Positions 1-64,000 of a stretch of DNA of 64,000 nt are shown one piece after another. The position numbers and the translations under genes are program-made. How positions within the stretch are numbered: position 1 is the stretch's first letter; each line of letters begins with the position of its first letter. Location of the stretch: NCBI RefSeq assembly GCF_000407185.1, contig NZ_KE136483.1:434001-498000 (forward strand), in the 5' to 3' direction. The notes below the pieces were generated by a model. That model searched no databases. It had not been told where the DNA came from and saw only the letters and a program-made list of their open reading frames with translations. Source of the DNA: Enterococcus malodoratus ATCC 43197 (GTDB lineage Bacteria; Bacillota; Bacilli; Lactobacillales; Enterococcaceae).

Positions 1-74
1 TTAAAATATCTTGAAACAGTAGTTAGGGAAACACCACTTTTTTCTGCGATCGCCTTTATTCCCACTTTGTCCAT
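1..74 (-). CDS. LacI-family transcriptional regulator, N-terminal 24 codons (cut by window edge)
   Basis: Reading leftwards from the ATG at 74, the translation begins MDKVGIKAIAEKSGVSLTTV, the N-terminal helix-turn-helix of LacI/GalR regulators (AEKSGVSLTTVSRYF). An AGAGAGG ribosome binding site lies about ten bases upstream on the minus strand. The rest of the gene is outside the window. It diverges from the fructoside ABC operon that starts at 628, so it is the obvious candidate regulator of that operon. Family assignment is firm for the visible part; effector and target are inferred from position. Confidence 0.8.
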   Translation of the reverse strand, partial: MDKVGIKAIAEKSGVSLTTVSRYF

Positions 75-124
75 ATTTGTGCAGCCTCTCTTTACCTGAT
101 GGTTTACGTAACTCAAATGACTGT

Positions 125-145
125 AACGCTTCGAGTGGAAGCGTT
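125..145. promoter_or_regulatory. Inverted repeat, candidate operator
   Basis: AACGCTTC (125-132) and GAAGCGTT (138-145) form a perfect 8-bp inverted repeat around GAGTG, just upstream of the LacI-type gene and without a T-run. The size and GAAGCG/CGCTTC core fit a LacI-family operator. The rest of 75-384 contains no gene or other element that I can support. Confidence 0.4.
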
Positions 146-376
146 TGTAAATTACTGTCTAGTTATCATACGGCTATCATACAATGTGGAATAGATAATT
201 TCAAGCAATTTATGAAAATATTTTCATTAAAATGCGTCATTTGGATTTCAATATTAAAACACTTTTTTTGGGATAAGAAAGAGTGTGCCATCGGGAACGG
301 CCTTTTTCTAAACTAAAATTCGTTCCTTCCTTTTTTATTTCTAATCCCATTTTAACGAATTAGAGAAAATATTTTT

Positions 377-413
377 GAAAACGTTTGACATTAATAATTT
401 CATATTTTATACT
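377..413 (+). promoter_or_regulatory. Sigma-A promoter with overlapping LacI/cre-like operator
   Basis: TTGACA (385-390), a 17-bp spacer and TATACT (408-413) form a near-consensus vegetative promoter facing the fructoside operon. The palindromic core AAACGTTT (379-386) overlaps the -35 box, as expected for a LacI-family repressor. It resembles a CcpA cre site but carries one extra T, so I prefer the local LacI regulator. It implies a leader of about 205 bases (roughly 420-627) with no convincing gene. Confidence 0.75.
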
Positions 414-627
414 TACGGCGTAGGGTGTTAGAAAGAGCTTACAAAAATGAAAAGGAGGTAGTGAATCAACTAAGATTAACTTGGTTCCTTTTTAACACTG
501 TGTATAGATTTGTAATGAAAGCGGTTCATAAAAAAGCCGCCAAGATTAGGTTTGAATGTATTGCTGGAATAATTGATTGTCATTTTCATTTAATTCTTAA
601 ATGGTCGAAAAGAAAGGTAGTGGAAAA

Positions 628-1929
628 ATGAAAAAGAATAAAAAGAGATTTGGCGTGTTTGCTTTAGCGGCTTTGACACTGGTAAGCACATTAGTACTTT
701 CTGCTTGTGGAAATGGTTCGGAAAGTAAAGAAGCAGGAAAGGACAAGACAATTACAGTCCTTGTAGAAAGTGGAAGTCCTGCTGAGAAGATCGCTAATAG
801 TACTGCTGATGCTTTCAAAAAGGAAACAGGTTATAAGGTAGTGGTCGATTCAGTTCCTTATTCTGGAATGTATGACAAAGTTTCGACAGAAGTGAAATCA
901 AAATCGGCGGCTCATGATGTTGTTTGTCTGGACGTTCTCTGGTTATCCGCTTTTGAAAACGCATTAACACCACTTAATAAATCAGTGGATGACAAGATCA
1001 CTTCTGATTTTCTTCCGACACTTGAAGAGGGTGGGACGTTGAATGATAAGTTGTTAGGACTTCCGATGTGGATTAATAGTAAAGTACTCATTTATAGAAA
1101 AGATCTCTTTGAAGATGAGAAAAATAAAACAGAATTCAACAAGAAATATGGTCACGATTTAAAAGTCCCTACTACTTGGGAAGAATACAAAGAATGTGCG
1201 GAATTCTTTACTAAAGATGATATGTATGGAACCGCTGTTTTCGGGATGGCATCTGGAGATACGGTTTGTAGTTTCCTTGATCAAGCATCACAGGCTGGAG
1301 CAAAACCGTTAGTTTTAGGTAAGGATAATGAAGTATTGGTTGATGAAAAACCTTATGTTGATGCGTTGCAATATCTATGTGATCTCTATGAAAAAGGCTA
1401 TGCACCTGAAGAAACACTATCTGTCGCATCTACTGAGGCTCAGGAAATGTTTAATAATGGAAAACTTGCGATGCAATTAAACTGGAGCCATCAATATCCG
1501 GCTGCTTATGAACTGAATAAGGAAAAAGTTGGTGTAGCACCAATGATCGGCGGCTCTGCTGGTGTAGCCGCTACAACAGGACCATGGTATCAATGTGTGA
1601 TGAAAAATTCTGAGAATCAAGAGGCAGCAATCGAATATCTGAAATTTATGTATGACAATAACGAGAAATATATGACTGAAGGTTCATTGAAGATCGCAGG
1701 GAGAACGTCCATATATGAAAAGTATGAAACACAAGCAGGCGATGAGCATCTCGGAGCTGTATTAGAAACGTTAGATAATGATTACTCTCAAAATAGACCT
1801 GCTACTCCTTATTGGACAGAAATTGAAGAAGTGCTAGCTAAAGCTGTTCAGTCGGCGTTATCTGGAAAAGCGACTCCTAAAGATGCTCTTAAAGATGCGA
1901 AATCTGAAATTGAGACCATCATAGAGTAA
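628..1929 (+). CDS. Sugar ABC transporter substrate-binding lipoprotein (fructoside/DFA III cluster)
   Basis: This is a family 1 extracellular solute-binding protein of 433 residues. The start at 628 is preferred over an in-frame ATG at 601 because AAAGGTAG lies eight bases before it and it gives a clean lipoprotein signal: basic MKKNKKR, hydrophobic stretch, lipobox LSAC with Cys27. The mature protein would be tethered outside the membrane and deliver sugar to the permeases at 1953 and 2854. It is the first gene of an operon that also encodes GH91, GH32 and a fructokinase, so the ligand is probably a fructose disaccharide or dianhydride. That substrate is inferred; the family call is firm. 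Confidence 0.9.
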   Translation: MKKNKKRFGVFALAALTLVSTLVLSACGNGSESKEAGKDKTITVLVESGSPAEKIANSTADAFKKETGYKVVVDSVPYSGMYDKVSTEVKSKSAAHDVVCLDVLWLSAFENALTPLNKSVDDKITSDFLPTLEEGGTLNDKLLGLPMWINSKVLIYRKDLFEDEKNKTEFNKKYGHDLKVPTTWEEYKECAEFFTKDDMYGTAVFGMASGDTVCSFLDQASQAGAKPLVLGKDNEVLVDEKPYVDALQYLCDLYEKGYAPEETLSVASTEAQEMFNNGKLAMQLNWSHQYPAAYELNKEKVGVAPMIGGSAGVAATTGPWYQCVMKNSENQEAAIEYLKFMYDNNEKYMTEGSLKIAGRTSIYEKYETQAGDEHLGAVLETLDNDYSQNRPATPYWTEIEEVLAKAVQSALSGKATPKDALKDAKSEIETIIE

Positions 1930-1952
1930 GACAAGAACAAGGAGGAAAAACC

Positions 1953-2840
1953 ATGCAGTTGATATCCAGAAAAACCGTGCTTGCCTTCTTTTTACCAGGC
2001 GCATTATTTATGGGGATTTTTATGATTTATCCGATTTTCAAAATGGCTTTTGATAGTCTATATAGCTTTGATCCAAATGGTATGAAGGAGTTTGTTGGTT
2101 TTGACAATTATATTAAAGCTTTTGGAAATGAAAGCTTTTTACAGCCGTTAAAAAATACGCTTGTCTACATCTTTATTGCTGTTGTTGTCGAACTAATATT
2201 AGGAACGATCCTAGCCTTGGTTTTTGAAGAAAACTTTAAAGGAAACAAGGTCATCCGGTCACTCATTTTGACCCCACTAATGATTGCACCGCTAGTGGCT
2301 GGTTTGATTTGGAAGTTAATGTTGAGCGCGCAGTTTGGCATTATCAATCAACTATTAGTAAATGTTGGTCTTCTTGAAAATTCGAACCAGATCCTTTGGC
2401 TTGCGGATGAGAAATGGTCGTTATTGGCTTGTTGTTTTGCGGATATTTGGTTAACGACCCCGTTCATGATGCTGATGATTCTTGCCGGTCTTCAAGGGCT
2501 TGATGGAAGCATGATTGAAGCGGCTACGATTGATGGGGCAAATTGGTGGCAAAAAATTATTAAAATCAAACTACCAAATATTAAACCAGTATTATTAACC
2601 GCATTATCCATCCGAATTATTGATGCTGCAAGAACATTCGATATTGTTTGGGCGATGACGCAGGGTGGACCGAACAATTCATCAGAACTTATCAGTGTTG
2701 TCATCTATAAAACACTGACCAGATACAACAAAGTCGGGTATGCAAGTGCCATGGCATTAATACTTGTGGTAGTACTCGTTGTGTTCACTCTAGTGTTCAT
2801 GCAAGGACTATGGAACCCGAAGAAAAAACAATCGGTGTAG
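1953..2840 (+). CDS. Sugar ABC transporter permease, MalF/UgpA type
   Basis: This 295-residue membrane protein has about six hydrophobic segments. The BPD_transp_1 EAA loop is near residue 190 (EAATIDGANWWQKIIKIKLP), where the ATPase docks. It follows the lipoprotein by 23 bases with a GGAGG site and precedes the second permease by 13 bases. It should pair with that permease and with the MsmK-type ATPase encoded at 5183. Imported sugar is inferred from the operon, not from this protein. Confidence 0.9.
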   Translation: MQLISRKTVLAFFLPGALFMGIFMIYPIFKMAFDSLYSFDPNGMKEFVGFDNYIKAFGNESFLQPLKNTLVYIFIAVVVELILGTILALVFEENFKGNKVIRSLILTPLMIAPLVAGLIWKLMLSAQFGIINQLLVNVGLLENSNQILWLADEKWSLLACCFADIWLTTPFMMLMILAGLQGLDGSMIEAATIDGANWWQKIIKIKLPNIKPVLLTALSIRIIDAARTFDIVWAMTQGGPNNSSELISVVIYKTLTRYNKVGYASAMALILVVVLVVFTLVFMQGLWNPKKKQSV

Positions 2841-2853
2841 GAGGGGATATCAA

Positions 2854-3684
2854 GTGGAGAAAAAAAGAAGTGTTCAAAGTAAATTACTGATAATTCTGGC
2901 GGTTGTCTGTGCTGTAGTCTGGCTGTTTCCCTATCTGTACTTGATTAGTTCATCCTTCAAGCCAGGTGCTGAAGTTGTTTCAATTCCTGCAAAATTTTTT
3001 CCAACGGTTCTATCTGTGGAAAATTTCACTGGCTTGTTTGAACGGATGCCGGCTTTTCATTACATTTTTAATAGTTTTTTAGTTGCTGTTTGCAGTACTT
3101 TGATTGCAGTAATTTTAGGGGCGTTATCTTCCTATGCTATTCAACGTTCAGGAGCTAAGATTGCCACCTTTTTGATTATTGTCGTGTTGTGTTTAAAAAT
3201 GATTCCGACATCGAGTATTGCTGTACCGATCTATGAGTTGATTACAAATCTTGGTTTGTATGATACGAGAGTTGCCTTAATTATTGTTTATGCAGCGATA
3301 AATATGCCTTTTGTTATGTGGGTCATGCTTGGTTTCTATGAAGGGATTCCAACAAGTATTGATGAAGCAGCTTGTATGGATGGGGCTTCAAGTCTCCAGA
3401 CATTTATTCGAATCATCTTGCCGATCTGTACACCAGGTTTGGCTACAGCCTTTGTATTTACGCTATTTCTATCTTGGAATGAATTTTTATTGTCGTTGTT
3501 ATTGACTAGTACAGAGGCAAAAACATTTACGGTCGGATTATCCGAATTTTTATCAGCTTATAGTATGGACTTGGGTCCGATGTGTGCGGGAGCTCTAATT
3601 TTTAGTTTACCTGTAATGGTTTTATCAATCGTGGCACAGCGATTCATTGTTCAAGGAATAACCGCTGGTTCAGTTAAGAGCTAG
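2854..3684 (+). CDS. Sugar ABC transporter permease, MalG/UgpE type
   Basis: This 276-residue second permease of the importer starts with GTG after GGAGGGG. It has six predicted membrane segments and the EAA motif EAACMDGASSLQTFIRIILP in the C-terminal half, and ends in the usual short cytoplasmic tail. It is co-transcribed with the lipoprotein and the MalF-like permease. A stem-loop at 3715-3740 follows it, which may separate expression of the transporter genes from the enzymes downstream. Confidence 0.9.
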   Translation: MEKKRSVQSKLLIILAVVCAVVWLFPYLYLISSSFKPGAEVVSIPAKFFPTVLSVENFTGLFERMPAFHYIFNSFLVAVCSTLIAVILGALSSYAIQRSGAKIATFLIIVVLCLKMIPTSSIAVPIYELITNLGLYDTRVALIIVYAAINMPFVMWVMLGFYEGIPTSIDEAACMDGASSLQTFIRIILPICTPGLATAFVFTLFLSWNEFLLSLLLTSTEAKTFTVGLSEFLSAYSMDLGPMCAGALIFSLPVMVLSIVAQRFIVQGITAGSVKS

Positions 3685-3714
3685 TCAAAACAAAACGTAT
3701 TTGAAGGAACAAAA

Positions 3715-3740
3715 GAGCGATTCTAATTAAATAATCGCTC
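3715..3740 (+). other. Intercistronic stem-loop
   Basis: GAGCGATT (3715-3722) pairs perfectly with AATCGCTC (3733-3740) around a 10-base loop. No T-run follows; the AGGAGG of the GH91 gene comes next. It is more likely an mRNA processing or stability element than a terminator. Confidence 0.5.
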
Positions 3741-3753
3741 ATCAGGAGGAGTA

Positions 3754-5118
3754 ATGGTGAGTAAAAATTATTATGATGTAACCCAATGGGCAATAGGAGA
3801 TCCATTTAACGATATTGGCGAAGTCATTAACAGTATTCTTTTAGACATTAAAAAAAGACAAAAAGAGATTGATGAAAATGATGGAGGGAAACCAGGGGCA
3901 GTCATCTATATTCCACCAGGTGATTATCACTTGAAAACACAGGTTGTTATTGATATTAGTTTCTTAAAGATCATGGGTTCTGGACATGGCTTTACTTCTT
4001 CTAGTATCCGCTATAATGTGCCAGAGGATGAATGGAGTGATCTACATGAGCTTTGGCCTGGCGGCAGTCGCATTCTTGTCGATCTGTCGGGTTCATCGAA
4101 AGAAGAGGCTGCTGGCGCGGCATTCTACATTCAGCGTAGCGGTGATCCGCGAATTAGTTCTGTTGAATTTTCAAATTTTTGTATCGACGGCTTACACTTT
4201 GTCGATGATGGTTCGGATGAAACGAATCCAGAAAACACTTATACAAATGGGATAACGGGAATACACGTTGCCAGTGCGAATGATTCGTTTCGAATTACAG
4301 GCATGGGATTTGTCTATTTGGAGCATGGAATTATTTCCTATCACGCGGATGCACTTACAATTCATGATAATTTTATCGCGGAATGTGGGAGCTGTATAGA
4401 ATTACGCGGTTGGGGACAGGCATCGAAGGTGACAGATAATTTGATTGGTGCAGGTTTCAAGGGCTATTCCATTTATGCAGAGAATTTTGGTGGACTGCTA
4501 GTGACGGCAAATAATGTTTTCCCTAGAGGAGCTAGCTGTATTCATCTTGAAGGAGTTACTCGCTCACTTATTAGCAATAACAGACTTCATGCCTTTTACC
4601 CAGGAATGGTTATTTTAGATAAAAATAGCTCCGAAAATTCTATTTCATCAAACCATCTTTTGCATGATCATGAACCTTGGGCACCGTTGCAAGGAAGGAA
4701 TAACGGTTTAGATGATACCTTCGGACTTTTATCAATCAATGGTAACAGCAACACGGTGATTGGCAACCATTTTTCTGAAATTATTGACAAGGATCAAATT
4801 TCACCAAAAGGAGCAACTCCTGTAATTATCCATGTTGTTACTGGTAATGGAAATTATATTTCTAATAATCATATAGTCGCTACAAAATCAGAATTAACAT
4901 CCAGTGATTCCTGTTTTGCATCACAAGTAGAAGCCTTATTGACCAATGATGCAAACGAGGCTCTTGAGGTCAAGACGGTATTAATTGAAAGACAATCTTT
5001 TGGAAATACGGTGCTCGACTCTGGTTCTGAAGCGCAAGTTGAACTGGATAAAGAAGACAATGCCTTTAGAGCAACTCCGACTCCAGCTAAGCATTCTATA
5101 TTGAACGAATTAAGGTAA
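3754..5118 (+). CDS. GH91 right-handed beta-helix enzyme: difructose anhydride III hydrolase / inulin fructotransferase-like
   Basis: The 454-residue product strongly resembles GH91 inulin fructotransferases and DFA IIIases as I remember them: GAVIYIPPGDYHL (48-60), ITGMGFVYLEHG (181-192), DNFIAECGSCIEL (205-217), LLVTANNVFPRG and FYPGM follow in order, with repeated beta-helix turns. Asp205 and Glu216 have the 11-residue spacing of the catalytic Asp/Glu pair described for characterised members. Secreted inulin fructotransferases carry signal peptides; this one begins MVSKNYYDV and has none, so it should act in the cytoplasm on an imported substrate. With an ABC importer upstream and GH32 plus fructokinase downstream, hydrolysis of DFA III to inulobiose is the best reading. 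Family call is strong; reaction direction is inferred. Confidence 0.85.
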   Translation: MVSKNYYDVTQWAIGDPFNDIGEVINSILLDIKKRQKEIDENDGGKPGAVIYIPPGDYHLKTQVVIDISFLKIMGSGHGFTSSSIRYNVPEDEWSDLHELWPGGSRILVDLSGSSKEEAAGAAFYIQRSGDPRISSVEFSNFCIDGLHFVDDGSDETNPENTYTNGITGIHVASANDSFRITGMGFVYLEHGIISYHADALTIHDNFIAECGSCIELRGWGQASKVTDNLIGAGFKGYSIYAENFGGLLVTANNVFPRGASCIHLEGVTRSLISNNRLHAFYPGMVILDKNSSENSISSNHLLHDHEPWAPLQGRNNGLDDTFGLLSINGNSNTVIGNHFSEIIDKDQISPKGATPVIIHVVTGNGNYISNNHIVATKSELTSSDSCFASQVEALLTNDANEALEVKTVLIERQSFGNTVLDSGSEAQVELDKEDNAFRATPTPAKHSILNELR

Positions 5119-5120
5119 GC

Positions 5121-5160
5121 ACTATTAAACTATCTTTAAGGTTTAGCAGTGTTTAATAGT
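5121..5160 (+). other. Intercistronic stem-loop
   Basis: ACTATTAAAC (5121-5130) and GTTTAATAGT (5151-5160) form a perfect 10-bp stem with a 20-base loop between the GH91 and ATPase genes. There is no poly-T tail, so it is a candidate processing or stability element inside the operon. Confidence 0.45.
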
Positions 5161-5182
5161 ATAAAAAGTGAGGGTAAAAACG

Positions 5183-6295
5183 ATGGGAACACTTTCCATG
5201 CAACATATTTATAAAAAATATTCGAATGCGGAGAATTATACCGTAACTGATTTCAATTTAGAAATTGATGAAAAGGAATTTATCGTCTTTGTAGGTCCTT
5301 CTGGTTGTGGGAAATCTACAACCCTTCGGATGGTAGCAGGTCTTGAGGATATCACTGAAGGAGAATTGAAAATCGGTGATAGAGTCATCAACAATGTAGC
5401 ACCAAAGGATCGAGATATCGCAATGGTCTTTCAAAATTATGCGCTCTATCCACATATGACTGTATTTGACAATATGGCCTTTGGCTTAAAGCTCAGAAAA
5501 TATCCAACAGCTGAAATTAAAAAGAAGGTAGAAGAAGCGGCGGAAATTTTAGGCTTAACGGAGTATCTAAAGAGAAAACCCGCGGCTTTATCTGGAGGAC
5601 AACGTCAACGTGTCGCTTTAGGTCGTGCGATCGTCCGTGATGCTCAAGTCTTTTTGATGGATGAGCCCTTGTCTAATTTGGACGCAAAACTACGTGTATC
5701 CATGCGTGCTGAAATCGCAAAATTGCATCAACGCTTAGGAACGACAACCATTTATGTTACTCATGATCAGACAGAAGCGATGACAATGGCGGATCGGATC
5801 GTCATTATGATGGATGGTTTGATTCAACAGATTGGTAGTCCTAAAGAAGTATATGATTTGCCTGAAAATGTCTTTGTTGCAAGTTTCATTGGTTCACCTG
5901 CAATGAATTTTTTCAATGTGACCTTAAAAAATGGCTATATCACTTATGGACGAAATTTCAAGTTAAAAGTACCAGAAGGTGAGAATAAAGTGCTCGTGGC
6001 TAAGGGCTATGAAGGAAAAGACTTGATTTTCGGTATTCGGCCAGAAGATATTAGAAGCGAACAGATCGTCTTGGATTCAGTTATTGAGTCAGCAATAGAT
6101 GCAACGATTGTCGTGTCAGAGCTTTTAGGATCAGAAACGTTGTTATACAGCAAAATTGACGAAACAGAATTTGTTTCTAAAGTTAATGCTAGAGACTTCC
6201 ATCGTCCAGGTGAGGTTGTTCGCTTAGCGTTAGAACTCTCAAAGGGGCATTTCTTTGATCCAAAGACAGAATTGAGAATTAAGTGTACGAAGTAA
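5183..6295 (+). CDS. msmK: Sugar ABC transporter ATP-binding protein, MsmK/UgpC type
   Basis: This 370-residue MalK-like ATPase has Walker A GPSGCGKST (38-46), Q-loop VFQNY (82-86), signature LSGGQ (136-140), Walker B VFLMDE (156-161), H-loop VTHDQ, and a C-terminal TOBE/OB regulatory region after about residue 235. ATG 5183 is chosen over GTG 5168 because GAGGG lies eight bases before it. It energises the importer encoded at 628-3684 and, as MsmK proteins commonly do, may serve other importers of the cell. A close paralogue lies at 17656. Confidence 0.92.
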   Translation: MGTLSMQHIYKKYSNAENYTVTDFNLEIDEKEFIVFVGPSGCGKSTTLRMVAGLEDITEGELKIGDRVINNVAPKDRDIAMVFQNYALYPHMTVFDNMAFGLKLRKYPTAEIKKKVEEAAEILGLTEYLKRKPAALSGGQRQRVALGRAIVRDAQVFLMDEPLSNLDAKLRVSMRAEIAKLHQRLGTTTIYVTHDQTEAMTMADRIVIMMDGLIQQIGSPKEVYDLPENVFVASFIGSPAMNFFNVTLKNGYITYGRNFKLKVPEGENKVLVAKGYEGKDLIFGIRPEDIRSEQIVLDSVIESAIDATIVVSELLGSETLLYSKIDETEFVSKVNARDFHRPGEVVRLALELSKGHFFDPKTELRIKCTK

Positions 6296-6338
6296 GTTTA
6301 TCGTTGGAAAGTGATCGTTAAAGTTAGGAGGGATTCTC

Positions 6339-7838
6339 TTGTCCATTGAATTAATGAAAAAAAATATTGTTCGTGCTCAAGCTGAAATAGATAAGAAAAG
6401 ATCAGAAGTGGGGAAGGGAGCAATGCGCCAAAAGTATCATTTTATGGCTGAAGAAGGCTGGCTAAATGATCCGAATGGGCTCATTTATTTTAAAGGTAAG
6501 TACCATTTCTTCTATCAATATAATCCTTATGACTCCTATTGGGGATCAATGCACTGGGGACACGCAATCAGTGATGACATGCTGCACTGGGAATACTTAC
6601 CTCTTGCGTTAGCACCAAGCGAAACCTATGACAATCATCCCAAAGGTGGCTGTTTCTCTGGAAGTGCAATCGAACATGAAGGGCGGCTCTATCTTTTATA
6701 CACCGCCTCGACAATTTATGGAGACGGGTTTGTTCAAAATCAGTGTATGGCATACAGCGATGATGGTATCCATTTTGTCAAAAGTGAAAAGAACCCGGTT
6801 ATTGCTGCTCCGCCAAGTGGTTATGATGTGGGCGAGTTTCGCGACCCAAAAGTTTGGAAGCATGAAGATTATTTCTATTTGGTATGTAGTGGGAAAAAGG
6901 ATGAGCTTGGACAAGCACTATTGTATCGTTCAAAAAATTTAGAAGATTGGGACTTCTTTAATGTTCTTGCAGAAAGCCGAGGAGAATTTGGCTATATGTG
7001 GGAATGTCCCGATTTTTTCCCATTGAAAAATGCCAACGGAGAAAAGTATGTTCTAACGTTTTCTCCAATGGGAGTGAAAGAACGAACGAGTATTTATTTA
7101 GTCGGAGATATGAATTATGAAACTGGAAAGTTCAATTACACGACTGTAGGAAATATTGATTGGGGATTTGATTATTATGCACCGCAATCATTTGTTGATC
7201 AATCCGGCAGACGCATTCTTATTGCGTGGGCGAATGGTTGGGATTGGATGCCGTGGTGGAAGGATTGGGGGCCAACCTTCAAAGAAGGCTGGTGTGGTTC
7301 TTTTAACCTTCCGCGAGAAGCAATTCTTGACACGGATAATACATTGAAGTTTGTGCCTATAGAAGAGCTGCGCTCCATTCGGAAATCAGTTGAAGCGATC
7401 CATGAAAAGTCCATTATTGAAAAAGGCGAACGATTGATTCCTACAGCTAACGGCAATTGTTTTGAACTGAAAATGACGATCGATCTTGCTAACAGTACCG
7501 CTGATTCCTTTGAGCTACGCTTGAGGAGCAACGATCATCTAGCTACGATTGCGACCTTCGATTTAAGAAAGCAGATGCTGAGAGTTTCTCGCGACAACTC
7601 AGACGATTGGAGTCAAGGAACTACAAAAAGTAATTTGCTACTAAAGGATAAAGCAACACTAAAGATTCACTTGTTTGTAGATCAATCCTCTATAGAGATT
7701 TTCACTGATGATTATAAAACGAATCACAGTCTAAATGTTTTTGCTAAAGAGGATCAAAATAAGAACTATGTTTCTGTTGCTGAGGGCACACTTGTGATCG
7801 ATCAGCTTGAAACGTGGGAATTAACGAAAACAATGTAG
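6339..7838 (+). CDS. GH32 beta-fructofuranosidase (inulobiose/sucrose-type hydrolase)
   Basis: This 499-residue GH32 enzyme contains WLNDPNG (41-47, nucleophile Asp44), FRDP (167-170, transition-state Asp169) and ECPD (222-225, acid/base Glu222), followed by the C-terminal beta-sandwich. It starts with TTG at 6339, six bases after AGGAGGG; the next ATG (6354) is too far from that site. It has no signal peptide, so it works inside the cell on imported fructosides. In this operon it would split the inulobiose produced by GH91 into two fructoses. Sucrose or sucrose-6-phosphate remain possible substrates. Confidence 0.9.
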   Translation: MSIELMKKNIVRAQAEIDKKRSEVGKGAMRQKYHFMAEEGWLNDPNGLIYFKGKYHFFYQYNPYDSYWGSMHWGHAISDDMLHWEYLPLALAPSETYDNHPKGGCFSGSAIEHEGRLYLLYTASTIYGDGFVQNQCMAYSDDGIHFVKSEKNPVIAAPPSGYDVGEFRDPKVWKHEDYFYLVCSGKKDELGQALLYRSKNLEDWDFFNVLAESRGEFGYMWECPDFFPLKNANGEKYVLTFSPMGVKERTSIYLVGDMNYETGKFNYTTVGNIDWGFDYYAPQSFVDQSGRRILIAWANGWDWMPWWKDWGPTFKEGWCGSFNLPREAILDTDNTLKFVPIEELRSIRKSVEAIHEKSIIEKGERLIPTANGNCFELKMTIDLANSTADSFELRLRSNDHLATIATFDLRKQMLRVSRDNSDDWSQGTTKSNLLLKDKATLKIHLFVDQSSIEIFTDDYKTNHSLNVFAKEDQNKNYVSVAEGTLVIDQLETWELTKTM

Positions 7839-7840
7839 CC

Positions 7841-7875
7841 AAATGCTCGAAGAAAGTACAGATCTTCGAGCATTT
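7841..7875 (+). other. Intercistronic stem-loop
   Basis: AAATGCTCGAAGA (7841-7853) and TCTTCGAGCATTT (7863-7875) form a perfect 13-bp stem with a 9-base loop between the GH32 and fructokinase genes. There is no T-run. This is the third strong hairpin inside the operon. Confidence 0.55.
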
Positions 7876-7892
7876 GAATATGGAGGATGAAA

Positions 7893-8858
7893 ATGAAAAC
7901 GATTGATGTAACCGCCCTAGGCGAAATTCTAATTGATTTTACTCAAAATGGTCTAAGTGAACAAGGCAATCCATTATTGGAAATGAATCCTGGTGGCGCA
8001 CCCTGTAATGTATTAGCGATGTTAAGAAAATTTAATCGCAATGTAGCGTTCATTGGGAAAGTCGGGGATGATAATTTTGGTTGGTTTTTGAAAGAAAAGG
8101 CCGAAAAATTGGGAATTGATATGAGCAATTTGTCCTTTGATGAAGATGTTCACACCACCTTAGCCTTTGTGCATAATGGGGAAGACGGGGACAGAGATTT
8201 TACTTTTTGTCGTAATCCAGGAGCAGATATGCAATTAAATGAACAGGAAGTAAACGAAGAGGTAATCAAGCAATCAAGGATTTTTCATTTTGGAACACTT
8301 TCCATGACCCATGAAGGAGTAAGCAATGCAACGAAAAAGGCACTGACTATCGCTAAAAGCAATGATTGCCTGATTTCATTTGATCCCAATATTCGTGAAC
8401 CATTATGGGAGAATTTAGAAGAGGCTCGAAAACAAGTAGAAGTCGGGCTTAGTTATTGTGATATTCTTAAAATATCAGACAACGAAATTCAATGGCTTAC
8501 AGGAGAAGAGGATTATTCAAAAGGGGTTAAAAAAATTAGAGATAAATATCCGATTAAATTGATCCTTGTTTCGATGGGGGATAAGGGAAGCCGAGCATAT
8601 TATGAAGAAGATATGATTGAAGTTCGTGCTTTTAAGAATGAACAGACCATCGAAACTACTGGTGCAGGGGATACTTTTTGTGGATGTGTACTTCAATTTA
8701 TTCTTGACTATGGTCTGAAAGAATTAACGAAAGAACAACTAACTGAGATGTTGACGTTCGCTAATGGAGCAGCTTCACTAATTACTACAAAAAAAGGGGC
8801 ACTTTGCTCGATGCCAGAGATTGAGACTATAAATAAATTTCTGACAATTAGTAAATAA
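7893..8858 (+). CDS. Fructokinase, PfkB/ribokinase family
   Basis: This 321-residue PfkB-family sugar kinase has the N-terminal glycine-rich GEILIDF...NPGGAPCNV region and the C-terminal ATP/anion-hole motif TTGAGDTFCG with the catalytic Asp. ATG 7893 is used because GGAGG (7882-7886) gives a spacing of six, whereas the ATG at 7887 abuts that site. As the last enzyme of the operon it would turn the released fructose into fructose-6-phosphate. It is unrelated in fold to the ROK fructokinase at 22451. Fructose as substrate is inferred from context. Confidence 0.88.
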   Translation: MKTIDVTALGEILIDFTQNGLSEQGNPLLEMNPGGAPCNVLAMLRKFNRNVAFIGKVGDDNFGWFLKEKAEKLGIDMSNLSFDEDVHTTLAFVHNGEDGDRDFTFCRNPGADMQLNEQEVNEEVIKQSRIFHFGTLSMTHEGVSNATKKALTIAKSNDCLISFDPNIREPLWENLEEARKQVEVGLSYCDILKISDNEIQWLTGEEDYSKGVKKIRDKYPIKLILVSMGDKGSRAYYEEDMIEVRAFKNEQTIETTGAGDTFCGCVLQFILDYGLKELTKEQLTEMLTFANGAASLITTKKGALCSMPEIETINKFLTISK

Positions 8859-8865
8859 GAATACA

Positions 8866-8903
8866 ATATAAAAGCATAAATGTGCGCATTTATGCTTTTA
8901 TAT
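8866..8903 (+). terminator. Terminator-like hairpin closing the fructoside operon
   Basis: A perfect 17-bp stem (ATATAAAAGCATAAATG pairing with its complement at 8887-8903) with a TGCG loop. The stem is AT-rich and near-symmetrical, and ends in TATATTTGTTT. Confidence 0.65.
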
Positions 8904-8988
8904 TTGTTTAAATGCATACAAAAACTTAAAAATACTTTTAAATGCTTATTAAAAATGCTACTATATGGATGAAAGCGAGGGGTTGAAA

Positions 8989-9735
8989 TTGTATCAAGAG
9001 AAACGTCTTAAAAAAATTATGTTGATGCTGGAGGACAAAGGGGAGGTTAGCACCCAAGAAATCGTAGAGCAATTTGACATTTCCAGAGATACCGCTAGAA
9101 GAGATATTATCCAATTGGTTGAAAATGGAAAAGTAATCCGTACGCATGGTGGCATCATAATGCCTGAAGAAAAATTACAGGTCTTAAATTACTTTGAGCG
9201 ATTAAATCAGCTTTCACAGGAAAAACAAAAGATGGCTCAGCTTGCTGTAAAACAAATTCAACCGAATAGTGTCTGTTTCATCGATGTGTCAACAACACTT
9301 TTACAGGTATCGCAAAATATTAAAGTACCTTGTCAAATATACACCCACGCACTTGATAATGCATTTGTACTTGCAAATCAGCCCTTAATTAACTTGACCG
9401 TTTTAGGTGGAAAATTTGATGATAAGAACCGTTTTTTCTATGGTGAAGAAGCATTGGAGCAATTAGGTCAAGTGAAGTTTGATCTAAGTCTAATTGGGGC
9501 TGCGAGTCTTGAAGAAGATGGTTTCTATTTTAAGGAAAAGCAGAACGCTAGAATTAAACGCAAAGTAATTCAACGAACGCGCAAGGTTGTTTTGATTTCA
9601 GAGCAGCAAAAATTTCAAAAACAGTCGACGTTCAGGGGTGGCGAATATGAAGATATTGACGTATTTATTACCGATCAAGAGCTAAAACCAAATCAATTAT
9701 CGTTGTTTGAAAAGAGTACCAATATCTTGTATTAG
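8989..9735 (+). CDS. DeoR-family transcriptional regulator
   Basis: This 248-residue protein has an N-terminal DeoR winged helix (STQEIVEQFDISRDTARRDI, then GKVIRTHGG) and a C-terminal phospho-sugar sensing domain with the LTVLGGKFD...LSLIGAASLEEDG pattern. TTG 8989 is chosen because AGCGAGGGG lies six bases upstream; the ATG at 8965 has no such site and TACTAT at about 8960 looks like the -10 box. Repeated TTTAAATGC words at about 8907 and 8938 may be operators. DeoR proteins usually sense fructose phosphates, so control of the adjacent fructose genes is plausible. Confidence 0.85.
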   Translation: MYQEKRLKKIMLMLEDKGEVSTQEIVEQFDISRDTARRDIIQLVENGKVIRTHGGIIMPEEKLQVLNYFERLNQLSQEKQKMAQLAVKQIQPNSVCFIDVSTTLLQVSQNIKVPCQIYTHALDNAFVLANQPLINLTVLGGKFDDKNRFFYGEEALEQLGQVKFDLSLIGAASLEEDGFYFKEKQNARIKRKVIQRTRKVVLISEQQKFQKQSTFRGGEYEDIDVFITDQELKPNQLSLFEKSTNILY

Positions 9736-9806
9736 ATGTGAAAATAACGAATCGTGTAGCTTCGGGAAGTCTTTTTTAACTGATCAAAAGCATTAGGAGG
9801 GATAGC

Positions 9807-10622
9807 ATGAGTACGATTAAGTTAGTTTTTAGTGACATTGATGGGACCTTGCTGGATGAACGACATCAGCTGACAGGTGAGACAAAAGAAATCATTCAAA
9901 GAATGAACACTGTTGGTATTCCAACAGTTTTAGCATCAGCAAGACCACCATTGGCGATGACGGAAGTAACGAAGGAGTTAGGGCTGAAAACGCCATTAGT
10001 TTGCTATAACGGTGCACTAATTGTTCGAGAAGAGAAGAACAAAAAATTTGTATCACTGTATAGTTTACCAGTAGAACGCTTAGATGCATTGCTTATTTAT
10101 AAACTAGTAAAACAGCACTGTGCGGATGTTAGTATCAGTGTTTATTCTGATGAACATTGGTATGTTGAAGCTCTCGATAGGTGGCACTGCCAAGAAGCCG
10201 CCATTACTGAAATGCGGCCAAAAATAGTGAACTTAAAAGAATTCTTGAAAGACTATCATCCTGTCCATAAATTTTTAATAATGGGGAATCCAGAAATGCT
10301 AGAGATAGTAGAAGAAAAGCTAAGACAATCTGAACTCTTGGATATTTCTTTTTATCGGTCGAAAGAAACCTATCTAGAAGTTACTCATCAGCAAGTATCA
10401 AAATTGACAGCCATGAATTTGATTGCACAGGCGCTTCATGTTGATTTAAAAGAAATTTTAGCGATCGGTGATAACTATAACGATTTACCGATGCTTGTGA
10501 AAGCTGGGATTGGTATTGCAATGGGGAATGCGCCTGAAGTAGTGAAACGTTCATCAGATATAGTAACTAGAGGAAATAATGAAAATGGATTCTACCACGC
10601 ATTGGCAACTTTCTTTCATTAA
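9807..10622 (+). CDS. HAD-superfamily (Cof-type, IIB) sugar-phosphate phosphatase
   Basis: This 271-residue protein has HAD motif I FSDIDGTLLD near the N-terminus, motif II at LASARPP, and motifs III/IV with GDNYNDLPML near the C-terminus. It is a typical Cof-like phosphatase with a C2B cap, starting at ATG 9807 after AGGAGGG. It is likely to dephosphorylate a sugar phosphate or nucleotide in the cytoplasm. It sits between the DeoR regulator and the LevR-type activator and may relieve phospho-sugar stress; substrate unknown. Confidence 0.85.
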   Translation: MSTIKLVFSDIDGTLLDERHQLTGETKEIIQRMNTVGIPTVLASARPPLAMTEVTKELGLKTPLVCYNGALIVREEKNKKFVSLYSLPVERLDALLIYKLVKQHCADVSISVYSDEHWYVEALDRWHCQEAAITEMRPKIVNLKEFLKDYHPVHKFLIMGNPEMLEIVEEKLRQSELLDISFYRSKETYLEVTHQQVSKLTAMNLIAQALHVDLKEILAIGDNYNDLPMLVKAGIGIAMGNAPEVVKRSSDIVTRGNNENGFYHALATFFH

Positions 10623-10664
10623 GATATAATGAGAAAAAGTGTATCAATAATTGAGGTGTAAACG

Positions 10665-13466
10665 GTGAAACGAATCGATAAAGTGTATCAAAAATTGTTG
10701 GAAATTTGGCAGAATGCCTCAAAGGAGCAGATCCTTTCTGATGAGGGCAGTTCTGCACAAGAAATCGCTTCTGCTTTACAATTGACTCGCTCTAATGCAA
10801 GTTTAGAACTTAATAAGCTAGTTCGGGCCCAGAAACTGATCAAGGTAAAGACTTATCCAGTGAAATATTTTCCAACTATACTTATTGAAGAACTATTTGA
10901 GAGGACCATTTCGCAAGAAACAGAAGTGAAAAGCCTACAAGAGTTACTAGCTTTTGATCACAAAAATAAATCTGTAAAAGTTCAAAGGATAAAGAAAAAT
11001 CCTTTTGATCGTGTAATTGGTCATGATGGAAGTTTAAAAAAACCGATTTCGCAAGCCAAGGCGGCGGTATATTACCCTCCTTTTGGCTTACATATGTTGT
11101 TGTTAGGTCCTACCGGGTCAGGGAAAACTTTTTTTGCGAATCGAATCTTTGAATACGCGAAGTATGAAAATATATTACCAGAAGAAGCCCCCTTTGAAAG
11201 TTTTAATTGTGCTGATTACTACCATAATCCACAATTACTGTTGTCACATCTTTTCGGCTATTGCAAAGGAGCGTTTACCGGTGCTGATGAAGATCATGCA
11301 GGTTTAGTTGAACAAGTGGATGGTGGAATTTTATTACTAGATGAAGTGCATCGTTTACCACCAGAAGGACAGGAAATGCTTTTTTATTTCATCGATAATG
11401 GAACCTTTAATCGATTAGGTGAAAATAACGTGAAGCGGCATGCTAAGGTATTGATAATCTGTGCAACAACAGAAAATCCTTCTTCAGCTTTATTAGGGAC
11501 TTTTCTTAGAAGAATTCCAATGACGATTATGATTCCTTCCTTACGGGAGCGCTCAATAAAGGAGCGAGTGGAATTAATCAAGTTCTTATTTGGAAATGAG
11601 TCCAAGCGCATACAAAAGACGATGCGAATTAATATTGATGTATTCAGCGCTTTGATTCAAGCTGCGAATTTTGGTAATGTTGGTCAATTGAAATCACATG
11701 TACAACTAATTTGTGCACAGGCTTTTCTTAACAATTTACATCAAACTGAGGAGATCGAGATCCGTTTACGCTATTTGCCTGCCGAAATCCAATCTGATTG
11801 GGCATCAAGTCGTACCAATCTCGAAAAAGCCAAGGAATTGTCAGGCTTGATCAGTGTGATGACCGTGATCTATCCAGAAGAACAAGCCAATTTGTCGAAT
11901 GAAGAGTTCAATGAGTTTAATATCTATGAATCAATTGAAGAAAAAGTCAAGGTATTAAAGGACCAAGGAATTGATGAAGAGAATATTCACCAATATATTT
12001 TAACAGACTTGCATCTATATATACGCAATTTTGTAAAAGAAAACAGTGCGAATTATAATTTGTTAAAATTTGTCGATAAAAAGATACCCATGTTTGCTGA
12101 AGGTTTGAAAAAAATTGCTGAAAGAGAGTTGGATTGCCATTTTGATCGTCGTTTTATTTACTACATTGGTATGCATATTGATGCGTATCTAAGGCGGGGA
12201 AAACAATCCAACATCTTAATTGATAGTGAGATTGAAGAAGTCAAGCGTGAGCACGACAAGGAGTATCAAGTCGCTTTATTATTTAAACAAGAAATCAAGA
12301 ATGAGTTCAATCTTTTGATTCCTGAAATTGAAGTCATTTATTTAACGATGTTGATTGCATCCATTGAAACACTTGATGAAACCCAAAAGGTGAGTGTTTT
12401 AGTCGTAGCTCATGGGAATACTACTGCTACTTCAATGGTAGAGGTGGCTACTGATCTTTTAGGAGCAGCACCAATCGAAGCGTTAAATATGCCTCTGACG
12501 CTTTCACCGCAAGAATTATTTGAAGCGATGGTTGAAAAAGTCAAAGCGCTTGATTGCGGAAAAGGGGTCTTGATGTTGGTGGACATGGGATCACCGGCGA
12601 TGATGGGAGAACGATTGGAACAGACAAGCGGTGTTAAAATCAAAACGATTCCTAACGTAACTACTTCGATTGTGCTTGATGTTGTTCGAAAAATTAATTA
12701 TATGGATCTTGATTTGAATGCAGTTTATGATTCAGTAAAAAAGGATTTTTTTGCTTCAATCCATTTGCATGATGATAGTCGAGGGAAGCCTAAAGCGATT
12801 TTGTCAATTTGTACAACCGGTAGTGGAACAGCAAAAAAAATAGAGGGGTTAATTACAAATATCATCTATGATTCAACAGACGATGCTATTCAAGTGTTAA
12901 CGGTTTCTGCATTAAAATTGAAAGAAAAAATTCCAGAACTTTTAGAAAAATTTCAAATAATTGCTAGCGTGGGTACGAAAGATCCGAAGATAGACGCACC
13001 TCACATTTCTTTGGAGTACTTAATTGAAGGTACTGGAGAAGAGATATTAAAACAGGTGATTGGTGTAACAAATCTACCCTTGGATAAAACTGGTCAGAAG
13101 AATATCGTAGTCAAGGATCTGTGTGAAGACACACTGAAAACATACCTAGTATATCTGAATCCATACCATGTAACTGATATGCTTTTAGAGTGGGTTTCAG
13201 ATTTGGGATCAGTATTAGGTGTTTCATTTCCTAATTCACAAATTATTAAGCTAGTTGTTCACACGGCCTTTGTATTTGAGCGCGTGATTAAACAGACGCC
13301 ATTGAGTTTTGAGGAGACTGTTTCCAAAGAAGTATCAGAGATACTAGATCATGTGGAAGAGAGCTTACGACGGATTGAGGAAGGATTGCAATTGAAAGTT
13401 TCAAAAGATGAAAAAATTTTTATAGCAGAAATGTTAATAGATGATAAAAGTGTTTCAGAACTGTAA
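10665..13466 (+). CDS. LevR/ManR-type sigma-54-dependent PTS transcriptional activator
   Basis: This 933-residue multidomain activator has an N-terminal winged helix (residues 1-75) and an AAA+ domain with Walker A GPTGSGKT (148-155), GAFTGA (202-207) and Walker B ILLLDEVHRLP. Then come a first PRD (about 430-540), an EIIA-Man-like domain (VLVVAHGNTTATSM, about 555-680), an EIIB-like part and a C-terminal PRD (about 830-930). The intact GAFTGA loop means it should contact sigma-54 RNA polymerase. PTS-dependent phosphorylation of PRD histidines would tune activity. It starts with GTG after GAGGTG. The immediate target is the mannose-class PTS at 13650, which has a -24/-12 promoter. Confidence 0.92.
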   Translation: MKRIDKVYQKLLEIWQNASKEQILSDEGSSAQEIASALQLTRSNASLELNKLVRAQKLIKVKTYPVKYFPTILIEELFERTISQETEVKSLQELLAFDHKNKSVKVQRIKKNPFDRVIGHDGSLKKPISQAKAAVYYPPFGLHMLLLGPTGSGKTFFANRIFEYAKYENILPEEAPFESFNCADYYHNPQLLLSHLFGYCKGAFTGADEDHAGLVEQVDGGILLLDEVHRLPPEGQEMLFYFIDNGTFNRLGENNVKRHAKVLIICATTENPSSALLGTFLRRIPMTIMIPSLRERSIKERVELIKFLFGNESKRIQKTMRINIDVFSALIQAANFGNVGQLKSHVQLICAQAFLNNLHQTEEIEIRLRYLPAEIQSDWASSRTNLEKAKELSGLISVMTVIYPEEQANLSNEEFNEFNIYESIEEKVKVLKDQGIDEENIHQYILTDLHLYIRNFVKENSANYNLLKFVDKKIPMFAEGLKKIAERELDCHFDRRFIYYIGMHIDAYLRRGKQSNILIDSEIEEVKREHDKEYQVALLFKQEIKNEFNLLIPEIEVIYLTMLIASIETLDETQKVSVLVVAHGNTTATSMVEVATDLLGAAPIEALNMPLTLSPQELFEAMVEKVKALDCGKGVLMLVDMGSPAMMGERLEQTSGVKIKTIPNVTTSIVLDVVRKINYMDLDLNAVYDSVKKDFFASIHLHDDSRGKPKAILSICTTGSGTAKKIEGLITNIIYDSTDDAIQVLTVSALKLKEKIPELLEKFQIIASVGTKDPKIDAPHISLEYLIEGTGEEILKQVIGVTNLPLDKTGQKNIVVKDLCEDTLKTYLVYLNPYHVTDMLLEWVSDLGSVLGVSFPNSQIIKLVVHTAFVFERVIKQTPLSFEETVSKEVSEILDHVEESLRRIEEGLQLKVSKDEKIFIAEMLIDDKSVSEL

Positions 13467-13603
13467 AAAGTGTTTTAAAACTAATAAGGGTAAAAAGCAA
13501 GCGTTTCAGAAAGTGTTTTATTTTCTGATATACTTGCTTTTTTTTCAATAAAAATGGATTGGTAGAACAATATTTAGAAGGATATATGAATTTTGAAACA
13601 CTG
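13449..13603. promoter_or_regulatory. Repeated GTGTTTYARAAC words, candidate upstream activator sites
   Basis: AGTGTTTCAGAACTG (13449-13463) and AGTGTTTTAAAACTA (13469-13483) lie 20 bp apart. Related words occur at 13499-13520 (GCGTTTCAGAAA and AAGTGTTTTA), and one is inverted at 13592-13603 (TTTGAAACACTG). They sit 5 to 160 bp upstream of the -24/-12 promoter, where a LevR-type activator should bind. The first overlaps the end of the activator gene itself. Confidence 0.55.
13492..13545 (+). terminator. Terminator of the activator gene
   Basis: AAAAAGCAAG (13492-13501) pairs with CTTGCTTTTT (13533-13542), with an inner TCAGAAA/TTTCTGA stem, followed by a run of T. It separates the activator from the sigma-54 promoter. 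Confidence 0.7.
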
Positions 13604-13605
13604 TT

Positions 13606-13621
13606 TGGCACACAAATTGCT
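13606..13621 (+). promoter_or_regulatory. Sigma-54 (-24/-12) promoter of the PTS operon
   Basis: TGGCACACAAATTGCT matches the consensus TGGCAC-N5-TTGCW, with GG (13607-13608) and GC (13619-13620) at the required 12-bp distance. It lies 29 bp before the IIA start codon and next to a gene for a GAFTGA-containing activator. Confidence 0.88.
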
Positions 13622-13649
13622 TTATTCATTGTAGAGAGGAGAGAAGTAG

Positions 13650-14087
13650 ATGACAGCAATTATTGTAAGTGGCCATGGACAATTATCCACCGGATTATTA
13701 GATGCTTTTCAAATGATTTTTGGTAAAGATGAAAAGATAGTTGCAATTCCCTTTTTAAAGGGAGAAGGAATTCCGCAATTACAAGAAAAATTTCAACAAC
13801 AGTTGGAACAATTTCCCCCTGAAGAAGAAGTCTTATTCATGGTAGATGTCTTCGGAGGAACCCCATACAATTCAGCGACACAATTGGTTTTTGACAAGAA
13901 AAACATGGATATTGTAACTGGTGTGAACCTTCCGGTACTTTTGGAAGCTGGTGCTTTGAAAGAGTCCCTATCCATTTCAGAGTTAACAGGTGCATTGAAA
14001 ACTATCAATCAAGAAAGTTTCAAAGTATTTTCGGAACAGATTAAAGTAATTCAGGAACAAGAAACGAAGGAGGATGATTTACTGTGA
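13650..14087 (+). CDS. PTS system, mannose/fructose/sorbose family, IIA component
   Basis: This 145-residue EIIA-Man domain has the phosphorylation site His9 in IIVSGHGQL, and later the conserved DVFGGTPYN loop. It accepts phosphate from HPr in the cytoplasm and passes it to IIB. It overlaps the IIB start by four bases (stop TGA at 14085-14087, GTG at 14084). It is the first gene behind the sigma-54 promoter. Fructose or mannose is the likely substrate, by analogy with B. subtilis levDEFG and its activator LevR. Confidence 0.9.
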   Translation: MTAIIVSGHGQLSTGLLDAFQMIFGKDEKIVAIPFLKGEGIPQLQEKFQQQLEQFPPEEEVLFMVDVFGGTPYNSATQLVFDKKNMDIVTGVNLPVLLEAGALKESLSISELTGALKTINQESFKVFSEQIKVIQEQETKEDDLL

Positions 14088-14575
14088 ACATTGTATTAGC
14101 AAGAATTGATGATCGTTTTATTCATGGACAAGTATTAACCAAGTGGGTAAAGTTACGACCTGCTGAAAGAATTATTATTGTATCTGATGGTGTGGCAAAT
14201 GATGAAATGCGTAAAACATTGGTTTTGTCAGTCGCACCTGCAAATATGAAGGCCAGTGCTGTAACAGTGGACAAGATGATTCGAGCATATCATTCTCCAC
14301 GATATGAAAATACAACGGCATTTCTATTATTTGAAAAGCCTGAAGATATTGTTCGATTAGTTGAAGGTGGAGTGGATTTGAAGGAAGTAAATGTTGGTGG
14401 GATGCGTTTTGAAAAAGATCGTATACACATTACGAAAGCAGTGAGTGTGGACGAGAACAATGTCACGGCATTTAGACAGTTGGCAAATCTCGGAGTAAAA
14501 CTGGAGATGCGTCAATTACCTGGTGATAATAGCGCTGATTTTTCCAAAGTATTGGAAACCGAGTTAACTAAATAG
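14084..14575 (+). CDS. PTS system, mannose/fructose/sorbose family, IIB component
   Basis: This 163-residue EIIB-Man/Sor protein begins MNIVLARIDDRFIHGQVLTK; His14 in the RFIHGQV motif is the phosphorylated residue. It uses a GTG start preceded by AAGGAGGATGA and overlaps the end of IIA, suggesting translational coupling. It transfers phosphate to the sugar transported by IIC/IID. The whole set encodes separate IIA and IIB polypeptides rather than the fused IIAB of classical ManX. Confidence 0.9.
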   Translation: MNIVLARIDDRFIHGQVLTKWVKLRPAERIIIVSDGVANDEMRKTLVLSVAPANMKASAVTVDKMIRAYHSPRYENTTAFLLFEKPEDIVRLVEGGVDLKEVNVGGMRFEKDRIHITKAVSVDENNVTAFRQLANLGVKLEMRQLPGDNSADFSKVLETELTK

Positions 14576-14592
14576 CAGAAGGAGTGATAAAT

Positions 14593-15387
14593 ATGAATGG
14601 ATTACAAATAATTCTGCTATTAATCGTAGCGGGAATCTGTGGGATGGGAAGCGTACTTGACGAAGCGCAAACACATCGTCCATTAGTGGCATGTACGTTG
14701 GTAGGACTTGTTTTGGGAGATATAACTACTGGTATTATTCTTGGTGGTACATTGGAAATGATGGCGTTAGGTTGGATGAATGTTGGACTTGCTATGGCGC
14801 CGGATACAGCAATCGCATCAGTTATCTCCACTATCTTAGTTATCACAGCTAATCAGGGAATTGGAGAAGGAATCGCAATAGCTGTACCATTAGCAGCTGC
14901 TGGTCAAGCACTGACCATTTTTGTCCGAACAATCACAGTTTTCTTTGTCCACAAGGCAGATAACTATGCAGCGGAAGGTAATTTTCGTGGAATAGAAGCG
15001 ATGCATTTGTTGGCTCTAGCCATGCAGGCGCTTCGAGTGATGATTCCGACGTTGATTATTTCTATGATTAGCGCACAAGCAGTAAGCAACTTCTTGAATA
15101 GTATTCCAGAGGTGATTACTGGTGGTTTACAAATCGGTGGAGGCATCATCGTGGTTGTTGGTTATGCCATGGTGATCAATATGATGGATGTTCCAAATCT
15201 AAAACCATTCTTCTACATTGGTTTCCTATTCGCTGCTTTTACAAATTTCAATCTTGTTGGCTTTGGCGGTCTAGGATTATGCTTCGCTCTACTATTTATT
15301 CAGTTGAAATACATTAACAGCAATAAAACAGTAGTTGCGACAGAGCAAGCAGCTATGAGCTACGATGATGACGATTTAGATGCATGA
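14593..15387 (+). CDS. PTS system, mannose/fructose/sorbose family, IIC component
   Basis: This 264-residue integral membrane protein of the EIIC-Man family begins MNGLQIILLLIVAGICGMGS. It has several hydrophobic segments and the glycine-rich LGGTLEMMALGWMNVG and GLQIGGGIIVVVGYAMVI stretches. ATG 14593 is preferred to the in-frame GTG 14584, which lies inside the GAAGGAG site. It overlaps no gene but is followed closely by IID, with which it forms the translocation channel. Confidence 0.9.
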   Translation: MNGLQIILLLIVAGICGMGSVLDEAQTHRPLVACTLVGLVLGDITTGIILGGTLEMMALGWMNVGLAMAPDTAIASVISTILVITANQGIGEGIAIAVPLAAAGQALTIFVRTITVFFVHKADNYAAEGNFRGIEAMHLLALAMQALRVMIPTLIISMISAQAVSNFLNSIPEVITGGLQIGGGIIVVVGYAMVINMMDVPNLKPFFYIGFLFAAFTNFNLVGFGGLGLCFALLFIQLKYINSNKTVVATEQAAMSYDDDDLDA

Positions 15388-15403
15388 TAGAGAGGGGAAA
15401 AAG

Positions 15404-16228
15404 ATGGAAAATAAAGCAGTAACAAAAAGAGATTTACACAGTATGTTTTGGCGTTCAAACCTTTTACTCGGATCATTTAACTTTGAGAGAGTTCAAAATA
15501 TGGGATTCTGTTTCGTGATGATTCCAGCAATCAAAAGACTTTATGCTCCTGGAAAGGAACGGAATGAAGCCTTACAACGTCATTTAGAATGGTTTAATAC
15601 ACAACCTTGGCTGACGGCTCCAATATTTGGTGTAGTTACCGCGATGGAGGAAGAAAAGTCAAACAAGAAAAACCTTCCTGGAAGTTCAATTGCCGCAATG
15701 AAAATTGGATTGATGGGGCCTTTAGCAGGTGTGGGTGATCCAATTTTTTGGGGAACAGCACGACCAGTACTAGCAGCATTAGGTGCGTCATTGGCATTGA
15801 GTGGTAGTATGGGAGGTCCGTTGTTATTCTTTGTCGCAATCAATGTTATCCGTTTAGCAACCAAATATTTTGGTTTAACCTTAGGCTATGAAAAGGGTAA
15901 TGAAATCATTAAAGAGATGGCTGGCGATCGTATCAAGAAATTGACTGAAGGAGCCTCGATCGTTGGGTTGTTCGTAATGGGAGCATTGGTCAATAAATGG
16001 ACTACAATTAACATTCCAATTGTTGCCACGAAGATTACTAATGACAGTGGTAAGGTAGTTACACAAACTGTTCAGGATGTTTTAGATAGTATTATGCCAG
16101 GATTGTTGGCATTACTTTTGACCTTATTTGTTTCATGGTTATTAAAGAAAAATGTTAGTCCACTGTTAATCATTATTGCAATTTTTATTGTTGGAATACT
16201 TGGTAAAGGCTTTGGATTTTTAGGATAG
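15404..16228 (+). CDS. PTS system, mannose/fructose/sorbose family, IID component
   Basis: This 274-residue EIID-Man protein contains the family hallmarks SMFWRSNLLLGSFNFERVQNMG near the N-terminus (partly quoted: FWRSNLLLGSFNFERVQ) and IGLMGPLAGVGDPIFWGT in the middle, with C-terminal membrane segments. ATG 15404 follows AGAGGGG by six bases; the ATG at 15380 lies inside the end of the IIC gene and lacks a site. It completes the four-part permease. No metabolic gene follows, so the operon delivers a sugar phosphate that enters central metabolism directly, which suits fructose or mannose. Confidence 0.88.
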   Translation: MENKAVTKRDLHSMFWRSNLLLGSFNFERVQNMGFCFVMIPAIKRLYAPGKERNEALQRHLEWFNTQPWLTAPIFGVVTAMEEEKSNKKNLPGSSIAAMKIGLMGPLAGVGDPIFWGTARPVLAALGASLALSGSMGGPLLFFVAINVIRLATKYFGLTLGYEKGNEIIKEMAGDRIKKLTEGASIVGLFVMGALVNKWTTINIPIVATKITNDSGKVVTQTVQDVLDSIMPGLLALLLTLFVSWLLKKNVSPLLIIIAIFIVGILGKGFGFLG

Positions 16229-16448
16229 TTTGTATTTTCTTTGACAAAACCTTAATGCTCATACCTATGGATCGTATCAAACGTGATTTATAGAAAAAGA
16301 ATTACTTTGTGAGATAAAATAATAGTCAAAGATTAGATAGAAAATCTGTTAGCTATGACATAAGAAAAAAGAGATTTTGCAGCGTATTACTTTTTCGGTT
16401 ACCGATGATAAGTGTTGTTTTATCTTTAAATACGTTTATACTACCATG

Positions 16449-16487
16449 AAGCCCAGTCATTTAAGTTGATGATTGGGCTTTTTCTTT
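16449..16487 (+). terminator. Rho-independent terminator
   Basis: AAGCCCAGTCAT (16449-16460) pairs with ATGATTGGGCTT (16469-16480) with one G-T wobble and runs into TTTCTTT. It lies 220 bases after IID and is the only clear terminator of the PTS operon. The stretch 16229-16448 holds no gene that I can support. Confidence 0.7.
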
Positions 16488-16566
16488 ACAGAAAGTTTCG
16501 GTAATGGTTGAAATAAAAGTAATTTATACTGTAAATGCGACGATTTTCATATTATTTGTATTGATT

Positions 16567-16607
16567 AATAATTTCAATCTCGTTTTCGTAGCGATATTGA
16601 AATTATT
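16567..16607 (+). promoter_or_regulatory. Long inverted repeat upstream of the PucR-type gene
   Basis: AATAATTTCAAT (16567-16578) and ATTGAAATTATT (16596-16607) are perfect 12-bp arms around a 17-base loop. They end about 60 bases before the start codon at 16671 and have no T-run. This could be an operator or a leader RNA structure. Confidence 0.5.
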
Positions 16608-16670
16608 ATCAGATTTATTTATTATGAAAAGAAGATGCGGAGTTTGATTACCGAAGAGGAGGTGAAGAAT

Positions 16671-17534
16671 ATGGAAAGGATGAGCTTTAAAGAAATCCAA
16701 GCTATTTATCCAGAAGCAATGTTGTTAAAAAAAGGACCATTCTCCAGTGAAACCATAAACGTTCCAATCTTAGATGGGTATGCATGTTTCTTGAGGGAGG
16801 ATTTAACTGAACGAGAAGTTCTCTTATTTTCTAGATTAAATCAAAGTCAATCAATCAACAAAAAAAGACATCCTTGGTATGAGATTTTGTTTGAGAACAA
16901 ACAAAATACAGAGGATGGTGAATACCGGATAATCCAAGTTTATATGAAACATTTAGAAGACTCTCAGAAAGAAAGCATCTTGAAAGAAATACGAGAGATA
17001 TTTCCGAATTCTGTAGACCTTTTTTTCTACCAACAATTTTTATTAATCGTTGAAAAGAGAGGTCTAGATAATTTATTTGTGAATGACTTAGAGGGGATTT
17101 TTCTTGCTTTAGATATGGATTTTGATTTTTCAACAAGGCTTTTTTTAGGATCGTTTCATGTATGGAAACATGATTTTAGCCAATTATTTCGTGAAGAAAA
17201 GAAAGCATTCATTGATTCTTTGAAAAAGAATTTTAACGTGAAATGTTTGGAACTATCCGATTGCATCATTTCTGTCTTTTCTAACCAGATTGCTAGTGAG
17301 AGTGGACTCTTATTGTCATTATATCAAGACTGGTTTGATGATGAAGAAATGAGACGTTTAATTAGAGTATTATGGGAACAACAAGGTAATTTTAGTTCAG
17401 CAGCAAAAGAATTGTTTATGCACCGGAACTCGTTACTTTATAAAATTGATAAATTCCAAGAACGAACGATGCTCAATCTAAAAAATAATAATTCTCTTTT
17501 TTTATGCTATTTACTCGTCTCGCTTTTTTCTTGA
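16671..17534 (+). CDS. PucR/CdaR-type helix-turn-helix regulator
   Basis: This 287-residue protein is recognised from its C-terminus. LWEQQGNFSSAAKELFMHRN followed by SLLYKIDKFQE is the PucR/CdaR-type HTH. The N-terminal two thirds show no catalytic motif and may be a divergent sensor domain. ATG 16671 follows AGAGGAGGTGA at ideal spacing; an upstream in-frame ATG (16635) lacks one. It lies immediately before the second MsmK gene, so it probably controls that ATPase and the second fructoside cluster. Function is inferred from position. Confidence 0.7.
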   Translation: MERMSFKEIQAIYPEAMLLKKGPFSSETINVPILDGYACFLREDLTEREVLLFSRLNQSQSINKKRHPWYEILFENKQNTEDGEYRIIQVYMKHLEDSQKESILKEIREIFPNSVDLFFYQQFLLIVEKRGLDNLFVNDLEGIFLALDMDFDFSTRLFLGSFHVWKHDFSQLFREEKKAFIDSLKKNFNVKCLELSDCIISVFSNQIASESGLLLSLYQDWFDDEEMRRLIRVLWEQQGNFSSAAKELFMHRNSLLYKIDKFQERTMLNLKNNNSLFLCYLLVSLFS

Positions 17535-17655
17535 GGGACTTTTCCGTTTGGATATTTTACCTAGTAATCAACTTTTATTTTAGGCAGGTTGACGATGAAA
17601 TATACAGCGCTTTCATTTATGGTATTTTATATCAAATAGAAATGGAGGACTATTG

Positions 17656-18765
17656 ATGACAGAATTATCATTGAAACATATTTATAAAAAATACGAGAAC
17701 AATGACAATTATTCTGTAACTGATTTCAATCTTGAAATAGCAGATAGGGAATTTATTGTTTTTGTAGGACCATCTGGATGTGGTAAATCTACTACTTTAA
17801 GGATGGTTGCAGGTCTCGAGAGTATTTCTGAAGGCGAATTTCTCATTAATGGAGAAAGAATGAACGAGGTTGCGCCAAAGGACCGAGATATAGCGATGGT
17901 ATTTCAAAACTATGCGCTGTATCCACATATGACAGTTTTTGATAATATGGCTTTTGGCTTAAAGTTACGGAAATTTGATAAAGACGAGATCAAAAAGAGA
18001 GTGGAGAATGCGGCAGAAATATTAGGCTTGACCGATTACTTGAATAAAAAGCCAGCCTCATTATCTGGTGGACAAAGACAGCGAGTAGCCCTTGGAAGAG
18101 CTATCGTTCGTGATGCAAAGGTTTTTCTAATGGATGAACCTTTATCAAATTTAGATGCAAAACTGAGAGTTGCTATGCGCGCAGAAATTGCTAAGCTTCA
18201 CCAGCGTTTAAATACGACTACTATTTATGTTACGCATGATCAAACAGAGGCGATGACTATGGCTGATCGTATTGTAATTATGAAAGATGGTATTGTTCAG
18301 CAGATTGGATCACCCCAAGAAGTCTACAATAAACCAAAAAATGTTTTTGTAGCTAGTTTTATCGGATCACCAGCCATGAATTTCTTTGATGTTACTCTTA
18401 CTAATGGATATATTACAGATGGTAATGATTTGCGCTTGCGTGTTGCAGAAGGGAAATATAAAGTTTTAAAGGCCAAAGGGTATGAAGGTAAGAAGTTGAT
18501 TTTCGGAATTCGTCCAGAAGATATCCACGCAGAACCGATTGCAATAGAAGTAACTCCAGACTCAACAGTGATTGCAGAAGTTGTTGTTTCTGAATTATTG
18601 GGTGCTGAAACAATGCTGTATTCAAAAGTAGGAACAACTGAGTTTGTATCCAAAGTAGATGCACGCGACTTTTTAGAACCAAAGGAGAAAATAAAACTAG
18701 CGTTTAATGGTAGTAAGGCTCATTTCTTTGATATAGAAACTGAGGAAGTTATTTCGATTCCTTAA
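17656..18765 (+). CDS. msmK: Sugar ABC transporter ATP-binding protein, MsmK/UgpC type (second copy)
   Basis: This 369-residue MalK-like ATPase is closely similar to the one at 5183: GPSGCGKST, VFQNYALYPHMTVFDNMAFG, LSGGQRQRVALGRAIVRDA and VFLMDEPLSNLDAKL are all present. The N-terminal ten residues (MTELSLKHIY) also align. ATG 17656 is preferred to TTG 17653, with TGGAGG seven bases upstream. No permease or binding-protein gene survives beside it; they may have been lost at the IS copy downstream. It could still energise other importers. Confidence 0.9.
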   Translation: MTELSLKHIYKKYENNDNYSVTDFNLEIADREFIVFVGPSGCGKSTTLRMVAGLESISEGEFLINGERMNEVAPKDRDIAMVFQNYALYPHMTVFDNMAFGLKLRKFDKDEIKKRVENAAEILGLTDYLNKKPASLSGGQRQRVALGRAIVRDAKVFLMDEPLSNLDAKLRVAMRAEIAKLHQRLNTTTIYVTHDQTEAMTMADRIVIMKDGIVQQIGSPQEVYNKPKNVFVASFIGSPAMNFFDVTLTNGYITDGNDLRLRVAEGKYKVLKAKGYEGKKLIFGIRPEDIHAEPIAIEVTPDSTVIAEVVVSELLGAETMLYSKVGTTEFVSKVDARDFLEPKEKIKLAFNGSKAHFFDIETEEVISIP

Positions 18766-18870
18766 AAGTTACTCGTTGATCGTTTGTTTGAAGGGAATGG
18801 CTCATTTGGTTATTGTGCCTCAGGTTAAGAGTAATTTATTGTTACGACAATATAAGTAAGGTGGAAAAAT

Positions 18871-19318
18871 ATGGATATTAAGCGGTTTACTAAATTTCAT
18901 AGACTTTTTGAATTGGTTTATCAATTAATTGTGTTGAATCTTCTCTTCATCATTGGGGTACTTTTTGGCGGAATTATTTTTGGTATCATACCTAGCGGAT
19001 ATAACCTTGTTCAAGGAATAGGTAGGATAAACGATGGGGAAGAAATAAGGGCGAAGGATTTTTTTAAGGGATTTAAAGAATCTTTTTTTTCGATAAACAC
19101 TTCCTATTTTATGCTGTTGCTCTTGATTATTCTTTGGGGTGCTCAGGTTGTGCTACTTGGACAATTTTTCAATAGAGTATATTTCATCATGACAGGAGCA
19201 ATGTTATTACTTTTGGTGGCTTATGCAATCAACACACCTGTCCATAATAAAAAAAACAATTTAAAAAGACTAGTCGGTATTTTCTTAATCAATCCTAAAC
19301 TTAATTTCTATTTGTTAC
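18871..19318 (+). pseudogene. YesL-like DUF624 membrane protein, 3' end replaced by IS1380-family copy 1
   Basis: The reading frame begins MDIKRFTKFHRLFELVYQLI and shows several hydrophobic segments. It resembles the DUF624/YesL proteins that accompany sugar ABC transporters. Native coding sequence stops at 19318 where the IS begins, and the frame closes on a TGA inside the IS at 19321-19323. The remaining 149 residues are shorter than the roughly 200 usual for the family. No remnant of the 3' part lies on the other side of the IS, which argues for deletion rather than simple insertion. Confidence 0.75.
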
Positions 19319-20992
19319 CCTGAATAATTCATAGAATTTCTGAAACTCTATTAAAAGCTTATTAACGCACGGTTCTTCTTTTCTTTTACCGCACCCTTTG
19401 GGTGTACAAAAAGAACCCCAATCTGCTATGGTTAAAGTGTCTAAACTAAACCAAGAAAGGGGTTCTCTCAATGGCTACATTACAGGAAAAACACGTAAAA
19501 TTCAACTCTAAAATGGTGGTGTCAAACACCGGTGGTAATCTTTCGTCAGATGCCGGTCTCATCTTGGTGAAGGAATTCATGAATTCGCTTGGATTTTATT
19601 CGTTCGCGAAGCAATTCCTCCACTTCAATGAGGACCGTATTTATTGGACTCATGACAACATCTCCCTGCTCGAACAGCTGCTCTTCCAGTTGATTGCCGG
19701 ATATTCCGCAGATTCATCCGCCAATCTCTTGAAGGAAGATCCCATTTTTCGGTTGGTTTTGGATAAGGAAGCCATCGCCTCCCAGGCCTCGCTATCCCGC
19801 TTCTGGGACCGGATCAGCGAGGAGAACATTGCACAGTTCCAGGAACTGAACCAAGCCATGCTGGACAAGGTCCGCATGGAACGGAACAATACCCAAATGA
19901 TCATCGATTTAGATTCCACACATTCGGATACGTTCGGGAATCAAGAAAAGACTGAGCACAATGCCCATTACGGCACACAGGGCTATCATCCGTTGGTAGC
20001 CTTCGATGGCCTTACGGGAGACTTTCTGAAAGCAGAACTTCGTTCTGGAAATGTGTATACGTCAAAAGGTGTAAAAGATTTTCTGGCACCGATGCTCACA
20101 CATTACCGTCAAGTCCTTCCCTGCACTGATATTTTGGTCCGGGGAGACAGCGGCTTTGCGACGCCCGAGGTCTATGATACGTGTGAATCCAACGAAAGTT
20201 TCTATGTCATCCGCCTGAAATCAAATAAAGTCGTGGAAAAACTAGCGGAAACCTTTGTCCTGGTTGGGGACGACCATCCCTGGGAGGAAAGGGAAGTCCA
20301 CTACTATTCCGCGTTCTATCAAGCCAATAGCTGGTCCCAAAGACGTCGAATCTGTATCAAATCGACTCGGGAATCGAATCAGCTGGTGTTCAGTCACGAG
20401 TACGTGGTCACTAATTTTCACGAGGAACTATCCGCGAAAACCATCTTCCAGATTTACCATAAACGCGGCACCATGGAGAACTTCATCAAGGAAGCAAAAA
20501 ATGGGTTCTATTTCGACAAGACGGATAGCTCAAGCTTCTTGGAAAATCATGCACGGATGATGGTAAGCCTGTTGGCTTACAACCTGGTCAACTTCATGAA
20601 GACCATATGTCTACCTGAAAAGGAAGCGACATTCCAAGTCGACACATTGCGGCTCCGCCTGTTCAAGGTCGCGGGTAAATTAGTCCGCAGTGGCCGTAGA
20701 TTGCTTTTACGGATGAGCTCCTCCCATGTCTATCAAGACTTGTTTTATCAGTTACTGGACAAAATCCAGCAACTCAGTTGGCAAGTGTAAAATAGCAATC
20801 AGCTTTTAAAAAGACATGGAATCACTAAGGGATTCGTGCGCCCAAAAACAGCTCCAGATTCCCTATCTTCGTTAAAAAAACAAAAGGAAATCTGTTTTCG
20901 CAAGTACAAACCGGTTGAAAAAAGAAAATTCAACTCAAATCGATGTATAAACGTTATTTTCCCAAAAAAATTAGATCTATGAATTATTCAGG
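19319..20992 (+). mobile_element. IS1380-family element (IS1678-like), copy 1, no target duplication
   Basis: This 1674-bp element is bounded by inverted repeats CCTGAATAATTCATAGA and TCTATGAATTATTCAGG. Its flanks are GTTAC on the left and ATCAT on the right and do not match, unlike copy 4. It joins a truncated DUF624 gene to a GH32 gene that has lost its start. The most economical explanation is recombination between two direct IS copies that deleted what lay between. Confidence 0.92.
19471..20790 (+). CDS. IS1380-family transposase (copy 1)
   Basis: This 439-residue DDE transposase has DLDSTHSDTFG carrying the first acidic residue, LVRGDSGFATPE the second, and GTMENFIKEAKNG with the C-terminal Glu, which is the IS1380 pattern. 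It starts at ATG 19471 after AAGAAAGGGG. Together with copy 2 it has Arg in SQRRRIC (G at 20342), whereas copies 3 and 4 have Lys. It is intact and should be active. Confidence 0.92.
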   Translation: MATLQEKHVKFNSKMVVSNTGGNLSSDAGLILVKEFMNSLGFYSFAKQFLHFNEDRIYWTHDNISLLEQLLFQLIAGYSADSSANLLKEDPIFRLVLDKEAIASQASLSRFWDRISEENIAQFQELNQAMLDKVRMERNNTQMIIDLDSTHSDTFGNQEKTEHNAHYGTQGYHPLVAFDGLTGDFLKAELRSGNVYTSKGVKDFLAPMLTHYRQVLPCTDILVRGDSGFATPEVYDTCESNESFYVIRLKSNKVVEKLAETFVLVGDDHPWEEREVHYYSAFYQANSWSQRRRICIKSTRESNQLVFSHEYVVTNFHEELSAKTIFQIYHKRGTMENFIKEAKNGFYFDKTDSSSFLENHARMMVSLLAYNLVNFMKTICLPEKEATFQVDTLRLRLFKVAGKLVRSGRRLLLRMSSSHVYQDLFYQLLDKIQQLSWQV

Positions 20993-21069
20993 ATCATGAA
21001 AATGAGTTAAAAAAAGCAAATGACTATATTAAAGAGAACGGAGCAAGTGTACAGGGAAAAAAATCTAGA

Positions 21070-22446
21070 TTGAAAATGCACTTTATGACACCGCTAGGTT
21101 GGATGAATGATCCTAATGGCTTAGTTTTCCACCAAGGTGAATATCATTTGTTTTTCCAATTTTATCCTTATGATGTTGAGTGGGGACCGATGCATTGGGG
21201 ACATTCTAAAAGTAGCGATGGAATTAAATGGGAATATCTTCCTGTTGCTCTTGCTCCATCAGAAGAATACGACTATTCCAGTGTTGAACAAGGGCATGGT
21301 TGTTTTTCAGGTAGTGCGATTTCGGTAGAGGAGCAACTAGTCTTAATGTATACAGGAAATGTTGATGGTAGAACGCCGCGTCAGACGCAGAATATTGCTT
21401 TTTCGAAAGATGGAAGAAGTTTTTCAAAATCTTCAAATAACCCAGCAATCCCTACATTTCCAAACGAAGCGACCGAAGATTTTCGCGATCCTAAGATATG
21501 GAAAAAGGATGAGATGTATTATGCCATCATAGGGACAAAGAAGGATGGAAAAGGGAAGGCTGCAATCTATAGCTCCCAAGATTTGAAGGATTGGGAGTAT
21601 CGAGGCATCGCGACTGAAAGTAACGGACAGCAAGGAGATATGTGGGAGTGCCCAGATCTATTTACACTTGATGAACAAGATATTTTAATTATATCTCCGA
21701 TGTTTGGGACTAAAAACAGTAGTCCGTATTACTTATTGGGAAATTTTAACTACGATACATGTAAGTTTGAACAAAAAGACTTCTTCACTTTAGATTATGG
21801 CAAGGATTTTTATGCACCACAAACATTTACTGATGGAAAAAACAGAAGGATAATGATTGCTTGGATGAACATCTGGTTTGCTGAAATGCCTGAAAAGAAT
21901 GATGGTTGGGCCGGAGCGATGACAATTGCACGGGAGTTAACAATTAAGAAGAACAAACTTTACCAATACCCAATCGTAGAATTGAACGATTATCGTGTAG
22001 ATTCAGAGCTTGTGGAAGATCTTCAAATAGATTCTAAATCAAGTTTCAATACTTCACTAACGAGCGCTTCGGACGTATTACTTACCATCGATATGGAAAA
22101 ATCTAAGGCAGAAGCCTTTGACATTTTTGTAAAATGTTCAAAAGACATGAAAGAAAAAACAAGGATTCATTTTGACTTGAAGCAGATGACGGTTTTGGTA
22201 GATAGAGAGCTTTCAGGAGTGGGGAACAAAGATAATTCTGTCGCTCCATTAAGTGTGAATGATGGAAAGCTTCTTGTTCGTCTGATTCTGGATACAAATG
22301 CGCTAGAACTATTTATTAATGAAGGGGAATATGTCGTTACAAACCGAGTATATCCAACAAATAGCGATGAACTATTTGTTATCAAATCAGAAGATTTATT
22401 AGTCATAGAGCAACTAGAAAATTATTCACTCAAAATGGAGGGATAA
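21070..22446 (+). CDS. GH32 beta-fructosidase, 5' end removed by IS1380-family copy 1
   Basis: The catalytic set is intact: WMNDPNG with nucleophile Asp14 (numbered from TTG 21070), FRDP (138-141) and ECPD (193-196), plus a C-terminal beta-sandwich. The frame is open back to the IS edge at 20993 (residues DHENELKKANDYIKENGASV), so about 25 native codons precede this TTG but the true start is gone. No ATG, GTG or TTG occurs before 21070, and AGGG lies about 13 bases before it, too far for good initiation. The gene is probably poorly translated or silent. It is a sucrose-6-phosphate hydrolase/beta-fructofuranosidase paralogue of the gene at 6339. Confidence 0.8.
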   Translation: MKMHFMTPLGWMNDPNGLVFHQGEYHLFFQFYPYDVEWGPMHWGHSKSSDGIKWEYLPVALAPSEEYDYSSVEQGHGCFSGSAISVEEQLVLMYTGNVDGRTPRQTQNIAFSKDGRSFSKSSNNPAIPTFPNEATEDFRDPKIWKKDEMYYAIIGTKKDGKGKAAIYSSQDLKDWEYRGIATESNGQQGDMWECPDLFTLDEQDILIISPMFGTKNSSPYYLLGNFNYDTCKFEQKDFFTLDYGKDFYAPQTFTDGKNRRIMIAWMNIWFAEMPEKNDGWAGAMTIARELTIKKNKLYQYPIVELNDYRVDSELVEDLQIDSKSSFNTSLTSASDVLLTIDMEKSKAEAFDIFVKCSKDMKEKTRIHFDLKQMTVLVDRELSGVGNKDNSVAPLSVNDGKLLVRLILDTNALELFINEGEYVVTNRVYPTNSDELFVIKSEDLLVIEQLENYSLKMEG

Positions 22447-22450
22447 AAAT

Positions 22451-23314
22451 ATGGTTTTTGGTGCAATTGAAGCAGGTGGGACAAAGTTTGTTTGTGCTAT
22501 TGGAGATAAAAATCTAAACATTGAAAAACGAGCTAGTTTTCCTACAACTACTCCTGAAGAAACGATGAATCTGGTAATCGCCTTTTTTAATGATTATCAA
22601 ACAGAACTTGAGAGTATCGGTGTTGGCTCTTTTGGGCCAATTGATGTTCAACAAGATTCGTCGACCTATGGCTATATCACCTCTACTCCCAAATCAGGTT
22701 GGCAAGATTTTGATTTTGTAGGGAGTTTGAAGAAACACTTTGATGTTCCCGTTGCTTGGACTACAGATGTAAATGCTGCAGCATATGGGGAATATGTTTG
22801 CGGAGAGGGGCGAGGGAAAAATAGTGTTGTGTATTACACTATTGGAACTGGTATTGGTGGAGGAGCAATTCAAAAAGGAGAATTCATCGAGGGGTTTAGT
22901 CACCCTGAAATGGGCCATATGCTTGTAGTTCCACACGAAAGGGATTCTTTCCAAGGAAATTGTCCATTTCACAAAAATTGTTTAGAAGGAATGGCGGCTG
23001 GTCCAGCAATTGAAGCAAGAACAGGTCGAAAAGGGCAGGATATTTCTGAGACTGATACTGTTTGGGAAAGCGAGGCTTTTTACATTGCCCAATGCGTCTA
23101 CAATACTACACTGATACTCTCTCCTGATGTAATCATATTAGGTGGTGGTGTGATGCAGCAATCTCACATGGTAGAACGAGTTCGTGCAGCCTTTCATTCT
23201 TTAATGAAGAACTATGTAAGAACTCCAGAAATGAAAAATTATATTGTAACCCCTTCTCTGAAAAACAATGCAGGAGTCATTGGCTGTCTAGCATTAGCAA
23301 AGAAAGAAATCTAA
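22451..23314 (+). CDS. scrK: Fructokinase, ROK family
   Basis: This 287-residue ROK kinase begins with phosphate-binding GAIEAGGTKFVCAIG. It has TIGTGIGGGAI in the middle and the zinc-binding region HPEMGH...CPFHKNCLEGMAAG (His and three Cys) characteristic of ScrK/GmuE fructokinases. It starts at ATG 22451 five bases after the GH32 stop, with GGAGG overlapping that stop. It makes fructose-6-phosphate in the cytoplasm and is the last gene of the second fructoside cluster. Confidence 0.9.
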   Translation: MVFGAIEAGGTKFVCAIGDKNLNIEKRASFPTTTPEETMNLVIAFFNDYQTELESIGVGSFGPIDVQQDSSTYGYITSTPKSGWQDFDFVGSLKKHFDVPVAWTTDVNAAAYGEYVCGEGRGKNSVVYYTIGTGIGGGAIQKGEFIEGFSHPEMGHMLVVPHERDSFQGNCPFHKNCLEGMAAGPAIEARTGRKGQDISETDTVWESEAFYIAQCVYNTTLILSPDVIILGGGVMQQSHMVERVRAAFHSLMKNYVRTPEMKNYIVTPSLKNNAGVIGCLALAKKEI

Positions 23315-23414
23315 AATAATGAATTAGCTTATTAATAATTGTGCCTCAACGTTGTTGTGCGATCCTTGATCATATATATAAATGTAGTTCCTTTATTGGA
23401 AATGAGGAGTAAGA

Positions 23415-23469
23415 GTGATCAGAAAGTCCGTTTCGATATTTGAAAGAATCTCTAAAAATGAAAGAATAA
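23415..23469 (+). pseudogene. Small ORF, 5' part (18 codons), interrupted by IS copy 2
   Basis: GTG 23415 follows GGAG by five bases and reads MIRKSVSIFERISKNER up to the IS border. If everything between IS copies 2 and 3 and one copy of the AATAA duplication are removed, the frame continues without shift into 38391-38450 (IINYFKNIEAIEKELLNIQ, stop), giving 36 codons. Function is unknown. Its main value is evidence that 23469 and 38390 were once adjacent. Confidence 0.55.
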
Positions 23470-25143
23470 CCTGAATAATTCATAGATCTAATTTTTTTGG
23501 GAAAATAACGTTTATACATCGATTTGAGTTGAATTTTCTTTTTTCAACCGGTTTGTACTTGCGAAAACAGATTTCCTTTTGTTTTTTTAACGAAGATAGG
23601 GAATCTGGAGCTGTTTTTGGGCGCACGAATCCCTTAGTGATTCCATGTCTTTTTAAAAGCTGATTGCTATTTTACACTTGCCAACTGAGTTGCTGGATTT
23701 TGTCCAGTAACTGATAAAACAAGTCTTGATAGACATGGGAGGAGCTCATCCGTAAAAGCAATCTACGGCCACTGCGGACTAATTTACCCGCGACCTTGAA
23801 CAGGCGGAGCCGCAATGTGTCGACTTGGAATGTCGCTTCCTTTTCAGGTAGACATATGGTCTTCATGAAGTTGACCAGGTTGTAAGCCAACAGGCTTACC
23901 ATCATCCGTGCATGATTTTCCAAGAAGCTTGAGCTATCCGTCTTGTCGAAATAGAACCCATTTTTTGCTTCCTTGATGAAGTTCTCCATGGTGCCGCGTT
24001 TATGGTAAATCTGGAAGATGGTTTTCGCGGATAGTTCCTCGTGAAAATTAGTGACCACGTACTCGTGACTGAACACCAGCTGATTCGATTCCCGAGTCGA
24101 TTTGATACAGATTCGACGTCTTTGGGACCAGCTATTGGCTTGATAGAACGCGGAATAGTAGTGGACTTCCCTTTCCTCCCAGGGATGGTCGTCCCCAACC
24201 AGGACAAAGGTTTCCGCTAGTTTTTCCACGACTTTATTTGATTTCAGGCGGATGACATAGAAACTTTCGTTGGATTCACACGTATCATAGACCTCGGGCG
24301 TCGCAAAGCCGCTGTCTCCCCGGACCAAAATATCAGTGCAGGGAAGGACTTGACGGTAATGTGTGAGCATCGGTGCCAGAAAATCTTTTACACCTTTTGA
24401 CGTATACACATTTCCAGAACGAAGTTCTGCTTTCAGAAAGTCTCCCGTAAGGCCATCGAAGGCTACCAACGGATGATAGCCCTGTGTGCCGTAATGGGCA
24501 TTGTGCTCAGTCTTTTCTTGATTCCCGAACGTATCCGAATGTGTGGAATCTAAATCGATGATCATTTGGGTATTGTTCCGTTCCATGCGGACCTTGTCCA
24601 GCATGGCTTGGTTCAGTTCCTGGAACTGTGCAATGTTCTCCTCGCTGATCCGGTCCCAGAAGCGGGATAGCGAGGCCTGGGAGGCGATGGCTTCCTTATC
24701 CAAAACCAACCGAAAAATGGGATCTTCCTTCAAGAGATTGGCGGATGAATCTGCGGAATATCCGGCAATCAACTGGAAGAGCAGCTGTTCGAGCAGGGAG
24801 ATGTTGTCATGAGTCCAATAAATACGGTCCTCATTGAAGTGGAGGAATTGCTTCGCGAACGAATAAAATCCAAGCGAATTCATGAATTCCTTCACCAAGA
24901 TGAGACCGGCATCTGACGAAAGATTACCACCGGTGTTTGACACCACCATTTTAGAGTTGAATTTTACGTGTTTTTCCTGTAATGTAGCCATTGAGAGAAC
25001 CCCTTTCTTGGTTTAGTTTAGACACTTTAACCATAGCAGATTGGGGTTCTTTTTGTACACCCAAAGGGTGCGGTAAAAGAAAAGAAGAACCGTGCGTTAA
25101 TAAGCTTTTAATAGAGTTTCAGAAATTCTATGAATTATTCAGG
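23470..25143 (-). mobile_element. IS1380-family element (IS1678-like), copy 2, flanks swapped with copy 3
   Basis: This 1674-bp element has the same terminal repeats as copy 1. The left flank is AATAA (23465-23469) and the right flank TTTAT (25144-25148). Copy 3, in the same orientation, has TTTAT on its left and AATAA on its right, so each 5-bp duplication is split between the two copies. It carries the Arg variant (C at 24120 on the + strand). Confidence 0.93.
23672..24991 (-). CDS. IS1380-family transposase (copy 2)
   Basis: This 439-residue intact DDE transposase is identical in translation to that of copy 1, including SQRRRIC. DLDSTHSD, RGDSGFATPE and GTMENFIKEA carry the acidic residues. 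It is encoded on the minus strand with start at 24991 and AAAGGGG upstream. Confidence 0.92.
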   Translation of the reverse strand: MATLQEKHVKFNSKMVVSNTGGNLSSDAGLILVKEFMNSLGFYSFAKQFLHFNEDRIYWTHDNISLLEQLLFQLIAGYSADSSANLLKEDPIFRLVLDKEAIASQASLSRFWDRISEENIAQFQELNQAMLDKVRMERNNTQMIIDLDSTHSDTFGNQEKTEHNAHYGTQGYHPLVAFDGLTGDFLKAELRSGNVYTSKGVKDFLAPMLTHYRQVLPCTDILVRGDSGFATPEVYDTCESNESFYVIRLKSNKVVEKLAETFVLVGDDHPWEEREVHYYSAFYQANSWSQRRRICIKSTRESNQLVFSHEYVVTNFHEELSAKTIFQIYHKRGTMENFIKEAKNGFYFDKTDSSSFLENHARMMVSLLAYNLVNFMKTICLPEKEATFQVDTLRLRLFKVAGKLVRSGRRLLLRMSSSHVYQDLFYQLLDKIQQLSWQV

Positions 25144-25170
25144 TTTATAGATAACTATAAGCAAATGTGA

Positions 25171-25182
25171 TTAAACGTTTAA
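25171..25182. promoter_or_regulatory. Perfect palindrome TTAAACGTTTAA, candidate LacI-family operator
   Basis: A 12-bp perfect palindrome with the CG centre typical of LacI/GalR operators. It lies 164 bp upstream of the LacI-family gene at 25335. A related site, TAAAACGTTTAA, lies at 25302-25313, between the -10 box and that gene. The pair could support DNA looping and autoregulation. Confidence 0.65.
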
Positions 25183-25246
25183 CTTTATTTGAGTCCCTAT
25201 ATGAAAGGTTTTTAGTATAAGTATTCCAATTTTTTTAAAATAATTA

Positions 25247-25284
25247 TTGAAAACGTTGACATATTTTTTGCGTGGTGGTATTAT
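25247..25284 (+). promoter_or_regulatory. Sigma-A promoter with overlapping cre (CcpA) site, alpha-glucan operon
   Basis: TTGACA (25256-25261), a 17-bp spacer and TATTAT (25279-25284) form the promoter. TTGAAAACGTTGACA (25247-25261) matches the CcpA cre consensus WTGWAARCGYWWWCW at 14 of 15 positions and covers the -35 box, predicting glucose repression. The operator-like TAAAACGTTTAA at 25302-25313 lies just downstream of the start point. Confidence 0.78.
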
Positions 25285-25334
25285 TCATTTGTTGAGTTAA
25301 GTAAAACGTTTAACGTATTTCTGGGGAGAAAAGA

Positions 25335-26342
25335 ATGAAAAAAATAACTATCAAAGATATTGCAAGAGAAGCAGGTGTGAGCATAGCAACTGTTTCAAAT
25401 GTTATGAACAACAAACCAAATCGAGTTTCGGAAAAGAAAAAAAGAGAAATTCGTAAAGTAATGGATAAATATAATTATGCTCCTAATTTAAATGCTCGCT
25501 CTTTAGTTGCCCAAGAATCAAAAATGATTGGTATCTTATATTACTCTACAAAAGATGAAATTGATTTTGGCGATCCCTTTATTTCGGATTTGATGACTGG
25601 ACTTGAATTCGAAGCAAAGAAACTTGGTATGTTTATTATGTTCCATGGATTTAATGAATTGAAGGATATAGATGTATTACAACGAAATTGGAATTTTGAT
25701 GGCTTTATTGTTGTAGGGGCATTTGAACATATCATTACTGAGCTGATCGATAAAATTAGTAAACCAATTATTTTTATTGATAGTTATTATAATATTCCTA
25801 TCACAAGATCAAATATTGTTTTTGTAAATAATGATGATAGGGAGCTTAGTTACACTGCAACTAAATTACTATTAGAACATGGTCATCGTCAAATTGCTTT
25901 TTTTAGTCCGAAGTTTTCATTGAATGATGACGGGGTTGTGCCTCAGAGGTATCTTGGATATGTTGATGCACTTGTAGAATACGGTTTAAAACTAGATGAA
26001 AAGCTCTTGTTTTCCGAGGATAAGTTAGAGAACTTTGTTTCAGAAAAACAAAGTTATACCGCCTCAGTAATTAACTCAGATTATCTGGCAGCACAATATA
26101 TTCATAGGTTGCGTGATTGTAAATTGAAATTTAAATCTTTGGTAAGTTTTGACAATAATATATTTGCTAAATTATTAGATCCTTCCTTGTCTACAGTTGA
26201 TCTTAGACAGAAAGAAAAAGGTAAGATTTCTGTTAGTAAAATAAATACAATGTTGCGAAATCCGGATCAAACGGTAGACAGTCATTTCCTAGTTGAAGGG
26301 GAATTAATCAAACGTAAGTCGGTTTTAGAAAGGACAGAATAG
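25335..26342 (+). CDS. LacI-family repressor of the alpha-glucan operon
   Basis: This 335-residue protein has an N-terminal HTH ITIKDIAREAGVSIATVSNV (3-22) with hinge KPNRVSEKKKREI, and a periplasmic-binding-like effector domain from about residue 60 (KMIGILYYSTKD onward). It is followed within four bases by the GH31 gene, so repressor and enzymes are co-transcribed. AAACGTTT-type palindromes flank its promoter. The effector is probably an alpha-glucoside produced from the imported substrate. Confidence 0.9.
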   Translation: MKKITIKDIAREAGVSIATVSNVMNNKPNRVSEKKKREIRKVMDKYNYAPNLNARSLVAQESKMIGILYYSTKDEIDFGDPFISDLMTGLEFEAKKLGMFIMFHGFNELKDIDVLQRNWNFDGFIVVGAFEHIITELIDKISKPIIFIDSYYNIPITRSNIVFVNNDDRELSYTATKLLLEHGHRQIAFFSPKFSLNDDGVVPQRYLGYVDALVEYGLKLDEKLLFSEDKLENFVSEKQSYTASVINSDYLAAQYIHRLRDCKLKFKSLVSFDNNIFAKLLDPSLSTVDLRQKEKGKISVSKINTMLRNPDQTVDSHFLVEGELIKRKSVLERTE

Positions 26343-26345
26343 AGA

Positions 26346-28613
26346 ATGGTAAAGGCATCAAGCAAAAACAAAATCATGGGGGATAATTATCGTTTCACAT
26401 TATTAACCCCGTGTTTAATACGAATGGAATACTCAAAATCAGGATGTTTTATAAATCAAAAAACACAAGTAGTGCTGGACAGAAATTTTCCTGAATTCGA
26501 ATTTGATTTTGTCGAATCGGAAAATTCCCTTGAAATCTATACAGACTATTTTCATCTAAGTTATGATAAGCAAGAGTTTACAAGTCAAGGGCTGACCATA
26601 GATATGAAATCAAATTTCACTGATTATAATAATAAATGGTTTTATGGTGAAGTAGTTGATACGCTAAAAGGTACAACTCGCACACTTGATAATATTAATG
26701 GAAGTACTGACTTAGATGAAGGAATAATTTCTGAGCAAGGATATGCAGTTCTCGACGATTCCAATTCGTTCATTGTAGCGGAAGATGGGAAAGCTATTCC
26801 GAGGACGGATAACGATGTTGACATTTATTTTTTTGGGTATCAGCATCAGTACAAAAATGCCTTACATGACTTTTATAAACTAACAGGACCAACTCCTGTA
26901 ATACCAAGATATGCTCTAGGAAATTGGTGGAGCCGTTTTTGGGCATATACGGATGAATCCTACTTGGCTTTAATGGACAGATTTAAAAGTGAGGAAATCC
27001 CTCTTGCAGTTAGTGTGCTGGATATGGATTGGCATATTCGAGATGTACCGGAGCGATTTGGCAGCGAGTGGACGGGCTACTCCTGGAATAAAAACCTTTT
27101 TCCAGAACCAGAAAAGTTTTTAGAACAGCTTCATAATAGAGGATTGAAAATTACCTTAAATGTCCATCCAGCAGATGGTATTCGTGCATTTGAGGACTGT
27201 TATCCAGCTGTTTCTAAACGTTTAAAGTTAAACGTTTTACTTGAAGAACCAGCGGAATTTGATATGACTGACGATTCGTTTGTAGAAAGTTACTTTGTCG
27301 ATGTGCATCACCCTCTAGAGGATCAAGGAGTAGATTTTTGGTGGATTGATTGGCAACAAGGAAATCAAAGCAAGGAAAATGGATTAGACCCATTGTGGCT
27401 CTTGAATCAATATCATTTTGAGGATATTGCTGAGCGTAAAGATGGTTTGATTCTTTCAAGATATGCAGGACCGGGAAGTCATCGATATCCTATTGGTTTT
27501 TCTGGGGATACGATTATTAGTTGGGAGTCACTACAGTTTCAGCCCTATTTTACCTCTACAGCTTCGAATATTGGGTACACGTGGTGGAGTCATGATATTG
27601 GTGGACATATGAAGGGTATACGTAATGATGAATTAACTCTGCGATGGATGCAATTTGGAACATTCAGTCCCATTAATCGATTACACAGTTCTTCTAGTCC
27701 TTTTAATAGTAAAGAGCCTTGGAACTTTTCTGGCGAAATTTTTCTCTCAATGAAAGAAGCTCTTAGAGAACGGCATCGTTTGTTGCCATATTTGTATACT
27801 GCGAATATTGAAACTCATGAAAATGGTGATGCTCTAATTAGGCCGCTTTATTACGAATATCCTGAAGAAACCCAAGCCTATGAATATCAAAATCAATACT
27901 TTTTTGGTAGTCAATTATTAGTGGTTCCAATTGTTCACGAAACGAGTAAAACATATAAATTTGCCAAAGAAGATATTTGGTTGCCAGAAGGAAACTGGTA
28001 TGACTATCATACTGGCCGACGATATGAAGGGAATACGGAATTAAGTATTTTCCGCAAAATTAATGAAACTGCAGTTTTTGCAAAATCAGGTGCTATCATT
28101 CCTACTGATTTAAAAATTATGGAAACAAATCCTGATGGTCTCCCTGAGGTACTTAATTGGAAAGTATTTCCTGGTGCAAATAATACTTTTGAAATGGTTG
28201 AAGAAGTAAAAGGAAGGAGATGTATAACAAAGCTAATTCTTGATTGGAATAATAGAAAGATTTTGATTGAAAGCAGTGGAGAAAAAGAGATTTTACCAGC
28301 AAACCGTCAACATAAAATTACATTGTACTGTGTAGAAAATCAAGATGGATCAAAATTGGCAAATGATATGTTTTGTGTTGAAATCAGTGATCAGGTTCAC
28401 TTACCAGTCAATGAAGTTGATAAACAGTCAATGGACGAAATGATTTTTGAACGGATTGATTTACCAGATATTTCTTATGATGTAAAAAATCAGCTTTGGG
28501 AAAGTCTGAATCGGGAGTCAATATTTGCGAAGAAAATTAATTCAGTAAAGAAATTCAAGGATAGTATGCTTACTGACATGTTATTCGAAGTTTTTTATAT
28601 TGAAGAAAGTTGA
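26346..28613 (+). CDS. GH31 family alpha-glucosidase (755 aa)
   Basis: The N-terminal beta-sandwich (about 10-180) is followed by the GH31 barrel. DFWWIDWQQGN carries the nucleophile Asp335, and GFSGDTIISWESLQ the acid/base Asp388. RYALGNWWSRFWAYTDESY is the conserved barrel entry. No signal peptide is present, so it is cytoplasmic. It corresponds in size and position to Listeria Lmo0182-type enzymes, but here lies before the permeases. The start at 26346 has only a weak AAAGGA site four bases behind the repressor stop, hence probable coupling. Linkage specificity cannot be read from sequence alone. Confidence 0.88.
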   Translation: MVKASSKNKIMGDNYRFTLLTPCLIRMEYSKSGCFINQKTQVVLDRNFPEFEFDFVESENSLEIYTDYFHLSYDKQEFTSQGLTIDMKSNFTDYNNKWFYGEVVDTLKGTTRTLDNINGSTDLDEGIISEQGYAVLDDSNSFIVAEDGKAIPRTDNDVDIYFFGYQHQYKNALHDFYKLTGPTPVIPRYALGNWWSRFWAYTDESYLALMDRFKSEEIPLAVSVLDMDWHIRDVPERFGSEWTGYSWNKNLFPEPEKFLEQLHNRGLKITLNVHPADGIRAFEDCYPAVSKRLKLNVLLEEPAEFDMTDDSFVESYFVDVHHPLEDQGVDFWWIDWQQGNQSKENGLDPLWLLNQYHFEDIAERKDGLILSRYAGPGSHRYPIGFSGDTIISWESLQFQPYFTSTASNIGYTWWSHDIGGHMKGIRNDELTLRWMQFGTFSPINRLHSSSSPFNSKEPWNFSGEIFLSMKEALRERHRLLPYLYTANIETHENGDALIRPLYYEYPEETQAYEYQNQYFFGSQLLVVPIVHETSKTYKFAKEDIWLPEGNWYDYHTGRRYEGNTELSIFRKINETAVFAKSGAIIPTDLKIMETNPDGLPEVLNWKVFPGANNTFEMVEEVKGRRCITKLILDWNNRKILIESSGEKEILPANRQHKITLYCVENQDGSKLANDMFCVEISDQVHLPVNEVDKQSMDEMIFERIDLPDISYDVKNQLWESLNRESIFAKKINSVKKFKDSMLTDMLFEVFYIEES
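27215..27239. promoter_or_regulatory. Two tandem LacI-type palindromes inside the GH31 coding region
   Basis: TAAACGTTTAA (27215-27225) and TTAAACGTTTTA (27228-27239) lie with centres 14 bp apart within codons for SKRLKLNVL. They share the AAACGTTT core of the operators at 25171 and 25302. They may be auxiliary operators about 1.9 kb downstream of the promoter; chance in AT-rich coding DNA is possible. Confidence 0.4.
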
Positions 28614-28625
28614 GGAGGAGTACAA

Positions 28626-29498
28626 ATGATTGGCTCTAAGAAAAACAATGCTTTGTGGATTTGCTTATTCTTATTACCCAGTTTGATAGGTTTTTTGACC
28701 TTTATTATTTACCCAGTTTTCTACTCATTGGGTGTAAGTTTTACGGAGTGGGATTTAATTAATCCGATAAAATTTATCGGATTAAAAAATTATCAATCGT
28801 TGTTAAAAGATGCAAATTTTTGGAACTCTTTAAAAAACACATTTATATTTATTATCGGATATTTACCATCGGTGATGATAATTGGTTTACTAGTGGCGCT
28901 GCTTCTTAATAGTAAAATTCGCTTGAAGCCAGTATTCAGGGGAATCTATTTTCTCCCTGTGGTCACTTCTTGGGTGGCAGTTTCACTGGTTTGGAAATGG
29001 TTATTTAATCCAAAGTTTGGTCTAATCAATTATTTCCTGTCACTTATCAGTGTTCATGGTCCTAACTGGTTAAATGATCCCAAGACAGCCATGTTAGCCA
29101 TCATCATTACAAGTGTCTGGAAAGATATTGGTTTTATCATGGTACTTTATCTAGGTGGTTTACAGAATATTTCACCATCTTTATATGAAGCCGCGAGTAT
29201 AGACGGTGCAGATAATTGGCATCAGTTTTGGAAGATTACACTTCCAATGTTAAAACCAACTACTTTCTTTGTTTCAATGATTTCCTTGATTAATTCTTTC
29301 CAAGTGTTTGATCAGGTGAATATCATGACAGAAGGTGGACCTGGAGACTCAACTACAGTATTGGTTCAAAATATTTATAATTCAGCATTCAAATATTCCG
29401 AAATGGGATATGCTGCAGCAATGTCTTGGGTATTATTTGCAATAATTTTAGTTGTTTCTCTTGTGCAAATGTGGGGCGAAAGGAAGATGACAAAATGA
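28626..29498 (+). CDS. Alpha-glucan ABC transporter permease, MalF type
   Basis: This 290-residue permease has six predicted membrane segments, the first beginning near residue 10 (LWICLFLLPSLIGFLTFII), and the EAA loop EAASIDGADNWHQFWKITLP near residue 195. GAGGAGG lies upstream of ATG 28626. Its stop overlaps the start of the next permease (ATGA). No ATPase gene lies in this operon, so one of the two MsmK proteins (5183, 17656) probably energises it. Confidence 0.9.
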   Translation: MIGSKKNNALWICLFLLPSLIGFLTFIIYPVFYSLGVSFTEWDLINPIKFIGLKNYQSLLKDANFWNSLKNTFIFIIGYLPSVMIIGLLVALLLNSKIRLKPVFRGIYFLPVVTSWVAVSLVWKWLFNPKFGLINYFLSLISVHGPNWLNDPKTAMLAIIITSVWKDIGFIMVLYLGGLQNISPSLYEAASIDGADNWHQFWKITLPMLKPTTFFVSMISLINSFQVFDQVNIMTEGGPGDSTTVLVQNIYNSAFKYSEMGYAAAMSWVLFAIILVVSLVQMWGERKMTK

Positions 29499-30319
29499 AA
29501 AAAATTAATTTAATTACAGTTTTAAAATACCTTGTCATTCTTTTAGGTTGTGTGATCATGGTAATGCCCTTCTTGTGGATGGTTTCTACCTCGCTTAAAG
29601 AGCGTGGCGCGACAATGGTTTTCCCACCAGAGTTTTTACCAAAAAATCCTAAAATTGATAATTATCAGCAAGTCATTGAGCGTTTTCCAATGATGACATT
29701 TATGAAAAATTCGATTATTGTTTCTCTGTTAACTACTGTTGGAACAATTGTAGTTTCATCCATGGCAGCTTATGCCTTTGCACGTATGCGTTTTAAAGGC
29801 CGTAATGCATTATTTCTAATATATTTAAGTACTATGATGATCCCATCTCAGGTAATAATGATTCCACAATTTATCTTATTGAAAAATTTAGGTTGGATAG
29901 ATAGCTTTCAAGGACTAATTTTGCCGAATATATTTGGAGTTTTTGGCGTTTTCTTAATGAGGCAATCCTTTTTGACAATTCCTACTGAATTGGAAGAAGC
30001 TGCCTATATGGATGGGGCCAATCATTGGACAGTCTTTACTAAAGTTGATTTACCTCTAGTGAAGCCTACGATTGCAACGTTGTTTATTTTTACTTTTATG
30101 CAATCATGGAACAATTATTTATGGCCACTCATTGTGACGAGTAGCCGTGAAATGGCCACTTTGCCATTAGGTCTGTCTTTATTGCAAGGTCGATGGAGTA
30201 CTAACTGGAACTTAGTAATGGCTGGTGTCGTTATTAGTGTTATACCGATTTTAGCAGTTTACTTGTTTGCTCAGAAATATTTCATTCAAGGCATGACCAT
30301 GAGTGGAATGAAAGAATAA
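29495..30319 (+). CDS. Alpha-glucan ABC transporter permease, MalG type
   Basis: This 274-residue permease starts at ATG 29495, which overlaps the upstream stop (ATGA) after AAAGGAAG; an in-frame ATG at 29426 lies inside the previous gene and is rejected. It contains the motif EEAAYMDGANHWTVFTKVDL and six hydrophobic segments, ending FIQGMTMSGMKE as many MalG proteins do. It forms the heterodimeric channel with the protein at 28626. Confidence 0.9.
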   Translation: MKKINLITVLKYLVILLGCVIMVMPFLWMVSTSLKERGATMVFPPEFLPKNPKIDNYQQVIERFPMMTFMKNSIIVSLLTTVGTIVVSSMAAYAFARMRFKGRNALFLIYLSTMMIPSQVIMIPQFILLKNLGWIDSFQGLILPNIFGVFGVFLMRQSFLTIPTELEEAAYMDGANHWTVFTKVDLPLVKPTIATLFIFTFMQSWNNYLWPLIVTSSREMATLPLGLSLLQGRWSTNWNLVMAGVVISVIPILAVYLFAQKYFIQGMTMSGMKE

Positions 30320-30339
30320 TAAAAATGGGGGAAAGAAAA

Positions 30340-31590
30340 ATGATGAAAAAAGTTTTATTAACAGGTGTAGCAGCAACGGCAATGTTACTTTTGGGGGCGT
30401 GTGGAGGAGGAGGTAGTTCTTCAACCAATGAAGATCAAACAACAATTAAGTATTACAGTTTTTCTGCTACTCCGGATTATGAAGATCAACTGAACGAAAT
30501 GGTTGAGAGTTTCGAACAAGAAAATGAAGATATCAAAGTTGATGTGGAGCTTGTTCCGTTTAATGATTATTTTACAAAGCTACAAACCTTAATGGCTGGA
30601 GATCAAGCTCCAGATGTCTTTGAGTTAAATTATGAAAATTTTGTTTCATATGCTGAAAAAGGTGCATTGTTAGAGCTTGGTAAATACATCGATGAGGACA
30701 AAGACTTTGATTCTTCACAATTAAATAAAGAAGCGTTTGAAGCTTATCAATATGATGGAAAACAATATGGTATGGTTGAAAGTTTCTCAAATGTTGTAAC
30801 TTTCTATAATAAGGATTTATTTGATGAAGCGGGGATTGATTATCCAACAAAAGACTGGAGTTGGTCTGATGAGGTTGATGCTGCTAAAAAATTAACTGAT
30901 GCAGACAATAATATCTATGGTACTTATTCACCTGTTACGATGAATGAGTTTTATAAAGTTGCGGCTCAAAATGGTGGAAAACTAAAAGATGACAGCGGGA
31001 ATTGGACAATCAATGATCCAAAGAATGTTGAAGCATTAGAATACATGGTAAATAATGTAACTAAAGATAAAGTTTCGCCTTCCCCAGAAGAAATGTCAGG
31101 ACAAAATTCAGAAGATCTGTTCTTAAATGGTCAACTTGCTATGGTACACACCGGAATTTGGATGTTCGGTCAATTTAAAGATGCTGATTTTGATTGGGAC
31201 ATTCAAGTTGAAGCAGGAAATACTCAAAAGGCGACCCACTTCTTTGCAAATGGTTTGGCAGTCTCCAAAGAAACAAAACATGCTGAAGCTGCATACAAAT
31301 TTACTCGTTTTATGAGTGCTAGCAAAGATGTTGCAGAAATTCGAGTAGATAGTGGTTGGGAGCTTCCAGCAGTTACTGATGATGAAGTATTGGCTCCATA
31401 TTTGGAACAAACCCCTCCGGAAAATCGTAAAGCGGTCTTTGATTCACTTGATTACTTGATTTTACCTCCAGTTGATGCTGAGTGGAGTAAGGTCAGTGAT
31501 AGTTCAGATAAAGAATTCCAGAAAGTTTTACTAGGTGATGAATCAGCTAAAGATGCTTTAGATAATCTTCAATCTGAGTTTGGTGAATAA
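30340..31590 (+). CDS. Alpha-glucan ABC transporter substrate-binding lipoprotein
   Basis: This 416-residue extracellular solute-binding protein starts at ATG 30340 after GGGGGAAAG. The signal is MMKKVLLTGVAATAMLLL with lipobox LGAC, followed by a Gly/Ser-rich linker. The remainder has the two-lobed binding fold signatures of sugar-binding proteins (NDYFTKLQTLMAGDQAPDVF). By gene order it matches Lmo0181 of Listeria, reported to bind cycloalternan. Substrate is inferred. A stem-loop just after the gene may raise its mRNA level over downstream genes. Confidence 0.9.
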   Translation: MMKKVLLTGVAATAMLLLGACGGGGSSSTNEDQTTIKYYSFSATPDYEDQLNEMVESFEQENEDIKVDVELVPFNDYFTKLQTLMAGDQAPDVFELNYENFVSYAEKGALLELGKYIDEDKDFDSSQLNKEAFEAYQYDGKQYGMVESFSNVVTFYNKDLFDEAGIDYPTKDWSWSDEVDAAKKLTDADNNIYGTYSPVTMNEFYKVAAQNGGKLKDDSGNWTINDPKNVEALEYMVNNVTKDKVSPSPEEMSGQNSEDLFLNGQLAMVHTGIWMFGQFKDADFDWDIQVEAGNTQKATHFFANGLAVSKETKHAEAAYKFTRFMSASKDVAEIRVDSGWELPAVTDDEVLAPYLEQTPPENRKAVFDSLDYLILPPVDAEWSKVSDSSDKEFQKVLLGDESAKDALDNLQSEFGE

Positions 31591-31601
31591 TAATAACGAA
31601 C

Positions 31602-31643
31602 AGGTCTGGGACAAGGATAGCTTACTTAATTTGTTCCAGACCT
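31602..31643 (+). other. Intercistronic stem-loop after the binding protein gene
   Basis: AGGTCTGGGACAA (31602-31614) pairs with TTGTTCCAGACCT (31631-31643) with one G-T wobble. The tail ATATTTA is weak, so it is probably a partial terminator or mRNA stabiliser. Confidence 0.6.
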
Positions 31644-31665
31644 ATATTTAGGAAAGGGATTACTT

Positions 31666-36458
<4,793 letters not shown>

Positions 36459-36500
36459 AACATTAGTTTTGCATTTTTAGTATGAAAAAAGAGATGTTTG

Positions 36501-36560
36501 TACCGGCCTCCAAAGCTTAGAAAAAAATCTAACTTCTAACTTTAGTGGTCGGTATATTTT
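36501..36560 (+). terminator. Probable terminator of the alpha-glucan operon
   Basis: TACCGGCCTCCAAAG (from 36501) and CTTTAGTGGTCGGTA form a long imperfect hairpin ending in ATTTTTC. The remaining sequence to 36715 shows no gene. Confidence 0.5.
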
Positions 36561-36715
36561 TCATCTTTCGTTTTTATAGATGCTATTCTAAGTAGTCGAT
36601 AATTCATTAGTGGGGATTTGGCAGTAGAAACTGTTAATGAAGAGGTATTTGTGAAAATTGCTTACTAGTTTCGTAATGAAGTTGTGACATAAATACTACT
36701 TGAAATATAGTTTAT

Positions 36716-38389
36716 CCTGAATAATTCATAGATCTAATTTTTTTGGGAAAATAACGTTTATACATCGATTTGAGTTGAATTTTCTTTTTTCAACCGGTTT
36801 GTACTTGCGAAAACAGATTTCCTTTTGTTTTTTTAACGAAGATAGGGAATCTGGAGCTGTTTTTGGGCGCACGAATCCCTTAGTGATTCCATGTCTTTTT
36901 AAAAGCTGATTGCTATTTTACACTTGCCAACTGAGTTGCTGGATTTTGTCCAGTAACTGATAAAACAAGTCTTGATAGACATGGGAGGAGCTCATCCGTA
37001 AAAGCAATCTACGGCCACTGCGGACTAATTTACCCGCGACCTTGAACAGGCGGAGCCGCAATGTGTCGACTTGGAATGTCGCTTCCTTTTCAGGTAGACA
37101 TATGGTCTTCATGAAGTTGACCAGGTTGTAAGCCAACAGGCTTACCATCATCCGTGCATGATTTTCCAAGAAGCTTGAGCTATCCGTCTTGTCGAAATAG
37201 AACCCATTTTTTGCTTCCTTGATGAAGTTCTCCATGGTGCCGCGTTTATGGTAAATCTGGAAGATGGTTTTCGCGGATAGTTCCTCGTGAAAATTAGTGA
37301 CCACGTACTCGTGACTGAACACCAGCTGATTCGATTCCCGAGTCGATTTGATACAGATTCGACGTTTTTGGGACCAGCTATTGGCTTGATAGAACGCGGA
37401 ATAGTAGTGGACTTCCCTTTCCTCCCAGGGATGGTCGTCCCCAACCAGGACAAAGGTTTCCGCTAGTTTTTCCACGACTTTATTTGATTTCAGGCGGATG
37501 ACATAGAAACTTTCGTTGGATTCACACGTATCATAGACCTCGGGCGTCGCAAAGCCGCTGTCTCCCCGGACCAAAATATCAGTGCAGGGAAGGACTTGAC
37601 GGTAATGTGTGAGCATCGGTGCCAGAAAATCTTTTACACCTTTTGACGTATACACATTTCCAGAACGAAGTTCTGCTTTCAGAAAGTCTCCCGTAAGGCC
37701 ATCGAAGGCTACCAACGGATGATAGCCCTGTGTGCCGTAATGGGCATTGTGCTCAGTCTTTTCTTGATTCCCGAACGTATCCGAATGTGTGGAATCTAAA
37801 TCGATGATCATTTGGGTATTGTTCCGTTCCATGCGGACCTTGTCCAGCATGGCTTGGTTCAGTTCCTGGAACTGTGCAATGTTCTCCTCGCTGATCCGGT
37901 CCCAGAAGCGGGATAGCGAGGCCTGGGAGGCGATGGCTTCCTTATCCAAAACCAACCGAAAAATGGGATCTTCCTTCAAGAGATTGGCGGATGAATCTGC
38001 GGAATATCCGGCAATCAACTGGAAGAGCAGCTGTTCGAGCAGGGAGATGTTGTCATGAGTCCAATAAATACGGTCCTCATTGAAGTGGAGGAATTGCTTC
38101 GCGAACGAATAAAATCCAAGCGAATTCATGAATTCCTTCACCAAGATGAGACCGGCATCTGACGAAAGATTACCACCGGTGTTTGACACCACCATTTTAG
38201 AGTTGAATTTTACGTGTTTTTCCTGTAATGTAGCCATTGAGAGAACCCCTTTCTTGGTTTAGTTTAGACACTTTAACCATAGCAGATTGGGGTTCTTTTT
38301 GTACACCCAAAGGGTGCGGTAAAAGAAAAGAAGAACCGTGCGTTAATAAGCTTTTAATAGAGTTTCAGAAATTCTATGAATTATTCAGG
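36716..38389 (-). mobile_element. IS1380-family element (IS1678-like), copy 3, flanks swapped with copy 2
   Basis: This 1674-bp element has left flank TTTAT (36711-36715) and right flank AATAA (38390-38394), the mirror arrangement of copy 2. It carries T at 37366, giving Lys in SQKRRIC, the variant shared with copy 4. It lies 257 bases after the GH13 stop codon. Confidence 0.93.
36918..38237 (-). CDS. IS1380-family transposase (copy 3)
   Basis: This 439-residue intact transposase differs from copies 1 and 2 by a single Arg-to-Lys change (SQKRRIC). The acidic motifs DLDSTHSD, RGDSGFATPE and GTMENFIKEA are unchanged. It is on the minus strand, as in copy 2. Confidence 0.92.
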   Translation of the reverse strand: MATLQEKHVKFNSKMVVSNTGGNLSSDAGLILVKEFMNSLGFYSFAKQFLHFNEDRIYWTHDNISLLEQLLFQLIAGYSADSSANLLKEDPIFRLVLDKEAIASQASLSRFWDRISEENIAQFQELNQAMLDKVRMERNNTQMIIDLDSTHSDTFGNQEKTEHNAHYGTQGYHPLVAFDGLTGDFLKAELRSGNVYTSKGVKDFLAPMLTHYRQVLPCTDILVRGDSGFATPEVYDTCESNESFYVIRLKSNKVVEKLAETFVLVGDDHPWEEREVHYYSAFYQANSWSQKRRICIKSTRESNQLVFSHEYVVTNFHEELSAKTIFQIYHKRGTMENFIKEAKNGFYFDKTDSSSFLENHARMMVSLLAYNLVNFMKTICLPEKEATFQVDTLRLRLFKVAGKLVRSGRRLLLRMSSSHVYQDLFYQLLDKIQQLSWQV

Positions 38390-38390
38390 A

Positions 38391-38450
38391 ATAATAAACT
38401 ATTTTAAGAATATAGAAGCAATCGAAAAAGAATTATTAAATATTCAGTAA
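38391..38450 (+). pseudogene. Small ORF, 3' part (19 codons and stop), right of IS copy 3
   Basis: Open from the IS edge, it reads IINYFKNIEAIEKELLNIQ and stops at TAA 38448-38450. It is in frame with the 5' part at 23415 once the insertion is removed. Function unknown. Confidence 0.5.
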
Positions 38451-38562
38451 AATCCCGAAGGAAAAGCTGATTGAATATCTGTGAAGAAAAGATTATCAAT
38501 ATGCAATTTTGATTCACAAAAAAATTCAAAAAAATGGATATATTGGTTTCAAAAAGTGAGGC

Positions 38563-38587
38563 CCCTCCTATTTATTTAGTAGGAGGG
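38563..38587 (+). promoter_or_regulatory. Hairpin that buries the ribosome binding site of the next gene
   Basis: CCCTCCTA (38563-38570) pairs perfectly with TAGGAGGG (38580-38587), which is the Shine-Dalgarno sequence for ATG 38595. Translation of that gene would be masked unless the stem opens. Without a T-run it is not a terminator. Confidence 0.6.
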
Positions 38588-38594
38588 ATTCTTT

Positions 38595-38798
38595 ATGTTT
38601 ATTTATGAAGATAAAAATGTGCTTTATCAACTAGTGCAAGAAATAGTATCAGAAAGGTGGGAACTATCCAAACAATATTTTGATATAAAAATGAGAATGG
38701 AGAAACTTGAGAAAGATGGGGATAGATTTGCTCAAATTAAAGAAGTAAGGCTATGCGCATTGGAAAATGAAAAGGTTCAATATCAGAATTATTCCTGA
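38595..38798 (+). pseudogene. Mobile-element accessory gene, 5' part, interrupted by IS copy 4
   Basis: It starts at ATG 38595 and reads MFIYEDKNVLYQLVQEIVSE. Native codons end at 38793; the frame then runs two codons into the IS. It has a charged, helical, coiled-coil-like character (KMRMEKLEKDGD). Joined across the IS it would encode 157 residues. It lies just upstream of the sigma-like, HTH, xis and int genes of the recombination module. No family is recognised. Confidence 0.6.
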
Positions 38799-40467
38799 AT
38801 AATTCATAGAATTTCTGAAACTCTATTAAAAGCTTATTAACGCACGGTTCTTCTTTTCTTTTACCGCACCCTTTGGGTGTACAAAAAGAACCCCAATCTG
38901 CTATGGTTAAAGTGTCTAAACTAAACCAAGAAAGGGGTTCTCTCAATGGCTACATTACAGGAAAAACACGTAAAATTCAACTCTAAAATGGTGGTGTCAA
39001 ACACCGGTGGTAATCTTTCGTCAGATGCCGGTCTCATCTTGGTGAAGGAATTCATGAATTCGCTTGGATTTTATTCGTTCGCGAAGCAATTCCTCCACTT
39101 CAATGAGGACCGTATTTATTGGACTCATGACAACATCTCCCTGCTCGAACAGCTGCTCTTCCAGTTGATTGCCGGATATTCCGCAGATTCATCCGCCAAT
39201 CTCTTGAAGGAAGATCCCATTTTTCGGTTGGTTTTGGATAAGGAAGCCATCGCCTCCCAGGCCTCGCTATCCCGCTTCTGGGACCGGATCAGCGAGGAGA
39301 ACATTGCACAGTTCCAGGAACTGAACCAAGCCATGCTGGACAAGGTCCGCATGGAACGGAACAATACCCAAATGATCATCGATTTAGATTCCACACATTC
39401 GGATACGTTCGGGAATCAAGAAAAGACTGAGCACAATGCCCATTACGGCACACAGGGCTATCATCCGTTGGTAGCCTTCGATGGCCTTACGGGAGACTTT
39501 CTGAAAGCAGAACTTCGTTCTGGAAATGTGTATACGTCAAAAGGTGTAAAAGATTTTCTGGCACCGATGCTCACACATTACCGTCAAGTCCTTCCCTGCA
39601 CTGATATTTTGGTCCGGGGAGACAGCGGCTTTGCGACGCCCGAGGTCTATGATACGTGTGAATCCAACGAAAGTTTCTATGTCATCCGCCTGAAATCAAA
39701 TAAAGTCGTGGAAAAACTAGCGGAAACCTTTGTCCTGGTTGGGGACGACCATCCCTGGGAGGAAAGGGAAGTCCACTACTATTCCGCGTTCTATCAAGCC
39801 AATAGCTGGTCCCAAAAACGTCGAATCTGTATCAAATCGACTCGGGAATCGAATCAGCTGGTGTTCAGTCACGAGTACGTGGTCACTAATTTTCACGAGG
39901 AACTATCCGCGAAAACCATCTTCCAGATTTACCATAAACGCGGCACCATGGAGAACTTCATCAAGGAAGCAAAAAATGGGTTCTATTTCGACAAGACGGA
40001 TAGCTCAAGCTTCTTGGAAAATCATGCACGGATGATGGTAAGCCTGTTGGCTTACAACCTGGTCAACTTCATGAAGACCATATGTCTACCTGAAAAGGAA
40101 GCGACATTCCAAGTCGACACATTGCGGCTCCGCCTGTTCAAGGTCGCGGGTAAATTAGTCCGCAGTGGCCGTAGATTGCTTTTACGGATGAGCTCCTCCC
40201 ATGTCTATCAAGACTTGTTTTATCAGTTACTGGACAAAATCCAGCAACTCAGTTGGCAAGTGTAAAATAGCAATCAGCTTTTAAAAAGACATGGAATCAC
40301 TAAGGGATTCGTGCGCCCAAAAACAGCTCCAGATTCCCTATCTTCGTTAAAAAAACAAAAGGAAATCTGTTTTCGCAAGTACAAACCGGTTGAAAAAAGA
40401 AAATTCAACTCAAATCGATGTATAAACGTTATTTTCCCAAAAAAATTAGATCTATGAATTATTCAGG
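38794..40467 (+). mobile_element. IS1380-family element (IS1678-like), copy 4, with intact 5-bp target duplication
   Basis: This 1674-bp element has TTATT on both sides (38789-38793 and 40468-40472), proving that simple transposition here makes 5-bp duplications. It carries the Lys variant (A at 39817), like copy 3. It disrupts a 157-codon gene in a clean, reconstructable way. Confidence 0.95.
38946..40265 (+). CDS. IS1380-family transposase (copy 4)
   Basis: This 439-residue intact DDE transposase is identical in translation to copy 3 (SQKRRIC). It starts at ATG 38946 after AAGAAAGGGG, with the same internal motifs as the other copies. Because this copy is a recent, unrearranged insertion, it shows the ancestral structure of the element. 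Confidence 0.92.
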   Translation: MATLQEKHVKFNSKMVVSNTGGNLSSDAGLILVKEFMNSLGFYSFAKQFLHFNEDRIYWTHDNISLLEQLLFQLIAGYSADSSANLLKEDPIFRLVLDKEAIASQASLSRFWDRISEENIAQFQELNQAMLDKVRMERNNTQMIIDLDSTHSDTFGNQEKTEHNAHYGTQGYHPLVAFDGLTGDFLKAELRSGNVYTSKGVKDFLAPMLTHYRQVLPCTDILVRGDSGFATPEVYDTCESNESFYVIRLKSNKVVEKLAETFVLVGDDHPWEEREVHYYSAFYQANSWSQKRRICIKSTRESNQLVFSHEYVVTNFHEELSAKTIFQIYHKRGTMENFIKEAKNGFYFDKTDSSSFLENHARMMVSLLAYNLVNFMKTICLPEKEATFQVDTLRLRLFKVAGKLVRSGRRLLLRMSSSHVYQDLFYQLLDKIQQLSWQV

Positions 40468-40747
40468 TTATTATAGAAACAATAAGACAGCACATTTTAA
40501 CTCGTTTAATAGAGTTTCAAAAAATATTGTTTCAAATCTTAAGCGATCCACTATTTCCTTGGAAAATATAAAAAAATTAGAAAAACTAACAAGTGAATAT
40601 GAACTTTCCATATCTCTAAAGAACTTAACTAATATCATTCTCCCTAAAATGAAAAATGTACAGTCTTTACCAATTCAAAAAGCTCATCGTGGATACTGGC
40701 AATATAAATTACCTACGAATCGAGAAGGGAGGGGATCCAATGACTGA
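40468..40747 (+). pseudogene. Mobile-element accessory gene, 3' part, downstream of IS copy 4
   Basis: After one TTATT repeat is removed, the frame continues from 38793 through YYRNNKTAHFNSF to TGA 40745-40747, adding 91 residues. An apparent ATG at 40418 lies in the IS and is not native. The C-terminal part (PIQKAHRGYWQYKLP) contains no motif known to me. The stop overlaps the start of the sigma-like gene at 40740. Confidence 0.6.
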
Positions 40748-41135
40748 ATTGGAGATAACATATATATTCATTCGTTATATTACTATAGCAATAGAAAGAA
40801 AGGCAAAAGCATTTTATCATAAATATAATAAAATTCTTTTTCACGAAAATCAGGAATTGATTGAGAACATTGATAGCGTGAAAGAAAAGACTGAAAATGA
40901 TTGGAACTCAATGAGTTGTTTTTATGGAAATATTGAAGAAAAAATAACATTTCAAGAATTAATTTTTGAAGGATTAAACTCTCTTGATTTTTTTGAAAAA
41001 CAGATAATCCGCGAGAAATTTTTGAATGAACGATCAGATATGGATATTGGGAAAAATTTTTCGGTTAGTAGTCAAATGATTTCGAAGAAAAAGAGAAAGA
41101 TTTTGAATAAACTGAAAAGCATTTATTACACTTAA
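40740..41135 (+). CDS. Small sigma-70-like protein of a mobile element
   Basis: This 131-residue protein has a C-terminal region (LDFFEKQIIREKFLNERSDM then SVSSQMISKKKRKILNKLKS) that looks like a sigma region 4 helix-turn-helix. The N-terminal half is helical and charged. In size and position it resembles Tn916 Orf7. ATG 40740 follows GGGAGGGG; the in-frame ATG at 40656 lies inside the previous gene. It may regulate the recombination module. Function inferred. Confidence 0.65.
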   Translation: MTELEITYIFIRYITIAIERKAKAFYHKYNKILFHENQELIENIDSVKEKTENDWNSMSCFYGNIEEKITFQELIFEGLNSLDFFEKQIIREKFLNERSDMDIGKNFSVSSQMISKKKRKILNKLKSIYYT

Positions 41136-41204
41136 CTTGTGAATTACGGAACAAGTCTCCGCCAAGAAGTATGTTACATGTATTTCTTTGATCGGAGTGA
41201 TTTA

Positions 41205-41414
41205 ATGACAAACAATCTAGTTCCATTGATAAAAAAAGCTAAATCTGGTGATGAAGATGCAATGACAGCTCTATATGAATCGTTTAAGCCTTTACTTATA
41301 AAAAATTCGATTGATCCATTAAAAATAATGAATCAAGATTGCTTTCAAGAACTATCAATGCAATTCATCCTTGCAGTCCAGACATTTGAAATAGAAAAAT
41401 ATTTAGACAAGTAA
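41205..41414 (+). CDS. HTH_16-type small protein of a mobile element
   Basis: This 69-residue protein begins MTNNLVPLIKKAKSGDEDAM. The pattern LIKKAKSGDEDAMTALYESF followed by DCFQELSMQFILAVQTFE matches the HTH_16 / Tn916 Orf8 type, a sigma region 2-like fold. ATG 41205 has GGAGTGA upstream; an alternative GTG at 41139 would add residues with no homology. It is probably a transcriptional regulator paired with the protein at 40740. Confidence 0.65.
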   Translation: MTNNLVPLIKKAKSGDEDAMTALYESFKPLLIKNSIDPLKIMNQDCFQELSMQFILAVQTFEIEKYLDK

Positions 41415-41422
41415 TTCATTGA

Positions 41423-41464
41423 AGCAAATATTTAGAAACTTTTGGTTTCAAAATATTTGCTTTC
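41423..41464 (+). terminator. Terminator after the HTH_16 gene
   Basis: AGCAAATATTT (41423-41433) and AAATATTTGCT (41451-41461) form a perfect 11-bp stem with an inner AAAC/GTTT pairing, ending in a short TTT. Confidence 0.6.
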
Positions 41465-41649
41465 GTCTATTTATTTAGTGAAGGCGAAAATAATGCCTCT
41501 TGTTCCTTGAAAATTGAATACTATACTTTTAAATTACATGAACTATCATTTGAGCTATTGTGTAGTTACGCCATGACTTTAAAGAGCGAATACTAGCTAA
41601 CACTAGACTTGATTTAGGTAATTAAGATGCAACGATGATGATAGAAACC

Positions 41650-41720
41650 AAGATGCTTCCGCAAGGCTCCCGTAGACTGAGGAGAGGTGAAAACCTATGC
41701 GCTTTACCTAGAGCGGTTTA
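41650..41720 (+). ncRNA. Candidate structured RNA segment in the xis leader region
   Basis: The gene-free stretch 41465-41908 contains a compact GC-rich core in AT-rich surroundings. AGGT-GAAA-ACCT (41685-41696) is a perfect stem with a GNRA tetraloop, CGCT/AGCG (41700-41703 with 41712-41715) a second stem, and CTCC/GGAG an adjoining pairing. No known RNA family is recognised. It may be a leader or antiterminator controlling xis-int. Confidence 0.3.
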
Positions 41721-41908
41721 AAAGTGTTTAAAAAATTGTATGTAAGTGAAACAAACGAGTATATCCTGAGAAAAATGATTCACCTTGTTTTATTGCTTAT
41801 TGTATTAAGAAGGGATTTAAAGATATGATTACCTGCTGATTAACACTGTAAATATTGATATAATGGTAATGCTACTACATTCTATTATTTGCCATTGGAG
41901 GGATTAAA

Positions 41909-42100
41909 ATAGAAAATCAAAATAGTGCAACAAAAGAAACATACTCTATTAATGAGATTGCCCAAATTCTGGACATTAGTAATAAAACTGCATATTCTTT
42001 GGTTCATGAAAATCTTTTCAGACATGTAAGGATTGGGAAAATTATACGTATTTCAAAAAAATCTTTCGATCAATGGTTGAACAACTTTGCTGATGCTTAA
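41909..42100 (+). CDS. Excisionase (Xis-like HTH protein) with non-standard ATA start
   Basis: The frame reads ENQNSATKETYSINEIAQIL after the initiating codon and continues LDISNKTAYSLVHENL, then VRIGKIIRISKKSFDQWLN and stop TAA 42098-42100. This is the MerR-like HTH_17 excisionase fold, 63 residues. GGAGGG (41897-41902) lies seven bases before ATA 41909. No ATG, GTG or TTG exists in frame upstream before a stop at 41867, so initiation must use ATA (or ATT 41903), or the start codon has mutated. It is 24 bases before int. Confidence 0.75.
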   Translation: MENQNSATKETYSINEIAQILDISNKTAYSLVHENLFRHVRIGKIIRISKKSFDQWLNNFADA

Positions 42101-42124
42101 TTATCTATCTAGGAGAGATTTTTA

Positions 42125-43564
42125 ATGGCATCAATCATACCGAGAAATAAAAAGTTAGTTGTAGTTTATAGTTATATCAACGAGGAAAAGAAACGTAAAC
42201 AGAAGTGGGATTCATTCTCTTCAAAATCAGAAGCGAACAAACGTAAGAGGTTCATCGAATACTATCAATCAGTGCATGGATCAGTTCTAGTTCCTGATGA
42301 AAAAGAATTTGCTGAAGGTACTCAGAATACTGATACTGAAACAAGTGAAAGAATTTCTTTAAGCGATTTTATTAGGATATATATTGATATTTATGGACAA
42401 GCTAATTGGTCAGTTACAACGTATAGAAACAAGAAAGCTTTGATCAATAATTATATTAATCCTTTAATCGGGGATACAAAACTTGATGAACTATCAACTC
42501 GAAAATTATCTAAGTTCTATCATGAGCTTTTAGATGTTGAAGAAGCTACTGGTAATCGACCTACGAATGGTAAAACATTGCAGCCTGCAAATATCAAGAA
42601 AATTCATGATTTGATTCGTTCTGCGCTTAATCAAGCTATCGCATGGGAATACCTCCCACCTACTTCAACAAATCCAGCTAAAATGGCCGTATTACCTAAG
42701 ATTCCTAAATATGAAAGAAGAGTTTGGGAAATTGATACATTCAAACTAGCTATTGAGAAGACTGAGGACGATCTTTTAAGATTGTGTATGCATTTGGCTT
42801 TTGCTTGTTCTCTTAGAATTGGAGAAATTCTTGGATTAACTTGGAGTAACCTTATTATTGATGAACAATCAATTGAAAATGGAACTGCTAGGCTAACTGT
42901 TGAAAAGCAACTGTCGAGAGTATCTAAAAATGCAATCAAGCAATTACGTGAAAAAGATATTATCAAGGTGTTTCCTTCTAATAAGAAGAATAAAACTAGC
43001 CTAGTTTTAATGACACCTAAAACTGATTCTAGTCGTAGAACTGTTTGGTTACCCAGAACTGTTGCAAAAATGTTGGTTCAACACAAAGAAAAACAAAAGT
43101 CATTGAAGAAATTTTTTGGATCAGAGTATCACAATCATAAGTTAGTCATTTCTCATGAAGATGGTAGTCCAGTTGAAAACAAAATAATTGGGAAGCAGCT
43201 TAGAAAGCTCTGTACGGAGTTTGATTTGCCAAAGGTTGAATTCCATAGTCTGCGCCATTTAAGCACGAATTGCAAGCTTAAAATGACCAATGGCGATATA
43301 AAGAGTGTACAAGGTGATACAGGACATTCTAAGGCTGATATGGTTACAGAAGTTTATACTCATATCATTGATGAAGATCGCAGGCACAATGCAGAAAAAA
43401 TGAATCAATCTTTTTATGAAAGTGATCTTGCTGAAAAAAATGAACTTGATCAAAATCTTAAAATAATGAGTATCATTCAATCATTGCCTGCTGATGTTAA
43501 AGAAAAATTGTTGTCTTTGGATGGCGAAGTGAGTGAAACGGATTTAGAAGGATTAAAAGTTTAG
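42125..43564 (+). CDS. int: Tyrosine-recombinase integrase (Tn916/ICE type)
   Basis: This 479-residue integrase has an N-terminal arm-binding domain (about 1-75), a core-binding SAM-like domain (ISLSDFIRIYIDIYGQANWS onward) and a C-terminal catalytic domain. The catalytic domain has Arg in SLRIGEILGLTW, His-x-x-Arg in FHSLRHLSTN, GHS, and the nucleophile Tyr in MVTEVYTHI. AGGAGA lies eight bases before ATG 42125. It is longer than Tn916 Int (about 405) through a charged C-terminal tail. It faces tRNA-Arg 195 bases downstream, the probable attachment site. The genes upstream are the matching control module. Confidence 0.88.
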   Translation: MASIIPRNKKLVVVYSYINEEKKRKQKWDSFSSKSEANKRKRFIEYYQSVHGSVLVPDEKEFAEGTQNTDTETSERISLSDFIRIYIDIYGQANWSVTTYRNKKALINNYINPLIGDTKLDELSTRKLSKFYHELLDVEEATGNRPTNGKTLQPANIKKIHDLIRSALNQAIAWEYLPPTSTNPAKMAVLPKIPKYERRVWEIDTFKLAIEKTEDDLLRLCMHLAFACSLRIGEILGLTWSNLIIDEQSIENGTARLTVEKQLSRVSKNAIKQLREKDIIKVFPSNKKNKTSLVLMTPKTDSSRRTVWLPRTVAKMLVQHKEKQKSLKKFFGSEYHNHKLVISHEDGSPVENKIIGKQLRKLCTEFDLPKVEFHSLRHLSTNCKLKMTNGDIKSVQGDTGHSKADMVTEVYTHIIDEDRRHNAEKMNQSFYESDLAEKNELDQNLKIMSIIQSLPADVKEKLLSLDGEVSETDLEGLKV

Positions 43565-43580
43565 GAATTTGAAAAAAAGA

Positions 43581-43716
43581 GTGTTAGCAAAAGTGTTAGC
43601 AGAAACGAGGTTTTTTGATGATTTTTCGAGAAAATAAAAAATCTGTTAGCAGATTTCGAGGTCAACTAACAGATCATTTTGAGACAAGTGGTAGCAAAAA
43701 TTTCCTCTTGCTAACT
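43581..43716. repeat. GTTAGCA repeats, candidate integrase arm-binding sites
   Basis: GTGTTAGCA occurs at 43581-43589 and 43593-43601, CTGTTAGCA at 43643-43651, and inverted TGCTAAC at 43709-43715. A 9-bp stem (ATCTGTTAG 43641-43649 with CTAACAGAT 43666-43674) lies among them. Between int and the tRNA this is where an attR arm region is expected. Confidence 0.55.
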
Positions 43717-43758
43717 CCTCGTTAAATTGTAAAAACGTTGATGTATCAACGCTTAGAA

Positions 43759-43832
43759 CGTTCCAGGAGGGATTCGAACCCCCGACCGCTCGCTTAGAAG
43801 GCGAGTGCTCTATCCAGCTGAGCTACTGGAAC
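43759..43832 (-). tRNA. tRNA-Arg (anticodon TCT)
   Basis: On the minus strand the gene starts GTTCCAGTAGCTCAGCTGG and folds into a complete cloverleaf. The anticodon stem CTCGC-TTCTAAG-type loop gives anticodon TCT, the T-arm is GGGGGTTCGAATCCC, and the acceptor GTTCCAG pairs with CTGGAAC. Its 3' end faces the integrase at 42125, so it is the likely attachment site of the island. CCA is not encoded. Confidence 0.93.
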
Positions 43833-43855
43833 AATGGTAGTTTAGGCGCATGGAC

Positions 43856-43904
43856 AGTCGTCCGCTTAGAAGGCGGATGCTCTATCCGGCTGAGCTACTG
43901 TGAC
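43856..43904 (-). pseudogene. Degenerate tRNA-Arg(TCT) copy: 5' half only
   Basis: Minus-strand sequence starting at 43904 reads GTCACAGTAGCTCAGCCGG and continues through a perfect anticodon arm (TCCGC-loop-GCGGA, anticodon TCT). The variable loop, T-arm and 3' acceptor strand are missing and replaced by unrelated sequence leading to the intact tRNA. It resembles a tandem tRNA gene that lost its 3' half. Confidence 0.7.
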
Positions 43905-43964
43905 AGTAGTTTTGCAACAATTGCTATTATAGAAAAACTACTCTTAATTGTCAATCCTAATTCG

Positions 43965-44804
43965 TTATTTTACTGATTCAAAAAGATATTCTTTGATCAA
44001 TTGCAGTGTTTTCGGATTTTCGATCAAGGAACCATGGTCGGCTTGTTCCTCCACGGTGATTTCCTTATATTTTTCACTGTCGCCATAAATCAAACGTCCA
44101 GCAAGCACACTTGTCAAAGGAACCGTGTTATCAGAATTTTGATTATCGACATTGCCGGCGATGTTATAAACGGTAATATTCTTAGGAATGTTCTTTTTAT
44201 TTTTCAAGTAATACTTTAGCAAGTCGCTCTCTGCTTTAGGTTTCGTGAAGGTCGAACTATTGTCGTTATAATCCCACGACGTATCGTTGTAAGGTGAACC
44301 TAACGTAATCAAATGATAAAGTGAAGGATCATTGCTCTTTTGCTCATTCTCTAAGTAGCCGGTTATGATCAAGCCGCCGTTTGAATACCCTAAGTAATCA
44401 TAGGTGTTGAAAGTATAGTACTTTTCAGCATACTCTAACGCCTTTTGGAACCAGCGAGATTGTTTAGGCAAGGATGGGTCAGAGCCATCTTCAAAAGCAA
44501 TTGCGATAATCGGCCGCTTTGTATCTTTAGTAAAGTGTCCGGACGAAGTAATGGAATCATCCATATTAACGGTGATTTTTATTTCATCAACGCCTTTTTC
44601 TGATTGTCTTAATGAATCGACCAAACTGTCGAAACGGTCGACGTCACCATTGGTACCGGGCACCATGATTACTGGCGCAGGAATCGGCAAAGGATTGTTT
44701 GAATTTTTAGATGCTTGGACATGGTCCTTTGTTTCGAAAATGAATATCCCGAGGATACACACCAATAGGATTGATATGATGCCTCCTATTTTTTTGTTCT
44801 TCAC
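43965..44804 (-). CDS. DUF915-type alpha/beta hydrolase, exported or membrane-anchored
   Basis: This 279-residue protein has an N-terminal membrane segment (GGIISILLVCILGIFIF) acting as signal or anchor. The alpha/beta hydrolase fold shows oxyanion-loop VPGTNGDVDRF, nucleophile Ser in LGYSNGG, Asp in NSDNTVPL and His in ADHGSL. GTG start at 44804 with GGAGGAG seven bases upstream. It probably works outside the membrane as an esterase or lipase-like enzyme; substrate unknown. Confidence 0.85.
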   Translation of the reverse strand: MKNKKIGGIISILLVCILGIFIFETKDHVQASKNSNNPLPIPAPVIMVPGTNGDVDRFDSLVDSLRQSEKGVDEIKITVNMDDSITSSGHFTKDTKRPIIAIAFEDGSDPSLPKQSRWFQKALEYAEKYYTFNTYDYLGYSNGGLIITGYLENEQKSNDPSLYHLITLGSPYNDTSWDYNDNSSTFTKPKAESDLLKYYLKNKKNIPKNITVYNIAGNVDNQNSDNTVPLTSVLAGRLIYGDSEKYKEITVEEQADHGSLIENPKTLQLIKEYLFESVK

Positions 44805-44860
44805 AGGAAACTCCTCCGTTTCAGTTCCTTAGTTTACGCCGATTTTCATCAGGTACAAGT

Positions 44861-44898
44861 AAAAAGACGGAAATTCAAAAAAATTTCAAATTTCCGTC
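44861..44898 (-). terminator. Terminator of the udg-trmR transcript
   Basis: On the minus strand GACGGAAATT pairs with AATTTCCGTC (+ strand 44866-44875 and 44889-44898), followed by TTTTT (44861-44865). It directly follows the trmR stop. Confidence 0.75.
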
Positions 44899-44905
44899 AT
44901 CCATT

Positions 44906-45574
44906 TTATTTATTTTTTGAGATTAAGGCCACACCATCGCCTAAAGGTAATAAGGAAGAAGACAGTTCTGGTGATTTCGTGATCTCTTCTAAAAATTCAT
45001 TCAGCTTGCGGTGGATCGCACGATTTTTCCGCGGAATTTCATCGATCGGCTGCAAGACTGTGCCTGCTTGAAAAATATCATCTACCATCAAAATGCCGTC
45101 ATCGGATAATAGACGTAAACACTCGGGTAAAAAGGTAATGTATTTCGATTTTGCACTGTCCATAAAAATGAAGTCATAGGGCCCGTCTAAAGTACTGAGT
45201 AAATCTATCGCGTCGCCTTCCAACAGAGTTACCTGATCTTCTAAGCCTAATTTAGCAAAATTGACTTTTGCTTTTTCGATCATGACTGGGAAGCGATCAA
45301 TCGTAGTGATTTTCGCCTCTTTATCAAGACTTTCCGCCATCAAACTGGCTGAAAATCCGATTGCAGTTCCAATTTCTAAGACGTTTTTAGGCCGCTTTTG
45401 CTTCAATAAAAATTGTAAGAATACAACCGTTTCATGAGGAATCACCGGAACCCCATTTTCATGAGCGAGTTCTTCCAATTCTCCCAAAGGTCCAGTCAGT
45501 TGTTTTTGTTCTGTACGCAAATAGTGCAGAATATCTTCATTGATTATCGGGCGGTACATCATTTCGTTACGCAT
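44906..45574 (-). CDS. trmR: SAM-dependent O-methyltransferase, TrmR/YrrM type
   Basis: This 222-residue class I methyltransferase of the COMT/methyltransf_3 family has SAM-binding VLEIGTAIGFSASLMAE (motif I), TTIDRFP (motif II) and DFIFMDSAKSKY (metal/catalytic Asp), then LMVDDIF. B. subtilis TrmR methylates 5-hydroxyuridine of tRNA wobble positions; this fits by family and length. It overlaps the end of the upstream glycosylase gene (TAATG), so the two are co-translated. Confidence 0.82.
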   Translation of the reverse strand: MRNEMMYRPIINEDILHYLRTEQKQLTGPLGELEELAHENGVPVIPHETVVFLQFLLKQKRPKNVLEIGTAIGFSASLMAESLDKEAKITTIDRFPVMIEKAKVNFAKLGLEDQVTLLEGDAIDLLSTLDGPYDFIFMDSAKSKYITFLPECLRLLSDDGILMVDDIFQAGTVLQPIDEIPRKNRAIHRKLNEFLEEITKSPELSSSLLPLGDGVALISKNK

Positions 45575-46221
45575 TATTTTTCCTCTTTCTCTAATAATTT
45601 TCCTAATGTCAGCCAGTCTTCCGCAATTTTCTCACTTAGTGAACGATTATAAAAAATCGCCGCCGGGTGAAAAAGGGGAACGACTGTGTATTCTTTTTCT
45701 GATAGTTGGTAACGGTCCTGCTCATTCGTCAGCTCTAAGACAGGGCCATGGTAAATTTCGCCATGTCGCTCGCTGATTTGCCATTTTGGTCCAAGTAGCC
45801 GCTGCAAACCGATATTTCCTAACGTCGCAATGATTTTCGGTTGAATTGTTGCCAGTTCATAATCTAGAATCGGTGCATGGGCCAAAATCTCTTTTTTATT
45901 CGGTGTCCGATTTGGATAAACTGTTTCGTCTTCTTGTGTCCGTTTATTGAAGCGTTCCACAATCTTATAAGGGCGGCTTCTGACGGCACTGGTGATATAA
46001 GTATTCTCGCGGGTGAGACCGATTGATTCCATCGCTTGGATCAATTCTTTGCCGGCCGCGCCAGAAAAAGGAATATGATTGACCACTTCGTTGCGGCCTG
46101 GAGCTTCACCGACCAACATCAATTTTGGCTGGAGCGGTCCTTGCCCTGCGATAAATCCTTCAAGTTGAAACTCTTTTGAACGATCAGATACTAATTTGAC
46201 TAGCTCTTCTGGATAGTCCAT
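45574..46221 (-). CDS. Uracil-DNA glycosylase family 4/5-like protein lacking cysteines
   Basis: This 215-residue protein has motif A GEAPGRNEVVNHIPFSG and motif B HPAAIFYN of the UDG superfamily. Family 4 enzymes hold a 4Fe-4S cluster with four Cys, but this sequence contains no cysteine at all, so it cannot bind that cluster. ATG 46221 is preferred to the GTG at 46230, which lies in the GAGGTG site. It is likely to remove deaminated bases from DNA. It is co-transcribed with trmR. Confidence 0.8.
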   Translation of the reverse strand: MDYPEELVKLVSDRSKEFQLEGFIAGQGPLQPKLMLVGEAPGRNEVVNHIPFSGAAGKELIQAMESIGLTRENTYITSAVRSRPYKIVERFNKRTQEDETVYPNRTPNKKEILAHAPILDYELATIQPKIIATLGNIGLQRLLGPKWQISERHGEIYHGPVLELTNEQDRYQLSEKEYTVVPLFHPAAIFYNRSLSEKIAEDWLTLGKLLEKEEK

Positions 46222-46290
46222 TCGCGTCACCTCGCTTTGTCATCTTTCTACATAGTAGAAAAAAGCAGGGCACACGTCAATAATTAATCA

Positions 46291-46319
46291 TTGACTTGAT
46301 CATTCTTTTTTAGTAGAAT
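46291..46319 (+). promoter_or_regulatory. Promoter of the rplU operon
   Basis: TTGACT (46291-46296), a 17-bp spacer and TAGAAT (46314-46319) lie upstream of the L21 leader. Confidence 0.75.
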
Positions 46320-46325
46320 ATGAAT

Positions 46326-46420
46326 GTTGTAATTGTGGAACCCACAGCTACAACCGCACAGAACAAGTTAGTAAGTACTTCGGTCACTTGGGATGGCGAG
46401 TCTAAGTATATTATATAAGG
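46326..46420 (+). ncRNA. L21 leader (ribosomal protein autoregulatory element)
   Basis: The leader between promoter and rplU contains the conserved TTGTGGAACCCACAGC hairpin and the AAGTACTTCGGTCACTTGG stem-loop of Firmicute L21 leaders. It is the presumed binding site through which L21 controls its own operon. Confidence 0.75.
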
Positions 46421-46433
46421 AGGTGCCACAAGC

Positions 46434-46742
46434 ATGTACGCAATCATCAAAACTGGCGGTAAACAAATCAAAGTTGAAGAAGGTCAAGCAGTCTACATTG
46501 AAAAATTAGACGTTGAAGCTGGCGAAAAAGTTGTCTTCGACCAAGTTGTTTTAGTAGGCGGCGAATCTACAAAAGTAGGAGCTCCTATCGTTGAAGGTGC
46601 AACTGTTGAAGGAACTGTAGAAAAACACGGCAAACAAAAGAAAGTCGTTACTTTCAAATACAAACCTAAAAAACATTCACACCGCAAACAAGGTCATCGT
46701 CAACCTTACACTAAAGTTGTCATTGACTCAATCAAAGCATAA
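46434..46742 (+). CDS. rplU: 50S ribosomal protein L21
   Basis: This 102-residue protein begins [20 protein letters not shown] and ends with the basic [19 protein letters not shown] stretch typical of L21. AAGGAGGTG lies upstream of ATG 46434. It binds 23S rRNA in the large subunit. It is the first gene of rplU-prp-rpmA behind the L21 leader. Confidence 0.98.
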
Positions 46743-46759
46743 AAAAGAAGGTGCCTAAG

Positions 46760-47110
46760 TTGATCAAAGGTACATTCACTCGAAATCAAGCAGGCCAAAT
46801 TAGTGAATTTACACTGACGGGTCATGCAGAAGCAGGTCCTTACGGTAGCGATATCGTCTGTTCTGCGGTTTCCGCATTAGCCATCAGCACAGTAAATAGC
46901 TTGGATGCACTAGCAGGTGTCATTCCGAATATCGAGACGAACGATGATGAAGGTGGTTATCTTCATGTAGCGTTGAAGCTAGATGATTCGATGACTCAAG
47001 AGCAGATGAATATCTCGCAAATTTTGCTAGAGCATTTATTATTAGGTTTGCAATCAATCGAAATCGACTATTTGGATTTCATTGAGATCCAAACAAAATC
47101 TAAATCATAG
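46760..47110 (+). CDS. prp: Ribosomal-processing cysteine protease Prp
   Basis: This 116-residue protease starts at TTG 46760; AAGGTG lies seven bases before it, and the GTG at 46751 is inside that site. TGHAEAGPYGSDIVCSAVSA contains the catalytic His and Cys. Prp cleaves the N-terminal extension of L27, and the L27 gene immediately downstream has that extension. The rplU-prp-rpmA order is conserved in Firmicutes. Confidence 0.93.
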   Translation: MIKGTFTRNQAGQISEFTLTGHAEAGPYGSDIVCSAVSALAISTVNSLDALAGVIPNIETNDDEGGYLHVALKLDDSMTQEQMNISQILLEHLLLGLQSIEIDYLDFIEIQTKSKS

Positions 47111-47122
47111 GAGGTGCAGCTC

Positions 47123-47404
47123 ATGTTATTGAATATGAACTTACAATTATTCGCCCATAAAAAAGGTGGCGGTTCAACTTCTAACGGACGTGACTCAGAA
47201 TCAAAACGTTTAGGTGCTAAACGTGCTGACGGTCAAACTGTTACTGGTGGATCAATTCTTTATCGCCAACGTGGTACTAAAATTTTCCCTGGTGTAAACG
47301 TAGGTATCGGTGGTGATGACACATTGTTTGCTAAAGTTGACGGCGTGGTACGTTTCGAACGTAAAGGTCGCGACAAAAAACAAGTGTCTGTATACCCAGC
47401 ATAA
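47123..47404 (+). CDS. rpmA: 50S ribosomal protein L27 with Prp-cleavable N-terminus
   Basis: This 93-residue protein begins [25 protein letters not shown] followed by AHKKG is the Prp cleavage site, so the mature protein starts at Ala. ATG 47123 is used rather than GTG 47114, which lies within the GGAGGTG site. L27 reaches the peptidyl-transferase centre, and removal of the extension is needed for function in species with Prp. Confidence 0.97.
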
Positions 47405-47416
47405 ATTCCACTATAC

Positions 47417-47453
47417 GCTCAATCCTTTGTGGCGCAAGGGATTGAGCTTTTTT
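47417..47453 (+). terminator. Terminator of the rplU-prp-rpmA operon
   Basis: GCTCAATCC (47417-47425) and GGATTGAGC (47439-47447) form a perfect 9-bp stem followed by TTTTTT. Confidence 0.9.
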
Positions 47454-47471
47454 ATTTGTTTTGAAAAACAA

Positions 47472-47520
47472 ATTGACCATACGTTTGACCATACTTTCTA
47501 AAAGTTTATATATTTGACCA
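47472..47520. repeat. TTGACCATAC direct repeats beside the phage-type integrase
   Basis: TTGACCATAC occurs at 47472-47481 and 47485-47494, with TTTGACCA at 47513-47520 at the integrase 3' end. The placement fits integrase arm or core sites at an attachment site just downstream of rpmA. Confidence 0.5.
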
Positions 47521-48424
47521 ACTTTTGAGTTGTCTCTTCCTTTTTATCATCTGTTAGATGGGTGTAGGTGTCCATAGTAGTTTTTATGTTGGCGTGACCT
47601 AATCGTTCTTGAACCTCTTTGTGATCAGCGCCAGCGTTGTATAGCATCGAAGCGTGAGTGTGTCTAAATCCGTGTAGCCCAATGTAGGGCAATTCGGCGC
47701 GTTCTCTATATAAAGCGTACCTATCTGCCACAGCCTGATTAATTGTAAACTTATTTTGTTCGTTGTTAAAAATAAAGGCAGGCTTTGAATAACCTAATTT
47801 AAAAAGGAATTTTACTTGTTCGAGTTTCCATCGTTTTAACTGAGATATTGTTTTTTTGTCTAAAATAATCTTGCGGTTAGAGCTTTTTGTTTTTGGAGTC
47901 TGTGAGACATAATAACCTTCGCCCTTAGCAATTGTCTTATTGATTGATAGTTCATTAGTTGTAAAATTTATGTCTTTCCATGTCAAAGCTAGTACTTCGC
48001 CGATTCTGCAACCGCTGAAGGCTAATAGCCTAAACAAAGTATAATCGCGTATTTTTAAATAAGGGTTTTGCTCATTGTCTATGATAGTTAAAAATGACTG
48101 AAGTTGCTCCTTCGTATATAGCTTCAGTTTTTTTTGCCTATCTTCTTTAGCCGGTGGAACAATTACATTTGCAACAGGATTATCTGAAGTTAACCCAATA
48201 TTTATAGCGTATTTAAAAACTTTATTCATGTAATTTACGAATAGAGGATATTGCTTTGAGCTACCTTTATCGTGCCAGTTATTAATAACTTTTTGACAAT
48301 ATGCGGTAGTGATTTTTGACAACTTGATATTTCCAATTTTTGGAAGCACATGCTTATTGAAGATAATATCTGTTCGAGAATAGGTGCTCGCAGTAACAGT
48401 TTTTTTATAGTTCGCTAACCATAA
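47498..48424 (-). pseudogene. Phage/ICE-type tyrosine integrase, N-terminus removed by IS21-family element
   Basis: About 309 native residues remain. They cover part of the core-binding domain (LWLANYKKTVTASTYSRT) and the full catalytic domain: Arg in SGCRIGEVLALTW, HxxR in LHGFRHTHASML, LGH, and nucleophile Tyr in TTMDTYTHLT. Relatives have about 70-80 more N-terminal residues forming the arm-binding domain. The coding sequence breaks exactly at the IS21-type border (48424/48425); an apparent TTG start at 48430 comes from the IS. It marks a second, decayed integrative element, inserted downstream of rpmA. Confidence 0.8.
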
Positions 48425-48484
48425 TGTCAAGGGCCATAATAAAATGTTGGTTTTGGGCCATTGAAATTGTAGGTAGTTTTCTCT

Positions 48485-49246
48485 TTATCGTTTCGTTTCT
48501 TTTCCTTTCGTTTCACTATAACTTTTCATTCGATAGGAAGGTCCTGTAATTTGAATAATTTTAGAATGATGGACCAATCGGTCCAATAAAGCATTAGTCA
48601 ATTTCTTATTACCAAAAATTTCGGACCATTGAGACAGAGGAATATTCGTTGTAATAATCGTTGATTTTCTTTCGTATCGCATATTAATTAGTTGAAACAG
48701 TAAGTTAGATCCTTCTTTTGAGAAGGGGAGATACCCGACTTCATCAATAATTAATACAGAATAGCTCGCATATTTTTTGAGCATGGTATCACTTGTCCCA
48801 CGTTTATGTGCCCGGATAAGTCGATTAACCAGTTCTGTACTAGTGATAAATAAACAGCTCTGCCCTCTATCAATACACTCTAAACCAATTGAAACGGCTA
48901 AATGAGTTTTTCCAACACCGCTATTTCCAATGAATAAAAGGTTGTCATACGTGTCTAAAAAGCGTAATGTCACTAAATCTTGAATTTCACTTTTTTTGAT
49001 TTTGGGTTGAAAATCAAAGTTAAAATCATGAAGGCGTTTATGATAGGGAAACATTGCCCGTTTTAAAATTTTTCTTTGGGTCTCCTTTCTACGATAGCTA
49101 ATTTCTTGATGTGTTAATTCAAATAAAGAATCAACTAGAGATTGTTCATTTTTAGCTACTTCATCTAAATGGGCAGGTAAAATTTCTTTGATACAGGTAA
49201 GATTTAAATCTGATAATTGATTTAATAACTGATGGTAATTTGACAT
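48485..49246 (-). CDS. istB: IS21-family helper ATPase IstB
   Basis: This 253-residue AAA+ protein has Walker A GNSGVGKTHLA and Walker B VLIIDEVGYLPF. ATG 49246 has AAGGAGGC just upstream; a frame extension to 49276 overlaps istA and is not needed. IstB forms oligomers on DNA and directs the transposase to its target. It is transcribed with istA. Confidence 0.92.
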   Translation of the reverse strand: MSNYHQLLNQLSDLNLTCIKEILPAHLDEVAKNEQSLVDSLFELTHQEISYRRKETQRKILKRAMFPYHKRLHDFNFDFQPKIKKSEIQDLVTLRFLDTYDNLLFIGNSGVGKTHLAVSIGLECIDRGQSCLFITSTELVNRLIRAHKRGTSDTMLKKYASYSVLIIDEVGYLPFSKEGSNLLFQLINMRYERKSTIITTNIPLSQWSEIFGNKKLTNALLDRLVHHSKIIQITGPSYRMKSYSETKGKETKR

Positions 49247-49256
49247 ATGAGCCTCC

Positions 49257-50483
49257 TTATAATTCATCGTAAGCATCTAAATTTTCTTCTACAAAGCGCT
49301 CCAACTCTTCGTCTTCTAAGTATTTGAAGACATCAGATCGAAGAATCTCAAGAGAGTCATCACGTTGATAATTTAAGGTTTTTTTGCTTAATGGGTGCGA
49401 GCGAATACATTGATGGCCATACCAAATGAATAGACTGTCCTTACGGACATCTAAAGTTACCTCTTTACCAATATATTTCACGGGAACAGAATACTTTGAG
49501 TTTTGATATTGGACCATGGATTCAATGGAAACTTTTCTAATTACGTGTTGGGTTCTAGAAACATATCTGACTAATTCTAAACGATTGAAAGGACGCAACA
49601 CCGATTGTTCATCTATAAGAAGCTTAGAGGGATGATTATTCACTGCTTGAGAACGTTCATTATTTAAGTCATTCATAAACTCATAGACGATTCGTTTTAG
49701 CTCCTGCTCATTTTCAAACTCGTAGTTAAAGACCATTAAGCGGTTAACAGTACGAGCTAAAGCTTCAACTTTGCCTTTGGTTTGTGGACGAAAAGGGCGA
49801 CAAGCAATCGGATTGAATCCAGCATCTTTAGCAAATTGACGAAATTTTTCGTTAAAAACGGTTTGACCAAATTGGCTTTTACTTCTATCAACAACTGTTT
49901 TCATATTGTCAAACCAAATTTCTTGAGGAACACCATTCCCGCAGTACTCAAACGCATTGACCAAACAATTGAAGACATTCGCTTGGGTTCGATCAAAGGT
50001 TACCTCTAAGTATTTCATGCGAGAATAGCCTAGAATATATAGAAAAAGATTGAAGTAAAAGACTTCACCATGTTTACTCACCATCTTAATATTTTCTTTC
50101 CAATCGACTTGAGCAGAAAGACCTGGCGTCGTTTCAATTCGAATGGTTGCCTTTTTTACACGCTTTTCTCGATAGTTCCGACAATATCGTTTGACGGTGG
50201 TATAGCCACCTTGATATCCTTTTTTCTTAATAAAATAATAAATTGAAGAAGCGGAACAGCTTAACTCCATTTTATCTTTAATAATTTCTTCAAAACCGCT
50301 TAATAAAAGAGGAGCAGAAGATTGTCTCTTTTTGATCTGTTCTACTTCCCCTTTAGTTCCAGCTTCATAGTAACGCTTGACTGTTCGGTAATCACAATTA
50401 TATTGCTTGGCCATGGCTGCATAGTTAGGTTGAATATCGTTCATAATGTGTCGTAAGACTCCTTCTAAGACATCTTTTCGCAT
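49257..50483 (-). CDS. istA: IS21-family transposase IstA
   Basis: This 408-residue protein has an N-terminal HTH (YAAMAKQYNCDYRTVKRYYE) and an rve/RNase H fold domain with acidic residues in SAQVDWKE, EIWFDNMKT and KGKVEALAR (D-D-E). A C-terminal DNA-binding beta region follows. ATG 50483 follows AAGGAGAGTGA. It is intact and should be functional. Confidence 0.92.
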   Translation of the reverse strand: MRKDVLEGVLRHIMNDIQPNYAAMAKQYNCDYRTVKRYYEAGTKGEVEQIKKRQSSAPLLLSGFEEIIKDKMELSCSASSIYYFIKKKGYQGGYTTVKRYCRNYREKRVKKATIRIETTPGLSAQVDWKENIKMVSKHGEVFYFNLFLYILGYSRMKYLEVTFDRTQANVFNCLVNAFEYCGNGVPQEIWFDNMKTVVDRSKSQFGQTVFNEKFRQFAKDAGFNPIACRPFRPQTKGKVEALARTVNRLMVFNYEFENEQELKRIVYEFMNDLNNERSQAVNNHPSKLLIDEQSVLRPFNRLELVRYVSRTQHVIRKVSIESMVQYQNSKYSVPVKYIGKEVTLDVRKDSLFIWYGHQCIRSHPLSKKTLNYQRDDSLEILRSDVFKYLEDEELERFVEENLDAYDEL

Positions 50484-50586
50484 GAGTCACTCTCCTTGAA
50501 TGGTTTCATGAAAAAGAATATCAGATTTTAAATCTAACCTACATTTTCGATGGCCCTTTTCCTACATTTTATCGTGGCCCTTTACA

Positions 50587-50795
50587 GTATGGATAAGAAA
50601 AGCATTGAACTAACGCGTGTCTTATTATTATTAGCGCCTGACCCAATGCCGGAAAGCCAACAAAGTCTGTTAGGAAAAATCAGCAGTTCAGTGATCGAAA
50701 GTGATCTGAATACTGAAATCTACAAATTCGGCAACAAGGAAATCATTTATCAGTTATTGAGTTCTTTGTTTGTTAAAGAGATTCGAGAAAATTAG
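50587..50795 (+). pseudogene. mtlR: Mannitol operon activator MtlR, C-terminal remnant
   Basis: The 68 codons after the IS border read SMDKKSIELTRVLLLLAPDP and continue to TAG/TAA-type end IREN, stop at 50793-50795. This resembles the very C-terminus of MtlR (end of its EIIA-Mtl-like domain). The HTH, PRD and EIIB parts, roughly 600 residues, are missing. An ATG at 50550 lies in the IS and gives a chimeric frame. It lies 33 bases before mtlF, the usual enterococcal order. Confidence 0.75.
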
Positions 50796-50828
50796 CGATA
50801 GCTTAGAAAAATATCGGAGGGATTTAAA

Positions 50829-51266
50829 ATGGAATTACAGCCAGAAATGATTTTGTTAGATCAGGAATATGCAACGAAGGAAGACGCGATTCGCGCGAGC
50901 GGACAGCTTTTAGTGGATGCGGGTTGCGTGGAAGAAGGCTATATCGATGCCATGATCGAAAGAAACGAGTTAGTTTCCGTATATATGGGAAACTTTATCG
51001 CGATCCCTCATGGAACCGATGAAGCAAAACGCTATGTGAAGAAAAGTGGTATTTCAGTGATTCAAGTCCCAACGGGCGTTCGCTTTGGTAAAGATGATAC
51101 AGAGGATGTGGCGATGGTGCTGTTTGGTATCGCTGGAATCGAAAATGAGCATTTAGATATTTTGCAGAAGATCGCGATCTTTTGTTCAGATGTTGAAAAT
51201 GTCATAAAATTAGCAGATGCAAAAACAAAAGAAGAAGTCATTGGCTATCTTCAGGAGGTAGAATAG
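50829..51266 (+). CDS. mtlF: PTS mannitol-specific IIA component
   Basis: This 145-residue EIIA of the fructose/mannitol family has NFIAIPHGT with the phosphorylated His. GGAGGG precedes ATG 50829. It would receive phosphate from HPr and pass it to the mannitol IICB protein MtlA. mtlA is not in the window and mtlR is truncated, so this component has no partner here. It lies one base before mtlD. Confidence 0.92.
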
Positions 51267-51267
51267 G

Positions 51268-52407
51268 ATGCAAGCAACACACTTTGGCGCAGGAAATATT
51301 GGACGCGGATTTATCGGAGAGATTTTAGCAAAAAATGGTTTTTCAATCGATTTTGTCGATATTAATGAAACGATCATCAATGCTTTGAATGAGCGGAACG
51401 AATACACGATCCAGTTAGCAGATGAAAGTCAAAAAGAAATTCATGTCTCAAACGTGGATGGTTTAAATAATCAAACCAATCCGGATGCAGTTATCGATTC
51501 AGTCAGCAAAGCAGATATTGTGACGACCGCGATTGGGCCAAATATCTTACCTTTTATTGCAGAATTAATCGCAAAAGGTATTCAAAAACGCCGCAATGAG
51601 GGCAATACAACACCACTAGATGTGATTGCCTGTGAAAATATGATTGGCGGCAGTCAGTTCTTGTTTGAAAAAGTCCAAGCCTTCTTGTCAGCTGAAGACA
51701 AGAGCTATGTGGAACAATACATCGGATTCCCCAATGCAGCAGTCGATCGTATTGTACCGATTCAACACCATGAAGATCCATTATTTGTATCCGTGGAACC
51801 TTTCAGTGAATGGGTGATTGATGCAACGCAAAGTAAGAATAAAGAGTTGCACCTCGATGACGTAGAATACGTGGAAGATTTAGAACCTTATATTGAACGG
51901 AAACTATTCTCTGTTAATACAGGGCATGCGACAGTTGCTTATACTGGTGCTTATGAAGGTTATAAAACTATTGATGAAGCAATCGCTGATGAACGTGTTT
52001 TAGAGAAACTTCGTGCAGTTCTTGGTGAAACGGGCAGCTTATTGATTAATAAATGGGATTTCGACAAGGAAAAACATTTTGCCTATATCGATAAGATCGT
52101 TAGTCGTTTTGAAAATAAATATATTTCTGACAGTATCAGTCGCGTGGCTCGGACGCCGATTCGTAAATTAGGTTTTGACGAACGTTTCATTCGTCCAATC
52201 AGAGAATTGAAAGAACGCGGTTTGGATTACACGAATTTAGTGGATGTCGTAGCAATGGTCTTGAAATACGATGATCCAAATGATGAACAAAGCGTCGAAT
52301 TGCAAGGATACTTAAAAGAAAAATCCGTTGCAGAAGTGATCCAACAAATTACCGATCTTAAAGATGACGAATTGATCGCTAAAATTTCAGCTAGATATCA
52401 AAAATAA
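51268..52407 (+). CDS. mtlD: Mannitol-1-phosphate 5-dehydrogenase
   Basis: This 379-residue NAD-dependent polyol dehydrogenase has the Rossmann motif [16 protein letters not shown] at the N-terminus. The C-terminal catalytic domain includes [20 protein letters not shown] and the Lys/His residues of the family. It converts mannitol-1-phosphate to fructose-6-phosphate. AGGAGG precedes ATG 51268. It is the last gene of the remaining mtl operon. Confidence 0.96.
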
Positions 52408-52413
52408 ATTTTT

Positions 52414-52455
52414 TCTCCCAACTTGGATACAGATTCAGGTTGGGAGATTTTTTTT
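52414..52455 (+). terminator. Terminator of the mtl operon
   Basis: TCTCCCAAC (52414-52422) and GTTGGGAGA (52439-52447) form a perfect 9-bp stem followed by eight T. Confidence 0.92.
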
Positions 52456-52725
52456 AGAATGAAATCTTATTTCAAAAAATTAATAAAGATAAATGATCTT
52501 TTTTTTAATCTAAAAATCGATTTTTCAGATGAATAGCATGAAGGTCGTTATTTAACTGACGGTATTTTCTTCAAAAGGGAAAAATCCGTTTTAGAAACAT
52601 TAAGTTAGTAACTTGACAAAATAGTTCGTGTTTAATCGAAAATCCACTTGATTCTTTCGTTTTAAAACGATATTATAAACAAAGTCGAGAAATTTCATTT
52701 CACGTGTTGCACAAAAAAAGCACGC

Positions 52726-52759
52726 TCGCGTATGATTATTGGACGCGATCAGTTTTTTT
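52726..52759 (+). terminator. Second hairpin with T-run in the mtlD - M20 gap
   Basis: TCGCGT (52726-52731) and ACGCGA (52743-52748) with a T-run at 52753-52759 form a terminator-like hairpin. The rest of 52456-52898 shows no gene; TTTTAAAACGAT palindromic sequence near 52660 may be promoter or operator DNA. Confidence 0.5.
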
Positions 52760-52898
52760 CGAGAATAACATCCCAAGCTAGTTTTCCGATAAGTAAGTGA
52801 AGGTGTTGGGAAAGGTGAAGAATGGGTTTATCTTGATTTTTTTCTTTAAAGGATACCTGCTCATTCATTTTTTTTGCTTAATAATAAGGGGGAGTCAA

Positions 52899-54167
52899 AT
52901 GACAACGTTTGCTGAGTATTATGATCAATTGAGGGGATTTACTGAAGATTTATTTTTACATCCTGAACTAGGATATAAGGAGTATCGCACTTCTGAAAAA
53001 GTCATTACCGAATTGCGACGCATCAATCCACGGATTGAATTTTCTAAATTTTCAGAAACTGGGATCAAAACTTTTTTATCATCGGATAAGAAAAAAACGC
53101 TGGCGTTCATCGCGGAATTAGACGCTGTTTATGCACCGACGCATTTTCAAGCGGATGCTGAAACAGGAGCCGCTCATAATTGTGGTCACTTCACTCAAGT
53201 GGCGATTGCGCTGTCTTTATATGATCACTTTGTAAGAACACAGGAATACGAGGATTTGGATTTTAATTTGTGTTTTATTTTCGTGCCTGCGGAAGAATAT
53301 TTGGATTTAGATTTTCGCAAGAAGCTTCGATCAACTGGAAAGATTCAATTCTTGGGTGGGAAGCCAGAGGCGATGTCTTTAGGAATTTTTGATGATGTGG
53401 ATTTTGGTGTATGCGTCCATGCCATTGGTGAAGTTTTTGAACGACCAACGATTGAAGTTAACTGTGATCTGGCTGGATTTTTATATAAACGTTATCATTT
53501 TTCAGGAAAAGCCACTCATGCAGGGTTCGATCCATTTTCCGGTATCAACGCCTATAGCATATCGACACTATTTAATACAGCGATCGGTCTGAGCCGCCAA
53601 CAGTTTAGAGATACGGAATCCATTCGTGTCAATCCAATTGTAATGGATAGTGACATGTCGACAAACGTGATTCCCAACCATATCACTGTGGGAACGGATT
53701 TGCGCTGCAAAACATTAGATTACTTACCGGAAGTCGCACGCAAACTTGATCACGCGGCTCAAGGCAGTGCTTTTGCTTTAGAAGGTGAGGTAACGATCGA
53801 AACGGAGATGGGCTATTTGCCATTTGTTCAGGATCGTTATTTGAACAGCTTTGTGGAGCGAACATTCGCAAGATTTGACAAGATTCCAGACATCATCGAC
53901 GATCGTGGAGGAATTGCGGCTGCGGGGGATATTGGTGATTTGGCCTTTATGTTCCCGTGTATCCAAATCAGTTATGGCGGATTTGAGGGCACGATTCATG
54001 GGGATGACTTTAAGATGATTGATCCAGAATTTGTGTTAGAAACATTTCCTGAATTTTTAGTGGAGGTTCTCAAGGAAATGTCTGGCAACTTAGACGAGGA
54101 AAAATTCTATCGTCGTTCATTTAAGGAATACAAAGAATTGATTGATTCAATTGGAGGGAATGTATGA
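52899..54167 (+). CDS. M20-family metallo-aminohydrolase (AbgB/amidohydrolase-like)
   Basis: This 422-residue protein starts at ATG 52899 after GGGGGAG; an extension to 52797 would add a hydrophobic, unrelated leader. Metal-ligand motifs of M20 peptidases are present: AELDAVY, AAHNCGHFTQ (Cys-Gly-His), FVPAEEYLD (Glu-Glu), CVHAIGE and a C-terminal IHGDDF. The dimerisation domain (KATHAGFDPFSGINA) is in the middle. It probably hydrolyses an amide or acyl-amino acid in the cytoplasm. Its stop overlaps the start of the DUF3100 gene, implying it acts on what that membrane system carries. Confidence 0.85.
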   Translation: MTTFAEYYDQLRGFTEDLFLHPELGYKEYRTSEKVITELRRINPRIEFSKFSETGIKTFLSSDKKKTLAFIAELDAVYAPTHFQADAETGAAHNCGHFTQVAIALSLYDHFVRTQEYEDLDFNLCFIFVPAEEYLDLDFRKKLRSTGKIQFLGGKPEAMSLGIFDDVDFGVCVHAIGEVFERPTIEVNCDLAGFLYKRYHFSGKATHAGFDPFSGINAYSISTLFNTAIGLSRQQFRDTESIRVNPIVMDSDMSTNVIPNHITVGTDLRCKTLDYLPEVARKLDHAAQGSAFALEGEVTIETEMGYLPFVQDRYLNSFVERTFARFDKIPDIIDDRGGIAAAGDIGDLAFMFPCIQISYGGFEGTIHGDDFKMIDPEFVLETFPEFLVEVLKEMSGNLDEEKFYRRSFKEYKELIDSIGGNV

Positions 54168-54970
54168 AAAAGCAGTTAGTATGGGTGATTGGTTTTGTTG
54201 TGGTGGTTGTAACAATTGCAGAGTTGATCGGGATGCAGTTCATTTCGATAGGAAATACTACAATCACGGTTTTACCTTTGGTGTTCTCTGTCTTGCTGGC
54301 TATGTTGTTCGGCTTGCCAATGGTTCGCAAAGGGCTTATCGCGAAGATCTATTCGCAGGGCAACATTCAATTTTCGGCGAAATACTTATTATATATCATG
54401 TTGCCGTTGATGGCTCGTTATGGGGCAGATGTGGCACCGAGATTAAGAGAAATTCTGTCAGTCGGTTGGGTGTTTTTATTCCAAGAATTAGGCAATGTTG
54501 GTACGGTTTTGATTGGGTTGCCGGTAGCCTTTATGCTAGGTTTGCGTCGTGAAGCAATCGGGGCAACGTTAGGCTTAGGGCGTGAGGGTGAATTGGCGTA
54601 TATTTCTGAAAAATACACGTTGGATTCACCAGAAGGTCGCGGCGTGTTGTCGCTCTACTTGATCGGTACGTTATTCGGTTCGATCTTTTTCAGTATTTTT
54701 GCGCCGATAATGGCGGGTTTTGGCTTTGATTATCGGGCATTGGCGATGAGTTCAGGTGTAGGCTCTGCAAGTATGATGACAGCCGCTTCGTCTTCTTTGA
54801 TCGCTTTGATGCCTGAACATGAAACGACAATTGCTGCATACGCCGCGGCAAGTCAATTACTGACCAGTTTTTTAGGAACGTATACGATGGTTTTCATTGC
54901 AGTGCCGTTGCAGCGTTTTATGTACAAATTATTAGCAGGAGGGTCACGTCGTGGAAAAGAAACAGTCTAA
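54164..54970 (+). CDS. DUF3100-type membrane protein
   Basis: This 268-residue protein has about seven hydrophobic segments, beginning QLVWVIGFVVVVVTIAELIG. It contains conserved GNVGTVLIGLPVAFMLGLRR and GLGREGELAYISEKY loops and a SSGVGSASMMTAASSSLIAL segment. It fits DUF3100 as I know it. The start overlaps the M20 stop (ATGA) and its end overlaps the next gene by 20 bases, so the three are translationally coupled. Transport is a reasonable guess, as part of a two-subunit system with the protein at 54951. Confidence 0.7.
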   Translation: MKKQLVWVIGFVVVVVTIAELIGMQFISIGNTTITVLPLVFSVLLAMLFGLPMVRKGLIAKIYSQGNIQFSAKYLLYIMLPLMARYGADVAPRLREILSVGWVFLFQELGNVGTVLIGLPVAFMLGLRREAIGATLGLGREGELAYISEKYTLDSPEGRGVLSLYLIGTLFGSIFFSIFAPIMAGFGFDYRALAMSSGVGSASMMTAASSSLIALMPEHETTIAAYAAASQLLTSFLGTYTMVFIAVPLQRFMYKLLAGGSRRGKETV

Positions 54971-55439
54971 TGAATATATCAAAATTTCTCTGGTTTTGTT
55001 ACTGAGTATCTGCTTGATCTTGTTTACGCAGGGGATCAAATTACTCAAAAATCCTGAATCGACTCCGATTACCTTTAATACGATTCAGGGCTTGATCGTC
55101 TTGTGGGCTTTTTCCATGATCGGCGTTTTTATCTCTGTGATGGTAAAGAAAACCAATATCAAAATTTTAGCTGATTTCCCAATCCTAGGCTGGGTATCCT
55201 TAACGTCATTATTTTTCTGCCTGCTTTCCGATTTCTTTGTTCAAGCGATTGCTGGCGTCGATTTTTTATCGATCACTACGCCGATCTTAGCTTTTGCGGG
55301 ACTTTCAGTGGCAGATAGCTTGATGGATTTGCGCAAGACCTCTTGGAAGGTAGCGATCGTTGCGATATTTGTTTTTATCGGCACGTATCTGGGGAGTGCT
55401 GTCATTGCTCAAATCGGCTTGATTTTAACTGGAAAATAA
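54951..55439 (+). CDS. Small four-helix membrane protein, partner of DUF3100
   Basis: This 162-residue protein has four predicted membrane segments (ISLVLLLSICLILF, TIQGLIVLWAFSMIGVFISV, LGWVSLTSLFFCLLSDFFV, VAIVAIFVFIGTYLGSAVIA). GTG start at 54951 after AGGAGGG. No named family is recognised with certainty. The overlap with the DUF3100 gene suggests that the two form one complex. Confidence 0.65.
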   Translation: MEKKQSNEYIKISLVLLLSICLILFTQGIKLLKNPESTPITFNTIQGLIVLWAFSMIGVFISVMVKKTNIKILADFPILGWVSLTSLFFCLLSDFFVQAIAGVDFLSITTPILAFAGLSVADSLMDLRKTSWKVAIVAIFVFIGTYLGSAVIAQIGLILTGK

Positions 55440-55472
55440 TTGCTTCAGCTATTTGATAAAAAATTAATGTTT

Positions 55473-55531
55473 TGGTCTAGACTTTTTTGTTGTAATATTT
55501 GTTGAAGGGTGTTAAAATTGGTGTATACCAA
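55473..55531. promoter_or_regulatory. Two NagR/YvoA-type operators upstream of nagB
   Basis: TGGTCTAGAC (55473-55482) matches the dre consensus TGGTCTAGACCA over ten bases, and TTGGTGTATACCAA (55518-55531) is a related near-palindrome. Such sites bind the GntR-family repressor NagR, released by glucosamine-6-phosphate or N-acetylglucosamine-6-phosphate. Confidence 0.7.
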
Positions 55532-55553
55532 ATTGATAAAGGAGCGTTTACCC

Positions 55554-56255
55554 ATGAAAGTAATTCGTGTGAAAGATGCCAACGAAGGCGGAAAAAAAGC
55601 ATTTGAAATCATCAAAGATGGAATGGAAAACGGCGTAAAAGTATTAGGGCTGGCAACTGGTAGTACACCTGAAACTTTATATCAAGAAATGACTTCTAGT
55701 GATTTAGACTTTTCAGATATGACTTCTGTAAACTTAGATGAATATGTAGGATTAGCTGGCGAGGATGTTCAAAGCTATCGCTACTTCATGAATGATCAAT
55801 TATTCAACAAAAAACCATTTAAAGAAACGTTTGTACCAAATGGTAAAGCAGAAGATTTAGATGCTGAATGCAAACGTTACGACGGCGTGATCGCTGATCA
55901 TCCGATTGACTTGCAAGTATTAGGTATCGGCCGCAACGCACATATCGGTTTCAATGAACCAGGAACTTCATTTGACGTAACAACTCACGTAGTTGAATTA
56001 ACAGAATCAACAATCGAAGCGAACAAACGTAACTTTGATAAAGTTGAAGACGTTCCAACACATGCATTGTCAATGGGAATTGGTTCAATCATGAAGAGCA
56101 AAAAAATCTTGTTGATGGCTTTCGGTACAGACAAAGCTGATGCAATCAAAGACATGATCGAAGGTTCAGTAACTACTGACGTACCAGCAAGTGTTCTACA
56201 AAACCATGCTGACGTAACAGTTATCATCGACGAAGACGCAGCAAGCAAACTATAA
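55554..56255 (+). CDS. nagB: Glucosamine-6-phosphate deaminase
   Basis: This 233-residue NagB has [14 protein letters not shown] (phosphate-binding), [10 protein letters not shown] (catalytic Asp), [18 protein letters not shown] (Gly-Arg-Asn-Ala-His with catalytic His) and a C-terminal [13 protein letters not shown] 55554 has AAAGGAG upstream; an extension to 55509 includes the operator and is rejected. It converts glucosamine-6-phosphate to fructose-6-phosphate plus ammonia. It is a single-gene unit with its own terminator. Confidence 0.96.
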
Positions 56256-56275
56256 TAAACAGCTTAAATTTTTTA

Positions 56276-56307
56276 GTGTCAGGGATATTTTCCTTGGCAC
56301 TTTTTTT
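56276..56307 (+). terminator. Terminator of nagB
   Basis: GTGTCAGGGA (56276-56285) pairs with TCCTTGGCAC (56291-56300) using two G-T wobbles, followed by seven T. Confidence 0.82.
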
Positions 56308-56415
56308 AATTTAAAAGTTGATGGTATACTTGGTTATAGGAGTGTGATCGTATGAAGAGGTGCATTGTTTAGTCTGGAATGGTTAACTCAGATTCAATTA
56401 AAGGAGTGATGAGCT

Positions 56416-57045
56416 ATTCCAGAAAAAAAGCTTTATCCCAGAAGTAATGATCATGAGACGATCTATTTGCAGAATGTCATCAAGCGGCCAAATATCTCGG
56501 TCGGCGAGTATACGATTTATAATGATTTTAGACGAAGTCCGTGTGATTTTGAGCAGAACAATGTACTGTATCAGTACCCGATCAATCATGATCGGCTGGT
56601 CATCGGTAAATTTTGTTCGATTGCCTGTGGCGCGACTTTCATTTTTAATAGTGCGAATCATCGTCAGTCGGCGCTTTCTACGTACACTTTTCCATTATTT
56701 TTTGAGGAGTGGCAATTGGATAAGGAGCAAGTAGCTTCGGCTTGGGACAATAAAGGTGATATCGTGATTGGAGACGATGTATGGATCGGGTATGAGGCGA
56801 CTATTTTGTCGGGTGTTCATATCGGTGACGGTGCGATCATCGGGGCCAAAGCGGTCGTGACTAAGGATGTTCCGGCGTATAGTATTGTAGGGGGTATTCC
56901 GGCAAGAGAAATCAAAAAACGTTTTGATCCGGAAACGATTCAGAAGCTGCAGCAGCTCAAGTGGTGGGATTGGTCATACGAAAAAATTCGTCATGCGATT
57001 CCGCACTTAAAAAATGGAGACGTAGACCCGTTACTACGTGAATGA
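56416..57045 (+). CDS. Xenobiotic (Vat/CatB-like) acyltransferase, left-handed beta-helix, probable ATT start
   Basis: This hexapeptide-repeat acetyltransferase has [21 protein letters not shown] with the catalytic His, then [20 protein letters not shown] and [20 protein letters not shown], as in Vat(D)-type enzymes. Homology begins upstream of the first TTG (56467): the codons for [20 protein letters not shown] match the family N-terminus. AAGGAG (56401-56406) sits ten bases before ATT 56416. The frame is closed by TGA at 56410, with no ATG, GTG or TTG before 56467. An ATT start gives 209 residues. Antibiotic modification is not implied by sequence alone. Confidence 0.78.
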
Positions 57046-57050
57046 ACTCG

Positions 57051-57079
57051 AACTCAGTCGTTACGGCTGAGTTTTTTTT
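57051..57079 (+). terminator. Terminator of the acyltransferase gene
   Basis: AACTCAG (57051-57057) and CTGAGTT (57067-57073) with an inner CGT/ACG pairing, followed by a T-run. Confidence 0.85.
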
Positions 57080-57150
57080 GCGGCTTGCTTCTTTTGTTTC
57101 CTTTGGCTATAGTGAAAGCTAGAAAAGTAAGCGAAGGGAAAATGTGCGCG

Positions 57151-57858
57151 ATGCGTTTAGATAAGTTTTTAGCTGAGGTCGGTTTGGGCAGTCGTAAAGA
57201 AGTCAAACAACTTATTAAAAAGGGCCAAATCACTGTGAATCAGCAGATTGAGAAATCGGACAAACGACAGGTCAATCCGGAAAAAGATAGGATTGAATTT
57301 CAAGAGGAAGTTTTGCATTATCAAGAATACTATTACTATTTACTACATAAGCCAGCTGGGGTGGTAAGTGCGACAGAAGACAATCGTGATCAAACAGTGA
57401 TGGATTTGTTTTCAGCTAAAGATTATCGCAGCGATCTTTTTCCTGTTGGACGATTAGATAAGGATACCGAAGGGTTATTGCTGATTACTAATGATGGTAA
57501 GCTGGCTCATGAACTGTTGTCCCCAAAGAAACATGTCGAAAAGGAATATCTCGCTGAAGTTAGCGGAGTAATGACTGATGACGATCAGAAGCAGTTTACA
57601 GAAGGGATCGTACTAGATGGAGAGTTAACGTTGCCGGCGGAACTGTTCATCGCCGAGGTAACGGAAGAAACGTCAGTGGTGCGAATTATTTTACATGAAG
57701 GAAAATTTCATCAGGTGAAGCGGATGGTCAAAGCTTGCGGGAAAGAAGTAACCTATCTGAAAAGAATTCGCATGGGTGATTTAACGCTGCCGAAAGCTTT
57801 GAATAAAGGGACTTATCGGCCGTTGACCGAAGAAGAGTTGCGGATGCTAAAAGGTTAA
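57151..57858 (+). CDS. RsuA/RluB-family pseudouridine synthase
   Basis: This 235-residue protein has an N-terminal S4 RNA-binding domain (MRLDKFLAEVGLGSRKEVKQ) and catalytic motif VGRLDKDTEGLLLITNDG with the nucleophilic Asp. HQVKRM lies near the C-terminus. GAAGGG stands between two possible starts (57142 and 57151); I choose 57151 because the S4 domain begins there. It isomerises a uridine in 16S (RsuA-like) or 23S rRNA. Which site is modified cannot be told from the sequence. Confidence 0.88.
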   Translation: MRLDKFLAEVGLGSRKEVKQLIKKGQITVNQQIEKSDKRQVNPEKDRIEFQEEVLHYQEYYYYLLHKPAGVVSATEDNRDQTVMDLFSAKDYRSDLFPVGRLDKDTEGLLLITNDGKLAHELLSPKKHVEKEYLAEVSGVMTDDDQKQFTEGIVLDGELTLPAELFIAEVTEETSVVRIILHEGKFHQVKRMVKACGKEVTYLKRIRMGDLTLPKALNKGTYRPLTEEELRMLKG

Positions 57859-57960
57859 GAGACTCGCTTTTTTTCTGAGCGTGCTATACTAGAAGTGCGA
57901 TGATTTTACAGGGTGAGAAGCCAAATTTTTATAATAGGTGAACTAGGAGGTGGTGCACAG

Positions 57961-58665
57961 ATGGATTTGAAATTATCAGTATATGAAATAATGCTGCGCT
58001 TATTTTTGGCCATGGTTATGGGCGGCGCCATCGGTATTGAACGTGAATATAAAAATCGTCCCGCGGGAATTCGAACCCATATCCTAGTTTGTATGGGAGC
58101 AACCATCATTGCCTTGATCCAAGTTGAAATTGCTGATCAGGCACTGCGGTATGCAGCGGCCAAGCCAGAGTTTGTAGGAGTTGTACGAGCGGATGAAGCA
58201 CGATTGATCGCTCAAGTTGTCAGCGGAATTGGTTTCCTTGGAGCAGGGACGATTATGGTCAGTAATCGGTCAGTCAAAGGATTAACTACTGCTGCTTCGA
58301 TCTGGGCTGGCGCCGGACTGGGAATTGCTATTGGAATGGGATATTATACAATCGCTATTTGCAGCTTTGTTGGAATTATTTTGGCTTTGACGGTGGTCAA
58401 ACGCATCATCAAAATCAATGCCATCAAAAAGCTTGAAATACGCTATATCCATCGTGAAGCAACCAAAGAATTCATCATGAACTACTTTGACAGCAAAAAA
58501 ATTGAAGTGGAAGATGTCGATTTTGATGTTGATTTCATGGATGATTACAGGATTTACACGAATGTCTATACGATCGATCTGCCGCGAGGAATGAATTACA
58601 CCGATGTAATCGAAGACCTTTCGATGTACAAAAACATCACCAAACTACGGATGATCAATGTTTAA
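57961..58665 (+). CDS. MgtC/SapB-family membrane protein
   Basis: This 234-residue protein has four to five N-terminal membrane segments with IGIEREYKNRPAGIRTHILV and IGFLGAGTIMVSNRSVKGLT, the MgtC family signatures. An ACT-like cytoplasmic C-terminal domain follows from about residue 145. ATG 57961 follows AGGAGGTG; a GTG at 57913 is rejected. MgtC relatives affect magnesium homeostasis and the F-ATPase; the exact role here is unknown. Confidence 0.87.
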   Translation: MDLKLSVYEIMLRLFLAMVMGGAIGIEREYKNRPAGIRTHILVCMGATIIALIQVEIADQALRYAAAKPEFVGVVRADEARLIAQVVSGIGFLGAGTIMVSNRSVKGLTTAASIWAGAGLGIAIGMGYYTIAICSFVGIILALTVVKRIIKINAIKKLEIRYIHREATKEFIMNYFDSKKIEVEDVDFDVDFMDDYRIYTNVYTIDLPRGMNYTDVIEDLSMYKNITKLRMINV

Positions 58666-58670
58666 GAGAG

Positions 58671-58708
58671 AAGATAAAATCATTTCACGATGATTTTATC
58701 TTCTTTTT
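58671..58708 (+). terminator. Terminator of the MgtC-family gene
   Basis: AAGATAAAATCAT (58671-58683) and ATGATTTTATCTT (58690-58702) form a perfect 13-bp stem followed by CTTTTTT. Confidence 0.88.
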
Positions 58709-58781
58709 TCTTGAAAGTTGTATTGTCAGAGCATTCGTTCATTGATAGAGTTAAGTGTAAGAGTTGATCTAGGAGGTAAGA

Positions 58782-59456
58782 ATGGGAAAAATCCTTTTAT
58801 TAGAAGATGATTCAAATTTGAATAATGGTATTCAATTATGTCTGACACGAGAAGGCTATGAGGTCGTTGCTTGTTTAGACATTGCGTCGGCAGAAATAGC
58901 TTTTCAGCAAAATGAGATCGAGTTGATTATCAGCGACCTCTCTTTGCCTGATGGCAGCGGATTGGATTTTTGTAAAAAAATCCGCGAGCAATCCAATGTC
59001 CTGATTTTGATGCTGACATCTTACAATCAAGAACATGATATTGTAACGGGATATGTGCACGGTGCTGATGACTATATGACGAAGCCTTTTAGTTTGATGG
59101 TTTTGGTTTCGAAGGTTCAGGCCATGATGAAGCGGGTCGTTCGAAATCAGGGACAAGCATTGGTATCTGGCGAATTGTCGGTATCCTTGACCGAAATGAA
59201 AGTCAAATTGCACGAAGAAATTTTGCCTTTAAGTAAAACAGAGATTCAGCTATTGATCCTATTTATGGAGAATCCGAAGCAAATTTTGTCCTCGGATCAA
59301 TTATTGGATCAAATTTGGGACACGAAAGGCGAGTATGTGGACACAAATACTGTTTCAGTCAATATCAGTCGTTTGCGCCAAAAAATCGGTAAGGAACGAA
59401 TCAAAACCGTTCGAGGAGTGGGCTATTTATGGATCAACGACGTTCAAAAAAAATAA
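58782..59456 (+). CDS. OmpR-family response regulator
   Basis: This 224-residue protein has a receiver domain with LLLEDDSN (acidic pocket), phosphoacceptor Asp in LIISDLSLPDG, Thr in LMLTSYN and Lys in MTKPF. A C-terminal winged helix (VNISRLRQKIGKERIKTVRGV) follows. ATG 58782 follows AGGAGGTAAG. It overlaps the kinase gene by 28 bases. With the ABC genes downstream it probably controls the adjacent exporter, as in Bce-type modules. Confidence 0.93.
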   Translation: MGKILLLEDDSNLNNGIQLCLTREGYEVVACLDIASAEIAFQQNEIELIISDLSLPDGSGLDFCKKIREQSNVLILMLTSYNQEHDIVTGYVHGADDYMTKPFSLMVLVSKVQAMMKRVVRNQGQALVSGELSVSLTEMKVKLHEEILPLSKTEIQLLILFMENPKQILSSDQLLDQIWDTKGEYVDTNTVSVNISRLRQKIGKERIKTVRGVGYLWINDVQKK

Positions 59457-60556
59457 CTCTATTTTATCTGTTGCTCTCAGCAATCTGCTTTGCTCTTTTT
59501 ATTGCTCAGAATCTAATCATGCGAACGGCTCTTCAAGAGGATCAGCAGTCGACTCTGGTTATGCTGAATAGAGAAAACTCTTTTTCTGAAGCTAAATTGA
59601 TCCAGGCTTTTGATGAGCCGAAAACTAATGAGTTGGCAAAATCGGGGCAGGCTTTAGAAGAAAAATATGACTTATTGGGAAAAATGAGTCTCTCACATAT
59701 TTTAGATGGCTATTTGCTGCGAAATCTGGGCTTATTCATAGGTTGTTGGTTGCTGCTTTCGGCAACTTTTTTTTGGCAGGTACGTGAAAAACGAAAAATT
59801 CAGGATCGTTTAGCTGAGAAGACAAAAGAGTTCCACGAAGCAACTGCGCATAATGAATTAATGCTGCAACGGAGTCAACGAGAAGGGGGGAATCTAAAAT
59901 CTAATATCACAGACATCACCCATCAATTGAAAACACCGGTGGCTTCTCTAAAGCTAAGTTTAGATATCGCGCTCTCGGAACAGTATGCTGAACAGGAGCG
60001 GAAAAAATTTGCTGAACAGGCCGAAGTACAAATTAATAAACTTGATTTGATGTTAGATGGTTTGGCAAAGATCTCACAGCTTGAAACAGATTTAATTCAA
60101 TTACGACCGCAAAAGCTCTCGCTGCAGTTATTAATCAATCAAGCAGTCAATAGTGTCATCATGAAGGCTGTCGAAAAAGAAATGGAACTGGAAGTGGAAT
60201 TGGCAGAGGATCGAATGGTTTATGTGGATGAAAAGTGGACCCTAGAGGCATTGGGGAATGTCTTGGAAAATGCGGTCAAGTACGCTCCTGAAAAGACAAC
60301 GGTTAAGGTACAAGTATCTTCATTAGTAACTTATGTTTTGGTTGAGATCAAAGATGAGGGACCTGGGATCACAAAAGAAGAACAAAATAAAATTTACCAA
60401 CGGTTTTATCGCGGCAGTCACAGCGACTCGGTAGAAGGTTCAGGTGTGGGCTTGTATCTTACACGGAAGATTATTGAGGAGCAAGGCGGAACGATCATGG
60501 TGAAACGGAACCATCCAAAAGGTGCCAACTTTCAATTAACATTGCCGTTAGCTTAA
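59429..60556 (+). CDS. Sensor histidine kinase
   Basis: This 375-residue kinase has two membrane segments (about 9-28 and 97-120) enclosing an extracytoplasmic loop of about 70 residues. Then come an H-box ITDITHQLKTPVAS, N-box NVLENAVKYAP, G1 DEGPGI and G2 GSGVGLYLTRKI. The loop is longer than in intramembrane-sensing BceS kinases. It starts inside the regulator gene. The signal may be an antimicrobial peptide or cell-wall stress, by association with the ABC transporter at 60697-63837. Confidence 0.92.
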   Translation: MDQRRSKKITLFYLLLSAICFALFIAQNLIMRTALQEDQQSTLVMLNRENSFSEAKLIQAFDEPKTNELAKSGQALEEKYDLLGKMSLSHILDGYLLRNLGLFIGCWLLLSATFFWQVREKRKIQDRLAEKTKEFHEATAHNELMLQRSQREGGNLKSNITDITHQLKTPVASLKLSLDIALSEQYAEQERKKFAEQAEVQINKLDLMLDGLAKISQLETDLIQLRPQKLSLQLLINQAVNSVIMKAVEKEMELEVELAEDRMVYVDEKWTLEALGNVLENAVKYAPEKTTVKVQVSSLVTYVLVEIKDEGPGITKEEQNKIYQRFYRGSHSDSVEGSGVGLYLTRKIIEEQGGTIMVKRNHPKGANFQLTLPLA

Positions 60557-60626
60557 CTTAACCTCTTGATGAAGGTGTTCGTAAAGCTATTTCTATTTTT
60601 CTTACAAAATTGTTATGTTCGCTGAA

Positions 60627-60650
60627 AGAATCCTGCAAGGGTTCTTTTTT
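60627..60650 (+). terminator. Terminator between the two-component and ABC genes
   Basis: AGAATCC (60627-60633 region) pairs with GGGTTCT (60639-60645) with one wobble, followed by a T-run. The ABC pair therefore has its own promoter. Confidence 0.78.
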
Positions 60651-60696
60651 ATACTAAGAGTATAGAAATAAGCGAGAACAGGAAAGAGGGAGAAAA

Positions 60697-61356
60697 ATGA
60701 TTTTAAAAATTAGGGATTTAGTAAAACATTATGATGACGGGAATTCAATTGTAAAAGCCGTTGACCATATCGATTTAGAAGTTGGAAAAGGCGATTTTAT
60801 CGCGGTAGTTGGGAAATCGGGTTCTGGGAAAAGTACTTTGTTAAATCTGATCGGCGGTTTGGATCGTCCAGATTCAGGGCAGGTGATTATAGACGGCAAA
60901 AATGTTTTCCGTATGAAAGACGAAGAATTAGCTATTTTCCGTCGTCAAAAAATTGGGTTCATTTTTCAAAATTATAATTTGATTCCATCATTGAATGTGT
61001 GGGAGAATGTTGTTCTACCAATTGGATTAGATAATCGTAAAGTCGATAAGGCCTTTGTCGAAGATTTATTGACGACGATCGGTTTAAGTGATCGAAAAAA
61101 AGCGTTGCCGAGTATGCTTTCTGGTGGGCAACAGCAGCGGGTGGCGATTGCACGAGCGATTGCGTCAGAACCTGCCATCATTTTAGCAGACGAACCGACA
61201 GGGAATTTGGACACTAAAACCGAATTGGAAGTGATGTCCTTATTAAAGAAATCTGTTGAGAAATTTGGTCAAACATTGATTATGATCACTCATGATGAAG
61301 GAATCGCTCAAACAGCGGATCACATCGTGCACATTGAAGACGGGCGGGTGATCTAA
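60697..61356 (+). CDS. ABC transporter ATP-binding protein, LolD/MacB/BceA type
   Basis: This 219-residue ATPase has Walker [19 protein letters not shown]-loop, [15 protein letters not shown] signature, Walker [13 protein letters not shown] and H-loop MITHDE. GAGGGAG precedes ATG 60697. It is directly joined to the permease gene. It is a typical partner of FtsX-like permeases in peptide-antibiotic or lipid efflux. Confidence 0.94.
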
Positions 61357-63837
61357 ATGAAGATGACTAATACGGTGGCGCTGGCCAATACGAAGTATCA
61401 TAAAGGAAAAAATTTGCTTTCAGGAATTGCGATCATTTTAACCAGTGTGTTAGTTTTCTTGATCACCTCGATTGGCTTAGGCGTAGTAAATGTTCAAAAT
61501 GCGGCGGTCAATAAAGTTTATCCAACCTGGCACGCAATGTATCGCAATGTTTCTGAAGAAAATATGGAAAAGATCGGTCAACATGATGCGATTGGCAACT
61601 ATGGGCTGCGTCAAGATGTCGGTGAAGCGGCATTATCTGCTGATGATTATATTTTGATCAGTTATTTAGATACAGAGGCTCAAAAATTAACCAAGCAAAA
61701 ATTTGTCAGCGGTCACGCACCTAAAAGAGCCAATGATGCTGTTTTATCTAGAAATGCTTTAAAAAAACTTGGCTATCCCAAAGCGAAAATTGGAGATACG
61801 ATCTCTATCCCATTGCAGTTCTTTGAAAAAGACAGCCTGGGGATGCAACAGGAAAGGTCTTTTCGTTTAACCGGTATTTCGCCAGATGGTGTGGGGAAGA
61901 CCGATAGAAAAATCTTTTCAATGCTGATCTCTAAAGACTTCATGCAAGAGGTCATTCCAAAAGATCAACGCAGCTATCGCATGATGGTTCGCTTAACCGA
62001 GGAAGCATCAACATCAACGGCTGCGATTAAAGAGAAAGTCAAAGAAATCGGGAAAAATTTTGATGTGATTGAGGACAATATCGTTGAAAATAGCGACTAT
62101 CTTTTTGCTAACTATATTGATCCGGCCTTTTATTCAGGGATGGCGATCATTATTGCAGTCATTCTCGTGGCGGGCGCATTAACAATTTATAGTATTTATT
62201 ATGTGTCTCTGATCAATAAAGTTCAGGACTTCGGGAAGCTGGCTGCCTTAGGGGCGACAAAACGTCAAACGCGCCAAATCATTTTGAGAGAAAATTTGAT
62301 CGTGGCAGGAATTTCGATCCCAATTGGCCTGTTGATCGGGATTGCTACCGTTAAATTTGTCTTCTTCCAACTGATGTCAACGATTGAAAATGAGGTTGCC
62401 ACGATCAAAGTCATGCGGGAGGTTCTTGAAAAAGGAGAAGTATCTTTGGTTCTTCCATGGATTGTTGGCATGACGATCGGGGTTACGTTATTGACGGTCA
62501 TTTTAGCTTCATTGAAGCCTATGCGACAAGCAAGTAAAATTATGCCGATCGAGGCAATGCGTTACACCGGACAGACACAAAGTAAGAAAAAACAACGGAA
62601 GGGTTTCATCGATCTTAATTTACAAAGACTAGCCCGTGCAAATCTTTCAAGAAATAAAAAACGGACCTTTATCACTATTTTTTCACTTGGCATGATTGGG
62701 ATACTATTTGTTGTCATTTCAACTGTCTTTAGCTGTACGAATCCCAAGCAGATCGCCCGAGATACGATCGCGGAAGATTATCGAATTAGTATCAAATCTG
62801 TTTCCAATGACAAAATGCGTCCAGAACGTGAGTGGACAGCGATCCAGCAAAATAATCCGCTGAACGATGAAATGATTGATAGAATCAAGTCAATTAAAGG
62901 TGTTGAGAAAGTGGATACGTTTCAATCAATAACCGGGGAAACACCGGACCTTAAGGAGATTGGGTCGGATGATCCGATGGGATTATCTGTCGGCGGGATT
63001 TCGAAAGAGCAGATGGACTTGATCGAAAAAGATATCAAGAAAGGCAGCGCTACCTACGATGAACTAGACTCTGGCGATAAAGTGATTGCCACAGGCTATT
63101 TTATCGCTAATTATCCAGAGATCAAGATAGGGGACAAATTGACCTTTAAATTTTTTGATGGGGACCGTTCGTTTGAAAAAGAAATGACCATTATCGCAGG
63201 TGGAAATTTTTCAGAGTCTGTTAGTAATTACGATAATTTCTTAATGAGTAATGAAGCTTTGAAAAAAATGTCCAAAAACAATCTGACTTACTATGTCAAT
63301 ATCAAAGCAGCGAAAGGACAGGCTAAAGCCATTCAACCAGCAATTGAAAACCTTGTAGCAGAAAATGAACTCTTCAATCTTGAAAGTTATGAAGAAATTT
63401 TGGCACAGTGGGAAGGGTCCATGCAAATGATGACCGGCGCAGGCTATGCGATTATGCTGGTCCTAGCAATCGTTGGAATCATGAACTTGATCAATACGAC
63501 CATCGATAGTATTTTGAGTCGCAAAAAGGAGTTGGGCGTCATGCAGGCGCTTGGTATGTCTAACCGTCAAATGAAACGAATGCTGCAAACAGAAGGCTTG
63601 GTTTATGCCGGAGGAATCCTTCTAATGGGTGTAGGAATAGGTAGCATCTTAGGCTACTTGGTCTACGTATACGCTGAAAGCAATGCCTTGATGCAGATCA
63701 AAGTTTATCAATACCCGTTGATCCAAGTCCTGTTAATGATACTGTTAGTGGTTATAGTTCAGCTGATTCTGACCTATGCGACTACGACGATCGTTAATAA
63801 AGAGACAGTGATCAAACGAATTCAAGCGTCAGAATAA
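61357..63837 (+). CDS. FtsX/MacB-like ABC transporter permease
   Basis: This 826-residue permease has an N-terminal membrane segment (SGIAIILTSVLVFLITSIGL), a large extracytoplasmic domain and then a three-helix FtsX core (about 255-400). A second membrane segment near 440 is followed by another extracytoplasmic domain and a C-terminal FtsX core (about 690-820). The two-core layout is that of type VII ABC permeases. It starts directly after the ATPase stop. Its neighbours, a two-component system, suggest detoxification of a membrane-active compound. Confidence 0.9.
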   Translation: MKMTNTVALANTKYHKGKNLLSGIAIILTSVLVFLITSIGLGVVNVQNAAVNKVYPTWHAMYRNVSEENMEKIGQHDAIGNYGLRQDVGEAALSADDYILISYLDTEAQKLTKQKFVSGHAPKRANDAVLSRNALKKLGYPKAKIGDTISIPLQFFEKDSLGMQQERSFRLTGISPDGVGKTDRKIFSMLISKDFMQEVIPKDQRSYRMMVRLTEEASTSTAAIKEKVKEIGKNFDVIEDNIVENSDYLFANYIDPAFYSGMAIIIAVILVAGALTIYSIYYVSLINKVQDFGKLAALGATKRQTRQIILRENLIVAGISIPIGLLIGIATVKFVFFQLMSTIENEVATIKVMREVLEKGEVSLVLPWIVGMTIGVTLLTVILASLKPMRQASKIMPIEAMRYTGQTQSKKKQRKGFIDLNLQRLARANLSRNKKRTFITIFSLGMIGILFVVISTVFSCTNPKQIARDTIAEDYRISIKSVSNDKMRPEREWTAIQQNNPLNDEMIDRIKSIKGVEKVDTFQSITGETPDLKEIGSDDPMGLSVGGISKEQMDLIEKDIKKGSATYDELDSGDKVIATGYFIANYPEIKIGDKLTFKFFDGDRSFEKEMTIIAGGNFSESVSNYDNFLMSNEALKKMSKNNLTYYVNIKAAKGQAKAIQPAIENLVAENELFNLESYEEILAQWEGSMQMMTGAGYAIMLVLAIVGIMNLINTTIDSILSRKKELGVMQALGMSNRQMKRMLQTEGLVYAGGILLMGVGIGSILGYLVYVYAESNALMQIKVYQYPLIQVLLMILLVVIVQLILTYATTTIVNKETVIKRIQASE

Positions 63838-63844
63838 AAAAAAG

Positions 63845-63878
63845 AGCTGCCGGCAAATACGCCGGCAGCTTTCGTTTT
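63845..63878. terminator. Bidirectional terminator between ABC permease and the leftward gene
   Basis: AGCTGCCGGC (63845-63854) and GCCGGCAGCT (63861-63870) form a perfect 10-bp GC-rich stem. TTCGTTTT follows on the right and a run of A (read as T on the minus strand) lies on the left. Confidence 0.88.
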
Positions 63879-64000
63879 ATTCTAAACCAATCAAATAATC
63901 ATCATCATTCATTGCTTCAACTTGACCTAAAAGATAGCCGTTACCGACTTGCGAGAAGAAGTCATGATTGCTGGTTCCGGTTGAGATTCCGTTCATGACA
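63877..64000 (-). CDS. nrdF: Probable ribonucleotide reductase class Ib beta subunit NrdF, C-terminal end (cut by window edge)
   Basis: The last 40 codons of a minus-strand gene read VMNGISTGTSNHDFFSQVGN followed by GYLLGQVEAMNDDDYLIGLE and stop. The pattern NHDFF...GNGYLLG...E.M.DDDY fits the C-terminal tail of NrdF proteins, which docks to NrdE. Only this tail is visible, so the call is tentative. Confidence 0.6.
   Translation of the reverse strand, partial: VMNGISTGTSNHDFFSQVGNGYLLGQVEAMNDDDYLIGLE

What the first reader, a model, noticed from the sequence alone, without database searches (positions are those of the whole stretch)
23465..38394. Alpha-glucan operon entered as a circle by recombination between IS copies (swapped 5-bp duplications)
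IS copies 2 and 3 lie in the same orientation. Copy 2 is flanked AATAA / TTTAT and copy 3 TTTAT / AATAA. Pairing the outer flanks gives AATAA-IS-AATAA, and pairing the inner flanks gives TTTAT-IS-TTTAT. Each is a proper 5-bp duplication like the intact TTATT pair of copy 4. This is what results when a circle of about 13.2 kb (25144-36715 plus one IS) recombines with a resident IS copy. The circle carries a repressor, two GH31 enzymes, an ABC importer and a GH13 enzyme but no replication gene, so it behaves like a translocatable unit for carbohydrate use rather than resistance. It also implies that the ends of the operon segment were once joined directly.
Basis: partly seen in the sequence, partly recalled or inferred. 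Interest (0 to 1): 0.85.

Follow-up and report, generated by a model that had tools for sequence, protein, structure and literature searches.

The report
IS-flanked sugar operon shared between genera
A sugar-eating operon boxed in by two copies of a jumping gene sits at a spot where the nearest relative examined has nothing, and a nearly identical copy with the same jumping-gene ends lies in a different genus, so it looks like a mobile package that probably once existed as a DNA circle.

Summary
Two direct copies of an IS1380-family element (23470-25143, 36716-38389) bound an 11,572-bp operon and are flanked AATAA/TTTAT and TTTAT/AATAA. Nine of the genome's 12 full copies have ordinary 5-bp duplications. 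A sister species (about 98% identical on either side) holds the empty site: 23469 joined to 38395, AATAA unduplicated, no IS. So the outer pair is a true target duplication. The operon occurs at 99.9% identity (11 differences) in Bavariicoccus seileri, with ends of the same IS (94-95 bp visible) and the same TTTAT junctions; there it seems to be cargo of a Tn916-like conjugative element. "Entered as a circle" is only partly supported. The inner TTTAT pair belongs to the mobile unit in both hosts. It suggests that the operon's ends were once joined around one IS (chance roughly 1-2%) but does not show how the unit entered this chromosome: circle integration and transposition of IS-operon-IS leave the same marks. 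A long-resident IS is not supported: of 104 other family genomes none gave a match better than about 74%. The enzymes point to alpha-1,3/alpha-1,6-gluco-oligosaccharides. A good new example of a known kind.

The parts
23465..23469 (+). AATAA, left outer target duplication; not duplicated in sister species G002
23470..25143 (+). IS1380-family insertion sequence, copy 2 (1,674 bp, 17-bp terminal inverted repeats CCTGAATAATTCATAGA); transposase on the - strand 23672-24991
   Evidence: NCBIfam NF033539, 395 bits vs cut-off 180; Pfam PF13701; ends
25144..25148 (+). TTTAT, left inner junction of the operon segment; same in B. seileri
25149..25334 (+). upstream region: promoter-like TTGACA-17-TATTAT (25256-25284) and three AACGTT sites (25173, 25251, 25304); two such sites also upstream of the E. 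phoeniculicola operon
   Evidence: 1 promoter-like site found, 1.6 expected in shuffles, so no more than chance by count; no chance control made
25335..26342 (+). LacI-family repressor
   Evidence: Pfam PF00356
26346..28613 (+). GH31 enzyme, closest solved relative the alpha-1,3-glucosidase LlGH31_u1 (7WJ9)
   Evidence: 803 bits over 6-751 of 755 aa; PMC9061262 passages
28626..29498 (+). ABC sugar importer permease 1
   Evidence: family hits below curated cut-offs
29426..30319 (+). ABC sugar importer permease 2
   Evidence: below curated cut-offs
30325..31590 (+). ABC sugar importer substrate-binding protein
   Evidence: below curated cut-offs
31666..34827 (+). large GH31 enzyme, nearest in the PDB to cycloalternan-forming/degrading enzymes
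   Evidence: best PDB hits Lmo2446 / cycloalternan-forming enzyme, N-terminal part matches Lmo0182; 44.4% identical to a Listeria enzyme over 97%
34818..36458 (+). GH13 glucan-1,6-alpha-glucosidase type enzyme
   Evidence: 829 bits to 4AIE
36711..36715 (+). TTTAT, right inner junction; same in B. seileri
36716..38389 (+). IS1380-family insertion sequence, copy 3 (differs from copy 2 only at IS position 651)
38390..38394 (+). AATAA, right outer target duplication
19319..20992 (-). IS copy 1, no duplication (GTTAC/ATCAT); stands where the sister species has 5,884 bp more; shares C at IS position 651 with copy 2 only
38794..40467 (-). IS copy 4, simple insertion with TTATT duplication; empty in the sister species

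Best explanation
The segment is an IS1380-bounded mobile unit carrying an operon (LacI-type repressor, ABC importer without an ATPase gene, two GH31 and one GH13 enzyme) predicted to serve alpha-1,3/alpha-1,6-linked gluco-oligosaccharides such as nigero-oligosaccharides or cycloalternan. Steps shown: it is absent from the same site of a sister species, it is bounded by direct IS copies with a true 5-bp target duplication outside, and the same segment with the same IS junctions occurs in B. seileri. Steps inferred: (1) in a common source the ends of the operon were contiguous, most likely on a small circle, and one IS inserted there, duplicating TTTAT; (2) the one-IS circle was turned into IS-operon-IS by recombination with another IS copy or by replicative (cointegrate) transposition; (3) the unit spread on conjugative elements, as its apparent place in B. 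seileri suggests; (4) it entered this chromosome at AATAA after the split from the sister species, by transposition of the whole composite or by integration of the one-IS circle; (5) the IS multiplied to 12 copies, and a deletion arose at copy 1.
For: Flank letters and 9 of 12 normal duplications. Empty site in G002 with AATAA unduplicated. 11 differences in 11,572 bases with B. seileri; its contig begins and ends with 94 and 95 bp of the IS, identical to the window's, with TTTAT at both junctions. Chance of the inner match about 0.008, or 0.022 by observed pairs. Polarised with the 74%-identical E. phoeniculicola operon as the single outgroup, the 11 differences are 4 changed in B. seileri, 2 in the window, 5 undecided, so neither genome is simply the other's donor; all 7 genes are open in both. 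The B. seileri IS differs from every window copy at 4 positions; at the operon's rate 1.6 would be expected, P = 0.08 for 4 or more, so joint travel is not excluded. B. seileri flanking contigs: TcpC, TcpF (1,535 bits), MobT relaxase on one; integrase and a sigma-like gene on the other.
Against: No circle and no IS-free joined-ends sequence was found (0 in viral contigs; no other collection was scanned for it). The inner match could be chance at about 1-2%. B. seileri outer flanks do not match each other (ATAAA / TATTA), so its copy has been rearranged or is not what the simple model predicts. The B. seileri segment is not joined to its neighbours in the assembly, so its place in the conjugative element is inferred, not seen. 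The sugar is predicted from similarity only.
Confidence: 0.72

Rival explanations
1. Ordinary composite transposon: two IS copies inserted independently on either side of the operon in a donor, the whole IS-operon-IS then transposed into AATAA; the inner TTTAT match is coincidence and no circle ever existed.
For: Explains the outer duplication and the empty site and the shared junctions in B. seileri; needs no circle; composite transposons are classical (recalled).
Against: The inner match has a chance of about 0.008 to 0.022 under the targets seen here (only 10 targets).
Confidence: 0.17
2. The first reader's version in full (a special case of the best explanation): a circle of operon plus one IS recombined with an IS copy already resident at AATAA in this chromosome.
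For: Predicts all four flanks; copies 2 and 3 differ at position 651 (C vs T), as two separately evolved copies could.
Against: The inner pair is already in B. seileri, so the structure need not have formed here. No near-identical IS in the sister species or the other family genomes. C at position 651 is shared with nearby copy 1 only, which one mutation plus one copying step explains as well.
Confidence: 0.35
3. Replicative cointegrate (a special case of the best explanation): a one-IS circle attacked AATAA directly, giving two IS copies in direct repeat, target duplication outside, old duplication inside.
For: Gives exactly the observed flanks without a resident IS; a review reports hybridisation patterns pointing to a replicative mechanism for the IS1380 member ISPme1 (PMC9330008, passages).
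Against: The same review says the exact pathway of these elements is not known; no cointegrate was observed here.
Confidence: 0.25
4. Assembly artefact: the assembler placed a separate operon circle (or another locus) at a simple AATAA-IS-AATAA insertion.
For: Both junctions run through a 1.67-kb repeat present 12 times.
Against: 4.6 Mb in 5 contigs, with 9 of 12 copies showing perfect duplications. Reads and assembly method were not available. If true it would itself imply a free circle or another locus.
Confidence: 0.04
5. One-ended IS1380 mobilisation (ISEcp1-like transposable module): one IS carried the operon along by using a surrogate end.
For: Known for this IS family (PMC9330008, PMC3281130, passages).
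Against: Two complete IS copies bound the unit in the window, with the duplication outside both; IS ends are on both sides in B. seileri too.
Confidence: 0.03

Closest known systems
Pseudo-compound transposons and translocatable units of the IS6/IS26/IS1216 family (e.g. Tn7086 of E. faecalis, PMC13055272; review PMC7986276; passages of both)
   Same: Cargo between directly repeated IS copies; a circle with one IS copy explains the flanks; target duplication reported for some insertions
   Different: IS is of the IS1380 family, not IS6; cargo is sugar catabolism, not resistance; circles not observed here
Classical composite transposons, including catabolic ones linked to IS1071 (recalled; PMC7039861 seen only in a search listing with the start of its abstract)
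   Same: Two IS copies move catabolic genes between genera
   Different: Matching inner duplications, which independent IS insertions should not give
IS1380-family transposable modules (ISEcp1, ISPme1; PMC9330008, PMC3281130, passages)
   Same: Same IS family, moves neighbouring genes; 5-bp direct repeats listed for IS1247 in PMC3281130
   Different: Here two full IS copies, not one IS with a surrogate end
Listeria monocytogenes locus with ROK regulator, ABC importer, two GH31 and a GH13 enzyme (L098; lmo0178-lmo0184 by recall)
   Same: Same importer and enzyme set; large GH31 44.4% identical over 97%
   Different: Different repressor family and gene order; in the stretch shown the nearest IS-family genes lie about 4.7 kb before the repressor genes and do not flank the operon
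E. phoeniculicola operon (L030)
   Same: Seven genes of matching size in the same order, about 69-75% DNA identity in the aligned stretches
   Different: On a 764-kb contig; no match to this IS in the 23-kb locus

Membership tests
IS1380 family | Transposase of the family | tested here: met
   NF033539 395 bits, cut-off 180
IS1380 family | Terminal inverted repeats and short (4-5 bp, recalled) target duplication | tested here: met
   17-bp perfect ends; 5-bp duplication in 9 of 12 copies
Composite / pseudo-compound transposon (structure) | Two IS copies bounding cargo, target duplication outside, empty site elsewhere | tested here: met
Composite / pseudo-compound transposon (structure) | Unit found at more than one location | tested here: met
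   B. seileri copy; the contigs that carry the IS there do not match the window outside the IS
IS6-type pseudo-compound transposon | IS of the IS6 family | tested here: not met
   IS1380-family transposase
Translocatable unit (works like) | Circular form with one IS copy | not testable with these tools
   No reads; B. seileri contigs allow a circle but do not require it
Translocatable unit (works like) | Inner flanks of the two IS copies form one duplication | tested here: met
   TTTAT/TTTAT in both hosts; chance about 0.008-0.022
IS1380 transposable module (one-ended) | Single IS plus neighbouring DNA inside one duplication | tested here: not met
   Two full IS copies
Tn916-like ICE as carrier in B. 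seileri (type and gene order by recall) | MobT relaxase, TcpC, TcpF ATPase, integrase on the flanking contigs | tested here: met
Tn916-like ICE as carrier in B. seileri (type and gene order by recall) | Operon contiguous with those contigs | tested here: inconclusive
   Contigs meet only in the IS repeat; outer flanks ATAAA and TATTA do not match
Cycloalternan / nigero-oligosaccharide utilisation operon | GH31 alpha-1,3-glucosidase, cycloalternan-type GH31, 1,6-glucosidase, ABC importer | tested here: met
   by sequence similarity only
Cycloalternan / nigero-oligosaccharide utilisation operon | Growth on or cleavage of the sugar | not testable with these tools
   needs assay

The most novel reading that the evidence does not exclude
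IS1380-family elements can run the same circle-and-cointegrate cycle known from IS26/IS1216: a one-IS circle carrying a whole sugar operon integrates at new sites, giving nested duplications, and conjugative elements carry the result between genera, so 'translocatable units' would not be a peculiarity of the IS6 family or of resistance genes.
Probability: 0.3. Interest if true: 0.65.

Novelty: new member of a known kind. Interest (0 to 1): 0.48.

Why it matters
It is a natural case in which target duplications, an exact empty site and a second host together document the movement of a whole catabolic operon between genera. It gives a testable claim about how IS1380 elements, a family that also mobilises resistance genes (ISEcp1; PMC9330008, passages), move DNA. 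It shows that nested duplications record the history of a mobile unit and not necessarily its last jump.

Tried and rejected
Joined operon ends as a recombinase site: the joined junction holds a 7-bp inverted repeat with a 7-bp spacer spanning TTTAT, but random joins of AT-rich sites give as much in 3.0% of 20,000 trials, and 2.2% of 1,264 native sites do, so I do not use it. Terminator at the operon's end: none found by the scan. Inversion between copies 1 and 2: worked out by hand from the flanks; it restores no duplication, and 20993-23469 is collinear with the sister species. Operon on a plasmid: no megablast match in 72,556 plasmid records; the large GH31 as protein had 206 records, all under 60% identity. 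The phage and E. coli collections were not searched. Further hosts: among 105 family genomes (window's included; E 1e-30; 2 candidates scored per genome) no other matched the segment above about 75%; among 395 genomes of the order (query IS plus repressor and first GH31; E 1e-150; 2 candidates scored per genome) only the window's genome and B. seileri matched the operon part. Intact WYL gene in B. seileri to pair with the truncated one: no PF13280 match in 6 candidates. IS tips on B. seileri contigs C64 and C81 appear to belong to a different, related IS. Viral contigs with the exact IS end: 0. att repeat of the tRNA next to the window's integrase: no other copy of 14 bp or more in the window. 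Literature: searches on IS1380 + cointegrate, IS1380 + translocatable unit, cycloalternan + transposon, Bavariicoccus seileri, and cheese + transfer terms listed no paper whose title or opening abstract describes this unit; lists were partly capped and this is not proof of absence.
Full report
WHAT IS THERE. The window lies in a 4.62-Mb genome in 5 contigs (G000, contig C3, 434001-498000). It holds four copies of a 1,674-bp insertion sequence with 17-bp perfect inverted ends and a 439-aa IS1380-family transposase. The genome has 12 full copies and one 64-bp remnant. I fetched the eight full copies outside the window and compared all 12. Nine have an exact 5-bp target duplication. The three that do not are copy 1 (19319-20992; GTTAC/ATCAT), copy 2 (23470-25143; AATAA/TTTAT) and copy 3 (36716-38389; TTTAT/AATAA). 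Copies 2 and 3 therefore do show the swapped pattern reported, and it is unusual for this genome.

THE EMPTY SITE. Of 20 genomes of the genus searched (the window's included), G002 is about 98% identical to the window over 13600-19318 and 20993-23469. It gave no IS match at E 1e-100, with 3 of 28 candidate places scored. Its sequence runs without a break from the base matching 23469 to that matching 38395, with AATAA not duplicated, and it also lacks copy 4. Over the roughly 540 bases compared it equals the window with the inserts taken out, apart from a 22-bp gap and one substitution. So AATAA outside copies 2 and 3 is a true target duplication, made after the two species parted.

COPY 1 IS A DELETION. 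Between the bases that flank copy 1, G002 carries 5,884 bp more. This holds five ORFs of 278-448 aa; one resembles a carbohydrate substrate-binding protein, below the family cut-off, and one other tested had no family match. The DUF624 gene that copy 1 cuts short in the window (150 aa) is a 188-aa frame in G002. Loss of this stretch in the window lineage would explain why copy 1 has no duplication; whether by recombination of two IS copies or during transposition cannot be told, and gain in G002 was not formally excluded.

THE SECOND HOST. The one scan of named genomes allowed, with the large GH31 enzyme as query, returned 7 loci. One, contig NZ_ATXL01000054 of Bavariicoccus seileri DSM 19936, equals the window from 25050 to 36810 with 11 differences in 11,761 bases, all of them within the 11,572-bp segment. 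Its first 94 and last 95 bases are ends of the same IS, and TTTAT stands at both inner junctions. All seven genes are open in both hosts. With E. phoeniculicola as the only outgroup, 4 differences changed on the B. seileri side, 2 on the window side, and 5 are undecided (28955 matched neither; four positions did not align). B. seileri lies in another family of the same order in the grouping used by the genome search (G281, which holds the same contigs, f4 versus f1), while NCBI lists it under Enterococcaceae. It was found on a surface-ripened cheese in one study (PMC3621994, passages).

B. SEILERI CONTEXT. At near identity this IS lies on three contigs only: C54 (the segment), C20 and C62. C20 meets the IS at a short WCX-domain frame, followed by genes for TcpC, a lysozyme/NlpC protein, the TcpF ATPase and a MobT relaxase. 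C62 meets it at an MFS transporter gene that appears cut short, followed by a sigma-like gene (below cut-off) and a tyrosine integrase. By recall of the Tn916 layout, these look like the two sides of a Tn916-like conjugative element with the operon as cargo; transfer genes, operon and integrase would read in one direction. Because the contigs meet only within the repeat, an alternative is C20-IS-C62 plus a free circle of operon and IS; the assembly cannot choose. The outer flanks there (ATAAA and TATTA) do not match each other, against the simplest expectation; a deletion like that at copy 1 is one possible reason. The window genome has two related conjugative elements (85-90% identical pieces), and none of its 12 IS copies lies in them.

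WHERE THE IS COMES FROM. In 105 family genomes it occurs at near identity only in the window's; three others have relatives at 73-74% (best 3 candidates scored per genome). Of 395 genomes drawn from the order (best 2 candidates scored), B. seileri and one genome of a third family (G141, two copies, each with its own 5-bp duplication) have it at over 99%; other listed matches ranged from about 70% to 98%, the 98% one covering under half the IS. A Carnobacterium maltaromaticum plasmid has it at 97.5%. B. seileri's IS differs from all window copies at four positions. So the IS seems to have come into this lineage recently and may have come with the operon, which weakens the picture of a long-resident IS waiting for a circle.

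HOW IT WORKS. Matching duplications outside and inside two direct IS copies arise when a circle that carries one IS joins a target, either by recombination with an IS already at that target or by replicative transposition. Once IS-operon-IS exists, its transposition as a unit carries the inner pair along unchanged and makes a new outer pair. The inner TTTAT pair is present in both hosts, so it dates from before their copies parted and says nothing on the last step here. What it does say is that the operon's two ends were probably once contiguous, since independent insertions would match in about 0.8% of cases by position frequencies, or 2.2% by observed pairs (ten targets, so a rough figure). 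I put about 0.8 on a circle or joined-ends stage at some time. For the entry into this chromosome I put about 0.6 on circle integration by one of its two routes and about 0.35 on whole-composite transposition.

WHAT IT CARRIES. Before the repressor gene stand a promoter-like site, no more than shuffles give by count (1 found, 1.6 expected), and three AACGTT sites, of which two have counterparts before the E. phoeniculicola operon. So the unit may bring its own control region; this is not tested. The first GH31 enzyme matches LlGH31_u1 of Lactococcus (7WJ9, 803 bits), described as an alpha-1,3-glucosidase specific for nigero-oligosaccharides, in a cluster with ABC and LacI genes (PMC9061262, passages). 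The large GH31 is nearest to cycloalternan-forming and -degrading enzymes. The GH13 matches glucan 1,6-alpha-glucosidases; its NCBIfam hits also include alpha,alpha-phosphotrehalase, above the cut-off of one subfamily model, which I take as general GH13 likeness. A Listeria locus has the same importer and enzyme set. No importer ATPase gene is among the seven ORFs; a shared cellular ATPase would have to serve (inference). The sugar is a prediction.

VERDICT. Observation confirmed; interpretation partly supported and corrected. It is a well-documented new member of the IS-bounded mobile units, with an unusual IS family and cargo.

Noticed in passing
48425-50483: IS21-family element (IstA/IstB), at least 2.06 kb, with 12 further near-identical places listed in the genome (15 of 123 candidates scored) and one at 100% in congener G018: a second recently expanded IS.
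   Followed up: partly
42125-43832: Tyrosine integrase next to a tRNA gene (43759-43832, -). Matches in several congeners (e.g. G007, G009, G015, G016) begin at 43859, just beyond the tRNA, so the DNA to its left looks like a tRNA-integrated island, shared with sister species G002. No second att copy of 14 bp or more in the window.
   Followed up: partly
19319-20992: IS copy 1 stands where the sister species has 5,884 bp more, with five ORFs including one like a sugar-binding protein.
   Followed up: partly
IS position 651 in copies 1 and 2 (19319-20992, 23470-25143): Copies 1 and 2 alone share C; the other 10 full copies, B. seileri and G141 have T: copying or gene conversion between neighbours 2.5 kb apart.
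   Followed up: partly
L118:2027-3709: Frame resembling retron-type reverse transcriptases (below family cut-offs) between the transfer genes and ffh on the B. seileri contig.
   Followed up: no
36700-36715 joined to 25149-25166: Joined operon ends would form TATAGTT-7-AACTATA; about 3% by chance.
   Followed up: yes
46342-46413: Ribosomal protein L21 leader RNA.
   Followed up: no
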